This document shows, piece after piece, positions 1 through 64,000 of a DNA stretch of 64,000 nt (the first letter of the stretch is position 1; the number at the start of each line of letters is the position of its first letter). Under the pieces are notes generated by a model. It was not told where the DNA came from and did not search any database. It saw nothing but the letters and a program-made list of their open reading frames with translations. Source of the stretch: Ricordea florida. Taxonomy: Eukaryota > Cnidaria > Anthozoa > Corallimorpharia > Ricordeidae. The position numbers and the translations under genes are program-made. Location of the stretch: NCBI GenBank assembly GCA_949710005.1, contig OX453274.1, positions 27,566,240 through 27,630,239 on the forward strand, in the 5' to 3' direction.

Positions 1-130
1 CAATAAGCGGTGACCCCTTGACCCTCAATTTCGTGTAAAAGGTTTCTTTTCACCATGTGAACCACAACTTGAAAAATAGATAAATAAATGAATAAATAAA
101 ATAAATTATCTATATTCGGCACGGAAGATA

Positions 131-312
131 CAGGGGCGTAGCCAGGATTTTTCAAAGGGGGGGAGGGGGGGGGGGGTCACAGAGGCTACTCACTCTTGTC
201 ATGGCGTTTTCGCTTCCTTTTAATATTAAAATATTGTAGGTTGTTTGCTCAAAAGAAGGCCTACCAAGGGGGGTCACGGGCACCCCAGAAGCCTCCCCTA
301 GCTACGCTCCTG
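131..312. mobile_element. Short hAT-like MITE with 5-bp target duplication
   Basis: The ends are imperfect inverted repeats (CAGGGGCGTAGCCAGG at the left, CCTAGCTACGCTCCTG at the right). The element is flanked by the direct repeat AGATA at 126-130 and 313-317. The interior has a long G run and no coding capacity. The CAGGG start and the 5-bp duplication match two other elements in this window (14467 and 54956), which suggests mobilisation by related transposases. The superfamily is inferred from the termini only. Confidence 0.7.
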
Positions 313-1092
313 AGATAAGTCCTCTTCTTGCGTTAGGTCATATCTGCACTTTCTTGGAATCCATGGAACCTTAGCAAAATCCTAAACTGAATCATAAAGG
401 AAAAGAAAAGCAGCTAAAACCCTCAAACAAAAGGAGATGAGAGTCATTTGTGCCCTTGCTAAGTTTGTAAACAAATGTTTCAAGGCGAACCAGAGAATGG
501 ATGTCCATTAAACGAAGAAGAACAAGAAGAATATAACCTTTGATTAAAACATTTTGTTTACAACCAAAACAAAATAGAAAAATAGGCAAGCATTGCATGC
601 ATGTGACTACTGCATTTATTACGTTTATTCGGATTTTTTTGCCATACCTATCGCCTTTCCTCGATTTCATTACTTTTACATATTCTCTTCTGAGTTGAAA
701 ACTAAATCGATATAAAAGTTACAAAATACGAACTCTAGTGTCTTTCCTTTAGGAATGTCATCCAAATATAGTTCGGCCGCTGTAAATTTGTTGATCTCAG
801 GCCGATTTACACCACAATTCTTCGCGGTGCCCGAATTGTATTGTACATTGTGATTGGCTAAATACTAGACAAGCGCTGATTGACTCCTTCAGTCAATAAC
901 TCGTGTTTCCTTTGACATATTGACTTCTGCATTATTTCATAGGCAGTAGCCAAAAAATGTACATCCATCACTAAAAATACAAATAGAGCCTATAAATACT
1001 TTATATTTACTTCATAATAAAATTAGATAAAAAAACCTATACCTTATTGGAGTTGAATACAATATAGTCTATCTATAATTCTTAATGCTAAA
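313..1092. other. AT-rich intergenic stretch, no gene seen
   Basis: I see no splice-flanked coding exon, RNA gene or clear repeat here. The open frame on the minus strand at 392-670 has no recognisable domain or codon signal. Confidence 0.5.
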
Positions 1093-1545
1093 CTGCACAT
1101 ATGGTTTTAAACGAAAACTTTACATCGGGCAGACAAAATGTGAATTAGGTACCCGCTAAAAAGAACATCAAAAAGCAGTGTTTCTTTTTTTTTTTTTTTT
1201 TTTTTAAAAAAAAAGAGAAACTCTGTCTAAAGAACACGTGTACCTAGCTAACCATCCTAATGGGTGGGATAATTCTCGAATTGGCACCACTGGCCGCCGC
1301 TATCATCAAGGACGTTGCTAAGAAGCTTGGCATATCAATAGCGCCAACGCTCCATTGAACCGCGACGACTGCCAATTATTACCCGACGCTTAATTGTTCA
1401 AACCTTGAAAATAATCAACACCGTTCATCGCTGGTATAAAAGGAGCTTTACAGCCATGCCCAATCATCCCTGAAGATGAGACACCAGACGGGTGGGACGT
1501 CGGAACGCCAGATCAGTGAATTGCAGCTTTTAATTTCTTGAAGTT
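1093..1545 (+). pseudogene. Penelope-like retroelement, decayed GIY-YIG end
   Basis: Read on the plus strand, 1117-1180 encodes a GIY-YIG endonuclease start (LYIGQTKCELGTR, then a stop, then KEHQKAV). After a T-rich interruption the frame near 1320-1390 gives EAWHINSANAPLNRDD followed by an early stop. The EAWHI/LNRD pairing is typical of the C-terminus of Penelope-like elements with a GIY-YIG endonuclease. The reverse transcriptase part is missing and the frames are broken, so this is a dead 3' fragment. It differs from the copies at 52-57 kb. Confidence 0.7.
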
Positions 1546-1598
1546 ACATTTATTAATTCAAACTAGCGTAGGATCAAACTATGTCTGGTTATCCCCCT

Positions 1599-1838
1599 GG
1601 GGCCGGTTGTTCGAAGGCCGATTAGCGCTAATCCAGGGTTAAATTTTAACCCGTGTTTCTTTTCCTCTAGTTAAAAAGCATTTTCTCCGATAACTTTCTC
1701 TATTCTTTTAGAGCATACGATCATCGAATTGTATTAAAAAAAAGCACTAAACCGAATGTGCTTTTAAGCTCTCATATCTGCATTTTAATTTCGCACTAAC
1801 CCTAGGTTACCGTAACCCTGCTTCGAACAACCCGGCCC
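1599..1838. mobile_element. Palindromic ~240-bp MITE, family 1, copy 1
   Basis: The left end reads GGGCCGGTTGTTCGAAGGCC and the right end is its near reverse complement (CTTCGAACAACCCGGCCC). The interior carries an inner inverted pair, GGTTAAATTTTAACC near the left and CTAGGTTACCGTAACCCTG near the right. Two more copies lie at 7511-7748 and 20208-20446. There is no coding capacity. Confidence 0.8.
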
Positions 1839-2336
1839 TGGTTGCAACGTGCGTCTCTTCCTTTGACGTTTCCTTAGAAAAATTTCACATTGGCTAGTCT
1901 CTCTTTAGTGACCATTGAGTCAAACGGGTAGAGTGAGTTTAACCATTGTTTTAATAGTCTTTGAATATAAGCAAACTACAGCAAAACTGCCATGCTGGCG
2001 TACAATACCAAAAAACAGGTAGCCGGGCCTGCAGAGTCCCGGCATGCCATAGGCCTGGTACCCAGTCCTAACGCTACGATGCTACAATTGTGGCTAGGAA
2101 CCTCTCCATGTCACAGAAATTAGCACTAGATAAGGTTTGTGTTGTTATGTGCATCCACGTAGGTGTGAAGGTGGTATGGTGACGAAGCAATGGGCCGGTA
2201 CATTTCTATAAATTAAAATTCACACATTTGACAGAGGTTGGAAATACCATTTTCATGTTATCATTTGCTGGTCAATTAGTTAAGCGAAGGAGTATTTTTC
2301 AGCATGGTCACAGGCAAACCTGGGAAAAAGAGAAAC

Positions 2337-2412
2337 TTTTGTAGGAGTCGAACCTACGACCAAACAGTCGACTTTATGTACGCAAATTGTACCTATCTTC
2401 TCTTTTCTCCAG
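2337..2412 (-). repeat. tRNA-like sequence, probable SINE fragment
   Basis: On the minus strand a T-arm with loop (GTAGGTTCGACTCCTAC) is preceded by a possible anticodon-arm region. The D-arm and acceptor stem do not fold cleanly, so I treat this as a tRNA-derived SINE relic rather than a working tRNA gene. Confidence 0.4.
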
Positions 2413-3086
2413 CGCGCTTTAATTAAGCCACAATTCAATGGTTCCTCACTTCGCTCTTTCGTCTTTTTGATTGACAAAACCGACACATATTTTGTCAATT
2501 ACGTGCGATGAACAAACAATGCACAGGTCAACTGATGTTCTTATTTAATGAAGAGTTCATTGCAGTTTACAATAGAGAAGCTTTTTGTCATTGACAAACC
2601 TATCACCTCCTACAGAGCATATATTGCATATGACTTCATAATCACCATGCAAAGTTTCAAAAACAACGGAACTTGAACGTGCTTGCTAACTCCAATCCAT
2701 TATACTCCTGGATTGTTTTGCTGAGAGAACTTATACCTGACGTAACTCCATTTTGCTTTTACCTTATGGTTGCGCGTCAAACTGAGCTAAATTGATAGGT
2801 TTTTAATCCACGTCAAAATTAGCGTCTAAGTGAGAGCTGTTTTTCCCTCCAGGCAAAGTTTTCAGTCAAGCCTTTCAGTTTACGTACGTCAGTGGATTCG
2901 CATTAGTTATTAGCTTGTATTGGCCTTCCGAGAAAGTTTAACTAACAAAATCCCAGGTACCCGGAAAAGCAAGCAATAAAGCTCGCTGGGATTTTCAAAC
3001 CAATTTAAAACAATCTATTAAGAAGCTATATAGATACAAGATTATTTCCCAAAGTATTTCGGTGAACACGAAGCATCAAGTACAGG

Positions 3087-3218
3087 ATGAAAAGAGTTTC
3101 AACTACAAGCGTTCCAACACTGTTAGAGACATACGCTAACGTCGAAGATGCTTATGTTTGCCAAGGGCAAACCGCAAAACTTCACTCGAGGAATGGAATT
3201 CTACAGGACGGAAAACAG
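3087..3218 (+). CDS. Candidate first coding exon, unknown protein
   Basis: An ATG at 3087 opens a 44-codon frame starting MKRVSTTSVPTLLETYANVE and ending in a good splice donor, CAG|GTAAAG, at 3218/3219 in phase 0. Reading through the donor meets a stop after seven more codons, which fits a real exon-intron boundary. Codon use looks coding-like. I recognise no domain and see no matching downstream exon in the next 5 kb, so it may be a gene relic or chance. Confidence 0.3.
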
Positions 3219-5260
3219 GTAAAGCTTACACCAACTATCTAAACGTTACTCTTTTACATATTGCATGAGTTAGGGAATTAATATTAGTTCTAGTGAACTT
3301 CTGTTTGGTGGTCAATGAGATCAGTCTGGCCTTCCGTATATAAATTAGCTGATGTTCACTAGCGATCCGACAAAAACGAAAAACGCAACTCGAATGCTGG
3401 TATGAAGCAGTGAGCGCTCTTTAAAACAGAGATTCATTTAGCTGGAAGCAACTAAAAATATTAGGACTTATTGAAAATATTCAATGCTGAATAAAAGTTG
3501 ATGGGTTTTGTATAAAATGTCCGACCGGACAGGTAAGCCATTGAAGCATAATTGAATTTAACCGAATTTGCCTCTGGCAATCAAATGTTTCGATCTGATT
3601 TATTAGTATCCGTAAGGCACGGCAAATTATTCAGTAAACGTTAAGCCTTTAGTACACACATTGTGGCTTAGTTTCAAAGATAGCTATGTCTAGCTAGACA
3701 TGGCAACATTAGCAGATAAGTTCGGAAATTAGGAAGGCAGTAGACCGAAACATGTTTTCACTGTTGCAAATTTCGTGATGTGGCCTTCTCGTTTGAATTG
3801 ATTTATCGCCAAGGCGGTTTTGAATGCGTTAATTATAATGTAAAAATCGTCAGTTTAGAGGTTTACTATTTGTCTGAACAGTGGTCATTAGTTAGATGGT
3901 TTTTCACATTGCGTTTATAATAACCTAGTTTATTGCTTACATTCATCTTTTCGTATGCGTAAAACCGCGTCGATGGTAACATTTATTATCATCTGCATTT
4001 TGTTTAGCTCAAGGAAGATTTCATTTGTCAATATTTAACGGTTTAATTCATTTTAGCGGCGAACTATGTTGTTTGAGGATTACATAAATGGATTGAAATT
4101 GCGATTTTCGCCATTAACCTTTCTACCTAAGACTAATTCAGAGCCGCATCATATTTACACGCTAAGTAGTATGAATTGAAGGACGATTGGCGGAAACCGT
4201 GGTAAAATAAACTGGACAAAGTTTGTTGACTCCCGTTGATAGGCTCAGAAGAGAATCAAGGACAAATTAGAAATAAGTTGAGGTAGAGAAAGATGAAAGC
4301 TGATTGAGCTACAGTTCTTGAGAAATCGGTTCTTCGTCTTTCCGAAAAGTACATATTACGTTTATTCATCAAGCTCGACATATACCATCCGTCATTGTTT
4401 CACAATTCGTGGAATTTTATAAACAATTACGTACACTTAAGGCGCGTAGGCCCAAACGTTTTAGCGCACACAAAATGCCTCATCAAACGAATTTATGATG
4501 TAAGTTGTTCTCTGACTGTATGTTTAAATGAGAGCTGATGAAGTTTTGAGCATCAAAGCCATCGTACGTCAGAGCAGAGCTTCACGCAACAACAGTTTCT
4601 TTACAAACCAACCCCTCCAAGATCTTAGGCCGTCAGTTCTGCAAATTAATTTATGGTTTCACAAAATTGATACACCTACAGAGACGCGCAAGGCCTATAA
4701 GTTATAGATGAACAAATTGATCAATTAAGATATAAAGTGAGTTCATCCAGTCAACAAGAGCTGTAACAGCCTAGACGTCCAGTGTTTCTCTAGTAGGTTT
4801 GCATATGGTGTTATCGACTCCGTCTCTATTTTACAATACTAGTTCCTTGACAACGTTAAACTTATTTTGTTTGATTATCATTTTGTAACGATACAGTTTA
4901 TATTTACCCTTATTTTAGAAAAGCGCCTTGATGTCATCGGTGACACAATTCAAGTTTCAAGTGCTCATCTTAATAAAGAACCACATTTACTAAAGCTCAC
5001 TGATTTCGAAAACCGAGGGTATTCCCTTGACAAACAAAAAACAGCTCCTTGCCGCTGTGCTCCGCTGACCTCGCTGAATTTTATTTTGCGAGCAAGGAAA
5101 GGATTGTTGTAAAGAAAAACGTGAATATAAAATATTGAATATTGAATATTGAAAAATATACTTGAAACTTGGAATAACAATATCGCAAAGGCCAATGTCT
5201 TCCCTCTCCAGGGGAGCGGTTCTAAACACTGATTGAGAAATAGAAAACATGTACTGTGTT
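3219..5260. other. Intergenic or intronic, no gene seen
   Basis: If the exon at 3087 is real this would be its first intron. The open frames near 4867-5250 overlap on both strands and show no domain. There is a short AT repeat (GAATATTGAATATTGAAAAA) near 5133. Confidence 0.45.
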
Positions 5261-5264
5261 TCTA

Positions 5265-5597
5265 TCGAGTTTTAGTATAAATCTACTTGCGTTCTATCAC
5301 AAATGCCGCGCTCTGATTGGCTACGCTACTCACTATCTATTCAGTGATAGATAGTGACTAGCGTAGCAGTGTGCCCTTGCTAACAAACTGGCGGCCGCTT
5401 CTTCACGTTTTCGAAGTGTTCGTGAAGAAGATTTAGACAGTTTACTGGTCGAGGCTGTTCCAGAAAAGACAAAGTTTTGAACGACTAGTAGATTTATACT
5501 AAAACAATTAGATTATTCGCTCTCGATTTCTATGCGTGATAGTTGACTCGGCCGGGCTGCGCCCCCTTCGACTATCACGCGATAGAAATCTCGAGCT
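5265..5597. mobile_element. Nested foldback element with three hairpins
   Basis: The outer arms are GTTTTAGTATAAATCTAC near 5269 and its exact reverse complement near 5490. Between them lies a second stem at 5321-5366 (CTACGCTACTCACTATCTAT against ATAGATAGTGACTAGCGTAG). Just outside is a third hairpin at 5522-5595 (CTCGATTTCTATGCGTGATA against TATCACGCGATAGAAATCTC). This is probably one MITE inserted beside or into another. It is noncoding. Confidence 0.6.
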
Positions 5598-5997
5598 CAG
5601 TAACAGGAATTCTAACTAATCAGCCCGCGTATTTTCTTAGGACTTTATTATAATACATTATATTATTTTAAGCCAAGGTTTAGTTACATTAGCTGAGTTT
5701 TTCTAGGTTTTTAGAGCGGTTTTCAATTGAGTCGCAAAAACTAAAGCCTAAGTAACAACTTTAGGCGATCATACTTTTTGCACCAGGAAGAATGAACCAA
5801 TCCGAACTCAGACTGTCAAACACGCTGTCTGTCACCTGCTGAGCGCGGGAAAATGTCTGCGACGTAGCCACGATCGATTTTGTCTTAATGCTGGTTGGTT
5901 AAGAATTGAAGTGGCACGCGATGCGTTTCACAATTACTTATCATGGCAATGAAAATGCAAAGCAGTTGCGAAAGACGTGACGCACAGTTAACGCCCG

Positions 5998-7131
5998 CTG
6001 TTGTTCCTTGTGTATGCCAACGACATGCCGAGCTACATACAGCATGGGTCGAGCCTTGCTCTGTTTGCCGATGATAGCAAACTGTACAGACCTATGGACT
6101 CTGCAAGTTCCTCTACCTCCTTACAGGCTGACTTAGACGGTCTACACACTTGGAGCAGTGATCACGGTATGAAGTTCAACACGGATAAGTGCAAGGTTTT
6201 GCATATGACCAAACGGAGATCTCGTCGCAGCACACCCAATGACTATCAGCTTTCTGGTAAAACCCTGTGTTCTGCCAATGTCACTTCGGACTTGGGCGTC
6301 GCAGTGTCTGAAGAATTGTCATGGAATAGACATATTGAAGAACTGTGCGCCAAAGGGAACCGTGTTCTGGGCTTGGTCAAAAGAGTGTGTGCAAGAGACA
6401 TTACTGACATTCAGACCAGAAAACTACTATATACTGCTTTAGTCAGACCCCTCTTAGAGTATGCGTCACCTGTTTGGTCTCCCTACACCACAAAACACAA
6501 GGGTCTACTTGAAGACATACAACGCAGAGCCACTAAATTTATACTGAACTATCCGCCAAGAGACATTACTTATAGTGATAGACTAATATTACTTCAGTTA
6601 TTGCCTCTGGAATATCGTATATATATAGAGGATCTGACTCTCCTATTCAAATATAAAATCGGCCTACTCAATGCTAATTTTGGGAATTTCCTACAACCTA
6701 TAAATTCCTCTTATTTCACACGTAACTTCGACCCAGCTAATTTCCGTCTAAACACTTCCCACCGCCAGGAATATTTTTCTAACTCCTATTTTCCCAGGAC
6801 TGTTAAAAATTGGAACAATCCCCCCAGTCATCTTAAGAATACCTCAATCAACTCAATTCATCAATTCAAGAAACTTATTAACGAATATTATGTAAATAAG
6901 TTATGTATGTATCGGCCGCCTTAAGTTTTCCTTCCTCATCTTTCTTTTTTTTGTGTATTATTTTTTAGTGTCGTATATTTTATATTTTTGTAACATATTG
7001 TAGGGGGTTGATGTCAATTGGGGCTTGCCCTGTTTCTTCCTTCTGTCATAGATGTAAATCGTTTTGTTAAATATAGCTAATTGTTGTGACGAAATAAATA
7101 AATAAATAAATAAAATAAATAAATAAATAAA
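5998..7131 (+). pseudogene. 5'-truncated CR1/Jockey-type LINE, reverse transcriptase C-terminal part
   Basis: The frame from 6001 to 6924 (307 residues) begins inside a reverse transcriptase palm (FLVYANDMP) and contains the catalytic FADD box (LALFADDSK) at about residue 26. It continues through the typical thumb and connection region of CR1/Jockey LINEs (RKLLYTALVRPLLEYASPVW). The N-terminal endonuclease and first RT motifs are absent, so this is a standard 5'-truncated insertion. After the stop at 6924 comes a 3'UTR and a tail of AATA repeats near 7091-7131. The coding part has no internal stop, which points to a fairly recent insertion. Confidence 0.85.
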
Positions 7132-7259
7132 ACTGAAAAATACTCCAAAAGCATTACACTGATCATAACAATTTTTTATTTATTTATTTTTTTTTATTCC
7201 TCCACTCTAAATAGTAGTTAGGTAAGCTACATAATAAGGGAAGGACCAGAAAAGTGATA

Positions 7260-7495
7260 AGGGGGGGGGGGTGGGGAATTTTCAGCTTGCACGAATTTTT
7301 TTTTTCGCTCACTGCTTGTGCAGGAATTTTTTTTTTTAGGTGAACCCCTCTGCACGAATTTTTTTTACTACGTGTAAAAAAGTCACAATTGTACCTTCCT
7401 TCTGCATGAATTTTTTTTTTACCTTCTTCTTTGCATGAATTTTTTTTCTTGGCATTTTCCCTTGCATGATTTTTTTTTGTATTTCCCCTCCCCTC
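7260..7495. repeat. Imperfect repeats of TGCA(C/T)GAATTTTTTT
   Basis: After a G-run at 7261-7270 there are about six loosely spaced copies of a G/C-poor unit ending in GAATTTTTTTTT. The minus-strand frame through it (lysine- and asparagine-rich) is a low-complexity artefact. Confidence 0.6.
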
Positions 7496-7510
7496 CATCA
7501 CTTTTCTAAT

Positions 7511-7748
7511 GGTCCAGTTTTTCGAAGGCCGATTAGTGCTAACTCAGGGTTAAATTTTAACATTGGTTTCTTTTCCTCTTGTTAAAAAGCGTTTTCTCTT
7601 TCTGAATCTCTATTTTATTCAGAGCATACAATCATCAAATTGTATTCAAAAAGAATTAAACTGAATGTGCTTTTTAAGCTCTGATATCTGTATTTAAATT
7701 TCGCACTAACCCTGGGTTGCCTTAACCCTGTTTTCGAATAACCCGGCC
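7511..7748. mobile_element. Palindromic ~240-bp MITE, family 1, copy 2
   Basis: Same layout as the copy at 1599: TTTTTCGAAGGCCGATTAG at the left, TTAACCCTGTTTTCGAATAACC at the right, with the inner GGGTTAAATTTTAAC. The termini are more diverged than in the other two copies. Confidence 0.75.
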
Positions 7749-7914
7749 TAGTAGTAAATTAGTAATAACTAAGTAATTTTAATTCTGCAAGTGAATATAT
7801 ATGAAAGACCATATATTTGAACTGCGGAGTAATATGTAATGACATTGATTGATCATCGCAGTTATGTACACATTCAACTTAAGCAGCTGTGAAATTAAAG
7901 CCTGAAAAAAAAAA

Positions 7915-8030
7915 AGAAAAACTCAGGCCTGAACGGCATTCGAACCCATGACTTCTGCGACACCGGTGCAGTGCTCTACCAACTGAGCTATCAAGCCAAC
8001 TGGGAGCTGGTCATGTTGTGAGTTCGTAAT
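7915..8030 (-). repeat. tRNA-Thr-derived SINE or tRNA pseudogene
   Basis: On the minus strand, 7998 to about 7923 folds as a tRNA: acceptor GGCTTGA against TCAGGCC, D-arm TAGCTCAGTTGGTAGAGC, anticodon stem CTGCA/CGCAG, T-arm with GGTTCGAAT. The anticodon position reads GGT (Thr), but the base before it is C rather than the near-invariant T. The same unit recurs at 27845, so it is a SINE head or dispersed pseudogene. Confidence 0.6.
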
Positions 8031-8353
8031 ATGCCCGTAGAGCCTGTAATTCTAATTCTGTAATCAAATATTAAGTGGAAAGGAGAGGGGCACATCTATA
8101 TTCCTAATATAGTTTACCTGAATTAGGGTAAAAAGTCACCAAACTAATCAGAACTAAAACAGCTTACATGGAAGAGCAAGACAGACGACGAATTACATGG
8201 ATAGTTAATATTGAGTAAGATAGTAATACAAAAGTGCTTTTTTTATATACATTTGTTTGGTTGGTGTTTCTCTAATAGGTTGAGGAATATCGTTCCAGAT
8301 ATATCTACCAATAATATCTAACAATTTAAGTAATATTTTTCATTACTTCTGTA

Positions 8354-8849
8354 GGATAGAAAAACTCTGAAAGAATCCCTAATGCCTCCGATCCCGTCCG
8401 CCACGAGTTCGGCATCCTCTAGTAAAACCTCGACATCCCGAAGCCGCGATGGATTTGGAGTTACCCCAATAGCAGGGCGTGATTCAGATAAGGCCGAGTC
8501 GGAGGCAGGAATTCGAGTTGTAGGAGAAACAGGGTACCTAGCAGTTAATAATCGAAAGAAAAGCACCTCAGAAAAGCTTGCAAACACAGGGTACAAGTTG
8601 TACACAACCGATGACTCCAACAAACTTCCACAAATCCTGATGCCCAACAAAAAGATATCCAAAGGATTTAAACGGAAAAAGGCGAAAATTAGTGATGAAG
8701 TTGCAAACAACTGCCGTCACAAGTTGGAGGTTCAACAAGCTGAGGAGGTAAAAACCGCGCAAAAGGATCTGGAAAAAGAGGGAGAAGTGGAAGAATCGTT
8801 TTACAACAAGTACGGTCTGGACATACGGAAACAGTTTAGTAAGTGGAGT
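8354..8849 (+). CDS. Unassigned open exon, interrupted by a MITE
   Basis: A possible acceptor (TTCTGTAG|GATAG) at 8353/8354 opens a frame through an ATG at 8382. It runs about 165 codons to the MITE boundary at 8850. The protein starts with a Ser/Thr-rich stretch (MPPIPSATSSASSSKTSTSR), then a Lys/Glu-rich, probably helical part ending near FYNKYGLDIRKQFSKW. I recognise no domain. The frame beyond 8850 belongs to the transposon, so the native exon was cut by the insertion or used it. A related coding-looking stretch (FTFSYFPKIHHHKK) follows near 9325. Confidence 0.35.
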
Positions 8850-9156
8850 CAAGAGAAAATGAGGAAAGAGAACATAACTCCGTCTGATATGATAAGGGGA
8901 CAGAATCTAATTTTAGCTCGGAGTCTATTTATATCTCGTCCCGTGGCTGCGCGGTTTCCCAATACCGCAACTGGGAAGTCGAGGTCAAGCGAAACAAGAT
9001 CCCCATGCACATTGACATTACAACCACGTGATGAGAAGGACATCAGCCATTGGTCAGTGAAAATAGTTTCTGGATCTAAAAATAGATTTTGTCCCCTCAT
9101 CACAGTAACAGAACCCAGTATGGAAGATGCGTTCTATTTACCTTATTTTTCTCTTG
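8850..9156. mobile_element. MITE family 2, copy A
   Basis: The ends are CAAGAGAAAATGAGGAAAG and the near reverse complement TACCTTATTTTTCTCTTG. Inside is a second inverted pair based on GGGGACAGAATCTA and TAGATTTTGTCCCC. A copy at 60026-60282 has the same nested design with a clean 8-bp duplication. Here the flanking duplication is not clear. It is noncoding, although one frame happens to stay open. Confidence 0.75.
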
Positions 9157-10093
9157 GTGATAATTAATCTCTTCCTTCCCATCGATTGTATTCTATTATT
9201 GGCATGGTATGGCACTTGCCATGGGTAAATTCGTAAGATTTTTGCCTTCTCAGTACCATATGCTAATTCTTTTTTCTGTTTGTGCTTATTTCTATTTTCT
9301 CAGATTTGGAGCTGACGAAACCATTCACCTTCTCCTACTTCCCCAAGATTCATCACCATAAAAAAGATAACACAAACAAGGAACAGCAAGCAAAAAAGCT
9401 GAGAAAAATATCCACCGTCAACAAAAAAATATCAGCGAACATGAGCTAGACATTTGAATATATATTAAGTCGCTTAAAGGGTGAACGGAAGGAAATAACG
9501 GGCCTACCTGGTAGCAGACTTAGATTTGAAATCATAATCAAGAAACTTGGGTTTGAAGTTCCACTACGTAGCCGTAAAGAGACATATCGACTTTCAAAAG
9601 GAATGTCGGCAGGCGCCTATCACAAAGAACGTTCCTATGAGTTGGAAGCCAGTTCACAGCACATTATAACATAGCCTTGGGAATTAAAGTTCGTGCTATT
9701 ATTGGCTAATACGCACGATCTATTTACCCATGGGTTGCATGCTGACGTCAGATTGTGAAGTTGCAAAGTCTTATATTATAAAAGAAATGGTAAACGCAGC
9801 AGCTGTGCAACCATCGAGTTATGGACGAATTTAAGCACTCAAGAAGCTAAAGATGCTCTCGGCTGCACCTCGAGCATCTCTTACGCTTCTTTCGCGAAAA
9901 CTATCTTCCAGAAAAGAAGACATACAAGCCATGGAGAAAACTCCAAGAATCTCGCTAGAACTTAATCAAATCTGTTGTAGTTTGATGTCTCCATTTGATT
10001 ATTTTTTGTTATTATTGCCGCGAAAGAAGAGTTTATAAAATAGCATCATCTGCTACTGGCGGGTACAGACTTAACAATCAAACGTTCCTAGTT
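9157..10093. other. Intergenic, no clear gene
   Basis: There is a short coding-like stretch near 9300-9450 (LTKPFTFSYFPKIHHHKKD) without good splice sites, and the small open frame at 9853-10038 has no domain. I cannot assign either. Confidence 0.4.
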
Positions 10094-10263
10094 ATGAACT
10101 ATTGATGTCGGTGTATGTGTTGTAGTTCAATTTTTCCTTGTTTTGAATTTTATTTTCCTTTGTTTCAAACTCATTATCATACATTACCATACCAAAAAAC
10201 AAAGGAAAATAAAATTTAAACCAAGGAAAAAACTGAACTACAACATATGCATATGAACCGACA
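10094..10263. mobile_element. Foldback element (MITE)
   Basis: The left arm (TTGTAGTTCAATTTTTCCTT and AATTTTATTTTCCTTTGTTT) is mirrored on the right by AAACAAAGGAAAATAAAATT and AACTGAACTACAACATATG. It is noncoding. Confidence 0.65.
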
Positions 10264-10789
10264 AAATGATATTATAATAGAACAGAATCTCGATATCGTA
10301 TAAGTAAGTATGGAAACTCCCGAAGTGTTTTTTGAGGAGGCTTTTTAGTTTAATGAGGATAAAATGAAAGAGCCTATACTGATATTACTTGAAAGTTCTG
10401 CAGGATTTCCAGTTTCTTAACAGTGATCCAGATGGTCACACAAAAGTATTTATTGGAAGAAGAGAATGTAAATATATATCGGCAGGGGTGGGCTCCTAAT
10501 ATCGGCTTAAGCCCCATATACACCAGCAATTTTATCTTATCAAGGAAAACTTGTCAAGGCAAAATTTCTCGTGTAGATGAGGCTTTAATCAATTTGATGA
10601 AAAGTTGGGCAATCATCGGTAACGTGTACCTTGACTTAATTACAAGACGTTGCAGAGAGGTCATGCCAGATATATTTGGTGTATAATGTTGCGTAATGTG
10701 TACAGACGTTTTTCACTCTGCAGACAGTATATTACAATAAAGAAGCAAATTTTAGCAGATGAAACACATCTTCATCTGCCAGTGATCTA

Positions 10790-11158
10790 TCATCAGGGCT
10801 AACGCAGTGGTGAGAGCGCTCGCCTTCCACCAATGTGGCCCGGGTTCGATTCCCGGCCCCGGCGTCATATGTGGGCTGAGTTTGTTGGTTCTCTACTCTG
10901 CTCCGAGAGGTTTCTCTTTGGGTACAGTCCGGTTTTCCCCTCTCTACAAGAACCAACATTTGATTTGAATTGATGTAATTCAATATCATTTAATTTGATT
11001 TCATTTGTGCTTCACCAGTGTCCCCAATTAGTATGTCAGTGCTAAATACAGTTGAAACTCAAATAAAGGTCATTATCATTATCACCATCACCATCACCAT
11101 CATCATCACCACCATCATCATCATCATCATCATCATTATCATTATCATTATCATTATG
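10790..11158 (+). repeat. tRNA-derived SINE with CAT/ATC simple-repeat tail
   Basis: An A-box-like region (TAACGCAGTGGTGAGAGC) and a perfect B box (GGTTCGATTCC, 10843-10853) form a tRNA-like head. A body follows with CTCTGCTCCGAGAGG and GGTTTTCCCCTCTC. The 3' end has AGTGTCCCCAATTAG and an AAATAAAGG signal, then a long CAT/ATC tract up to about 11155. Polymerase III transcription from the internal boxes is expected. The open frame through the tail (poly-Ile) is meaningless. Confidence 0.8.
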
Positions 11159-11484
11159 AAGGAAAGGGGTAACAGTACCCTTAACTACTTCCTGCTTCAT
11201 GAACCAGTAAAGAACATGGGCCTTCTTGCTTCACCTTCCAACCAAAAATAATTCATAATAATCTACTCCTAAATTATGTTCGAAACGTTTTGTTCCATTT
11301 TCTGGTTCCACCCATGGTTTCGTAATACTTGTTGCAGTACTCGAGTCCACAGTACCGCGAAATAAAACTGTTTGAATTACGTTTCCAACCGTAATACCAA
11401 CATATAACAATTTTTAACTTCACATGGCTGATATTACTTCTAACAAGGGCATATATATGGACCCGCTATCGACCTGCTCCTAGC

Positions 11485-11570
11485 ATCAACGGCTGGCTAA
11501 GCTCAGATGGTATAACACCACACCGGTAATCTCGAGGTCTACGGTTTGAATCCCATTTAAGCTTGTTCAG
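11485..11570 (+). repeat. tRNA-Thr-like SINE head
   Basis: GGCTAAGCTCAGATGGTATAAC resembles a D-arm or A box and CGGTTTGAATCCC a B box. The anticodon-loop area contains CACCGGTAATC (GGT, Thr-like). It has no clean acceptor stem, so it is not a working tRNA. Confidence 0.5.
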
Positions 11571-11754
11571 TTTCCAGGCATTACAGAAAAAGGTTGAGAA
11601 ATTTCTAAACTGTGATTGACCAAGGCCAAAGGTATTTAAGGCAAATTTGAAACACTTACATGTAAAAACTGCAGCTAGTGTCCCTGGTAACTGAAAAATT
11701 ATTGTTTCTAATTTTAAAACAATGGTAGATAGATTTCTCCCCTGTGACGCGAAA

Positions 11755-12175
11755 GAAGTGCAACACTTTAAGGAAAACGTAGAAAAGAAAACAAAAATGT
11801 CAAAGAAAAGCACTAAGGTCTGGGTTACTGTTTGGACCGACATTTGCTGAAGAAAAAAAGTTACAGTCCAGATATTTAAGCTACGAAGCCAAGGAACTTG
11901 ACAAGAAGCTTCATTAGTTTTTCGCCGAGGTGAGAAAGAAGGATGGTTCAGACTACGAGCCAGACAACTTGCATCATGATGGCGTTCCGGGACCGACATT
12001 TAAAGGAAGCAGGCAGCAGCATTTCCATTGCCAAGGACAGAGAGTTTGTCAACAGTCGCAAAATACTCGAAGGGAAAGCTCGCTTCCTCCATGAACAGGG
12101 CTATGGCAAACGTTCCCGTGCGTCGAAAGCACTAACCAAAACTTCTTTGCCGTGTAGCATAAACAAAAAATAGCG
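11755..12175 (+). pseudogene. Decayed DUF3504/Crypton-like tyrosine-recombinase-type gene
   Basis: Read with frameshifts on the plus strand, the region gives QHFKENVEKK, KSTKVWVTVW, FFAEVRKKDGSDYEPDNLH, MMAFRDRHLKEAGSSISI, DREFVNSRKILEGKARFL and GYGKRSRASKALT in order. That order matches the core-binding region of the Crypton-derived DUF3504 family (QRICH1/ZMYM-like), abundant in marine invertebrates. Several frame changes and stops show it is dead. A fragment from the start of the same kind of protein lies at 57555-57733. The family assignment is from recognition of the motif order. Confidence 0.65.
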
Positions 12176-12616
12176 CGGTGTCTTCGTGGCATTGGGGATA
12201 AATACCGGCTCGTGATATTTCAGAACTCCTCAAATATCCCTCGCCGCGGTAGCTCGTGATATTTTGGTCAATTTTGAAATATTCTCGCGATATTTATCCG
12301 AAACACCCCTGGAAACCGTGCTATTTCTTATACAAATACGCAGTTGTTAAAAAATTGCCTTAATCCCGAGAGGGTGAATTCTTCTATTACTCTGACAAAT
12401 GTAATGGCAAAATGTATTTCAAATAAGACGACAGGCGCATAAAAAAATGAATTTTAAACCCTAATTTGTTTACCACTATCTATACCGAAGCAGACGAACT
12501 TTTTCGCTCGCACAATCGCGCACAACAGGTTTGCGCATAAACAAGTCGCATGACTCGAGCGCCAAAACTCCAAATTGAGGAGACCTGGGCCAGGCTGTAC
12601 TCCGTTGCCAGTCAAG

Positions 12617-15600
12617 ATGGCGTCTAATGGTAGCAGCGAAGTGGACCCCGAGGATGACAGCGGAGAAAACATATTAATTGCCGAAAAAACCGGTCGAGCT
12701 GCCGATTTTCCAGACTTCGCAATAATATGGTCATTTCTGGATAATTTTAGACACCTTTTGCATTTCCCAGCTTTATCCTTGGACGGTTTGGAGGATGGAT
12801 TTAACAGCCATTCGCGTGAAAACGGTAATTGAATACGATTTGTCGAGTCTCGTGAAGCTTTCTGGATTGCATTTTGCAGAACCTCAAGCCATATTCTATT
12901 GTTTGGATACCCGAAAGGAGCCCTTAGAGCAGTAGTGTTATCATTATGGTTCAGGATTTCGCCTTTTTTTTGGCTACGAAGTGGTTTACCGCTTTCGTGT
13001 ATGGGTCTTCAGCTTTTGTTTGCAGTGAACAAAGCGCTTTTTATTGCAGCTGCTCTGTTTCACTTGTCAGACTCAGGCAATTGTTTCGCCTTGTTTTTAT
13101 CTCAGTTCCTGATCGCGGGACAGTTTCCTTTTTTATCAATTTAGCTTATGGAAGGATGCCGACCCGAATAGACGTAACATGCCCCTAACGTGTGTTTGCG
13201 TTGAACTATAGCTAAAAAGATACTGCTTAATTATAAATCTCACCTTTCAGTATAACCGGGTTTACATTTCAACATATCACACGTGTGTCTTTTTTTAATA
13301 GTCATTGACGCCTACCAAATCGTAACACCTGTTCTGAGAAAGATAGGTCGGTCAATTTTATTACATTTTAGAGTTGCTTGAGTCTTTTATTGCTTCTCTT
13401 TCTCACCGATCAACGTTTACATTTCAACGGGTTTACATTTCAGATAATTATACCAGAGGTGTGTGGTGTTGATGTAGTCATAAATACCTAACAAAATTAA
13501 AAATCTGGTTCAAAGAATAGGTCTGCCCTTATATACTTTTTTTGACTGTTGGTTTTGATATTACTAATCAGAATAGCCTCCTGGAGGACCTTTGTGGTCA
13601 TCTCCCCGTTATCAGTTCTGTATGATCACTTCTTCTTGACCTGATGTAAGACACCACATGTATCTTGTCACAAATCTTTTTATAAATCTTGATTTAAATA
13701 AATCTTTATATCTACAGGTAATGCTAGTCCTTTGTGGGTCCCCTGTCATTAATCCTTTTTGTAGTGTCATTCTCTCTTTGCTGGGTCTAAGGGACTAACA
13801 TCTTACAAGTCAATAAATATAATTTATATATACTTTGTTTTTCATACATGTATCCAGATCTGTTAGCAGTATAGGCTGTCAAGGCCATCTTTCATTAGTC
13901 TCTTCTGTAATATCACTGGTTCTTCACTGGGTCTGAGAGACTAGTTTGTACAACCAAAGCAAGTCTTTTAATACCTTTCTTTTATATCTGCAGGCAATGT
14001 AAAGCTTTCTAGGTCATCTCGGATTACTCCTTTCTATGTCACTGCATTTTCACTGAATCCGAGAGGCTGGCTTGTATAATGTAACCAGTCTATTAATAGC
14101 TTGTTTGTTAATATCTGCAGGCAGTGTTGAGACAGTTGAAGAACTGTTCAAGAAACTGTTGAGGAGACTTGGAGTATCTGTGAATCCAGAGAAATGGGAA
14201 AAGTCATTGTTAAAGGTTTAATAGCGTAGCTTTTTCTCAGAATCGTCTGAATGTTGTTTGCAGTCTTCAATATTCACTGTACTGTAGTCTCCTTGTTGGG
14301 TGGGTTTCATGTTCTACTATGATGGACCCTAACGCCTTTTCTTTAAAATGTTCTGTTTCTCATCTTCTGACTGACTTAAAAAAAGCTGATGAATAACTTC
14401 TATTACCCTGGGGATGGCCCCCTTCTATTGTGACCTTTCAATTACAGGCAACTTGTTAATCTTGACCAGGGCTGGAAATAACGGCCGGTTAACGGACAAT
14501 GTCCGGCCTGATTGGGGATTTGACCGGTCAAACGTTGGCCTTGCCGGTCAAGTTGACCGGTCACACTCGATCATATTGAAATGAACTAAAGTTTCTATGC
14601 TGTTGTTTACTACCGGTATACACCTCGCTATATTGCGGAACTTTGATCTAAAAAAATGAAGTAGAACTGAACTGAATTAAACTGTTGGGCATGGGGTTCG
14701 CGAACTTCCGGTCTCAAATTAAAAATATAAAACACGCAATTCCGCAATTTAGGCGTTTTTCGTAACATACGCCTACAGCATGTATATGCTATTAGTCATT
14801 ACCACGGGAAGTTTCACGCTTACACGTGTGTATTACGTAGCGTTATTTTGTGTATATATATGCTATCCTAAGTTGTAACATTCATTCCCTGAAGAAGTCT
14901 GCATTTGAGATGAAACGCGTCGGAATTAAAACTGATAGTTACAACTACAAAGTTCTCCTTTGTGCTGCTCACTAGTCCTCGTTAAAAAAAATGATATAAT
15001 TTAGGGGAAAATTACATGTTATATTTGTCCGGCCAGAAACGAGGCATGTCCGAGCTAAAATGTATTTGGCCGGTCATCTTGACCGGTGAATGTCCGAAAA
15101 TTATTTCCAGCCCTGTTGACTGTACATACTGTATGGTACCAGAAACCCATAAGACTTGAAACTTGTAACCTGTGTTCATAGCTTGTCCAGATTCAATATT
15201 TTCCTAGTACCATATCTGGAAACTGTTTTCCCCAGTCTTTGAGTTTGTTTGCACTGTGTCACTTTCATGGCATGTTGTAAACAACTTGCATTTACAACAA
15301 TTAAATGTCCGCCATGTTTTGAGTAGAGGCATGTATTTCTCAGTAAATACATCGTACTAATGATGCCAGTTTGATTGGTTAATTAGGTTTCTATTGTTTT
15401 TCAAATATGGTACTTGGTAGATTGAAAGTGAGCAAGCTGTGGTTTAAGATATTCAGGGGCATTTACATGTTTCAAGTCTTTCTGATGGTACTTATAGTTC
15501 TAAACATATTCAAGTTAAGAAATAATTCGGTAGTGTAGAGAATAATGAGAATTGTTTGATTATGTCTAATTACCTTAACTTGTTCCTAAATGTATTTTTA

Positions 15601-18600
15601 GGTTGCAAAAGAACAGAACTTGGACTGTGCGTGGGATTTAGAGCAGTTTGGTTACGAGGAGTTAAAAGTTTCATCTAAATTAGAACTTTTTAAGGTCAGA
15701 AGGAAACCTAATCTGTTCTTAAATTATCTCAAAGGCACTTCAGTTAGTTTAAGCAAGTACATGACTGTATAGACAAAGTAGATAAGTTTGTTTTCTTATG
15801 CAGTTTTAACCCCTCCAGTGCCAAGATCTAAGAAGTAAATTTTGTAATTGAGTACATATAGTTTACACAGTCTGCCTTGTATGTTACTTTGGAGGATTTT
15901 ACTATCAGACCACTTCTGCACCCTAGAGTTGATAATGCTTTCAATTCTCATCAGCTGTTTTCTTGACATTGTAGAGATGTTGTAAGGGGAAGTTGTGTAT
16001 TGCTCACTTCTGTGAGTGAAAGGATTAAAACTACCACAGGAACAATGTAAAAATGTATCTGTTTAATGATAAGGCAGTCTACAAATAACCTTTATTCATT
16101 GTATGAAAACTTGGTTGTTGAAAGACTCATTTGACTTTTCTACATCATTAGCTGTGAGCCTGCATTCCTATTGATCATGAGTCAAGCACAAATCACAGCT
16201 GACATAAATGATAACAATCAGTTCATTCTAGTGATAAAATATGATATTATCTTTATCATCAGCTCCTTTTAGAGTGCCAATTTGACCAAAATGAGAAATT
16301 GAAGAGTTCTATTAACAAGGGCTATGAGGCTGATGAATTGCGCATGGAACCTATTGGGCGAGACTTAGATGGATATATTTATTGGTACCATGAGGTGAGA
16401 AAGGAAACATTTTTTATCACTGATACTTTCAAATTTCCTTTCATGGTTGATTTCAGTGCCGTAAAGTACCAGTAGATAGTAAAAGTTATGAATGGTTGTT
16501 ATGCTTGCATCAAGCAACAATACAACACAGACATATCTTATTGTTGAAATCAAGGACATAATTAAATCAATGAGTAATCAATAGGTAATTGATGGTTTAT
16601 CAGTTGATTAGCCATTGATTACATCCGATAATCAATGCGTAATCCATAAGATTGGTAATCGATAGGCTCCAAAATTTTGTTCATTGATTACCTAATGAGC
16701 AGTTGATGACCAATTGATTATCAATAGATAATTGATGGATAATCACTGGCGTCATTCATTCGTCATTGAATAATCAATTTAATTGATGAGTTATCGATAG
16801 ACTACAAATTTTTTGTCATCAATTACCCATTTATTATTGCTAATAATAAGTGACTAATCAGTTGAATACTGATCCATTACTCATTGATGTCATTGATCTG
16901 GAGTATAGTGAACTTAAGGTGCAAGTCCACTCTCTCTAAATCAAACAAATTTCTGCGGGCAAAGCTGGTATTTATCGATCTGCAATTTATCTTATTTTGA
17001 TGCTAGAGTTTGTATTACTGAGTCAGTTATTATGTGATTTGCAACCACAGGATGAATCAAATGGAATCCGACTCTACTGCACTGAAGAAGATGAAGTAAA
17101 CTGCGAGTCCTGGAGATTAGTGGCTGGGTAAAAGAATAAGCTTTGTCTTTCAGTTTTGTCTTTTGTCCTTTTTTATGTCTGTGTGTTTTTTTTTGGTCGT
17201 CTTTTCTTTGATATCTTGGACAGAAGACTCATGAGAGTCAACTGAGTTTGACAGAGAAAATATCATTGTCTGGAATGTATGTTTATGAGTTGAGGCTTGA
17301 TACATGTATTTTGTCAAAGTTTTATTCCAATTGACAAAATCACAACATTTTGAGATTTGCGAGGAATATACAGCAGAGGTTGAGGGCCACTTGAGCATGT
17401 ACAGTATTGAAGCAAATTCAGGTGTGGCCAAGCAAAGACAAAACGGTGACCTAAGTTGGTGAAAGGTTAAAATGTTTGCCTTACAATATATGTACATGTA
17501 TCTTTAAAAAAGTGGAAATGGCACCTTTTAATTAATCATCCTTGCTTTTGCGTCTGCTTTGCTTGACTTTAATGCTGATTTCATTTGAGTTGATGCTGCC
17601 ATTCCGTGTCCGGTTAGAAAGCACTTGCTACTTTAAACTCTGCACAGATAAGAACATCATTGTTTTACGGCCTGATGTTACCTCTTTATTCTTTCCAGTG
17701 TATTTAATTGTGTGTAAATGCTATTTATGATTTGAATAAAGCATTGAGTTGATTATTCCAATTTGGTATTAATGTTTTTTTCCTTTATTTGTTTCCCAGG
17801 GTGACTGATGAGCTAGCAGCTGTAGTTGATTACCTTGAGTCTAAATCGCAAGTGAACCCCAAGGAAATTGCATTACAAAAAAGGGAAGAGATGAAGAAGA
17901 AAGGGGACATCAAAAATCCTGGAAAGAAAAAAGGGAAAAAGGGTAGGTTTTTCATGGCTCATCATAAAAATATAAGCTACATGTATGCAAAGTTATCATA
18001 ATGGTAGGACTGTTTGTGTCTCTTTCCGCAGTCTCTTTGCTTGTACTATAATTGGGATGTTTCAACTGCTTACTGCTTGTCTTTTTCATTGCCAAAGTAG
18101 ACTAACAGTAATGTGGCCATGTCATGACAGAGACAAACCATAAAGTTTATGTCATCATTGTGCATTGGCCATAATAAATGCCAATCTTTATGTTCAAAAG
18201 TCACATTTCAATATCAGTGAAAGGTTTGTTGGAATTAGTTTACCTTTCCATAAGTGAAATCAAACTTCACGGTCTTCATAATGTACGCTGTATTACAATT
18301 TCATTCATGTCTTTTTTGTAGCAAAAAAGAAGGGTTCATCTCAGGAAGATGATTATGATGATGACAACCCTTGTGCAAGATGTTTCTCCAATGTTAGACC
18401 TGATTCTGTAAGTTCAAGCTCAAGTCTTTCACTAACCCATTCTGTCATTGATTATGGCCTGTAAAATGTTCCTAAAATGTACTTCATTGGTGCATAAACT
18501 GTATTTGATATGTGCACAGTAATGTAATCTTGTAATATTACAATTCTGAATTACAGGTACATTGTGTAAAGTATCCAATACATGATTTATTGATGGGTTA

Positions 18601-21600
18601 GTGTTTGTATCTATCATGAATTTAACTTTATAATAGCCAGAAACAGAACTCAATACCAGAGCTTGACCAAAGTCCCGTTCAGTTGTCTGTTATGAATGGG
18701 ATTTGCTGTCAGATGAGTACATGATTTTGGTACAATGCCCATCAGGCAGACCAGCCAATCTGCATAGTCTGTCAGTAATTCTTGTTAGCCAACAATATAC
18801 TCAGTGAAACACTGCCTGGCTTGTGGTTTCTCTGTAGTGTCAATTTTGAGATAATTTTGAGGAAATACACAGAGTGTAAAGATTCCAGTATAGCAATTCC
18901 ATTCTTGTTTTTCTTTATTGCAGATTCTCTTGTGTGACAAATGTGATGCAGCCTATCACACAGCTTGCCTTCGTCCCCCTCTGCTAACTGTTCCCCAGGG
19001 AGACTGGTACTGTCCCTTCTGTCAACAGGTTAGGAATTGGTTTGTTATAATTATGTTTTTACTAAACAGTATTTTGACTATTTAGGTCCCAGTAGTGGTA
19101 AGCTTCAATTTCCCCCACAGGTACAATATTGTCATAGTTGAAAAAAAGAAAATTAAGCTGCATGAGTGTGTTGCAAGCAACTCAATTTGCTCTTGGCTCT
19201 GCCTGAAGCAGTTAGTATGTTTCTCTGGTGCTCTCCAAACTTCCTACCCTAGTATACTCAATCAGGTGTCCCTTTGATAGACAGTTAACCATATTCAGTG
19301 TAATGTATAATTATGTTGAAGAGCACATTACATGTACACTAGATTTTAGCTTCGCAAATTTTTGCCATACAGTGTAGTTTAAGCCTTTTTATTTGTGGGT
19401 CAAACCATGCTGTGTGAGCATTCTTTGGAAAGTTACTGAACAGTACTACATTGTGGTCCTTCTTGGTTTACATGTACTATGCAGTATGGTTTTAACGTTT
19501 TCATCTGTGGATTAAGACATGCAGTGTGACCATTCCTTGGAAATCTACTGAACAGTACTGTACTGTGGTACTGTTTGTTTTACTATACAATGTGGCTCTA
19601 ATTTTCTCATTTGTAGATCAAACCATGCAGTGTAACCATTCTATGGAAAGCAACTAAACAGTACTGTACTGTGATACTTTTTGTTTAACTATACAGTGTG
19701 GTTCTAACTTGTTCATCTGTGGATCAAACCATGCAGTGCGACCATACTTTGGAAATCAACTGAACTGTACTGTACTATGGTACGGTTTGTATTACTACAC
19801 AGCGTGGTTGTAACTTTTTCATCTGTGGATCAAACCACGCAGTGTGACCATTCTTTGTAAAGCTACTAAACAGTACTGTCCTGTGGTATTGTTTTAGTAT
19901 ACAATGTGGTTCTAACTTGTTCATCCGTGGATCAAATCATGCGGTGTGATTACTCTTTGAAAAGTTACTGAACAGTACTGTACTTTGGTACTGTTTGTTT
20001 TACTGTATCTCACGGTGCTAAGTTTTTGTACCACCGGATAACTAGTAATGTGTATTTTCAGTTGGCCTTGTTGGAGATATTAAGAGAGAAGACGTCCCGT
20101 CTAGCTGCGCGTATGAGATTGCGACAAAGGCAAGCCAAAAGGTGACACAAGTTTTCAGTAAAGTAATTCTTCAATTTGTACTGTGCATTTGCCTTACTTA
20201 AAGTACTGGGGCCGTTTGTTCGAAGGCCGATTAGCTCTAATCCAGGGTTAAATTTTTACCCGGGTTTCTTTTCCTCTTGTTTAAAAGCATTTTGTCCGAT
20301 AACTTTCTCTGTTTTTTCAGAGCATACAATCATCAAATTGTATTCAAAAAGAATTATACTGAATGTGCTTTTTAAGCTCTCATATCTGCATTTGAATTTC
20401 GCACTAACCGTCGGTTACCTTAACCCTGCTTCGAACAACCCGGCCCTGAATAATGTAATCTTGCTCTGAGAGTGAGCTCAACATCAAAAGGTATTCTTAC
20501 AGAATGTTTAAAATAGTCCAAAAAGACAGTAGTTGGAAAGTATTTTTGAAACCCGTGGATCTAGTTTTGCAAACGGCAGAATAGTTTTGCGCTGACTATC
20601 TGCTGCTTTTAAACATGTAACTTAATGACGACTCAAGTCCATCCATTCCAAGCTATTTAATCATCAGAGCATTTTTATCCACCCTCCTATCTACCGCTAA
20701 TATCTCTAAGCCCTTATTAGTATAATTGTTGTTAGGAATTAATTAGTAGTATCAAAGAAAAAGGAAAAAATATATTCAGCATTTTAAGATGGTCTACAAA
20801 TGTCGCAAGGAGGGTGAAGCAATTCCTCCTGGGCCGATAGTAAAAGTACGTCGGTGTAAGTCCTGGGAAGTTTTTCTTTTTTCTTTTTTTTTTTTTTCAC
20901 TGTTATTTTCCTAGTGTGTATTGTTTTGTCTCCTTTGTTTTCTTTGTTCTACGTCATTCGTGAACATGACAGGTTTTTACACCAAGGATGAGGCAAAAAT
21001 TGTTACATGCCAAAAGTTCAGGCAATATGAAATGCAGGTCTTGCTGTTGTTAACATGTTGTATTCTTGCAACATGTGTTACACTCACAAACATGATGCCT
21101 CGCCCTATCCAGATTTGTATAAGGGTAGCGGGAAAATATCTGGATAAAGTAGAATGGATGGTGGTAAAGAGACAATGAGACGACGTCCACAAAAGTCATT
21201 AAATTTGAGGCAACGCGATTCAGAGGTCAGGGACCCTGGAGGTTGCACTCAGGTGATGGTATCGTGTTGCTTCCTAAGACAAGAAACTTCAACCCACGCG
21301 GTATTTCCCACCCAAGTTTATAAATGAGATCTTGAGATAACACATACATTGTTGATGGAAACCCTTGGATGGTCCCATTCCGGGGCGAGTAACCATATTG
21401 CTTGATACTTCATGTTACAGAAAATGAGATTAGCTCAGGCTCTTGGGCCTCCTGTGGTACTTGTGCTCCTTTGTTTTTTTACCAATTCTATTACTGAACA
21501 AACTGAGAAAAACAATATAAAGCGTTTGAACAAAGGGAGAGCAGATAAGGATTTTATAGAAAAGTAGTGATTTGCCTACAAGTTCTCTCAATGATATCAA

Positions 21601-24600
21601 TATTTGGCATTGCACGCTTAAGATAAGGCTATAAGGGAATTATCACTTTTGATGAAAAGTGTTGTTTTTCCGATGCATTCTCCTTCTTGACACTGTAAGA
21701 TATAAATTGGGACCACTTAAGGAGAATTTGTATCTCGAGAATAGGACTTAAAGGGTCTATGATTTGTCCATTCACCTCTTGGTCACCTCTTGAAAGGCAG
21801 CATTCACTGTTACAACAAATTGCAACAGATCAGGCAGTATGAATTGGGAGTCGTCTGCCATTGAAGTTCTTAACTACTGTAGTTTCTTGGTTATAAGGCG
21901 CACTCGGTTATAAGGTGCATCCCTAACTTCAATATCGTTTCAGGGTTAAATCAGAAACTTGAAATTTTACCAAAACACTCGGTTATCAGGCCCATCCTAA
22001 ACTAAAGGTAAATTTTTCTTCAAAATCGCTTTAATGAAAACAAAACGTTATTGAATTCTCTTATTAGCGTCTTTCGCGGTTGGAACAAAAGGAAAAGTGT
22101 ACACATTCGTAAACAAGTAAAGTCACACGTCTTGGTGATACACAAGTCAGAACGCACACGAAACAAACTAATCGAGCCGTTTTTCAGTTTACAAACATCA
22201 CCTACGCGGTTGAAAATAAGGTTGCTCAACAGCTCTCCGAGAGCATTCGCCAGTTGAAAAATGTATATTCCAAAATTATTTTCCTGCTCGCGAATGTGGA
22301 ATTTCAAATTAGAAACTACGGTAATTACATTAAACAGAAATAATAGTAATAATAATGTTAATAATAAGTAAATAAATAAATAAAATAGAAAATAATATTT
22401 CAGTGTGTTTTATGATTTGAGAAGTCGTATATATTTTTAAGACTTTAAACCAAAAAAATGATAAAACCATTTTGTCGTGCAAGCATGAGTGATTTATTTC
22501 CTTGAACGAGAGGTTGATGATTTTAAATGGAAGTGTGGCAAACGACAAGGATGCTGTTGTTTTCTTTGTGGTTACTAACTCTATGATGTTATTTGAAAAT
22601 ATAAAGCTTACTTTTGGTCGCATGAACACATCGGGCTTATCACATCGATCTCGCTATGCAAGGATAAAATTATGGCTATGTGGAGAATGAAATAAACTTT
22701 ATTTCAGGGGAATACAGCTTTAAAGTTAACGCCAGTTCACGAACGTCGAGACACCAGAACTAACTTGAAATGAAAAAAGAACACCTTGTGCTTAAAACGA
22801 TAGCCAGTATGCTTGCCCCTTTCCTACTTCACTTCCCTCTGCTCAAGTTCCATTATTTCGACTTGGTAAGCGGTACCAATGAGAGGGGAAGTCACTTCAT
22901 ATGTTTGCAGTTGTTAGCACTGAAATTAAGAGGACTGCTCGATGTGCTCCATGATCCTCTTTGTTCTTCAGAAAATTTTTCAGCTGTTGGCGTGATTCCC
23001 GGATTTGCCTTTGTTTCTTCTGCGCGCGGGTATTGTTCCCAGCTGTCGGCACAGTAGTCAACGACGTGACGACTGTTTCATAGGCTGGAACTGCTCTGTG
23101 CCTGACGCTGGGCGCATGAATCACCATTGCAGTAGAGTGATCATGTGTGGCAGAGCGTCGGCAGTGTTGCTTGATCATGATGGAGACAAGCGGTCGTAGC
23201 TGTTACTCGATCCTGTGGCGTACTTATGGTACACGTATCGTTGCGTTCTAGACTGTATTCACCCCAAAATAAGTCCTTTTGTTAAAACTAACAGACTCGT
23301 TGTGTGATGCATCGTAATGAACATTTCTTGTACTGACATGCCTTCGGTGAATGTGTTCCGTTTATGCTTGTACGCATGCGCAGTAGTAATTTGCTGATTA
23401 TTCATTCTTTTTGGTTATTTTCAGGTTAGGTTTTGCTGGAATTGATTTGAATAACATATTAGAGGTACGTTCTACAATATGATTGCATTTGATGTTGGCT
23501 TCAGCTGTGATATGCAGTTCAATGAGAACGTTAAAGTCTGGACAAAACGTGTTGTGACCATTTTTTGGAAAGTTACTGGACAGTACTTTACTGAGGTGCT
23601 GTTTGTTTTACTATACAGTCTGGTTCTAACGTTTTCATGTGTGGATCAAACCATTCAGTGTGACCATTCTTTGGAAAGCCACTAAGCAGTACTATACTGT
23701 GGTACTGTTTGTTTTACTGTACAGTGTGGTTCTAACGTTTTCATCTGTGGATCAAACCATGCAGTGTGACCATTCTTTGGAAAGCCACTAAGCAGTGCTA
23801 TACTGTGGTACTGTTTGTTTTACTGTACAGTGTGGTTCTAACGTTTTCATCTGTGGATCAAACCATTCAGTGTGACCATTCTTTGGAAAGCCACTAAGCA
23901 GTACTGTACTGTGGTACTGTTTGTTTTACTGTACAGTGTGGTTCTAACGTTTTCATCTGTGGATCAAACCATTCAGTGTGACCATTCTTTGGAAAGCCAC
24001 TAAGCAGTACTGTACTGTGGTACTGTTTGTTTTACTATGCAGTGTGGTTAACATTTAAACCCTGAGACAAACCCTATAATTTCACCATAAGTACTGAAGG
24101 TACTGAACAGTCCCACTGTGGTGCTGGGTGTTCCACGTTAAGATAAGAGAAAAGTTGATGTTTCGAGCCCTAGCCCCTCATAAGAGCGAATTAGACCATT
24201 AGCTCAAACCACATCTTATTCTATGGTGATACCATGTCAAATCGCTTAATGAACCCATTTTTCATTTTTCTGCTTTCTCAGCTGTGTTAATTTTTACCGC
24301 CTTGTAGAGTTAAGTTATATTTGTTTGTTTGCACTGAACTTCTACTGTTCTTCTTTTACCAGCACTCAGACGACGATGACGAGTTGGGAATCAGACGTTC
24401 CGGCCGCTCGAGGAAAACGGTCGACTACACGTTTAAAGAATTCGAGGATGACATAACGTCCGCGGTGGAGAACGACAGAAAAAGATTCGTTGGTCAGGAG
24501 GAAGTAAACGGAGACGACCACTTGATGTATTCCAAACCCGCGTTTGAATCTGGAAGGTTTTTTGCGGCAAGCAAACGAGGAACCCGTCGGTCACGCAGGC

Positions 24601-26063
24601 TGCGCGATCTTGATTATGAGAGCGACTCAGAGTCAAGGACAAGCGGGTATGATAACGAGGGTAATTCGGACGACGATGGTGACCAGCGGACTTCGGGGCA
24701 TGCGCATAAAAAGAGACAGCGTAGACTGATTGATGACGATGACGATGAAGATGAAGACGGTGGTGACGATGGATGTGGGAAAAATACAGACCATCCCGAG
24801 GACGACCCGACAGCAAGCAGTGGGGAAATGGAAGAAGTCAACCAGGAACCGAAAAGTGACATCGGAGCTTCGCGTGTTCATCCAGAGCGCGAAAGAACGA
24901 ACGATAATAGCCTTTCTTCTGCCAGCGACGCCGAGTCAGAGGTTTCTGGTCCTTCTTTATCACAGCCGCAGAACACTGCACAGCCAGGAAGAAACAAGAT
25001 TCATCCGCATTCCAAAATAGCTTCTGTTGTACCTGTCGCCCGCAGTCAGCCGACCAACTACAAGGCGCCACCTGATTACAACCAACAAGGCACGTTTGCT
25101 GGCACGTCCAATTTTAACACCCACGCGCAAGGCTTCCATTCAAACCAGCCAACACATCTCTCTGGACCAACGTTTGGACGAGTAAATGCGGTTACTTCTA
25201 ATACCATCGGGGCTAGTTGTGCCCCGCAAGCAAGCATCGTAGCTCCGGTAGCTCCCATAGGCTCCGGTTTTGTCCAAGGAGAATCTACAGAGACAGCGTT
25301 TGGCGGAACATCTTTCCCTGGGACGAATTTTGGAGGATCCATCAATCCTGGAACAAATTTCGCGGGGACTAATATTTCCGGTCGTGGGGGTGTCCGAGGG
25401 ACTAATGTTTCTAGTAGACATTACGCAGGGAATGATATCTCCGGGACGCATTTTGGGGGATCCTCTCTGTCTGGGGTTGGAGCACAGTCCCTTCAAACAG
25501 CGGGTTCAAATACTGGGCCACCAAATGTTGTGGGCCGCAGTTTAGGTTCAAGTTTCGGAGGAGGCGATTTTAGTAGAGCTAACGTTCCCAGTTATGGCGT
25601 GATGAAGAGTCCAACACAAACTGCACCCGGCTTCTTTTGGGGCTCTCAGAACAAATCAAGTAATTCGCTCAGTTATCCGGGCTTTTCGGGAACAGCACCC
25701 GTTCCGGGCTCACCCGTAAATAGCCCGAGTTTTCCGACCCCGTACAATCCGCTGAGCGGGTATACTGAAAACAGTCACTACGAAAACTTTAATCAACAGT
25801 TTCAGGCCAGTCCAACATTGCACACTAATTATTTTCCTTCTCAGCAAAGTGGAAATTTCCAAGGATCCGGTTTTCTTTCTTCTCCTCCGCAACGACCTCC
25901 ACCTCCGCCATACTCGGCCACGAACCCTATGAATACCAACTTCTTCACGAACAATTCGTCCGAAGCTCCATTTCCGAGTAGCCAGTGGCCTTATCCCGAG
26001 GGATACAGATATTATCCCGGACAGAGCATGGGCAATATTAATGCTGCGGGTCAGAACTTTTGA
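12617..26063 (+). CDS. RSF1: RSF1 homologue (remodelling and spacing factor 1), complete, 11 coding exons
   Basis: Exons: 12617-12824, 14121-14215, 15602-15694, 16263-16394, 17051-17127, 17800-17942, 18322-18407, 18924-19028, 20062-20141, 23425-23464, 24363-26063. All introns are GT-AG and phases match, giving 919 residues. The start ATG (AAGATGGCG) has a good context. Residues 1-200 match the RSF1 N-terminal region ([15 protein letters not shown], then [14 protein letters not shown]). A PHD finger spans C267-C311 with the full C4HC3 set (CARC, CDKC, H290/C293, CPFC). A basic helical stretch follows, then [20 protein letters not shown] and acidic runs. RSF1 family proteins bind histones and partner the ISWI ATPase in nucleosome spacing. 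The protein is shorter than vertebrate RSF1 because the long region between N-terminus and PHD is compact. Introns carry several MITEs and minisatellites. Confidence 0.9.
14467..15115. mobile_element. hAT-like nonautonomous transposon in RSF1 intron 2
   Basis: The termini are CAGGGCTGGAAATAA and TTATTTCCAGCCCTG, flanked by the direct repeat TTGAC (14462-14466 and 15116-15120). Subterminal copies of GACCGGTCA and its variants lie at both ends, possible transposase-binding sites. There is no coding sequence. It shares the CAGGG terminus and 5-bp duplication with the elements at 131 and 54956. Confidence 0.8.
16560..16905. repeat. Degenerate TTGATTATC-type repeat in RSF1 intron 4
   Basis: Many near-copies of ATTGATTA, AATCAATG and TAATTGATGG occur in both orientations over about 340 bp. 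The pattern looks like a self-complementary AT-rich microsatellite that has drifted. It is confined to the intron 16395-17050. Confidence 0.65.
19370..20025. repeat. Diverged ~106-bp minisatellite in RSF1 intron 8
   Basis: About six degraded tandem copies contain TCATCTGTGGATCAAACCAT, GCAGTGTGACCATTCTTTGG and ACAGTACTGTACTGTGGTAC in that order. The same unit forms a much more uniform array in intron 10 (23530-24065). Confidence 0.8.
20208..20446. mobile_element. Palindromic ~240-bp MITE, family 1, copy 3 (RSF1 intron 9)
   Basis: The ends GGGGCCGTTTGTTCGAAGGC and CTTCGAACAACCCGGCCC match copy 1 closely, as does the interior (TCAGAGCATACAATCATC). It lies just downstream of RSF1 exon 9. The open frame across it is incidental. 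Confidence 0.8.
21876..22325. mobile_element. Pogo-like MITE in RSF1 intron 9
   Basis: The left end has CTGTAGTTTCTTGGTTATAA followed by GGCGCACTCGGTTATAAGG repeats; the right end has AGAAACTACGGTAATTA, the inverse of the left. The GGTTATAAGGCGCA subterminal repeats resemble nonautonomous Tc1/mariner-pogo elements. Assignment is by terminal pattern only. Confidence 0.5.
23530..24065. repeat. 106-bp minisatellite array in RSF1 intron 10
   Basis: Near-identical tandem copies with a period of 106 bp, measured between successive GTGTGGTTC starts at 23724, 23830 and 23936. Each contains TTTTCATCTGTGGATCAAAC and TTGGAAAGCCACTAAGCAGT. Copies in the middle differ by only a few bases, so homogenisation is recent compared with the intron 8 array. 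Confidence 0.85.
24363..26063 (+). CDS. RSF1: RSF1 last exon: acidic region plus Gly/Asn/Ser-rich low-complexity tail
   Basis: The acceptor TTTTACCAG|CACTC at 24362/24363 opens a 1701-bp terminal exon, residues 354-919. Order of parts: DDDD and the conserved [18 protein letters not shown]; several acidic runs mixed with RRSRR and KKRQRR basic patches; a Ser/Gln/Pro-rich linker; a Gly-rich block with pentad-like repeats ([25 protein letters not shown]) at residues 669-725; and a Pro/Asn/Tyr/Phe-rich tail ending [12 protein letters not shown]. The tail is prion-like in composition, with many aromatic residues in polar surroundings. The stop TGA is at 26061-26063. Confidence 0.88.
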   Translation, partial: HSDDDDELGIRRSGRSRKTVDYTFKEFEDDITSAVENDRKRFVGQEEVNGDDHLMYSKPAFESGRFFAASKRGTRRSRRLRDLDYESDSESRTSGYDNEGNSDDDGDQRTSGHAHKKRQRRLIDDDDDEDEDGGDDGCGKNTDHPEDDPTASSGEMEEVNQEPKSDIGASRVHPERERTNDNSLSSASDAESEVSGPSLSQPQNTAQPGRNKIHPHSKIASVVPVARSQPTNYKAPPDYNQQGTFAGTSNFNTHAQGFHSNQPTHLSGPTFGRVNAVTSNTIGASCAPQASIVAPVAPIGSGFVQGESTETAFGGTSFPGTNFGGSINPGTNFAGTNISGRGGVRGTNVSSRHYAGNDISGTHFGGSSLSGVGAQSLQTAGSNTGPPNVVGRSLGSSFGGGDFSRANVPSYGVMKSPTQTAPGFFWGSQNKSSNSLSYPGFSGTAPVPGSPVNSPSFPTPYNPLSGYTENSHYENFNQQFQASPTLHTNYFPSQQSGNFQGSGFLSSPPQRPPPPPYSATNPMNTNFFTNNSSEAPFPSSQWPYPEGYRYYPGQSMGNINAAGQNF

Positions 26064-27026
26064 TCTGACTTGAGGTGAAAGCAGGAATCATATAAACGGT
26101 TAAATCTTACTTCTTGTATAAAGGTATAAAACGCCACATTTTATCAATCTCATATTCAAATTCTTTTTTCGTTGGAATTTTTATTCGCATTCTTTTGCTG
26201 GCAAAGTAGTGGGTGTTTCTTCAACATTGTTCGTCGTTCACTGAACACCTCTGTATGTATGTAAATATATTTTATATTACAGCGCTACGTTCGTGATGTT
26301 ACGATCCCCAAGCGTCGGGCTAGTGTCTCATTACCATAAATATATTTTGTATACCCAATGCACAGCTTTTTTTATAGGGGAATAGACTGAATTTCTCGTT
26401 GATGTAGCGAGAAACAGGCGATTTTCCTTTCTTTCTTTTTTTAAGTGGTTTATTTTTCCGTTACTCAACTGTATTTGCACATATAACAAATACAAACCGA
26501 ATGTATATGAAACTGACAGATGCCAGACTCCTTGCCGAGCTTCTCTCTTCACACTTCTCTACTTTTTCCGGGTATCTTTTGATATTGAATGCCCATGAGA
26601 TCCTTCGATAGTTTTACAGCCAAGCGCAACATGATGATATCAGAGTAGCTAAGCATCTCGTTTGGCGGAGAAGATTGTGTGACCGTTTCTTCGGTGATGG
26701 ACAAAACGCTGACTCCCATTCCATGGACTACCCCTGCCATTTGTATACTTACATTGCACGAACCTTGTTTATCTTTCGTCTGATCCAGCCGCCGTCTTGA
26801 ATATTATATTTAATGAACAACCGCTGAGTGCAGAAGAATGTGGTCTCAAATCTAATCACCCTTACAAGGAACTTTATAAAAATGTCTTCACCACGAGTAA
26901 GGTGGTTTTAGAACCGCAGCTGATCCTCACATTTTCTTACACCCGAGCTATGGATTAGACGAAAAATAAACAAGGATCGTACTATGTAAGTATATAAATG
27001 AAAATGAATAGTACTCATTTGAAATA
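26064..27026. other. RSF1 3' flank, no other gene seen
   Basis: This is AT-rich 3'UTR-like sequence. A possible poly(A) signal AAAATAAAC is near 26960, and earlier AT-rich runs could also serve. No domain is recognisable in the small minus-strand frames. Confidence 0.45.
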
Positions 27027-27153
27027 GTATCAGTTTCTGGGCAACCGTGCACCTACCCCTCCCCTAAACCAACATTAACGCTAACTTTTTAACTCATTAT
27101 AACTTGTTGGACTAGGGGAGGGGTAGGTGCACGGTTGCCCAGAAACTGATATT
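27027..27153. mobile_element. Short foldback element with near-perfect ~38-bp arms
   Basis: The left arm begins ATCAGTTTCTGGGCAACCGT and continues GCACCTACCCCTCCCCTA. The right arm is the reverse complement, with about 50 bp between. Arm identity is very high, so it is either young or maintained. Confidence 0.8.
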
Positions 27154-27434
27154 GATCCGTATTTTCTAGGGGTATTCCATTTTAGGGTAGTCCATTGGGG
27201 TAGTCCATGGACTGGGGGTCAGTGTTTTGTCCATCACCCGTTTCTTCAGCTGTTTTTTTGCGCATGCTGTTTACTGCCTGTTTTGGTGCTCATTTGAAAT
27301 GCAGTAAGGGGGTTTTAACATGATAGAGCTCGCTCTAATGCGAGTTTCGTACCGGGATAACTTGATTTTGAGTGAAAGATCCTCGCAGTTGTGTGAGCAA
27401 CTTAAGCATTTCAGGGGCACCCAACGTCAATTTT

Positions 27435-27710
27435 CGGAAAATATCTGTTCGGAAGACGATTGAGATCTAGAATTTTCGGAACATTTGTTAAAAAATTTCT
27501 TGCTTGTTTACCTCTCCTAGAATTTTCGAACATCTAAAAAATGGTATTATTGCCCATTTTTAACGGATTTTTAACGTAAAAAGGTCACCTAGAATTTTCG
27601 GGAGCTTTTTTTCTGGCTGAAATTTTCGAAAAGGTAAGTTTTGATCGCTATAATTTTCGGATCACAAGACTTCCAGCTAGGAAATCCGAACAGATCAAAA
27701 AATTTTAGGG
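27435..27710. repeat. Dispersed AATTTTCGG repeats
   Basis: AATTTTCG(G/A) occurs about eight times at irregular spacing (CTAGAATTTTCGG, CTAGAATTTTCGA, TGAAATTTTCGA). The outer ends GGGGCACCCAACG (27415) and TTGGGTGCCCC (27798) are inverted, so the stretch is probably the interior of a foldback transposon spanning about 27414-27809. Confidence 0.55.
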
Positions 27711-27844
27711 GATAAAAAGATGCTTATATCTACCTTTTAAATACTAAAACACTTTAACAATGCTGAGTTAATTAAGTGGTTTTGAACTATATTCTCGTTG
27801 GGTGCCCCTGGCAGTTGCAAAGATAAAACCAGAAGAAAAAAATT

Positions 27845-27935
27845 TAGGCTTGAACGGGATTAGAACCCATGACCATGCTGATACCAGTGCAATACTGTAG
27901 CCAACTGAGATGTCAGGCCAACCGGGAGCAATCCA
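27845..27935 (-). repeat. tRNA-derived SINE, second copy of the 7.9-kb family
   Basis: The minus strand shows a tRNA-like D-arm and TGGGTTCTAATCCCGTTC in place of the B box. The flank GCCAACCGGGAGC matches GCCAACTGGGAGC beside the copy at 7915, which shows a common family. It is more decayed than that copy. Confidence 0.55.
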
Positions 27936-28327
27936 TTTCTGAGTTCGCTATATATTCTTGAAGGATGAACTCGTGAATATGAATATCGTACGCGGTTCAC
28001 ATATGAAATTTTCATACATTCCCATTTACAACTTGATTTTGGTTTGTGCTTACATGATGACTTAATTACGCGTGCGCTTCCCGATGCGGTACACTGAAAT
28101 GCATGATTACACACAGGATGGAGCGATCATTCTTTGTTAAAACGATTTCGGTGCGACATTTCGTAAACGTTAGGGAACGATATTTACGCACTTGGGTGAA
28201 CTCATCAACGTGTGAAAGGATAAGGAACAACACGAGGGAACTCGAGCCCTAGTGAAAGTCGCCCAGGTTTCGTGTAAACATCATCAAAGAACCGTGTTTC
28301 GTTAGCCAATGTGGTACACGACAGCAC

Positions 28328-28594
28328 CAGTTTGTTAGCCTCCCGCGCAGGCCTACTTAGGGCTCGTCACGCAATCTTCCCCAACGAACGGATATCGAAT
28401 TTTTCGCGAACGCGATCTAGAGCCGTGTCTAAGTCCGACATGCTGTCGCGGGATATTCTACACGTGGTCTGGGGCCATTTATCTAAATCTGGTAAACGGT
28501 CTGTGAGTGGTCTACGGAAATAGCTTTTCATGTAAGCAGGCGTTCGTTGGGGAAGATTGCGTGACGAGCACTAAGAAGGTTTGCGTGGGAGGCT
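28328..28594. mobile_element. Foldback element with ~55-bp arms
   Basis: The left arm AGCCTCCCGCGCAGGCCTAC continues through CACGCAATCTTCCCCAACGA. The right arm (TCGTTGGGGAAGATTGCGTG to TGCGTGGGAGGCT) is its reverse complement. The interior is GC-rich with no coding meaning. Confidence 0.75.
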
Positions 28595-30950
28595 ACCAGT
28601 ATGTTGGAAACTCAGAAAATGTGGCCGAACGGGAATCGCCAGCCGGCCATTTTTGCTTACTGAGGCTTGGACGCATACTGAGATTACTGATTTCCATCCC
28701 AGATGTTGGGATCCGCAGAGGAAATATTCACCTGGATAGAAAAAAAAGAGTGACAACAATTCTCTTGTAGTCCACTCTACAACTCCTAGCAGCGTTGTTT
28801 TATATTAGAATAACAGTATACGTGAGAATATCACTCGATTGTGATTGGTTAAGAGCAGTGCCTTTAAGTGTAACATCAGTGCAAATAGTGTAACAATTTT
28901 TCATGTATGATTATATAATTATTAACAAGAACTCAAACCGTTTTCTCATTCAAGTCATTCAATTTGTGGTTCTTCCCAAAAAGCTCGAATTGCACCTACC
29001 AAAGCGGCTCGTGCAATTTGAGCTTTTTAAATAAATTCACCTGTAAATAAATCAAAAATTGAACTCAAAACCGTATAATTAGCATTACTAAACGCAATGT
29101 CAACATCCACTCTTAACAAATCTATTTATTTCAACACTGAAAGAACATCTTTACAACGTCTTGCATCTCACGTAACCTGGACTTCTCATATTACAAACAC
29201 TGCTTACGGTACCAGGTGCGGATCTAGAATAAATGGTGACCGAAGTTTCTAGGAGGGTCCGGGGGCATGCTCACGCGGGAATTTTTTTGGACTTAACTCC
29301 GTTTCCTAGGTCTCTGAGTCATTCAGACAGGATATTGGCCCGGTCCATTCTCCTCAGATTTCAACTTGGAAAATCTGACCGATTTCCGTAAAACGGAGGA
29401 AACCGGTGTGGGTACAATGTGAAAACGCGCCTGGTTACAATACTCACGTTTCTAACGATGCGATACCAGCTTTAATTACAATACGGTATTTACATTATTT
29501 ACAATACTAACACTACCTCAGCAATACGCAACTTACACTATTTAGAGGGTCTCAATGGGGTTAACCGTTAGCAATACAACTTCCAATTTCAAAAAAACAA
29601 ACTTCCATTTAGGATGAAAGTCCATGTCCGTTTGAAGCTTCCGTAGGAATGTAACAGTCAAAGAGAAAGGTTTTCTCTGTAATATGCATGTTTACAGTTT
29701 CTACACTGAGTGTAAGAATTACCACTTTGACGGTTCCACAGTGAACCAATCAGAGAATACCTAATGTAGTTTAAGTTGCAGCACATACTGTCTTACTGTG
29801 GATTTACATACACCACAGGCAGCCCAATCTTCCGATTATTGATAAAGTTTTGATGCCCTCAGACTTAAAAACAAAATCAGTCGTATTTTCATACAAATAC
29901 TTCACGAATCGTGAGCTCGGGTCGGCTGCCTATACTGAGACCTTATCATTGAGGTAACCTTACGTGAAAACAAGATTTCCCTGTAAGTTCTTTTCCTGAG
30001 ATGTTCTCACAGCAGAATCTTTCTTCACAACTAGCTAACATGGTTATTCCATTCTTAATACAACGGAAACGCGCTTAGCACTGGTTAAAATCGATTGACT
30101 ATTTGTTTTGATAGTGAAGATGCTAAAAAGGCAACAGGCAATTCATGAGTGCATGCAAATGTTGAGTAGTTATAACGAAAAACAATCAAGTATTCCAAGT
30201 TCCCGTGGCTGCAGTGATAGAAAGTTGCTTTGATTACTGGGGTGTCAGGCAGCACGAGAGTCAAAAGCTATGTCTCGATTTTCCTTCTTTTTTTCTTTGT
30301 CGGGAATTGGAGAAGATACGCAGTAGGGTCCACACGCACTTTCCCTCCTCTGCTGGGGAACGCCTTGGGCCTGCAGCCTTTTATACAGTTGCATAATTCA
30401 ATGTAACTCAAGAACTTTGATGTTGTTTCATTACACTAGCAAAATATTGTCAAATGCATAAACTACAAAAGCTAGCTTAAAAAGGTCGTCATAATGATGC
30501 ACTTATTATATGAGGTAGCACAATATATTACCACCACTGGAAGGGTTGTAGACGGATGACCTGGACAATACTTGTTAACTTAACGCAATTCTCGAAGATC
30601 ACAGTGAAACACGCTCCGACGCTCTCCACATTCCGACAAGAACACTTTTCATCCCCACGATCCCGTGACCTTTTGGAATTCTCCCATGATTCCACAAGAG
30701 TCCATCCTTTCTTCTAGCAAACTTGCGACTTCTGACAAGCGCTTACATGTTGATCAAATAAACCAGAACCTAAACGAGAAAATCTGGACAGTCAAAACTG
30801 ACTCCGCATGTGTCCCCCCCTTCTTAAAGGGATGTTAGTTTTTGGAAACTAGAGATGCATACTTGTCTTAATGAAGAACTAAAATGTAAGTTCCTTCATA
30901 TGAAACAGCGGACATAGACAAATAAGGACATGTACATTTTGCAATAAGCC
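28595..30950. other. Gene-poor stretch
   Basis: I find no exon, domain or RNA gene. A fragment of the GGTCTCAATGGGG foldback family (full copy at 33893) is near 29548-29570, and there is an old transposon-like GGGGGC patch near 29250. Confidence 0.45.
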
Positions 30951-31075
30951 GTTTTATTATATCTCTCAGTTACTACGCGCGCTGTGATTGGTCAATTTAG
31001 TGGACCGTACTTTACTGTACGGCTCGCGAAATTCAAAAGTTTGTTTTGAGATATAATAAATATCTTACAAACCTC
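30951..31075. mobile_element. Small foldback element
   Basis: TTATTATATCTCTCAG at the left and GAGATATAATAAATATC at the right form inverted ends. Inside are GTGATTGGTCAATT and a short hairpin, CCGTACTTTACTGTACGG. Confidence 0.55.
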
Positions 31076-31227
31076 GTTTTCTCTGTCCGTACTGTAAGTT
31101 ACGGATCCTCGTTTTGTCCGCTTGGATTGTTCCGGGCGCTTCGCGTTTGGGCCATAAATCCGTGCGGAAAAACTCGGTCCGTACCTTACAGTACGGACAT
31201 CGATCTCGGTTAGTAATTAGTAATTAA

Positions 31228-31370
31228 TGAATGAGGCTGAGTAGGATATGAAGAATTAAGCGGATCGAGGAAGGTGCTATCCACCAAGGCCGGCCGTAGG
31301 CCGAGGTGGATAACATCCTTCCGAGATCCGCTTAATTCTTCATATCCTACGAAAGCCGAAGTCATTAATT
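31228..31370. mobile_element. Long near-perfect hairpin (foldback MITE)
   Basis: The arms run from AATGAGGCTGAGTAGGATAT through GAAGAATTAAGCGGATC to TATCCACC and are mirrored by GGTGGATA through GATCCGCTTAATTCTTCATA to CCTACGAAAGCCGAAGTCAT. The stem is about 60 bp with few mismatches around a GC-rich loop (GGCCGGCCGTAGGCC). Confidence 0.75.
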
Positions 31371-31999
31371 GCTTTATTATTTATCAAAATATTTTCAAAC
31401 ACTTAAAGGAGAAAATGAGCTTTATTTTCACAAATTTCACACCCACCAGCAATATAACAAAACAACAAAATAACACAAGCTCGTCCCCAGGTCTTCTCGG
31501 TTAACGGTGCATTAACCTGCGAAAACGCTGCATTTTTGACGTCATTTCCTCGTTAAAGTAAAAATTCTTCCAAACATGGTCATCAGTAACTGGTTATGGT
31601 GAATTAAACGTGTGCTTTTAGCCAATCGGAATCTGGGAAATATTTTGAATGAATAATAAGAGGTATTTAGTCTTCCGCAACGTTTCAAAATGGCATCTGA
31701 GGCATGCGCCATTCCAAAGCCATTCCACTGAAATACGTTCCAAAAGCAAATGCTAACTACCACGTCACGGTCAATAACAGTACTTTTAAAAGTGGATAGT
31801 TCATGATCGGAGGTAGTCTCTTTGCCAGTAGTGCGGTCATCACTGCACCGAAGGTCGTGATTGCCGATTCTTATGGTGCATCTGGAGCAAGAAGCTTTTC
31901 AATATTGACGGTTCTTTGCTCATCGTTAGTGTAGTTGTGGCGAGGTCGTAGTACATTCTAGCGACCATAGACATGTCCTACTACAGTGTAAGGACCATC

Positions 32000-33640
32000 A
32001 TACCGACGAATAAGTCTGGTGGCTGAATCTTTAGGTTTTGAAGCTGGTGGTGGTCTTCTGACATACACTTGTTTTCCTTCAGGAATGGCGAGTTCTCTCA
32101 GGATGGGCTCCTGGTTCTCTTGGTGATTTATCATAGTACTCTCTTTGTGTTATTTTCAAGTCTGCCCTGATGCTGTTGAACTGTTTCTGTGCCTCGAGCA
32201 TTTGAGACGGAAGCTGATCTGCATAAGTGCTTCTTGACAGTATTTCTGGAGGCACATCACCTCAGGTGATGGCGCACTGCGTCCAAAGACTAGAGAGAAA
32301 GGACTGATTTGCCCTGTACCCGAGATGGGAGATACATTATGAGCATACACGGCTGGCTGCAAGAATTCATCCCATCGTTCTTGGTATTTCTCACTGTAAA
32401 TTCCAATGGCTGCATTCAACCACCGGTGAATACATTCTGTGCTTCCAGTAAGGCGTGGACGGTAACTTATAGTGACAATGTGTTCAATAGAGAGAAGTTT
32501 TGTTAGCTGAAGTAATACTGAATTGAGCCATTCACCTCCTTGGTCGCTTTGTAAAACTGAAGGGAACCCATACTGTAGAAAAACATGATCAATCAGCGCT
32601 TGTGCAGCTGTAGATACTTGTTTATCTGGAACTGGAAATGCACACTGGAAATTTGAATAGGGACAAACGGCTGTTATTTACTTCTTACCGGTCGGTGCAG
32701 CCGGCAATTGTCCAACATAGTCAATACCAATGGTAAAACATGGACGCTCGTACACTCGAACTTGCATAGGGCCATGTTGGGGATCAGTAGACTTGAATCT
32801 GATACAGTCAGGACAGCACTTGATCCAATTCGGGACATGCTTAGCTATATTTCTCCAATTAAAGTCATGCGAGAGTTATCCATAGGTAGCCTTACGTCTC
32901 CGATGCAAAACTTGCTTGATTGCGATTGAGAGATTCTAAGTTTGTTGAAGTTTTCAAAGTTCACATCGAAGATTGGTTTTTCTGGAATGTGTTAACCAGC
33001 AAAGTCTCAGCTGTATTCATGACGGAGCGAAACTGCTGTGCATATTTCTTTCTCTGTGCAGTGGTGGCAAGGCAAGCTTGGTTAGACCAATCAACTACTG
33101 ACATCAGACAAGCACGATGTAGACAAGCCATACCAGGATGAAAGGTTTCCAACAAGAGGTCAGAGGTGTGGTGTGGAATATCGACTGAAGTGGCGACGAT
33201 CAAAAATGTAATAACCCCATTCTCAGTGGGAATAACAGCTGGGTCTTTTGATATGCAATTTGAAACTGGCTGACGGCTCAAAACATCTGGAACAATGTTT
33301 CGTTCTCCCTTCCTGCGTTCAATGAAAAGAATCAAATTCTGCCATGCCCATGCACCATCTCGTTACTTTGGCCTGTTGGGTGCCATAGTTGCCAACCATT
33401 TAAGGTTTGCATGATCAGTAACAACTTTAACTCTTCGGCCTGAGATGTAAGGGCGGAATTGCTCAAGTCCCCATTTGACAGCAAAAAATTCCCGATGCAT
33501 TGTTGTCCACCGTGATTCTGCTAGTATAAGTGTTCGCGAGGCAAATCTAACAGGACGAAGTGTGCCATCCACACCCCTGTTTCTGTTTGCCAAATATCGC
33601 ATCCCGCCAAACCTATTGGGGACCCTCACATATGGCATGA
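32000..33640 (-). pseudogene. Ty3/gypsy pol remnant: RNase H and integrase
   Basis: On the minus strand 33638-33363 encodes a Ty3/gypsy RNase H (RFASRTLILAESRWTTMHRE, then VKVVTDHANLKWLA). Farther along, with frame changes, come an integrase core (LQSDQGGEWLNSVLLQL, then GSTECIHRWLNAAIG) and the post-core segment (YAHNVSPISGTGQISPFSLV) at 32419-32156. These supply the second Asp and the Glu of the DDE set. There are several stops and frameshifts, and neither LTR nor gag nor the reverse transcriptase fingers are recognisable, so it is dead and partial. Confidence 0.8.
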
Positions 33641-33892
33641 AAAAAATATTTTCCTTTCAAATAGTATAATTACACATTGCTTGATAAGTTACAACAAGAT
33701 CCTACCCTGAGCTCACTTGCGCGTTTAAGTGTAATCAACCACATATTGAATCGTCGCATCATGTAGTGAGCGAGTGAACATATCAACTGGCTTTTTCCTT
33801 CCGATAGCGAATTTAAATTAGTCGGTGACTTCCCAAAATATCTTATCAAACATTTTCCAAGGGCATTTTTTGAATGCCATACATTCTCTGAA

Positions 33893-34073
33893 GGTCTCAA
33901 TGGGGTGATGACTTTTATTTTTGACTGTTTTACGGCTAACGGGTAATGTTTTTGGCTGTTTTACGGCTAACAGTTAATTTTTTTAACGCTAACAGCTAAC
34001 ATTTTTCAATATTCACTCGGCTAATTTTTTTGCCCGTTTTACGGCTAACGGTTAACCCCATTGAGACCCTCTT
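33893..34073. mobile_element. Foldback element with CTGTTTTACGGCTAACGGTTA repeats
   Basis: The ends are GGTCTCAATGGGG and CCCCATTGAGACC. Inside, the unit GTTTTACGGCTAACGG-TTAA is repeated about four times. A fragment of the same family is near 29548. Confidence 0.7.
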
Positions 34074-34534
34074 CTCTATTTTTCCGTTTGTAGCTTACTC
34101 GTACACCTACTTGAACGATTTCTCTGACAAACATCTCATCATTACTAATGTTTCCCAGGTGATCGAATACAAAAATAGATTCTATAAGGCTAATGCGAGT
34201 TACCCCCAAAATATTTTGAATCGAGGCGTACAAGGCTGAATGCTGGCATCAATGCTCTTTCTCTTTTTCTCCCAAAAGATGACCACCTAACATTTTAACT
34301 AGTGACTGCATTAAAGCGTCCACTATACGAGCAATTTTAATTTATTTGACCATTTTAGTGTGGAAATTGTGGCTAAGTGTTGAAAGACATCAAGATGCCG
34401 TCAAAGTTGGCTGTTGATATCAAGGTAAATTAGCGAGTTTATTTGTTTAAAATTGCTGCTCTTGTAATCAGGTATGGTAAAAAGTTGAAATACGTGGAAG
34501 ACGAGCCACGAGTGTTTAACGTATTTTTTGGCCA

Positions 34535-34612
34535 AAACGTTTTACAGCGATGGTGCTGTTCAAAAGGTGATTCAGACTAGTAATCTGGAGATCGTAGGTT
34601 TGATTCCATTTT
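34535..34612 (+). repeat. tRNA-Thr-like SINE head
   Basis: A clear anticodon arm CAGACTAGTAATCTG (anticodon AGT, Thr-like) is followed by a T-arm-like CGTAGGTTTGATTCC. The acceptor stem and D-arm are poor, so this is a SINE or pseudogene. Confidence 0.45.
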
Positions 34613-36290
34613 GGGAGAACTCGGATTTACTATTTCCGAATTTGCTTATGAAAGCACTGAAAAAGACATCCTTCAAGGAGCTACATTGTTGCTGTCGTTT
34701 TTCAGTTTATTCCCACGCCCATAAACACGGCAAGCTGAGAAGCTAATTATAGGTTAATGCCCTAATCCTTTTTTGACAAACATTACTGAACTACCCAACA
34801 ATGACAAAAATGAACAGAAATGTTGGAATTCCTCAAACGAGAGACCGTGAGATTAAAGAAGTATTAAACCAAACTTCGGCATATGGTGTATGATCTATTA
34901 TTTCTCATTGCTTTGACGAAGGACCAAAGAAACTTGTTATGTATATCCTATTCGTGCGCAATATGATAAGCTGGAAAGTAAATTTTAGGGCTAAAGCCAT
35001 TGTATTTTTAAAATTTTTAACTTCTCCCACGCGCATTTTTGTTTGTTAAATCCAGCTTATCCCTTGGTGGAATGATTTCGTTGATGAAAATACAAAAATA
35101 ACCTTGTAGGACATTGTCATTGGGCTTCCAGATGGAACTGACATATCAAATTATCTTATAATTCGCGGTAAACTGTGTGTTTGGGCTTATATCTACCCCG
35201 ATTTTTCTATGTTTCTGAACAAAATGAAAAATAAGTTAAATCTTTTTGAGAAAAGATGGAACGCAATTCTTGCGAAACTTATATAAATGCGAAACCTTTA
35301 TAAATCATAAATTAATAACATTTAAATAATATTTAGCCACTTCTTTTACTCTCAGTCTATACTGTAGTGTACGTGTGAGATGTGACGAACGGCTGATAAT
35401 GTAACGTGTATCTATAATGGTGAAAATGCCAAATTTGATAAAAAAAAAACAAATAACAAACCATGATTCAGGAAGTTTTAAATACCATTTACTGTACGCT
35501 TTTTTAACAAACTTCGTTCGGAAGTTAATCTAGGAAATTTAATGGCGAAAATTATACGACAGGCCAATAAATAATAGTGTTAACTTATGAGAAACACAGA
35601 ATAATTTCTTGTAAGGTTAAATTGTTTTTGGTTCAGGGAGAGATCATGGCTTAACTTTGGGAAAACCAGTAGTAATGGATAATTGAATATACCAATTTTT
35701 TCGAGGCGTGTGGAACTGCTCAAGACAGAAAAAGCCTTCTTATTTTATGGCTGGTTCGGCGACGGGCCTATCTCGCCCTCTTGGAATTGCCTCTTTGTCC
35801 CCGCAAAACAAAATGGCCATTTAATAAATCGTTTTTGACCAAGCTTATTCGGTCATAATGGCTCGATAGTGGCCTCGTTACCATGTTTTTCGTCTGGGTC
35901 AATAAACAGGCCAAAGAGATGTTAGCCTGACGCAAAAAAAAAAAAGAACCAGACCAGTATGCAGCCATGGATTTATTGTATGCTCATTTTGTTTTCTTTC
36001 GCGGGAAAAAGTGGGAAAGCCCCGAGCTACCAAGATGGAACCATCTAGCCCGCTCGGGTAGCCAATAAGAACTCAACACTGGGGTCATCTTGTCCGCTCG
36101 CGGAAGCGGCTTAATACGTTGCTGCGCTCGGTCGATAATTTCATAACGAAGGCCCGATAATTACCAATAAAAGACTCGCTCTTGGTCAACAGGATATATT
36201 TGGTATATATTAAGGAATGGGTTGTTGTTCATCGTGGAAAATGTGATGATAATATAAATTCTTCTTTTGTCACACGATGTAGTCTCTAAA
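34613..36290. other. AT-rich intergenic stretch, no gene seen
   Basis: No coding exon or RNA gene is recognisable. The small frames lack domains. Confidence 0.45.
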
Positions 36291-36530
36291 TGTTGATCGC
36301 GACGTTTCGACCGCTTACTGCGAGTCTTATTCAGGCGATGGGGTCGACTGATTCCGGCTCACCATTATGTAGCCGTGTGGTCTGCTCTGATTGGTGCGTA
36401 TCGATCCTGCTTTTGTTCCTGTTTGCGGAGTTTTGAGTTCGCGCGAGGCGGTTGTCTCTGTCGTTGTTAGGAAGAGCGTGACTGTTTCCGCTAATTACTA
36501 GTTTCGTTACGTTTACCTTTTTTGGTATTA
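36291..36530 (-). pseudogene. Penelope-like element, 3' end fragment left of the Polinton
   Basis: The minus-strand frame ends HQSEQTTRLHNGEPESVDPI-A then stop at 36331, nearly the same as the C-terminus of the plus-strand Penelope copy (EQTTQLPNGEPESVDPIA near 56600-56660). The downstream noncoding part (CGTTTCGACCG...TTGATCGC) is also shared. Together with the minus-strand fragment at 52296-52735 it suggests the Polinton landed in or beside a Penelope-like copy. Confidence 0.7.
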
Positions 36531-36635
36531 CCAATGAACCTGTCAGTCAAGTAGTTTTACATAAAAATACATTTTCCACGCGGTGGTAAGTTCTACCTTG
36601 GGCGACACGCGTTTTACAAATAAATCAGGTTGAGT

Positions 36636-37293
36636 AGAGAGTAGTATATGGGGGGTTCTGGCACACAATAAATTTCTGTCAAATTTGGGTTAGATTTGGG
36701 TTAGATTTTCTGTCAAATTTGGGCCATTTTTTCAGCACAATAAATTTCTGTCAAATTTGGGTTAGATTTGGGTTAGATTTTCTGTCAAATTTAAGTCAGA
36801 TTTTCAGCACAATAAATTTCTGTCAAATTTGGGTTAGATTTGGGTTAGATTTTCTGTCAAATTTAAGTCAGATTTTCAGCACAATAAATTTCTGTCAAAT
36901 TTGGGTTAGATTTGGGTTAGATTTTCTGTCAAATTTGGGCCATTTTTTCAGCACAATAAATTTCTGTCAAATTTGGGTTAGATTTGGGTTAGATTTTCTG
37001 TCAAATTTAAGTCAGATTTTCAGCACAATAAATTTCTGTCAAATTTGGGTTAGATTTGGGTTAGATTTTCTGTCAAATTTGGGCCATTTTTTCAGCACAA
37101 TAAATTTCTGTCAAATTTGGGTAAAAATTAAAAAAAAGATTAATTAGAAAATTGCACCAATGAATTTTCGCACACAATAAATTTCAGTCAAATTTGAGTA
37201 AAAACAAAGATTAACCAAGGATTTATAAAGTGCGAAAAAAAATATTTGAAATTATGATCTAAAGATTTGAAATAAACTATTAAAATGGAGCAA
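36636..37293. repeat. Left terminal inverted repeat with six 72-bp tandem units
   Basis: The repeat runs from the element end to ATGGAGCAA, including the start codon of the polymerase gene. Six full 72-bp units start at 36664, 36736, 36808, 36880, 36952 and 37024, with a partial one at 37096. Each has CACAATAAATTTCTGTCAAA, two TTTGGGTTAGA copies and one of two endings (GGGCCATTTTTTCAG or AAGTCAGATTTTCAG). The period is a multiple of three, which keeps a 24-residue repeat frame open by chance. The inner 170 bp are unique and match the right repeat almost exactly. Confidence 0.93.
37258..37268 (+). promoter_or_regulatory. TCTAAAGATTT box before the polymerase gene
   Basis: A variant of the TTTAAAGATT motif seen before most genes of the element, here 16 nt before the ATG at 37285. 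It lies in the inverted repeat, so the gene at the other end has the identical box. Confidence 0.5.
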
Positions 37294-40200
37294 CTACGCG
37301 GTTTATTAATGACACAATTGAGACCTCTAGCTAAATGGTATAATATTGAAAAATGGTATCGAATAAATAAAGAACCACTTATTGAAACGTTGTGGAATAT
37401 TACTGAAGTCAAAGATAATATTACAGAAATCATAAATAATATTCAAGAAATTATTGAATCATTAAATACCAATCCATATAGAACCGATCAGAATACTCCT
37501 CTGCCAATTCCTAGAAATAATGTACAAAATGATACACTAGAAAAAGAAGATGAAGAATGGGAAAAAATTAAGAATAATGCAAAATCTCGTAAGAGGCAAA
37601 AAAAGTATCATCGTGAAAAAAGTCAAGAAAGAAATATGAAACAACCAAAACTTGAAACTAAACTTCCAAAAACACAACTAACAAAAAATTTTATGAATGG
37701 TGAAAGAAATTATGAAAAGGAGGGTGCAAAACCAAAAACAAAACTCACTCCTAGAAAAAATATTCAAAAAAGAAAACTCGCACCTAATTTTATAAAACCA
37801 CAAAAGCCATCAAACAAAACTTTTAATTGGGGAAATTATTCATTTAAGGTGATGGCTAAAGATGAGTTTTCAAAAAAGCTTGCAGAATTAACCAATGAAA
37901 ATGTATTAAAACTTACTAATAATAAACAAACAAAACCAAAAAGACAGGTAAATATATCTGATAGTGTGAGAGATGAATTGAATGAAGAAAAAGAAGAAGA
38001 ATTCATTATAATAGAACGAGAGACAGCATTGAATAGATATTTGAAAGTATATAGGATAAATGGAAGGAAAGGGTATGATCCTAAAACTTACCTAAATAAA
38101 ATAAAAGAAAAAGTTGTGGATTTAATTAATAATAAAAAGAAACCAATAAAAATAAAATTTATATTAACAACTAAGTTAATAAAAGAGTCTCCAGATACAA
38201 ATCGTATTGAAGAAGAGGTTAGAAAATTCTTTCATTCACTTACAGAAATAATTACTGATTCTGATGATATAACCAAATTGTATGATACTATAGCAAATCA
38301 CATACTAAAGGAGTATGAAAAATATTTAAATAATGGTTATAAATGGAAATTTAGCAATATAATATGCCTTGATATTGGAATAACGCCATACAAACCGCTT
38401 AAGGGAAGTTCATATATTCCATTACCAGCAAAATTAGAAGCAAAAAAGGTAATTATTAACCAACAGAATTTTAATGATAATGAATGTTTTAAGTGGGCAG
38501 TAACTGAAGCCGTATTTCCAAGAGATAAAAATCCGCAAAGAGTAAATAATGAATTAAGAGAAAACTCAAAGAACTTCAACTGGACAGGAATAGAGTTCCC
38601 AGTTTCATTAAAAGATATTGATAAGTTTGAAAGGCAAAACCCCTACTATATTAATGTCTTAGGATATGAAAATGATTATGTATTTCCTTTAAGAATAAGT
38701 GATAATCAATTAGGAGATAATGTGATAAATTTAATTATGATATCAAATGATGAAAATAATCACTACTGTTGGGTAAAGAGTTTAAGTAGACTTTTATCGG
38801 CTCAAGCTAGTAAACATAAATGTAAGAGGCACTTTTGTGTTAGATGTTTTAACTCATTTCGGGAAATAGATTCATTAGAAAAACATACCGAATACTGCAA
38901 CAAAAACAAAGCAGTTAGGATTGATATGCCAAAAGATAAAAATGGAAATCCTTTATTTATTAAATTCGTTAATTATAAAAATAAAATGCGAGTGCCATTT
39001 TTAGTATATGCCGACTTTGAGTGCTATCCAGAGAAAATTGATATAGATATAAGTTGTCTAGATAATAGTAAAAGCTTTACTCAAAAGTATCAGAAACATA
39101 AACCATCTGGATTCAGTTATTATATCAAGTGTTTTGATGAGAATATATTACAAACAAATTTTGAAAAACTTGTAAGATATACTGCAAAATCTTCAGATGA
39201 TGATGTAGCACAGATATTTGTAGAATATTTAGAGAGAGATATTAGAAGAATTTATAATGAAATAATAAAACCAAGAAACAAAAAGTTATATTACTATAAA
39301 AGGAGTAATATGTCTGAAATAGATAAAAAAGACTATGAAAATGCTAAGAAATGTCATATATGTGAGTGTGAATTAGGAAAAGATAAGGTATTAGATCACT
39401 GTCACCTTACAGGAAAGTATAGAGGAGCAGCTCATGAAGATTGTAACTTGAATTTCAAGATTCCAAAGTTCATACCTATAGTATTTCATAATCTATCCGG
39501 ATATGATTCACATTTGTTTATTAAGAATCTTGGGAAAACAGAAGGTGAAATAACCCCCATAGCACAAAATGAGGAAAGGTATATTTCTTTCTCAAAAAAG
39601 ATTGTAGTTGATGAATATATAGATAAAAGTGGTGAGAAAAAGATAGTTAAGAGAGAAATGAGATTTATAGATTCATTCAAATTTATGTTAACCAGTCTTG
39701 ATGGCCTAGTTGATAATCTTACAAAATGTGGAAAGTGCGACGCGTGTAAACCAGGAGATTGTATAAAGAAATACATTGAAGATGGTAAGATAATTAAGTA
39801 TGAAGGTATTGGTAAATGTGGTCGATGTAAGAATTGTAATTTAGCTGAAAGTAAATGTCTTTCACCATCAGATAAATACCTAAATGAAGTTAAAAAGTAT
39901 TTTAAAGGTGATGAATTAAAGCTAGCGTTAAGAAAGGGTGTATATCCATATGATTATATTGACAGCTTTGATAAACTAAATGAAACCCAACTTCCACCAA
40001 TGGATGCATTTTTCTCAAAACTAAATGATGAAGATATAAATGAAGAAAATTACCAACACGCTAAAAATGTGTGGAAAACTTTTAATATGAAAACATTTAG
40101 GGAGTATCATGATCTATATCTCAAGTTAGATGTATTATTGTTAGCGGATGTATTTGAAAATTTTAGAGATGTTTGTATTAAAAATTATGGGTTAGATCCT

Positions 40201-41640
40201 GCTTGGTACTACACCTCGCCTAGTTTATCTTGGGATGCTATGTTAAAGTTAACGAAAGTAAAATTGGAGTTACTAACTGACATTAACATGTTACTTATGT
40301 TTGAAAAAGGTGTAAGAGGAGGTGTATCTCAGATTTCAACTAGATATGCTGAAGCAAACAATCCATATATGAAGAAATATGATCCAAACAAACCTAAAAA
40401 ATATATCATATATATTGACGCAAATAACTTATACGGAGGAGGAATGAGTAAACCACTACCTACTCATGGTTTTAAGTGGTTTGAAGAAGAAGATTTTGGA
40501 AATTGGAGAAATATACCATGCGTAATCGAGGTTGAATTAGAATATCCTGAACATCTTCATGATTTACATAATGATTATCCGCTAGCTCCAGAGAGACTTG
40601 TTGTTAACAATGTAGAAAAATTAATCCCAAACCTAAAAAATAAAACAAAGTATATAGTTCATCGAGAAACTCTAAAACTTTATGAAAGTTTGGGATTAAA
40701 AGTTACAAAGATTCACAGAGGTATTAAATTCAATGAGTCTGCATGGCTAAAACCCTACATTGATTTGAATACTAAACTAAGATCTCAAGCAAAGAATGAT
40801 TTTGAAAAAGATTTCTTTAAGTTAATGAACAATTCTGTATTTGGTAAAACCATGGAAAATATTAGAAAAAGGGTAGACATTAGATTAGTTACAAATAAAG
40901 AAGATGCAGAAAAATTAACAATAAAACCAAACTTTAATCATTTTACTATATTTAGTGAAGATCTGGCAGCTATCCATATGAATAAAAAAAGATTAACATT
41001 TAATAAACCTGTTTACTTAGGTATGTGTATTCTAGATTTAAGTAAAGCAATAATGTATGAATTTCATTATAATTATATCAAAAATAAATATGGAGAAAAG
41101 GCTAAGCTGTTGTTTACAGATACAGATAGTCTTGTATATGTTATAGAAACAGAAGATTTTTACAAGGATATAAGTCCAGATGTTAGAAAAATGTTTGACA
41201 CAAGTAATTATCCTAAAAACCATCCATCAGGTATAGAAACGGGTATGAATAAGAAATTAATCGGAATGTTTAAAGATGAAGCTGGTGGAATGATAATTAA
41301 GGAGTTTGTGGGATTGAGAGCGAAGTTATACGCTTATATGACTGAAAATGATGATGAAGTAAAGAAATGCAAGGGAATGAAGAAAGAAGTTATAAAAAAG
41401 AAAATAAAATTTAATAATTATAAGGAATGTCTATTAACAGGGGAAAAGCAATATAGAAAGATGAATGTAATTAGAAGTCATTTACATGATGTTTATACAG
41501 AAAGTGTTAATAAAGTTGCACTATCTGCTGATGATGATAAGAGAATAATTTGTAAAGATAAAATAAGTACTTTAGCCTACGGACATTATAGTCTCAAAAC
41601 AGAATCAGGTGGAAGTTCAGTATCAAATGGCACAACTTGA
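37285..41640 (+). CDS. polB: Protein-primed family B DNA polymerase (Polinton type), 1451 aa
   Basis: Replicates the linear element, presumably primed by a terminal protein. Layout: residues ~10-45, a SAP/Rho-N-like helical module (LRPLAKWYNIEKWYR); a Lys/Glu-rich linker with YEKEGAKPK at 143-151; a conserved segment ~397-495 (NECFKWAV to NNHYCWVKSLSRLL); a Cys/His zinc finger at ~512-538; exonuclease motif I YADFE ~575; an embedded endonuclease VII-like HNH module at ~689-723 (CHIC, DHCHLTGKYRGAAH, C); Exo II HNLSGYDSH ~735; Exo III YLKLD ~945; polymerase motif A DANNLYGGG with D1045; motif B KLMNNSVFGKT at 1179; motif C DTDS at 1279; and RAKLYAYM ~1347. All catalytic residues I can check are present. 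The start codon lies in the terminal repeat. The 3' end overlaps the convergent integrase gene by 55 bp. Confidence 0.95.
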   Translation: MEQLRGLLMTQLRPLAKWYNIEKWYRINKEPLIETLWNITEVKDNITEIINNIQEIIESLNTNPYRTDQNTPLPIPRNNVQNDTLEKEDEEWEKIKNNAKSRKRQKKYHREKSQERNMKQPKLETKLPKTQLTKNFMNGERNYEKEGAKPKTKLTPRKNIQKRKLAPNFIKPQKPSNKTFNWGNYSFKVMAKDEFSKKLAELTNENVLKLTNNKQTKPKRQVNISDSVRDELNEEKEEEFIIIERETALNRYLKVYRINGRKGYDPKTYLNKIKEKVVDLINNKKKPIKIKFILTTKLIKESPDTNRIEEEVRKFFHSLTEIITDSDDITKLYDTIANHILKEYEKYLNNGYKWKFSNIICLDIGITPYKPLKGSSYIPLPAKLEAKKVIINQQNFNDNECFKWAVTEAVFPRDKNPQRVNNELRENSKNFNWTGIEFPVSLKDIDKFERQNPYYINVLGYENDYVFPLRISDNQLGDNVINLIMISNDENNHYCWVKSLSRLLSAQASKHKCKRHFCVRCFNSFREIDSLEKHTEYCNKNKAVRIDMPKDKNGNPLFIKFVNYKNKMRVPFLVYADFECYPEKIDIDISCLDNSKSFTQKYQKHKPSGFSYYIKCFDENILQTNFEKLVRYTAKSSDDDVAQIFVEYLERDIRRIYNEIIKPRNKKLYYYKRSNMSEIDKKDYENAKKCHICECELGKDKVLDHCHLTGKYRGAAHEDCNLNFKIPKFIPIVFHNLSGYDSHLFIKNLGKTEGEITPIAQNEERYISFSKKIVVDEYIDKSGEKKIVKREMRFIDSFKFMLTSLDGLVDNLTKCGKCDACKPGDCIKKYIEDGKIIKYEGIGKCGRCKNCNLAESKCLSPSDKYLNEVKKYFKGDELKLALRKGVYPYDYIDSFDKLNETQLPPMDAFFSKLNDEDINEENYQHAKNVWKTFNMKTFREYHDLYLKLDVLLLADVFENFRDVCIKNYGLDPAWYYTSPSLSWDAMLKLTKVKLELLTDINMLLMFEKGVRGGVSQISTRYAEANNPYMKKYDPNKPKKYIIYIDANNLYGGGMSKPLPTHGFKWFEEEDFGNWRNIPCVIEVELEYPEHLHDLHNDYPLAPERLVVNNVEKLIPNLKNKTKYIVHRETLKLYESLGLKVTKIHRGIKFNESAWLKPYIDLNTKLRSQAKNDFEKDFFKLMNNSVFGKTMENIRKRVDIRLVTNKEDAEKLTIKPNFNHFTIFSEDLAAIHMNKKRLTFNKPVYLGMCILDLSKAIMYEFHYNYIKNKYGEKAKLLFTDTDSLVYVIETEDFYKDISPDVRKMFDTSNYPKNHPSGIETGMNKKLIGMFKDEAGGMIIKEFVGLRAKLYAYMTENDDEVKKCKGMKKEVIKKKIKFNNYKECLLTGEKQYRKMNVIRSHLHDVYTESVNKVALSADDDKRIICKDKISTLAYGHYSLKTESGGSSVSNGTT

Positions 41641-42578
41641 ATTTCTTCTCTTACAAAACCTCGCCTTGGTCCATCTATTAAATAATATAAAACCGGCTGA
41701 TTAGGTGAAATCACGCTTCTAGAAATATCAAAAACTTTAATACTCCAAATAGGATCTGTAGCCCGCCTTTTTTCACCACCCTCAAGTTCTCCAGGAGAAA
41801 GTAAGTATCTAACTTTAACATAAGATGGTAGTCTAACCTCATCAAGCCCCACCTCCCGCCGGTAATTTTTTGGTTCGATATCAACTTTTTTCTGTTTTAT
41901 AGCCTCATCAGGCTCTTTACCAGTTATTCTAGTTGGTGTATTATTCAAAGTTTTTATGATACCTGGTAATCGTTTCACCCATACTCTTGATCTTTCATCA
42001 CTAATCATTTCTTGTGCATATTGATGACTAAATAATCTTTCGCCTAATATTCTGTTTGCTCTTTCAACAAATGCTTGAGCTCTATGATTTCCAGCTTCAC
42101 TTCTTTGAATGTTCACATTATGATAATTCATAAGTTTTGTAACCTCACCCATAAATTCTTTTCCTGGATCAACAATTAATGTTTTGGGATATTTTAACTT
42201 CCTGGAATATATTTTTTCAAAAGCATTTGAAATTTCTCGGCTTTCTTTTGAGGTTAATGGTTCAGCATCTTTGTATCTAGAGGCAACATCAACCACAACT
42301 AATGTATATTTATATGTTTTTCTTCCAACTCTATCATGAGGTAAAAATAATAAATCCGCCTGGTGAATCTGATTAGGTTTATCCACGGCCCAGTGCGGCC
42401 TAGGAATATACTTTGGAGCTGGCAGATATATTTGCCATATTGCCTGTTTTTCAAGCCATTTTTTTGCTGAATCTTCACTAACTTTCGCTTTTTCAGCTAA
42501 TTTATTAATCGCAGAATATCCTTTCCAATAACCCTCAGTTGAATAATATATTTTTGATAATATGCTTTCGTTACTCAT
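41586..42578 (-). CDS. int: Retroviral-type DDE integrase, 330 aa
   Basis: Joins the linear element DNA to host chromosomes and makes the 5-6-bp target duplication seen at the ends. The N-terminus (1-50) looks helix-turn-helix-like rather than the HHCC zinc domain of many integrases. The rve core has D75 (HQADLLFL), D137 (LIVDPGKEF) and E172 (AFVERANRIL), a D-D35E spacing. The C-terminus (~255-320, VRYLLSPGELEGG to PRRGFVREEIQVV) is likely an SH3-like DNA-binding domain. It is transcribed leftward, divergent from the capsid gene, with only 34 bp between the two ATGs. Confidence 0.93.
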   Translation of the reverse strand: MSNESILSKIYYSTEGYWKGYSAINKLAEKAKVSEDSAKKWLEKQAIWQIYLPAPKYIPRPHWAVDKPNQIHQADLLFLPHDRVGRKTYKYTLVVVDVASRYKDAEPLTSKESREISNAFEKIYSRKLKYPKTLIVDPGKEFMGEVTKLMNYHNVNIQRSEAGNHRAQAFVERANRILGERLFSHQYAQEMISDERSRVWVKRLPGIIKTLNNTPTRITGKEPDEAIKQKKVDIEPKNYRREVGLDEVRLPSYVKVRYLLSPGELEGGEKRRATDPIWSIKVFDISRSVISPNQPVLYYLIDGPRRGFVREEIQVVPFDTELPPDSVLRL

Positions 42579-42587
42579 TTAAAGATT
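42578..42587 (+). promoter_or_regulatory. TTTAAAGATT box before the capsid gene
   Basis: It lies 25 nt before the capsid ATG at 42613 and directly abuts the integrase start codon on the other strand. The 34-bp gap therefore has to hold both promoters. Confidence 0.6.
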
Positions 42588-42612
42588 ACTACACCTTTCC
42601 TTAAAATAAAAT

Positions 42613-43854
42613 ATGACAACCATATCTGAAAAAATTAACCCAAACAGGATTCCAAGAGATCCACTCGGTTTGAAAGCGGAATCAACATTGCATAGAATTA
42701 CGCTAAACCCATCATCAGCTAATCCTGCAGAAACGCTGTACATAAATATTCCTAAACTTTCTGAAAATTTAGTGATTGTACCTGGAAGTGTATATCTAGT
42801 ATTTAACTTGACTGTTGAGGGGCATGAAGATAACACCCTAGTGAATAATGTGGGCAGTAATCTTGTATCCAGACTAAGGGTTCTTTTTGGCGGGGAAACA
42901 CTACAGGATACTCAAAGATATGATCTATTTCAAACCTACCATGACTTATTCTTAACAGATGAAGAACGGGAGGATAGATTAAGGCGGGGAATATCTTCTG
43001 TAAACATGAGGAAGCTACGGACAAATGCGGGTGATAAGGTAGACACAGATGCAAAGGAAGTAGCTCTTGCCGTCGTACACAACACCAAGTACCATATCCC
43101 ACTAAAACATCCTGTTCTCAACGATCATGGCGTTTTCTATCCAAAAGCATTAGATCATCAACTAATATTTGAGATTACACTGGCTCCAGTTAACGATATT
43201 GTTGTTTATTCTGACAAGACAAAGACCCCAACTTACAAAATCACAAACCTTGAGTTGGAATATTCTTGTATATCAAGCGAATACTTAGCTCGCGAGGCAC
43301 AGGCGGCTTATCAGGTTGGTAAAGGATTCTTTTATGAAAATGTCACTCTACACAAAACTTTCACCATATCCCGGCCTACAGACAGTGTTATAAATCAGCA
43401 TATTAATCTACCGAGAAGGTCAATTACGGGGATATTATGTTTGTTTACATTACCATATGGTGAAGGAGCGCGAGATTCTGAGAATTTTTTCAATCCAGGT
43501 ATAACCTCAATCAATATCGATGTTAATGGCGTACCAAACCGTTTCTACTCTAAGGGAATGGTACCTTCAGACCTATGGGAGTCGATAAAGAAACGTTTCA
43601 GTGGTTCTTCCCTTTGGTCAGTAAAGGAAAAGGAATTTTATAGTAAAAAGTTTGCTCTGTGGTTAGATTTGAGAACTCACCCGGATAATGGTATTCATGG
43701 AGGGGGTCTGGCCTTAAATAACGCCCAAGATGGTATAAAAATTGAAATTAAACGAAAACTTAGTGGGTCTGGTATTATGACTTGTTACATGTTTGTGGTA
43801 GCTGATGCATTAATGGAAATAATGAATTCCAACTTAAGGTCTATTATGTATTAG
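42613..43854 (+). CDS. mcp: Major capsid protein candidate, double-jelly-roll type, 413 aa
   Basis: Predicted main shell protein. The sequence is beta-rich with no membrane segment. The N-terminal half has a jelly-roll-like run (IVPGSVYLVFNLTVEGHEDN, LVSRLRVLFGGETLQDTQRY, LIFEITLAPVNDIVVYSD). The C-terminal half has INIDVNGVPNRFYSKGM, FALWLDLRTHPDNGIHGG and IKIEIKRKLSGSGIMTCYMF, a pattern I know from hexon-like capsid proteins of Polinton/adintovirus elements. It is shorter than many Polinton capsid proteins. The position just before the packaging ATPase (7-bp gap) is the classic capsid-ATPase pairing. The family is inferred from pattern and context; a structure prediction would settle it. 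Confidence 0.8.
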   Translation: MTTISEKINPNRIPRDPLGLKAESTLHRITLNPSSANPAETLYINIPKLSENLVIVPGSVYLVFNLTVEGHEDNTLVNNVGSNLVSRLRVLFGGETLQDTQRYDLFQTYHDLFLTDEEREDRLRRGISSVNMRKLRTNAGDKVDTDAKEVALAVVHNTKYHIPLKHPVLNDHGVFYPKALDHQLIFEITLAPVNDIVVYSDKTKTPTYKITNLELEYSCISSEYLAREAQAAYQVGKGFFYENVTLHKTFTISRPTDSVINQHINLPRRSITGILCLFTLPYGEGARDSENFFNPGITSINIDVNGVPNRFYSKGMVPSDLWESIKKRFSGSSLWSVKEKEFYSKKFALWLDLRTHPDNGIHGGGLALNNAQDGIKIEIKRKLSGSGIMTCYMFVVADALMEIMNSNLRSIMY

Positions 43855-43861
43855 TTAAAAA

Positions 43862-44524
43862 ATGGAAGAATTAAGAGATAAAATTCCTTTTCATTGCATT
43901 ATAACGGGCCCAACAAATTGCGGAAAGACAAAGTACATAATTGATCAACTCCGAGGCCCATTCCGAAAAGTGTTTGAATTCATTGTTCTAATATGTCCAA
44001 CTTATTCTAAAAATAAAACCTATCATAATTTTGCCTTAGGAGATAAACATTTCTATGTATTATCACCCGATTCTAGTAACATTGATGAGATTAACGAATT
44101 GTTAACTGATTGCCAAACTTTATTCTCTGGAACAAATACCTTAATAATTCTAGATGATTGTGCTGTTTCAAATGATCTGAAGAAAAGATCGAACAAGTTT
44201 ATTGATTTAGCATTCTCTGGAAGACATCATGGATTATCAATGTGGGTTCTCACGCAGCAATTAACATCAATAGCAAAACCATTCCGTGAAAATGTGGCTT
44301 GCGTAGTTACTTTCCATAACCCATCGAAAAAAGGTATGAAGATGTTTTTCGAAGATTATGGTGGTGATTTAGACCCTGAAACTAGTAAAAAGTTTGTGAA
44401 ATTATTAAAAAATGAAAAATATTCTAGACTCTGTTTGTGTTTACGGCACCCATTTAATTGTTATTTGGAAGTTCCAAACGGAACTCGACAAAAGGGAGCA
44501 ACCTGCAGTGATTTAAAGACCTAA
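43862..44524 (+). CDS. FtsK/HerA-like (A32) genome-packaging ATPase, 220 aa
   Basis: Predicted to pump the element DNA into capsids. Walker A is GPTNCGKT at residues 16-23; Walker B is TLIILDDCA with D98-D99; a polar sensor WVLTQQLTS lies near 128-136. The size and the SGRHHGLSMWVLTQQ block fit the A32-type ATPases of Polintons, virophages and large DNA viruses. It starts 7 bp after the capsid stop with no TTTAAAGA box of its own, so it is probably expressed from the capsid transcript. Confidence 0.92.
   Translation: MEELRDKIPFHCIITGPTNCGKTKYIIDQLRGPFRKVFEFIVLICPTYSKNKTYHNFALGDKHFYVLSPDSSNIDEINELLTDCQTLFSGTNTLIILDDCAVSNDLKKRSNKFIDLAFSGRHHGLSMWVLTQQLTSIAKPFRENVACVVTFHNPSKKGMKMFFEDYGGDLDPETSKKFVKLLKNEKYSRLCLCLRHPFNCYLEVPNGTRQKGATCSDLKT
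44512..44520 (+). promoter_or_regulatory. TTTAAAGAC box before the 167-aa gene
   Basis: It lies 26 nt before the ATG at 44547 and overlaps the last codons of the ATPase gene. Same core as the other boxes. Confidence 0.6.
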
Positions 44525-44546
44525 CTGTAGGTAAGAAAATTGTAAA

Positions 44547-45050
44547 ATGGCAGAAGTTGAAGATTATATTGAGCAAGAAAAGAATGAGGTAAAAGATAAT
44601 GAAGTTGAAATAAAACAAGAATCACTTGCCATCCTCGCGGCTCTTGGAACCACAAAGGAATATTTAGGGGTTGATATGAGTCTTGGTGATGTAAAAAGAT
44701 TATCAGTAAAAGACATTGAAAAATATTATAATCGATATCAGGCAGTATTGGGTAAGAAAATTAATGGTGGGTTGGTAGATTCATCTCTTCAATTAGTTTC
44801 TAAAGTTATTTCTTACATGGTTCCCGTGGATGATATAGAAGCTCTTTGTAAAGATTTGAAGAATGATGATTTGGTTAATCGTGAACTGACAAACATTGTA
44901 GGTCTATTAGCATTAAAAGCAGGAAGATTGGCAGCACTTGCTAGCGGGCTATTCCAGGTTGCTAAACACGTTAAAATAGGTAAAATACAACAAGTTACAG
45001 ATGATACTAACAAAACTGAGCAGGCTACTGATGGTAATGATATGATTTAA
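44547..45050 (+). CDS. Helical protein of unknown function, 167 aa
   Basis: An acidic N-terminus (1-25) is followed by mainly helical sequence (LAILAALGTTKEYLGVDMSL, LKNDDLVNRELTNIVGLLAL, GRLAALASGLFQVAKHVKIG). The last segment is amphipathic or weakly hydrophobic rather than a clear membrane span. There is one cysteine and no catalytic pattern. I recognise no family. Sitting right after the packaging ATPase and before small membrane proteins, it is likely a virion component. It has its own TTTAAAGA box. Confidence 0.75.
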   Translation: MAEVEDYIEQEKNEVKDNEVEIKQESLAILAALGTTKEYLGVDMSLGDVKRLSVKDIEKYYNRYQAVLGKKINGGLVDSSLQLVSKVISYMVPVDDIEALCKDLKNDDLVNRELTNIVGLLALKAGRLAALASGLFQVAKHVKIGKIQQVTDDTNKTEQATDGNDMI

Positions 45051-45055
45051 AGATT
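45046..45055 (+). promoter_or_regulatory. TTTAAAGATT box before the 127-aa gene
   Basis: It lies 22 nt before the ATG at 45078 and overlaps the stop of the 167-aa gene. The stretch TTTAAAGATTTCTTA and the following GTAAAAA are nearly the same as before the 70-aa and 400-aa genes. Confidence 0.65.
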
Positions 45056-45077
45056 TCTTAATGATAAGTAAAAAATT

Positions 45078-45461
45078 ATGTCAGAAGAAGTAGAAGAAAT
45101 AAACGGGGGAGCCGAACAAATTACAATGGATCCAAAACCTGAAAAGAAAGATCCTAAAAAAGTCGCTGCTGGTAAAAAATTAGCTGAATATAACAAAAAA
45201 GCGAAAGAAGCATTAGCTAGGGAGCAAATGAAACGAGAAAATGATAGTGAAACTAAACAAGAAAATGGAAAAGCATGGCTTCCAGAGCTATCTTTTACTG
45301 CTGTATTATCAATAGTTGGTATAGGGTTTACTGCATTTGACATGTTTATGAGATATTATAATAAAAACCCTAATGAAATGCCTCAACCCACAAGATCCGT
45401 AGGACCAGCTCCTCTGAATATCCCCACCCAACCACAACCTCCAAAAATGGGAATGATATGA
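45078..45461 (+). CDS. Single-pass membrane protein, unknown function, 127 aa
   Basis: A charged Lys/Glu-rich N-terminal half (KPEKKDPKKVAAGKKLAEYN) likely forms a helix. One hydrophobic span (~72-92, FTAVLSIVGIGFTAFDMFM) follows, then a short Pro/Gln-rich tail (PLNIPTQPQPPKMGMI). No signal peptide and no known domain. Context suggests a virion or assembly membrane protein. Confidence 0.7.
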   Translation: MSEEVEEINGGAEQITMDPKPEKKDPKKVAAGKKLAEYNKKAKEALAREQMKRENDSETKQENGKAWLPELSFTAVLSIVGIGFTAFDMFMRYYNKNPNEMPQPTRSVGPAPLNIPTQPQPPKMGMI

Positions 45462-45469
45462 GTAAGCGA

Positions 45470-45479
45470 TTTAAAGATT
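45470..45479 (+). promoter_or_regulatory. TTTAAAGATT box before the 70-aa gene
   Basis: It lies 21 nt before the ATG at 45501. The following TCTTACTGATGAGTAAAAA is identical to the stretch before the 400-aa gene, which points to a duplicated promoter cassette. Confidence 0.65.
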
Positions 45480-45500
45480 TCTTACTGATGAGTAAAAATT

Positions 45501-45713
45501 ATGGAAAACAAACTTGCGAAAACTGTTACTGATTCAGCAGTACTTATTGGATTGGCGTCCTTAGTTGGATATGTAGCTAAAAAGGCCATGAGAGAATCAT
45601 TTTTGAGCGACCCCTCCTCAAGTATTACAAACTATGCTAAATGGGTAGCTGTTCTATCAGGTAGTATGTACCTAAAAACTTATTTAGAGGATCAAAAGAT
45701 TTTACCGGCCTAA
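45501..45713 (+). CDS. Small hydrophobic protein, 70 aa
   Basis: Two hydrophobic stretches: AVLIGLASLVGYVA (~14-27) and WVAVLSGSMYLKTYL (~49-63). No known domain. It has its own upstream box and is followed closely by another small membrane protein, so it is likely real despite its size. Confidence 0.65.
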   Translation: MENKLAKTVTDSAVLIGLASLVGYVAKKAMRESFLSDPSSSITNYAKWVAVLSGSMYLKTYLEDQKILPA

Positions 45714-45738
45714 AATAGAATAACCTCAAATTTAAAAA

Positions 45739-46131
45739 ATGGCAACAATAGCAATGATGTTTGGGGGGGCTATTTTGAATGCAACCGCCTTTGTTGGCGG
45801 ATCATATCTTGCAAAATATCTATCAGGTGATAAAACAGATACAGAGAAAATACGGCACGATAAGGCAATAGAAAAGTATCAAAAAGATTACGCTGATTAT
45901 CAGGAAAATAGACAGAAACTAATTGCTTGGGAAATGAAGAAAAAAGATGAAAAATATCAAGCATCAAAAAATCTTTCAAAAACGGATGAAGCTTTGAAAT
46001 TATATAGTCAAGTGCATGAACCAAAATTCTCTGATTATTATAGACCAAGTGAAAATCAAAAGACGGGTGAGATGTTATATGTGGGCGGTGGTATGTTAGC
46101 ATTAGGTTATATGGCTAGTAAATTATTTTAG
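45739..46131 (+). CDS. Membrane-anchored coiled-coil protein, 130 aa
   Basis: An N-terminal hydrophobic segment (MMFGGAILNATAFVGGSYLA), a long charged helical middle (DKAIEKYQKDYADYQENRQK) and a C-terminal hydrophobic segment (MLYVGGGMLALGYMASKLF). Only a bare TTTAAA at 45731-45736 precedes the ATG directly, so it may share the upstream transcript. Function unknown. Confidence 0.68.
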   Translation: MATIAMMFGGAILNATAFVGGSYLAKYLSGDKTDTEKIRHDKAIEKYQKDYADYQENRQKLIAWEMKKKDEKYQASKNLSKTDEALKLYSQVHEPKFSDYYRPSENQKTGEMLYVGGGMLALGYMASKLF

Positions 46132-46147
46132 TTAATTTTGTGACCAG

Positions 46148-46157
46148 TTTAAAGATT
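46148..46157 (+). promoter_or_regulatory. TTTAAAGATT box before the 400-aa gene
   Basis: It lies 22 nt before the ATG at 46180, with the same TTCTTACTGATGAGTAAAAA sequence as at 45477. Confidence 0.65.
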
Positions 46158-46179
46158 TCTTACTGATGAGTAAAAAATC

Positions 46180-47382
46180 ATGGAAGAAGAAGAACCATTA
46201 ATACCAAAATTTGAAAAAACTGATCTAGATGATGGCGATGGTGATGAAACAATTCAAATGGAACCAATATCATCTACCACTAGGACAATTACCCCTGATG
46301 ATGCGACAGCAGAAACTTCATTTGGCGGTAGGGACTATGAGAAGGAGGGGGCTAGACCTAAATTACCTAGTGATAAATATGATAATAGGATGAAAGCTTT
46401 GCAATACATAAAAAGTTTGTTTCCGGATTTCAACCCTTTGGATTCTCCATTTACAGCAGAATGGGATAAGGAGGGTAATTTGTTGGTTAAATTGAGTAAT
46501 CAGAGAAATGCTGTAGAAAATATATTGATTGATAAAGATGGCGTAATAAAACTTGATAAGTTGGGTAAAATAATAATAAAAGCTTTAGGCGCTGATTACG
46601 AATCCATGCTTATAAAAAATAATAATCTTTTATCGCAATTGAATGAAGCTAATGAACAAAATATGGAATTACTTAATGTAGTTCAGGGATTGGAAGCAAC
46701 CACAAAAGTATATCCTATGGAAATTAGTAGATATGAAGAAAGAGAAAAAGAACTGCGCCAATTCATTGAGAGACAACAGGTAGAAAAAGCTGAAAATAAA
46801 AGTCTTTTTGATGAAACCATTAAACAGAATATAGAATTAAAAATACAGAAAGATAAACTTTTTAATGAAATTAATGTATACAAAGATGAAATAGACAAGT
46901 ATAAGAAGGGACAGTCAAATTTAACAATGTTAGAACGTAGTAATGAAAGATTACAAGCTGAAGTTAATAAATTTGAAGAACTAGCTAGAAAGAGTATTAT
47001 TTACAACCAAGAACAAATGAGCGATCTGGAGAGTAAAAATGAAGAAATAATTAAAAATCTGCCATTACGAGAGCGTGTGAAGTACATCTTCAAAAAATAT
47101 GGTTTTACAGTATTTGCAGTTGTGAGTGCTGTTGGTGTTGTTATTGGTGTTATAGTTTCTAATCTTTCCAAAGGCCTATCAACATTAGGTAAAGGTGTGG
47201 GAAATGGTTTTAAAGCTATTGGTAAAAAACTAGTTGAAATATTGCCTGGAATGGTTGGAGCGATTGTAAGCTTTCTTTTCAAAACAGCAGGTGAGGTTAT
47301 TGGATTTTTAGGTAAGAATGCTTGGCTTTTGATAATGGCTGTAGTTCTATATTTTGTGGAAAGGGTAAAGAAGAGTAGATAA
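46180..47382 (+). CDS. Long coiled-coil protein with C-terminal membrane segments, 400 aa
   Basis: An acidic N-terminus (MEEEEPLIPKFEKTDLDDGD) is followed by the motif YEKEGARPK at 53-61, also present in the polymerase linker. A globular part is next (~65-140), then an extended coiled coil (~140-290). The C-terminus has hydrophobic or glycine-rich segments (FAVVSAVGVVIGVIVSNLS, GMVGAIVSFLFKTAGEVIGF, AWLLIMAVVLYFVERV). It has no cysteine. It could be a membrane-bound spike, fibre or tape-measure-like virion protein; this is inference only. Confidence 0.72.
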   Translation: MEEEEPLIPKFEKTDLDDGDGDETIQMEPISSTTRTITPDDATAETSFGGRDYEKEGARPKLPSDKYDNRMKALQYIKSLFPDFNPLDSPFTAEWDKEGNLLVKLSNQRNAVENILIDKDGVIKLDKLGKIIIKALGADYESMLIKNNNLLSQLNEANEQNMELLNVVQGLEATTKVYPMEISRYEEREKELRQFIERQQVEKAENKSLFDETIKQNIELKIQKDKLFNEINVYKDEIDKYKKGQSNLTMLERSNERLQAEVNKFEELARKSIIYNQEQMSDLESKNEEIIKNLPLRERVKYIFKKYGFTVFAVVSAVGVVIGVIVSNLSKGLSTLGKGVGNGFKAIGKKLVEILPGMVGAIVSFLFKTAGEVIGFLGKNAWLLIMAVVLYFVERVKKSR

Positions 47383-47400
47383 CAAACCTGGCCGTATCTA

Positions 47401-47409
47401 TTTAAAGAT
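47401..47409 (+). promoter_or_regulatory. TTTAAAGAT box before the 213-aa gene
   Basis: It lies 25 nt before the ATG at 47435, followed by TGTTGATCAGTAAAATA, a variant of the cassette seen upstream. Confidence 0.6.
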
Positions 47410-47434
47410 ATCATGTTGATCAGTAAAATACAAT

Positions 47435-48076
47435 ATGGATGACTACAATAGAATTTATCCTAATGTGCCTGTTAATTCAGACCCGAGTTCCTCATTTAAT
47501 ACTGTTAATTTCAGACTACAAAAGTCATGCGAAGTACTACAAAATCTTCAAAAGGAAAGTAAACATTACGAGGATGTTAGGAAAAAGTATAATCGGGCTA
47601 GAGGTATATTTACAAAAATAAGTGTTAGTAGTGGAGTGATTTCAGTTATCCTATCTGCAAGTGGGCTTGGAACCTCCCTTACTGGTTTTGGTGCTGCTGT
47701 TGGTATCCCATTAGGTGCGGTGGGAGGAATTTGTGGGGTAATATCGGTTGGATTAGGTTCGGCTTCTAAAAAACTTTCACATAAAGTTAGTAAACATGAA
47801 CAGACAGTTTCTTTAGCAAAAGCAAAAGTAAACACTATTCACGACTTGGTTTCAAAGGCTCTAAAAGATAACGCTATATCCGATCAAGAATTTTCATTAA
47901 TTTTATCAGAGGTGGATAAGTTTGAAAAACTAAAACTCGAAATCCGACAGAAAAACAGGAAAGATGGGGAAAAAAACCTAAACATGAATCAGTTAAGAAC
48001 AGAGGTTCGAGCGGAAATTATAAAGGAGTTAACCGGTCCCGAACTTGGAAATTTTCATATGAGAGAACGCCAGTAG
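47435..48076 (+). CDS. Protein with central Gly-rich hydrophobic hairpin, 213 aa
   Basis: The N-terminal helix (SCEVLQNLQKESKHYEDVRK) leads to a Gly/Ala/Ser-rich hydrophobic block (~63-106; SSGVISVILSASGLGTSLTG, FGAAVGIPLGAVGGICGVIS) that could insert in a membrane as a hairpin. A charged helical C-terminal half follows (LVSKALKDNAISDQEFSLIL). The arrangement suits a membrane-active virion protein such as an entry or lysis factor, but I do not recognise a family. Confidence 0.7.
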   Translation: MDDYNRIYPNVPVNSDPSSSFNTVNFRLQKSCEVLQNLQKESKHYEDVRKKYNRARGIFTKISVSSGVISVILSASGLGTSLTGFGAAVGIPLGAVGGICGVISVGLGSASKKLSHKVSKHEQTVSLAKAKVNTIHDLVSKALKDNAISDQEFSLILSEVDKFEKLKLEIRQKNRKDGEKNLNMNQLRTEVRAEIIKELTGPELGNFHMRERQ

Positions 48077-48112
48077 GATGGAATTGTTATGCTGGTATTA
48101 GAAAAGAGGTGA

Positions 48113-48122
48113 TTTAAAAGAA
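48113..48122 (+). promoter_or_regulatory. TTTAAAAGAA box before the 521-aa gene
   Basis: A one-base-longer variant of the common box, 18 nt before the ATG at 48141. Confidence 0.5.
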
Positions 48123-48140
48123 ACACGTTATGAACAAAAA

Positions 48141-49706
48141 ATGTCATTATTCAATGATTTCAGAAATAAATATCCAAAGGCAGATCAAAGTCAATTTGAA
48201 TTTGTATCTGATTCGTATGGTGGATACATAAGTTGGAAAGTTGATGGTACAACAATAATGTCAAATGATGATCCTACTGGAAAAACATGGACTGATGCCT
48301 TATCACCTCGTTTGAAAAGACTTTTATGGAAAGATTTAGGATTGGATGACAGTGATTTGATTTCATTTCCTGAAAGTTTAACCATAACAAATCAATCTTA
48401 TCCTATACCAGCTATTAATTTTGATGACTTTACAACTGATTTAACAAAAATGCTAACCTTTCAAGATATATACGTTTCAAATACGAAGAAATTCACAGCA
48501 AAGATGAGAAACATATTTACATCGCAAGTTTTAACATTCAAATCTGGAAAAAAGAGTAGAAAATGGTTGAACGCCCCTGATATGAATTATTGGCCTCAAC
48601 AACTTAACTTTGCAGTTTGGTGTGCAACATCTGGTTGCGGCATAAGCCCTTTTGAGAGCCTAAATTATCCTAAAGTAGTGAGTAGCTTCATAAAATTTCA
48701 CATATATTTCACAATAAGGCGGATATTATATGAAATGAAACTGCCTTTGCCTGATGAGCAACCTTTTGTAATAAACAACAATCCTTATAGTAAAGTTGCA
48801 TATCAACGATTGTGTGCAGAATTTGGAATTTCCAATAATTCCGATTTTAGATGGAAAGGGGGTAGAAACGGCGGATTGGGAGATATATTCCTTGATTATG
48901 GTTCCGGATATCGTGGAAAAGGAGGGGGGTATCAAAATGTACATATAGTAAGAAATTACGATGTTGAAGCGAATCAATGGCCCGGCGAAGGTAATAAATT
49001 TGCTGATGAAGGCGGTAAGAAAGAAAAAGGTAATTTAATTTCATTTATCCGTAACGATGACTTTGCTGATTTCAAATATTCTTGGTTTATCCCAACAAGT
49101 GGGCATGGTCTCACTAAAGCCGGACTTGGTAGATTGAATCGATCCGCTGAAGCTTTTGTTTACTGCATATTGGGGGCACAAGTTAACACAAGAAATTCAA
49201 TTTACGGTAATGGCGGTGGCGCAATCGAAACACAACAAGAATTCTTGGCTTTATTTGAAAGTAGTGTGATCGAGAATGACATTTCTAGTTCGATTCAAAG
49301 ATATCAATTAGCTGTACAGGAATCTAAATTACGGCTTGATTTAGCTATTGCTCCTGGTGTATGGTTGATGCCAAGTAATATGATAATCAACACTGAAAGC
49401 GTGACAGGTTTTAATAACAAACTCATGAAAGCGAGTAATGATATGAATTTTGGTGTGAATAATTCCCTAAACACTGAAGCAAAACAGGTTGGAATAAGTC
49501 ATAACTTAGGATCTTCAAAGTTAAAGTTACCTCATATTCTCCTGGAAGGTAAAACTGAAACGAAACCAAAACCAGACTCGACGAAACAAGAAATCCGCAG
49601 TACCAGCTTATCGGACGAAAATAATATTGACTCAACGCAGCATGAAAAGAATATATTAGCATTGGCAGTTGCCGCGGGTGGATTAGCGTGGTTTCTATTT
49701 CGGTAG
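48141..49706 (+). CDS. Large structural-type protein with C-terminal membrane anchor, 521 aa
   Basis: A soluble body of about 490 residues is followed by a single C-terminal hydrophobic segment (NILALAVAAGGLAWFLFR), a tail anchor. Conspicuous blocks: YWPQQLNFAVWCATSGCGIS (~147-166), a Gly-rich stretch (GSGYRGKGGGYQNVHIVRNY), SGHGLTKAGLGRLNRSAEAF and AIAPGVWLMPSNMII. Comparable blocks occur, as I recall, in unnamed proteins of other cnidarian Polinton-like elements, so it is probably a conserved part of the particle. No enzyme motif is seen. It is followed by the 56-bp array. Confidence 0.75.
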   Translation: MSLFNDFRNKYPKADQSQFEFVSDSYGGYISWKVDGTTIMSNDDPTGKTWTDALSPRLKRLLWKDLGLDDSDLISFPESLTITNQSYPIPAINFDDFTTDLTKMLTFQDIYVSNTKKFTAKMRNIFTSQVLTFKSGKKSRKWLNAPDMNYWPQQLNFAVWCATSGCGISPFESLNYPKVVSSFIKFHIYFTIRRILYEMKLPLPDEQPFVINNNPYSKVAYQRLCAEFGISNNSDFRWKGGRNGGLGDIFLDYGSGYRGKGGGYQNVHIVRNYDVEANQWPGEGNKFADEGGKKEKGNLISFIRNDDFADFKYSWFIPTSGHGLTKAGLGRLNRSAEAFVYCILGAQVNTRNSIYGNGGGAIETQQEFLALFESSVIENDISSSIQRYQLAVQESKLRLDLAIAPGVWLMPSNMIINTESVTGFNNKLMKASNDMNFGVNNSLNTEAKQVGISHNLGSSKLKLPHILLEGKTETKPKPDSTKQEIRSTSLSDENNIDSTQHEKNILALAVAAGGLAWFLFR

Positions 49707-49723
49707 ATGGCTGGATTTTTCAG

Positions 49724-50256
49724 CTTACGCGTAAGTCGATTTTTTACTACAGGTTAATTAACATAACAATTTTTACCGGCTTACGCGTAAGTCGATTTTT
49801 TACCACAGGTTAATTAACATAACAATTTTTACCGGCTTACGCGTAAGTCGATTTTTTACTACAGGTTAATTAACATAACAATTTTTACCGGCTTACGCGT
49901 AAGTCGATTTTTTACTACAGTTTAATTAACATAACAATTTTTACCGGCTTACGCGTAAGTCGATTTTTTACCACAGGTTAATTAACATAACAATTTTTAC
50001 CGGCTTACGCGTAAGTCGATTTTTTACTACAGGTTAATTAACATAACAATTTTTGCCGGCTTACGCGTAAGTCGATTTTTTACTACAGGTTAATTAACAT
50101 AACAATTTTTACCGGCTTACGCGTAAGTCGATTTTTTACTACAGTTTAATTAACATAACAATTTTTACCGGCTTACGCGTAAGTCGATTTTTTACTACAG
50201 TTTAATTAACATAACAATTTTTGCCGGCTTACGCGTAAGTCGATTTTTACCAAAGG
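49724..50256. repeat. Ten-copy 56-bp array with two palindromes per unit
   Basis: The perfect 12-bp palindrome CTTACGCGTAAG starts at 49724, 49780, 49836, 49892, 49948, 50004, 50060, 50116, 50172 and 50228, an exact 56-bp period. Each unit also has GTTAATTAAC (or TTTAATTAAC) and CATAACAATTTTT. Copies differ by one or two bases. The array fills the whole gap between the 521-aa gene and the box of the 211-aa gene. It could be a protein-binding enhancer, replication or packaging site. Confidence 0.93.
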
Positions 50257-50271
50257 TGGTTATTATATAAA

Positions 50272-50280
50272 TTTAAAGAC
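50272..50280 (+). promoter_or_regulatory. TTTAAAGAC box before the penton-like gene
   Basis: It lies 19 nt before the ATG at 50300 and directly follows the palindrome array, preceded by TTATATAAA. Confidence 0.6.
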
Positions 50281-50299
50281 CAGCTTCGCTGAAAACAAA

Positions 50300-50935
50300 A
50301 TGTTAAGCATAACAATGTATGAGGCAGAAACTAGGATTTATTTAGATCCTCCTCTTAAAAATCTTCGGGAGATACAACTCCTGGATTGCAATTTAAAGAC
50401 CAAAAGATTGATTAATTTCAAGGATAGACAGATAATATTCAATGATAAGAATCAAGGATTCATAACAATTCAACCCGGCACATACTCTCTTCGTAACATT
50501 CAATCAATATTTCTTAATGATCCTGATGTGGAAAAGATAACAATAATTGAGACTGATACTGTTGACTATCTTTATTCCAATAAGAACTTCAAAGTTAAAC
50601 TTACGAGAGGTTTGGGGTTTGGTTTAGGCGTTCCTGATGTAATAAATCCGGGTAAATTATACCCCATAAATATTCAGATTAAGGAACCACTGAGACTTAT
50701 GTGTAGTATAGTGGATAATAAATTTTCATATATGAATAAAACCAAAAATGGAGAAATTGGGAAACTATCACCATCACAACTACTTGCAAACATACCCTCA
50801 AAGGATTATCCAACAATTCCAGTTCGAAAATATGATACTCTAATAAACCACTTTGATTTAAGCATATTAGACAATCAATGGGAAAAACTTGATCTGAAGG
50901 GTTCCCCTATAACTTTTAGTTTAAGATTTAGGTAA
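50300..50935 (+). CDS. Penton-like minor capsid candidate, 211 aa
   Basis: Predicted all-beta protein of single-jelly-roll size without membrane segments. It begins MLSITMYEAETRIYLDPPL and ends in a strand pair (NHFDLSILDNQWEKL, then LKGSPITFSLRFR) like the ends of penton-type proteins in Polinton/adintovirus elements. The central GLGFGLGVPDVINPG loop is notable. Its role as vertex protein is inferred from size, predicted fold and the need of such a partner for the capsid protein. It faces the leftward zinc-repeat gene across a perfect hairpin. Confidence 0.65.
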   Translation: MLSITMYEAETRIYLDPPLKNLREIQLLDCNLKTKRLINFKDRQIIFNDKNQGFITIQPGTYSLRNIQSIFLNDPDVEKITIIETDTVDYLYSNKNFKVKLTRGLGFGLGVPDVINPGKLYPINIQIKEPLRLMCSIVDNKFSYMNKTKNGEIGKLSPSQLLANIPSKDYPTIPVRKYDTLINHFDLSILDNQWEKLDLKGSPITFSLRFR

Positions 50936-50940
50936 ATTTT

Positions 50941-50972
50941 TGTTATGTAACCCTTTGTTGGGTTACATAACA
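50941..50972. terminator. Perfect 13-bp stem hairpin between convergent genes
   Basis: TGTTATGTAACCC and GGGTTACATAACA are exact inverse arms around TTTGTT. It lies 6 bp after the penton-like stop and just beyond the stop of the opposing gene at 50979. This suits a bidirectional 3'-end or termination signal; function is inferred from position. Confidence 0.65.
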
Positions 50973-50978
50973 TTAATT

Positions 50979-51425
50979 TTATGGCCCACATTCTTTACAA
51001 TTTTTCCTACGCTTATTGTGTTTGCACATACATATACTACAATGCCATATTTGTTTTTCATGAATACATATATCATATCCTCCACACTCTTTACAAAACT
51101 TTTTCTCTTTATTGTGTTCGCATAATCTAGATCCGCCGCAATCCTTACATACATATTTATATTTTTTGTGTTCGCATATTTGTGATCCCACACAATACCT
51201 ACAGTGATATTTATACCTTCCATGAACACAATTATATTTATTTGTTTTATTATTTTTATTTTCGGGTAAAAGTTTAGTTAGTGTGCCGTCTATATCAAAC
51301 AACACATCAATTAGTTCTGATTTACACATTCGATACCATCCTTTAATACCTTGTTCGCGAGCAATTTGTTTAAGATTTTTCACATTTTGTTTTACATCCA
51401 TTAGACTTTTAATACCTTGCTCCAT
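50979..51425 (-). CDS. SAP-like plus Cys/His zinc-repeat protein, 148 aa
   Basis: The first three codons (MEQ) lie in the right terminal repeat. Residues ~20-45 (LKQIAREQGIKGWYRMCKSE) resemble the N-terminal module of the polymerase. Then come five Cys/His units of the form C-x-H-x(n)-C-x-x-C: CVHGRYKYHCRYC, CEHKKYKYVCKDCGG, CEHNKEKKFCKECGG, CIHEKQIWHCSIC and CKHNKRRKNCKECG. Similar C-x-H/CGG repeats are known in giant viruses and algae. It is a likely nucleic-acid-binding protein, perhaps acting at the element ends. Confidence 0.8.
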   Translation of the reverse strand: MEQGIKSLMDVKQNVKNLKQIAREQGIKGWYRMCKSELIDVLFDIDGTLTKLLPENKNNKTNKYNCVHGRYKYHCRYCVGSQICEHKKYKYVCKDCGGSRLCEHNKEKKFCKECGGYDICIHEKQIWHCSICMCKHNKRRKNCKECGP

Positions 51426-52290
51426 TTTAATAGTTTATTTCAAATCTTTAGATCATAATTTCAAATATTTTTTTTCGCACTTTATAAATCCTTGGTTAAT
51501 CTTTGTTTTTACTCAAATTTGACTGAAATTTATTGTGTGCGAAAATTCATTGGTGCAATTTTCTAATTAATCTTTTTTTTAATTTTTACCCAAATTTGAC
51601 ATAAATTTATTGTGCTGAAAATCTGACTTAAATTTGACAGAAAATCTAACCCAAATCTAACCCAAATTTGACAGAAATTTATTGTGCTGAAAAAATGGCC
51701 CAAATTTGACAGAAAATCTAACCCAAATCTAACCCAAATTTGACAGAAATTTATTGTGCTGAAAATCTGACTTAAATTTGACAGAAAATCTAACCCAAAT
51801 CTAACCCAAATTTGACAGAAATTTATTGTGCTGAAAATCTGACTTAAATTTGACAGAAAATCTAACCCAAATCTAACCCAAATTTGACAGAAATTTATTG
51901 TGCTGAAAATCTGACTTAAATTTGACAGAAAATCTAACCCAAATCTAACCCAAATTTGACAGAAATTTATTGTGCTGAAAAAATGGCCCAAATTTGACAG
52001 AAAATCTAACCCAAATCTAACCCAAATTTGACAGAAATTTATTGTGCTGAAAATCTGACTTAAATTTGACAGAAAATCTAACCCAAATCTAACCCAAATT
52101 TGACAGAAATTTATTGTGCTGAAAATCTGACTTAAATTTGACAGAAAATCTAACCCAAATCTAACCCAAATTTGACAGAAATTTATTGTGCTGAAAAAAT
52201 GGCCCAAATTTGACAGAAAATCTAACCCAAATCTAACCCAAATTTGACAGAAATTTATTGTGTGCCAGAACCCCCCATATACTACTCTCT
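51417..52290. repeat. Right terminal inverted repeat with nine 72-bp tandem units
   Basis: Reverse complement of the left repeat: outer end, tandem units, 170-bp unique inner part and the start codon region up to TTGCTCCAT. It has about nine full 72-bp units (roughly 51597-52265) against six on the left, so the two repeats differ by about 216 bp. The two unit endings are mixed in a different order than at the left. The long open frame across it is a by-product of the 72-bp period. Confidence 0.92.
51442..51452 (-). promoter_or_regulatory. TCTAAAGATTT box before the zinc-repeat gene
   Basis: Identical to the box before the polymerase gene because both lie in the terminal repeats, here serving the leftward gene starting at 51425. 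Confidence 0.5.
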
Positions 52291-52295
52291 TGAGT

Positions 52296-52735
52296 TTATC
52301 TCGTGATGTTGTCGTATCGTCCCAACAGTTCTTGCATAGGTCGTCCCGTTTCTCCGATGGGGACTTTACAGCATTCGCATGGTATCTTGTAGACTGACGC
52401 CGTCTTGCTTGCTGGGGTCAGCAGGATCTTTTGGTCTGACTAGTCGGGATCTTAGTGTCGTGTCAGACTTGAAGACGGCGCGTATGCCTTGTCGTTGTAG
52501 GCTGTGGCGGAGGGTCTCTGAGACTCCTTTGATGTAGGGCAGCACCGAGGTGGACTTAAACTCTGACGTGGTTGCTTTTCTCGGTGCTGCGTTTTTGGTT
52601 TTGGTCACTTTCTGCAAGAAAGATGGGTGGGGTGTAACCGTTAGCGATGAGAACTGTCGATAGATGTTTCTTCTCCTGTGCTGTTCCTGATGGTTTAGTG
52701 ATGATACGTTTGGTCCGGTCGTTTAGGCACTCTGG
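52296..52735 (-). pseudogene. Penelope-like element fragment right of the Polinton
   Basis: The minus strand reads RVPECLNDR-TKRIITKP and KVTKTKNAAPRKATTSEFK, SVLPYIKGVSETLRHSLQR and a GIY-YIG start near the element end (GETGRPMQ). The same blocks occur in the plus-strand copy at 54400-54800. The 3' end on the other side of the Polinton (36291-36530) fits the same orientation. Confidence 0.75.
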
Positions 52736-52831
52736 TACCCACCAGAGGAGCTCGGAAAGCCGCCGAACTAAAATCTATGCGATTTCTGAGACAGCGAATA
52801 CGTCTGAGGTTGAGAGCCAAAGCAGATGCAA

Positions 52832-53015
52832 ATAGACCACTTTCATAATGGCGGCCAAACAAAATATTCTTTTGTTTTCATGGTAATGAGCCTTATTTGC
52901 CTCGCTAGGATGTACAAAATTCAATAGAATTTTTGTTCCAAATTGAGGCTGTGAGTCTAATTAACATACATACGAAAGAATAATAAATCGGCCGCCATTT
53001 ATGAAAGTGGTCTAT
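52832..53015. mobile_element. Foldback MITE with ATAGACCACTTTCAT ends
   Basis: The left ATAGACCACTTTCATAATGG is mirrored by CCATTTATGAAAGTGGTCTAT at the right, with GGCGGCC inside both arms. It separates the minus- and plus-strand Penelope copies. The first codons of the open frame at 53001 belong to this element. Confidence 0.75.
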
Positions 53016-55096
53016 GGGGAAGCCGAATCTAAGGAGAGAGATATAATGTCTGCCCTCTCCGAAGAAGATGCGAAGACTATACTAGAGAAGATAAGCCTCA
53101 ACACCCAGCGACGTCTTCGAAAACACAAAAGAGCGACAGAAGCGGAGTTTAAAAAACTCCTTCATGAGAAGGAAACATCCACCAAGTCAACTGAAACAAC
53201 TTATGTTTACCAAACTAACTGGGTTCTTAATTTATCCTCCAGGACGCTCAGCGACACAGAAACCACCCCACTGAAGAAAGGATTTAACTTCGCTGTTACC
53301 CCTACAAACAGTCCAGCAACAGAAATTATCGCCATGGGCGAATCAGCCATCAAACCACTCGACGCTGAACAGGCCGACACCGTACGGAGAACCGTGAACA
53401 GCGTACTTCAGAAGGCTAAACCACCAAAGCCCAACATCACGAAGGATATGAGAAACGCACTGAAGCTAAGAGGCTAAAAGACGACAACTCCATCATGGCT
53501 TAACTGGCGGACAAAGGCTGTGCGACCGTAGTCCTCGACACTGACACGTACCATTCCAAGATGTCAGCACTGATCAATACAGGACCGTACCAACCCCTAA
53601 ACGAAGATCCAACAGACCGCATTTGTCGGAAAGCCACAGAGAAGCTACTGGCACTAAAGCATAGTGGACACCTATCGGAGAGCGAGTACAACAAGATCAA
53701 ACCCAAACAGAAACAACCACCTAGGATATATGGGGTACCAAAAATCCACAAGACCAATGTACCTCTAACACCCAAAGTGTCTTGCATTAACACCTTTGCT
53801 TATGACTTATCGGGATTCCTAGCAAATATCGTATCTCCTCTCACAAGTACCTCCGACTTGACGGTAAAAAACTCAGGGGAATTCGCGTCCATCATCAGCA
53901 GAGAAACCATCAGCAAAGACGAGGTCATGGTATCCTTCGATGTAGAGTCGCTTTTCACCAACGTCCTTATACAAGGAGCAATACAAGCCGCGTTACAGAG
54001 ACTAAACAACGACCCGAGCCTGCCAGACCGTACAGCGCTCACGCCCACAAAGATTGCAGACCTCCTGAATTTCGTCCTGAGATCCACGTATTTCAAGTAT
54101 AACGGTTCTCTCTACGAACAACAGGAAGGTGCACCGATGGGAAGTCCTGTTTCCGCCGTCATTGCTGAACTTTACATGGAGGTGTTGCCATAGCAACCGC
54201 TCCTGTAAAACCAAGGACGTAACGACGTGGAGAAGTTCCTGGATCACCTCAACCAACAGCACCCGTCCATCCGTTTCACCATGGAAACTAAGAACGACAA
54301 CAAGATCGCTTTCCTTAATTCAATATTGACTAGGGAACCGGATGGCAGACTCCACACCACCGTCTACAGGAAGCCCACGCACACCGACCAGTACCTAGCG
54401 TATGATTCACACCATCCACAACCAGTAAAACGTGGCATTGTTAAGTGCCTAAACGACCGGGCCAAACGTATCATCACTAAACCATTGGGAACAGCGTGCA
54501 CAGGAGGAGAAACATCTATTTTGCAGAAAGTGACCAAAACCAAAAACGCAGCACCGAGACAAGCAACCACGGCAGAGTTTAAGTCCACCTCGGTGCTGCC
54601 CTACATCAAAGGAGTCTCAGAGACCCTCCGCCGCAGCCTACAACAACAAGGCATACGCGCCGTCTTCAAGTCTGACACGACACTAAGATTCCGACCAGTC
54701 AGACCAAAAGACCCGGCTGACCCCAGCAAGCAAGACGGCGTCAGTCTACAAGATACCATGCGAATGCGGTAAAGTCTACATCGGAGAAACGGGACGACCT
54801 GTGCAAGGAAGAATAAAAGAACACGACAGAGACATCCGCCTCGCTCAAACTCAAAACTCCGCCGTTCAGAACACGACACGCTTCGGAAAGAAGTTAAGTT
54901 TATTGATCGTGATAACCACTGGTACACGAGGAAGATGAAAGAGGCAATTCACATACAGGGTTCATACAAAAAATTGCAACCATTTTTCAAGGACTTTTCA
55001 AGGACTTTTCAAGGATCAAATGTGATTTTCAAGGACCCCAAACAGGAATGTAATTTTAGGGATGGCAAATACAAATAGACATACGCATATTCCAAA

Positions 55097-55507
55097 CTAA
55101 CAGTTTTTCAAGGCCACAGGTTTTTGCTCCATCTCGTTCTCTACGTTGTTCAGTACACTGGTCTTTTCTTTGGCAGTTCTCCTGAGAGAATTTGACTGTG
55201 TCATGAAACCTTTAATTCCAGTTGATTCAGCCTTTTCGGCTAAATTATCCGCTGACCTAACTAAAGAATCAATGTCTTCAGTCAATCTCCTCTTCTTTTC
55301 TTTCAGTTCCTCAATTTCATGCAGCAAAGACTTCCTCTTTCGATTTCCTTCTTCTGATTTCTTGTTTTGTCTTTGCTGATCCAGATACCTTTCATACCAT
55401 TTTCTAGCTGAAGCACATGAGGTAAGCAACGACTGAGTGATTGGTACATCCACTGGCAAACTGCCACCAACTGTATCAATATGATCACACACAATTCGTT
55501 GGGCCAC
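55097..55507 (-). pseudogene. Coiled-coil part of hAT-like element gene, 136 aa
   Basis: The frame has KRKSLLHEIEELKEKKRRLT and EDIDSLVRSADNLAEKAEST, a clear coiled coil. It lies inside the 54956-56434 transposon, downstream of the BED-like frame on the same strand, and is probably the C-terminal part of the same internally deleted protein. No catalytic residues are recognised. Confidence 0.5.
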
Positions 55508-55641
55508 AAGTGATTCATTTGACAGATTCTCAACCTCAAACTCCTTATTTACTGACCTCTCTCAACCGAAGCTTGACCATGATGAAGGACTAAAAGTAGC
55601 TGTACCACTTTAAACAACTTCTGGTATGACTCAGTGTTCAT

Positions 55642-56055
55642 TTAAGTGCCGAACAGGTCATCCAATCTGTCAGTACTGTATTTTGAAGTTAGAGACCTTC
55701 TCAGAACCAAAAGCTGGGAAGTGGTCCGGAAACCTGGTGTACTCCTGAATGAGGGAATGCTCATCATGGTATCTTTGCAAGTGCTCCCAGTATCAACATT
55801 TTCGCAATTTTGAGTTGCCAAAGAAGTGCTCATCTGACCTTCAGATCCTTTTCCTTTGAAATATACAGTGGTTGCTTCCCCAGTCGTGCTTCCCGCCATG
55901 TGTGAGCGTAATGCAATCTCATCCATCCTTGTTAAGTTGATAGTTTTGTTGCACATAATGCAAAATGCTTTATGTACATCATCTTTTACTTGCCTGACCC
56001 ATTTATATTCTGTCTTTGATAACCAACGAGTGTTAACACAAAACTTTCCTGGCAT
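55642..56055 (-). pseudogene. BED-like zinc-finger part of hAT-like element gene, 137 aa
   Basis: The N-terminus has NTRWLSKTEYKWVRQVKDD, then C-x2-C (FCIMCNKT) and a later H (LRSHMAGS), the pattern of BED-type fingers at the start of hAT transposases. A Ser/Thr-rich linker follows and the frame ends without a transposase core. Confidence 0.6.
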
Positions 56056-56910
56056 TATTTAGTGCAGAAGAGCCCACCAAAGCACAAATGATAGAATGAC
56101 TCAAAAAATACATGTGACATGCACAAGACCATAAAATTACATACACAACCGCTGGTCAATTTTGTTTTGGCTCGCATTTGGACTCGCACTTGACTTGCTG
56201 TTATCCTTAGTTAGCTTATTTTGCCGTGTTCCAAGTTCCTTGACATCAGAAAAAGAACAATAATGCAATGCAACTTTGCTTTCGACTCCTCCGCATTCAA
56301 ACGTTGAGAAAATTCAAGGACTTTTCAAGGACTTGTAAAGAAATTCAAGGACTTTTCAAGGATAAATTGAGTTCAAGGACTTTTCAAGGACTCCCCCTCA
56401 AATTCAAGGACTTTTCAAGACTGTGCGAACCCTGACATAAGACTGCACCCCAATAACATCAACAAGGATAGCGAAATTGAAATTCTAGAAGCGTGGATGC
56501 CGACCATCAAGAAATACAACAACAAACACGCGGCGAGCAAGCGGACCCCTGAGGAAAACACAGAGGGCAGGAACAATAGCAGGACCAAAATGCACCAATC
56601 AGAGCAGACCACACAGCTACCTAATGGTGAGCCGGAATCAGTCGACCCCATCGCCTGAATGAGACTAGCAGCAAGCAGTCGAAACATCGCGATCAACATC
56701 CAGTGACTACATAGTGTGACAAAAGAAAAATTTATTTCGTATATACCTAGAATTTCACTCAACAAAACGAGCACTGATTCTTGGTCACGTGCCCCAGATC
56801 AAATTCAAATGTATCCCGACAGGAAAGAAATTGCGCCGTTGTTGCTCGTGCGCCGAATACGACAGCAAGTGACCAGTGTATGACTAAATTCAAAATGGCG
56901 TGATCCTCTG

Positions 56911-57079
56911 ACTATATAACAAAGCACTTAATGGATGGTCCCTCGGTAAACTAGTTAGTGTTGTTTTCCCTCGAGTCCTGACGTTTCCCGAGACTAAGTC
57001 GAGGGAAACATCAGGACTCCAGGGAAAACAACACTAAATGTTTTCCTCAGGACCATACATTAAGTGTATAACACTTTGA
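56911..57079. mobile_element. Foldback element
   Basis: The outer arms (TATAACAAAGCACTTAATG and CATTAAGTGTATAACACTTTG) and inner arms (TAGTGTTGTTTTCCCTCGAG and its mirror near 57030) are inverted. It is noncoding. Confidence 0.65.
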
Positions 57080-57554
57080 CCTCACGCTTGACCAATGATC
57101 CATGTACCTTGTTTGCTTAGCTACATGGAAAGCTCCAGCAAAGCTGTTATACGAAACGCATAAATTCCTTTAACCACGTTAGCTTTTTACTATTATACGG
57201 TAAAAATATAGACCGTGACTTCACAAAATATTTCTCTATGGATACAGTTAATAACCTTGTCCTATCTAAGGGGTATGGTTGAATAAGACACACAAATTAG
57301 CACCAAAATAAACAGAGCAAGCGAGTGGCGATCAACAGTAGAACCATCACCTCAGTGAATACAACTTACAACACTAACAATATTGTAACAAAAAATATAT
57401 ATATGGATATATTTATAATATAAGCCCAGAAATTCCGGAGATTTGATTGGTTGATAGTGTCACTATTTCCGGGTAATAGTGGTATAACAGAAAAATGGAG
57501 GGTATAACAAGGTTATCATGACAACACTGAACACAATTACCTTTTTGCTTTTGT

Positions 57555-57733
57555 TTTCAAAAAAATCTCGACAAGGTTCCTGGAAAGGAAAGTTCGCCAA
57601 AAAAGCAGTAAGCAAAAATACAGTCAAAAGTACTAAGACGTGGATGAATGTTTGGAAGTCGTGGGCAGAAAGCAAGGGCTTCAACGACACCATTGTCAAA
57701 TACGAAGCGAAAATTTCTCGGCTTGTATTATAA
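57555..57733 (+). pseudogene. Fragment of DUF3504/Crypton-like recombinase gene
   Basis: The frame contains NTVKSTKTWMNVWKSWAESK followed by GFNDTIVKYEAKI, the start of the core-binding region of DUF3504 proteins. It resembles the KSTKVWVTVW part of the relic at 11755. The frame stops at 57733 with no catalytic domain. Confidence 0.55.
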
Positions 57734-59107
57734 ACAAATAATAGCATGACTTGTAGTGGTATTTACAACAAAAAAATACACATATAAATATATATTTCAT
57801 GGAAAAAATACCTAAGCTATGGAAAATGGTTAAATAAACAAGTTATTAATTTAAACTGTACTACTGTAAGGCTATAGGGGAAGCTGACGTTTAGAACGTT
57901 CACGGAGTGGCAGCTTACATTATCACATTCTTTGATAAATTTTTTGCGTGTTTCAATTGCCCACCAAGGCACAGCCAGCGTCTTTAGAAACTAATTACTT
58001 TTATACCTAATGCTCCTGTCCATCAACCACATCCCAGCTAGCCGTGAATTTATTTTACATTTTTTAGTGAATTCTGTTAAAAACCTGATTTTTGTACGAT
58101 TTTTGTACGAAATAAACACAACTTACTGAGAAAGGGGAGGGTTTCCTCATTTTTAATAGGAAAACCCGTCAAGGTTTCTGCGAATAGAACCCTTTTAAAA
58201 ACACGTTACTCCTTCTCAAATGTTTTTTAGTAGAGTCATTTTCTCATCGCTGAGTTTGCTTCTATAGTATTAACACTCACCCGGGATAGGATAATAATAA
58301 GGCAACGCAGGCTTACCCGCAGAATACCACTTAAATCTCCGCCACCCGGTCATCTATACACTTGGATGGAAAGAGTTTCTTGTCTAAGGAAAAGTGACAT
58401 GATCTGGGATCAAAGATCTAATAAGTTCAAAGCGTTTACCACTACACAACCGTCCACAGTATTACACTTCATTTCACCTTACTTGACGGTGACCTGACCC
58501 ACAACTTACAGGGTCCACTGAATTGCTAACGAGGAACTACCATCACCAAACGAAAACCTTTCACTTCATGTAGCCGCTTTCATTGGTCGTCGGCGTGCCA
58601 ACTTGTTTACATTACACTCACAAATACCTACGTAAAACTTTACAGTATATGGAGCCAATCCAATTGGCTAGCCCATGATTATGAATAAATTAAGGTATCT
58701 TGGCACGTTTTTCGATCTTCAGTATGCCTTACAATGTCTGAGACTAAAAGGCAAAGATTACCCCTAACTGATACCATCTCGTCATAACCTGGTAACTTAT
58801 CTACAAACTCAATAACCCGTCGTGATGACAATCGACTCTCTCGCGCTCCCGTTTGGGGAATTTTCCCTGTTTTTTTTTTTGGTAGAATCATCCAAATGTT
58901 TAAAACAAGCGTGACGTCTATAGAAACCACGAACACATGACCCTCTGACGTCATTATTTTGCGGTAACCAATAACAAGGTGCTCACTGACTCAACCTCAG
59001 ATAGGTCTCGATACCAGGGGACAATTCCCCATCTAAACCCCCAAGAGGTTAGCTATGTCGTATATAATATTGGGTACATTCGCTTGGCTTCTTTTACACG
59101 ATTTCTT
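57734..59107. other. 3' flank of PPP2R3, no other gene seen
   Basis: Possible 3'UTR of the leftward PPP2R3 gene near 59107 and downward. No domain is seen in the small frames (for example 58679-58954). Confidence 0.4.
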
Positions 59108-62020
59108 TTAATAGAAGTCGTCGTCTTCGTCATCACCATCGTCATCATCATCAATTCCTGTCACCATAGTCCACGGTTTGCTAGTGTTCGCAAAGCCATT
59201 TTGATCGTCATTTTCCAGCCCCTTCAACGCCATGATGTCTTCCTCGGGCAGGTCTTCGTCTTCTTCGAAATCATCGTCGTACATACTGGAGAGGGTGGAA
59301 TAAAAAACATAGTACACAATTAGAGCGACTTATAATTACCTGTCGTAAAACCAAAAGAAAAAGTAAAGTAATTACGCTGGCCTACAAACAGAGCTGCACA
59401 AAGTCGGACGAAGTACAGCAAATGAACGTCAAACTCTAAGCGGCTGGAAACGCGTTTTCGACGTTTTCCGCCGACTGACTAGCACAACATAACACGGAGA
59501 ATGATAGCTTCCAATCTGCCAGCTACTTCATATACATTTGCATAACCTTTTCTTTAAATGGCAGGTTTCGATCCTAAGGAATCAAATTAATGCGCTATAA
59601 TATTGAAACCAGTCTGTCGTGATCGCAAAGTGAACAGTATCGCGATAGCTAACCTACAAGCTTTTACTTCGAACAAACGCTGCATGTTATTCCCAATACA
59701 AAATCTCTAGTCGTTGCAAAGGCAAAGCGAAATCAGCGTACAAAAGAGCTAGTCACAATTAGTGTTAATGTTTCTTATGATTGGTGTGGATACTGGCTCG
59801 AGATGTTTTGTCCAATCGCCTTCAGCAAAAATTATGCAGAAGCAAAAGTTGGAGGGGAATTTCTCTTGACGCTGAATTGAAAACCGCTAGGTCTTGTCAT
59901 TGTAGAACCGTAAGACAAAACACACTCAGTGTAAGACATTGAATGGAAGTTATAATTCATGGAGTGGTAAACCAAGGGGTAGAAAATCGATAAAAATGAC
60001 ATCACACTTGTGATATCACTGGCAGCAAGAGAAAATGAGGTAAGAGAACGTATCTTCCATACTGGGTTCTCTTACTATGATAAGGGGACAGAATCTATTT
60101 TTACATCCGGAAACTATTTTAACTGACCAATGGCTGATGTCCTCATCCCGTGGTTGTAATTTCAATGCGCCAAGTGGAAACTGCGTAGCCATGGAACGAG
60201 ATATAAATAGATTCCGCGCTAAAAATAGATTCTGTCCCCTTCTATCAGACGGGGTTATGTTCTCTTTCCTCATTTTCTCTTGACTGGCAGGGTATAGCGT
60301 TATATATCGACTTTCTACCGCTAACTATTCGGTATACCACTAAATTTACTTTTCATAATTAAAAGAAAATTACATGGCCGCTTTGGAATACGAAATTTCG
60401 TATCTCCCCCGCGCAGTCATGTAACGCTCTACAGATTCGCAAATAACGATTGAAGTCAAACACACCATTCTGTTTGTTCATTGGCTCCTTCTTCGGCCAC
60501 TAATAGTTCGTATTCATCTTGTGCGAATTTTTCCCAATCAGACGGCTGAGGAAAGTCGATATCTTGTAATTCCTACAAAAACGTCCCACACAAAAATTAA
60601 AATAATAACAACAACTTTATTAACGTGTCAAAAATTACCTAGGGACACCTTACTACACATCGACATCAAGTACTAAATGATAAATAATTACTTTAAAATT
60701 TGAAGTATTAGTCACGTTAAAAAATATACAATTACACCAAATATTTACAATTATAAATAAAATTCTACCAATACTTACGCTAAATATTTACAACAAAACA
60801 ATCAATTGTTACAGAGGTAACATAACTTACAATTATTGGTTAGAAAATCAAAACTTAGTTTCATTATATTTTTCCTAAAATAATCCATGGAACCTGAATT
60901 TTTTTTACGCTATTACTTAGTTTAGCCCAAAGGAATGGCCCTAGGTATCGTAGACTGTGTTTCCCAAACGTTACAGAATTAAACCTAGGTATTACAAAAT
61001 CAGAATTTCTGAGATTATAGCCATGGGTATTTTTACGCGAGATGACGTAGTTAGCCAGCGTATAAAATTCGGTAGCGCATTCTTTTCGTCGTCTTGGGAG
61101 TCAAAAATTGCCTTGTTTTTTTAATTTTCCCGTATCCCGAGCCCGTCCCGAAAAAACATGTGTGATTTTTATTGGCTGTAACTCCAAATCACGTGCAAGT
61201 CAGGTTGGATTGCACCATGGATATCCATGATCGCACAATTAGCAAAAAAACATACTGCGTCAGCAATTTTAAACCAACACATCCCGCGTAAACGCCTTCA
61301 GGCGTCTTCTTGTTCTTAAAAAGTTCGCTCTTCACTTTATACATAAGGATCGCAATGTCGATTAATACACAGCAAAGTTAATCCCTTCAAGTCTCACTAT
61401 GGTGATCAACATCTCATTTCTCCTTATGATAATAGTACAGTGCAATAAACACAGGTAATAAGAATATAAAGGAATGATCAACACTGATGACCTAGCCTGT
61501 TCCGTGCTCTCAGATTATAAGGTGCTGAGCGTCACGAGTACCTCCATGAAAAACACATCCACCAAAGCAAACAAACAAATGAACAAAAAACAGCGAACAG
61601 ACAAGGTTCATACAACAATGAACACACAACCTAGAAAGCCACGAACAAGGCAAAAATTAAACAAGGACAAAAGAAACAACAACAAACAAGGAAAAAACCA
61701 GGCAAGCAGGGACAAAATAAACAACAAAACGGCAACGACCACAAACTTGGACAAAAGGAAGAACAAAAAAACAAGACAATGACAAAAACAACAAGGAGAA
61801 TAGAAACAATAAACAAGGCAGTGACAAAACAAATTAGAATAATTGAAGAAACAACACAAAGGCAACGACCAAAGAAATACCAAATAAGGTTTTTCACATA
61901 CCCTGACTGCAGCAAACGGGTCTCGCTGTTCAAACTCAAGGTATTTATCCAAGTTGAAGAATGTGTTGAAGAAAAAGAAAGCCAGTTTGCAGCGCTTCAG
62001 ATCACTTAGGGTAACAGCAC
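59108..62020 (-). CDS. PPP2R3: PPP2R3 homologue (PP2A regulatory subunit B''), last three coding exons
   Basis: Exons in order on the minus strand: 62020-61902, 60572-60466 and 59285-59108 (stop TAA at 59110-59108). Junctions are GT-AG and phases agree (2 nt carried in, then phase 0, then 2+1 nt). The first exon encodes TLSDLKRCKLAFFFFNTFFN then LDKYLEFEQRDPF; the second IDFPQPSDWEKFAQDEYELL; the third an acidic tail (MYDDDFEEDEDLPEEDIMAL) ending in an Asp-rich run. These blocks match the C-terminal part of B''/PR72-type PP2A subunits, which bring calcium-responsive targeting to the phosphatase. The EF-hand and N-terminal exons were not found up to 64000, so the gene continues beyond the window or I missed small exons. 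Confidence 0.85.
60018..60290. mobile_element. MITE family 2, copy B, with 8-bp target duplication (PPP2R3 intron)
   Basis: The element 60026-60282 begins CAAGAGAAAATGAGGTAAGA and ends TTCCTCATTTTCTCTTG. It is flanked by ACTGGCAG at 60018-60025 and 60283-60290, an 8-bp duplication typical of hAT elements. Inside is the second inverted pair GGGGACAGAATCTATTTTTA and its mirror. It is inverted relative to copy A at 8850 and lies in the last PPP2R3 intron. Confidence 0.85.
60573..61901 (-). other. PPP2R3 intron, AT- and A-rich
   Basis: Intron between the second-last and third-last coding exons seen. It includes an A/C-rich stretch at 61560-61800 whose plus-strand frame (Lys/Asn/Thr-rich) is a composition artefact. 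Confidence 0.6.
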
Positions 62021-63690
62021 CTGAACACAGGGAACAGACACTTGTCAAGGCAAGGTATATACAACACTAGGACGATGTCCGTGAAGAAAACAGAACAAAA
62101 CCTAGGTTTTTCTGGGATAAGAAAGTTTGATAACCCGCCCAAGAAATTTAAGAGAGATTCAGCAAACCTCAACGGCAAAAGCTTTTCAGCAGCCTACTAA
62201 ACAACACCGAATGACTAGAACAATTGAACTAAACAATGCAACTGTGTATTTATAAGTTCCGTCGACGAAACCTGCAAAAGAAACCAGGAAATTTGTACGT
62301 TTTCAGAGGAGATGATTGTACGATCGCCTTGCGAGAGTAACCCGGCAAATCGATCTCAATGACGTTTACAAAAAAATAAATAAATGAATAAATAAAATTT
62401 TCGAGAAATTAACTAATTCTTAGTACTTTGTAGAAGAGACAACTTGGAGTGAAACGTGCACTCGCAGTTGTCGTGTTGTTCTCAAGTTTTCTAATGATTT
62501 TATCATTAATCTACAGCGTAAATGAGGCAATATGATTGCAGGCCAGTTATAAAACATTGTATAATTCTAATACACTTTTATTCAACTACCTGGCTGTTTT
62601 GGTTTCACCATATCAAGCATCTGGAAAAAAAGCACAAAGCACAAAAGTGACGAGCAGTTCAACAAACTTTATATGTACCAGGTGGAGACGCAGCTTTATG
62701 ACACGTTTTGAATACGTGGCACTTGGTTCATATTGGCTATTCCGCATAAACTTTTCAGCGCGTTGAAGTAACCTTGGCGATACGGTTGCTTAGATACACA
62801 ATTTTTACTGCCAAGTATAATAGGTCACTTCACAGTAGTGTGCTCAGTGCGAGGTTGGAGCTGACCCTGTCTTGTTGTAAAACTTCATGTTTTTCACACG
62901 TAAATGATTGTTAAATAGATTTAGGCAAGCCTAAAAGCGGAGCTCCTCACACAGACCCTTACACATTGAAAATGCTGTCACTAAAGTTATTAAATACGCC
63001 TGGTGTACGCAACTACTTAAAGAAGATTCGATAGCTGAAATAAATCGTCAAAAAAAAAACATCTAGCTCGCGACTCAACGGAAGAGCCATTGCGCGAAAA
63101 ACAAAGCCTCGTTTCGGTTTAAGACCTTCTAAATATCCCGGATGACTATGGCCGCCATGTTGGGGCAACGTCGTCGTCGTCGCTAGGCTTACGCGCCCGC
63201 GAGCCATGCCGCTAGCCACGATGACCATGAAAACTCAAACGCATGGTTTTCTCAATTTCTATCCTCGCACGGTAGTTATGGGGCTCCGCTCTGCGGCTCT
63301 TCGAGCCGCTGTGGAGCTCCGCTATAAACACGGGCTTGCTAACATTGGAATAACACGATTTGCACATAAGAAAGGTCACCTTCAGCTTCGCTTCTACTCA
63401 AAGGCCAGGGCAAGGAGCAAACAACAGTAAAATGGTCTATTTCAAATCTGGGGTCAATTCACTAAAACCCTTAAAGGTGTAATTTAAAGGCGTAGCTATT
63501 ATTTTTTAGTTTCAAAACAATAGCTGAGTCACTGAATCGACCCCTGGGTGTAAGCAAGCATGAGATAAAGGTACTAACAAATGATACGTACGATTCAAGA
63601 TTCCAGGACGAATCTAAGGAGACACGGCCACAAAACAAGCCCGTAACAGAAAAACGTACAGCATAACTATGACGATGGAACATTACGGGC
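62021..63690. other. Upstream of the visible PPP2R3 exons; no firm gene
   Basis: I searched for the preceding PPP2R3 exon without success. A plus-strand frame at 63206-63430 (74 residues, Arg/Lys-rich, RSAALRAAVELRYKHGLANI) follows a GC-rich GCCGCCATG patch but matches nothing I know. Confidence 0.35.
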
Positions 63691-63694
63691 TAAT

Positions 63695-63833
63695 TATATA
63701 GGGTCCTTCTCCAAGTACCGGCACAGATGACGTAAAACAAGGCCAGACAATAAAAAACATGTCACTGAATAATTTACACACAATGGCGAAACAATGTGCT
63801 ACGTCATCTGTGCCGGTACCTGGAGAAGGAACC
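63695..63833. mobile_element. Foldback element with ~34-bp arms
   Basis: The left arm GGGTCCTTCTCCAAGTACCG then GCACAGATGACGTA is mirrored at 63800-63832 by TACGTCATCTGTGCCGGTAC and CTGGAGAAGGAACC. The loop is AT-rich. Confidence 0.8.
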
Positions 63834-63866
63834 ATTATATGTCTTATATATGATGAGGGAGACTAG

Positions 63867-63893
63867 TTAACCCTTTCACTCCTAAGAGTGACT

Positions 63894-63938
<45 letters not shown>

Positions 63939-63968
63939 AATGAGACCCCCTGGAAGTGAAAGGGTTAA
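63867..63968. mobile_element. ~100-bp MITE with TTAA ends
   Basis: It begins TTAACCCTTTCACTCC and ends GGAAGTGAAAGGGTTAA. The TTAA at both ends suggests the target duplication of piggyBac- or Kolobok-type elements. A second start (TTAACCCTTTCAATCC) begins at 63980 and runs out of the window. Confidence 0.75.
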
Positions 63969-64000
63969 AAACTATCTCCCTTAACCCTTTCAATCCTAAG

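What the first reader, a model, noticed from the sequence alone, without database searches (positions are those of the whole stretch)
36636..52290. Intact endogenous Polinton/adintovirus-like element with full virion gene set
The sequence shows matching ends, a target duplication (TGAGT/TTGAGT) and twelve open genes with no stops. Polymerase B, D-D35E integrase, packaging ATPase and a jelly-roll capsid candidate are all in one unit. Integrity implies recent insertion or selection and possibly particle formation. Several genes have no recognised family, so the element may represent a little-described cnidarian lineage.
Basis: partly seen in the sequence, partly recalled or inferred. Interest (0 to 1): 0.92.

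Follow-up and report, generated by a model that had tools for sequence, protein, structure and literature searches.

The report
Intact Polinton-type integrated DNA virus
A complete-looking, probably recent insertion of a virus-like element with its own polymerase, integrase and capsid genes; it belongs to a known group but shows a few unusual traits.

The parts
36630..36635 (.). left copy of target-site duplication TTGAGT (6-bp reading)
   Evidence: sequence
36636..37293 (+). left TIR; starts AGAGAG, holds 6.4 copies of a 72-bp unit, ends inside the PolB start (ATGGAGCAA)
37285..41640 (+). [quoted passage not shown] order: SAP/Rho_N-like N-terminus, terminal-protein-like region, OTU Cys/His motifs, ExoI, endonuclease VII-like insert, ExoII, ExoIII, A, B, C
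   Evidence: motifs (recalled); Endonuclease_7 22.1 bits against cut-off 23.6, phrog endonuclease VII E 1.9e-6; no PolB HMM hit
41586..42578 (-). retroviral-type integrase, 330 aa, D75-D137-E172 (34 residues between)
   Evidence: PF00665 E 4.2e-9
42613..43854 (+). major capsid protein, double jelly-roll, 413 aa
   Evidence: PF16903 E 5.7e-5, 23.2 bits against cut-off 24; 8 of 120 listed homologues carry PF16903; AF2; fold matches
43862..44524 (+). genome-packaging ATPase (A32/FtsK-HerA type), 220 aa, Walker A GPTNCGKT and Walker B LIILDD
   Evidence: PF04665 E 1.3e-11
44547..45050 (+). 167-aa protein, no family above cut-off
45078..45461 (+). 127-aa protein with one hydrophobic segment (71-91)
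45501..45713 (+).
45739..46131 (+). 130-aa protein with N-terminal hydrophobic segment
46180..47382 (+). 400-aa protein with several C-terminal hydrophobic segments (306-393)
47435..48076 (+). 213-aa protein with central hydrophobic segments (82-111)
48141..49706 (+). 521-aa conserved protein of unknown fold with a C-terminal helix
   Evidence: 1289 homologues; AF2 pLDDT 59.8; no Foldseek match with E<=0.001
49723..50248 (.). 9.4 tandem copies of a 56-bp unit holding two palindromes (CTTACGCGTAAG, GTTAATTAAC)
50300..50935 (+). 211-aa conserved protein, penton (single jelly-roll) candidate from recalled resemblance; not tested
   Evidence: 59 homologues; alignment; best PDB profile match E 0.22
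50979..51425 (-). 148-aa protein: SAP/Rho_N-like N-terminus resembling that of PolB, then five C-x-H-x6-C-x2-C repeats
   Evidence: PF07498 21.2 bits against cut-off 24.9
51417..52290 (-). right TIR; 9.4 copies of the 72-bp unit, reaches into the start codon of the 148-aa gene
52290..52295 (.). right copy of target-site duplication TTGAGT (6-bp reading)
42578..42585 (+). TTTAAAGA box, 35 nt before the MCP start; the other six exact ones in this position start at 44512, 45046, 45470, 46148, 47401, 50272

Best explanation
This is an intact, probably recent Polinton (Maverick) provirus, perhaps of the branch of the published cnidarian Polintons (that placing is a weak inference). Shown: bounded insertion, TIRs, target duplication, 13 open genes, predicted double jelly-roll capsid fold, integrase and ATPase families. 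Inferred: it replicates as linear DNA by protein priming at the TIR ends (terminal-protein region fused to PolB, released by an OTU-like domain), the integrase inserts the ends with a 5-6 bp staggered cut, and in permissive cells the ATPase packages the DNA into an icosahedral capsid, with the 211-aa protein as likely vertex protein. The two outermost genes share a TIR-encoded upstream region and start codon, and 7 of the 10 genes from the capsid gene to the 211-aa gene have a TTTAAAGA box 28-35 nt before the ATG, which suggests a common switch. The confidence given is for the identity as an intact Polinton; particle formation I put at about 0.7.
Against: No polymerase HMM matched (Pfam, PHROGs, NCBIfam). 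No maturation protease found. Penton untested. No relative in five IMG/VR scans, so no sign there of free particles, though the tool warns that records near the window's genome may be left out. The MCP/521-aa contig overlap of 4 is within the range of its control (maximum 5). Cnidarian placing has no direct test.
Confidence: 0.88

Rival explanations
1. A capsid-bearing transposon: a Polinton that amplifies inside genomes and does not form particles; capsid genes are open because the copy is young.
For: No relative in five IMG/VR scans. Of the 120 listed MCP relatives, 59 have a longest contig of 100 kb or more, so many are chromosomal. No maturation protease found.
Against: Full-length relatives of the capsid are common at 60-65% identity with 99-100% coverage, and of the 521-aa protein at about 50%, which is hard to explain without selection for their function. 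No dN/dS could be computed: only proteins were at hand.
Confidence: 0.25
2. It is an adintovirus (Eupolintoviridae) in the strict sense.
For: OTU-like Cys/His motifs before the polymerase (recalled), rve integrase; an adintovirus capsid protein ranks eighth in the viral fold library (E 9.9e-16, TMq 0.59).
Confidence: 0.1
3. Virophage-like provirus: its late genes are driven by the transcription machinery of a co-infecting large DNA virus.
For: Repeated TTTAAAGA box before 7 of 13 genes; giant-virus-like capsid fold; endogenous virophages of Cafeteria are reactivated by a giant virus (passages of PMC10945749). That virophages share promoters with their giant viruses is recalled.
Against: The box could equally be a TATA-like host promoter; no helper virus or inducing condition is known; the box was not compared with any giant-virus promoter.
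Confidence: 0.05
4. Assembly artefact or contaminant contig joined to host DNA.
For: GC is 0.28-0.36 in 2-kb windows inside against 0.36-0.45 in those just outside.
Against: Target duplication on both sides and flanks that belong to one retroelement copy.
Confidence: 0.02

Closest known systems
Polintons/Mavericks (class Polintoviricetes), including Hydra P1-HM and Nematostella P-3_NV
   Same: Integrase, packaging ATPase, double jelly-roll capsid, long TIRs, (AG)3//(CT)3 ends, 15-20 kb size. The Hydra capsid retrieved only PBCV-1 VP54 by HHpred; here too the best folds are NCLDV capsids.
   Different: No maturation protease found; 11 of 13 genes on one strand, unlike the two opposed modules of most vertebrate Mavericks; repeat-built TIRs; penton candidate 6.4 kb from the capsid gene.
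Stylophora coral adintovirus (StCAV)
   Same: Polinton with an OTU-type domain on the polymerase.
   Different: In StCAV the terminal protein is a separate gene; here the corresponding region appears fused to PolB (motifs recalled).
Eupolintoviridae (former Adintoviridae)
   Same: OTU-like motifs on PolB, rve integrase.
   Different: No integrase chromodomain found; capsid not shown to be BLASTP-related to adintovirus hexons (definition read; renaming).
Polinton-like viruses (PLV, PgVV group)
   Same: No maturation protease; the PgVV capsid was placed with Nematostella Polintons.
   Different: PLVs mostly lack PolB and rve integrase; this element has the integrase and the polymerase motifs.

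Membership tests
[quoted passage not shown]
   Exo I-III and A, B, C motifs present in the expected order (motifs recalled), but no PolB HMM matched
Polinton/Maverick | retroviral-type (rve) integrase | tested here: met
   PF00665 E 4.2e-9, above cut-off
Polinton/Maverick | long TIRs with AG/CT ends and about 6-bp target duplication | tested here: met
   658/874 bp TIRs, (AG)3//(CT)3, TGAGT or TTGAGT (end motifs read)
Polinton/Maverick | packaging ATPase | tested here: met
   PF04665 E 1.3e-11, above cut-off
Polinton/Maverick | double jelly-roll major capsid protein | tested here: met
   AF2 model and fold searches
Polinton/Maverick | single jelly-roll penton | not tested
Polinton/Maverick | Ulp1/adenain-type maturation protease (identifiable in 74% of 72 Polintons, 'nearly all'; so usual, not obligatory) | tested here: not met
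   no match in 18 ORFs scanned with Pfam at E<=1; ORFs under 90 aa other than the 70-aa one were not scanned
Polinton/Maverick | terminal protein and OTU protease domains fused to PolB | tested here: inconclusive
   motif positions only: GSSYIPLP 374, NECF 399, NNHY 491 (recalled)
Adintovirus / Eupolintoviridae | integrase with C-terminal chromodomain | tested here: not met
   only rve above cut-off; no chromodomain at E<=1
Adintovirus / Eupolintoviridae | hexon recognisable by BLASTP to Alpha or Beta adintovirus hexons | not testable with these tools
   no reference sequences by name were at hand; published network places cnidarian capsids outside
Polinton-like viruses | mostly without PolB and rve integrase | tested here: not met
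   rve integrase present, PolB motifs present
Virophages (mavirus-like) | virophage-type capsid protein | tested here: inconclusive

The most novel reading that the evidence does not exclude
The shared TTTAAAGA box, the apparent lack of a maturation protease and the giant-virus-like capsid mark a provirus that waits for a large DNA virus: its late genes would be switched on by the helper's transcription machinery, making it an inducible, virophage-like element in an animal genome.
Probability: 0.04. Interest if true: 0.92.

Novelty: new member of a known kind. Interest (0 to 1): 0.45.

Why it matters
Polinton particles had not been observed according to the abstract of PMC8097293, and PMC4028283 calls finding actively reproducing ones an important experimental challenge. 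An intact, apparently young copy with a probable shared promoter box is a good place to look for expression and encapsidated DNA. An apparent lack of the maturation protease beside a polymerase-integrase set would help to place its branch between Polintons and polinton-like viruses.

Tried and rejected
IMG/VR scans with the MCP, ATPase and PolB single sequences and with the MCP and 521-aa alignments found no relative. Copy number, stop-bearing copies and empty alleles in the host genome could not be examined: the genome search was unreachable every time. The 521-aa model is poor (mean pLDDT 59.8); its Foldseek search gave no match with E<=0.001 and 28 with E<=10; I did not run VIA-align on it. 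Profile searches of PDB sequences with the three alignments gave 1, 2 and 0 matches at E<=10, none better than 0.22; single-sequence searches with MCP, PolB and integrase gave nothing useful. PHROGs gave an 'endolysin' label for the 400-aa protein (E 2e-4), and Pfam gave labels such as lentivirus Vif for small proteins, below the curated cut-offs; I reject these as chance. An exact empty site was sought within the window and only partly found. The name Penelope-like for the flanking retroelement is recalled; the only family match there is RVT_1, below cut-off.

TTTAAAGA over the whole window is not enriched (14 matches against a mean of 9.4; 13 of 100 shuffles reached 14); only its position before start codons is. 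I chose motif and spacing after seeing the upstream sequences, so 7 of 13 is post hoc. The integrase and 521-aa genes have only one-mismatch copies at 27 nt, PolB and the 148-aa gene share one inside the TIR, and the ATPase and 130-aa genes have none near that distance.

A quick tree of 118 MCP rows (window plus 117 of 120 listed hits; 3 outside 380-430 aa dropped) puts the window in a set of 19 rows whose other 18 lie on contigs under 100 kb (SH-aLRT 98), but rows carry no organism names, so it cannot test 'cnidarian'. For alignments I used 38 of 120 listed MCP hits, 47 of 120 listed 521-aa hits and 48 of 59 211-aa hits, chosen by eye for length and spread.

Papers: PMC10120064 (passages, section 9), PMC11071308 (outline, passages, section 11), PMC4028283 (outline, parts 1-2 of 4), PMC4642659 (passages), PMC8097293 (passages, section 7, start of abstract), PMC11071296 (passages), PMC12451622 (passages), PMC10945749 (passages); others seen in search listings only. 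Not held: PMC8502044, PMC1450207, PMC11426020. From recall: the 5'-AG and TC-3' termini as an older rule for Polintons, the PolB, OTU and terminal-protein motifs, and the resemblance of the 211-aa protein to Polinton pentons.
Full report
Boundaries. The two ends of the unit are inverted repeats of 658 and 874 bp. From the outer tips the first 445 bases are identical; from the inner ends the first mismatch is at index 185, in the last, partial repeat unit, so the parts outside the arrays (28 and 171 bp) are identical. The length difference is 216 bp, three 72-bp units. Each array mixes two unit types, and no single deletion of three neighbouring units turns one order into the other (my reading), so at least two changes separate them. 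Near-identity suggests a young insertion, but replication could also make the two ends alike. The tips read AGAGAG and CTCTCT, the (AG)3//(CT)3 motif described for vertebrate Mavericks. The duplication is TGAGT, or TTGAGT if the T at 52290 is counted as host. Joined flanks align on both sides to one retroelement copy, 54513-54807 (95%) and 54823-54862 (92.5%), with 206 bp at the site that the other copy lacks. The target was probably a Penelope-like remnant (name recalled) already carrying a small insertion.

Genes. Thirteen stop-free ORFs cover 93% of the space between the TIRs. The integrase (PF00665) and ATPase (PF04665) pass curated cut-offs; the capsid just misses PF16903 (23.2 against 24 bits), though 8 of 120 listed homologues carry that domain. 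The polymerase has exonuclease and polymerase motifs in order and OTU-like Cys/His motifs and an endonuclease VII-like insert, but no polymerase HMM in Pfam, PHROGs or NCBIfam matched it or, for Pfam, its parts. The assignment therefore rests on recalled motifs.

What is missing or unproven. No Ulp1/adenain-type protease was found among the 12 long ORFs, the 70-aa ORF and five antisense ORFs. Krupovic et al. could identify this gene in 74% of 72 Polintons; another paper says nearly all Polintons have it and PLVs lack it. The lack is unusual but not disqualifying. The 211-aa protein is my penton candidate from recall and was not folded. The 521-aa protein has 1289 relatives and no known fold from a poor model.

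Relatives. Searches gave 635 capsid, 1289 521-aa and 59 211-aa relatives at E<=1e-3, of which 120, 120 and 59 were listed. Recurring contig lengths indicate that the genes travel together; the signal is strong for 521-aa with 211-aa (11 shared, control maximum 3) and weaker for MCP with 521-aa (4, control maximum 5). The closest capsid is 92% identical. The 24 closest capsids all have a longest contig under 100 kb, while 59 of the 120 listed have one of 100 kb or more, so many relatives are chromosomal, probably in more than one species. In a tree of 118 rows the window groups with short-contig rows.

Regulation. TTTAAAGA lies 28-35 nt before 7 of 13 start codons (MCP, 167-, 127-, 70-, 400-, 213- and 211-aa genes). 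PolB and the 148-aa gene have TCTAAAGA at 27 nt inside the TIR; the 521-aa and integrase genes have one-mismatch copies at 27 nt; the ATPase and 130-aa genes have none near that distance. Only 1 of 531 other ATGs in the element has the exact box at 25-38 nt, and a Markov control averaged 0.05 genes with a maximum of 2. The count is post hoc, and the motif is not enriched over the window as a whole. Three genes (127-, 70- and 400-aa) share a nearly identical 29-bp leader. The TIRs run into the ATG of both outer genes, whose N-termini are also alike (score 57, shuffled maximum 43, 0 of 500), so both ends carry the same upstream region, start codon and a related first domain.

Interpretation. The anatomy fits a Polinton provirus that replicates by protein priming, integrates by its rve integrase and encodes a capsid. 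Particle formation is inferred. Published work says cnidarian capsids are the only metazoan ones outside the main Maverick-Polinton cluster and describes Hydra, Nematostella and Stylophora elements. Paper searches combining Polinton, Maverick or adintovirus with cnidarian, coral, Nematostella, Hydra, Anthozoa, capsid or late-promoter terms listed no paper whose title or abstract start describes this gene set or box. That is limited to the held library, to what the listings show, and to 25 of 34 and 25 of 27 papers.

Noticed in passing
36664-37122 and 51588-52262: The 72-bp TIR unit holds two copies of GGGTTAG, which resembles the TTAGGG telomere repeat; probably coincidence.
   Followed up: no
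49723-50248: About nine copies of a 56-bp unit with two perfect palindromes between the 521-aa and 211-aa genes; possible origin, terminator or packaging signal.
   Followed up: partly
50979-51425: Five C-x-H-x6-C-x2-C repeats spaced 18, 18, 18 and 14 residues apart, probably zinc-binding.
   Followed up: partly
19360-20004 and 23553-24049: Two separate arrays with closely similar 106-bp minisatellite units.
   Followed up: no
52290-54862: Retroelement fragments (Penelope-like by recall; RVT_1 below cut-off) in opposite orientations around the right end.
   Followed up: partly
32156-32677: Minus-strand rve integrase fragment (PF00665, below cut-off), likely a decayed LTR retrotransposon.
   Followed up: no
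8355-9167 and 60016-60324: Two related ORF fragments (KMRKENITPSD...) on opposite strands, a dispersed repeat of unknown type.
   Followed up: no
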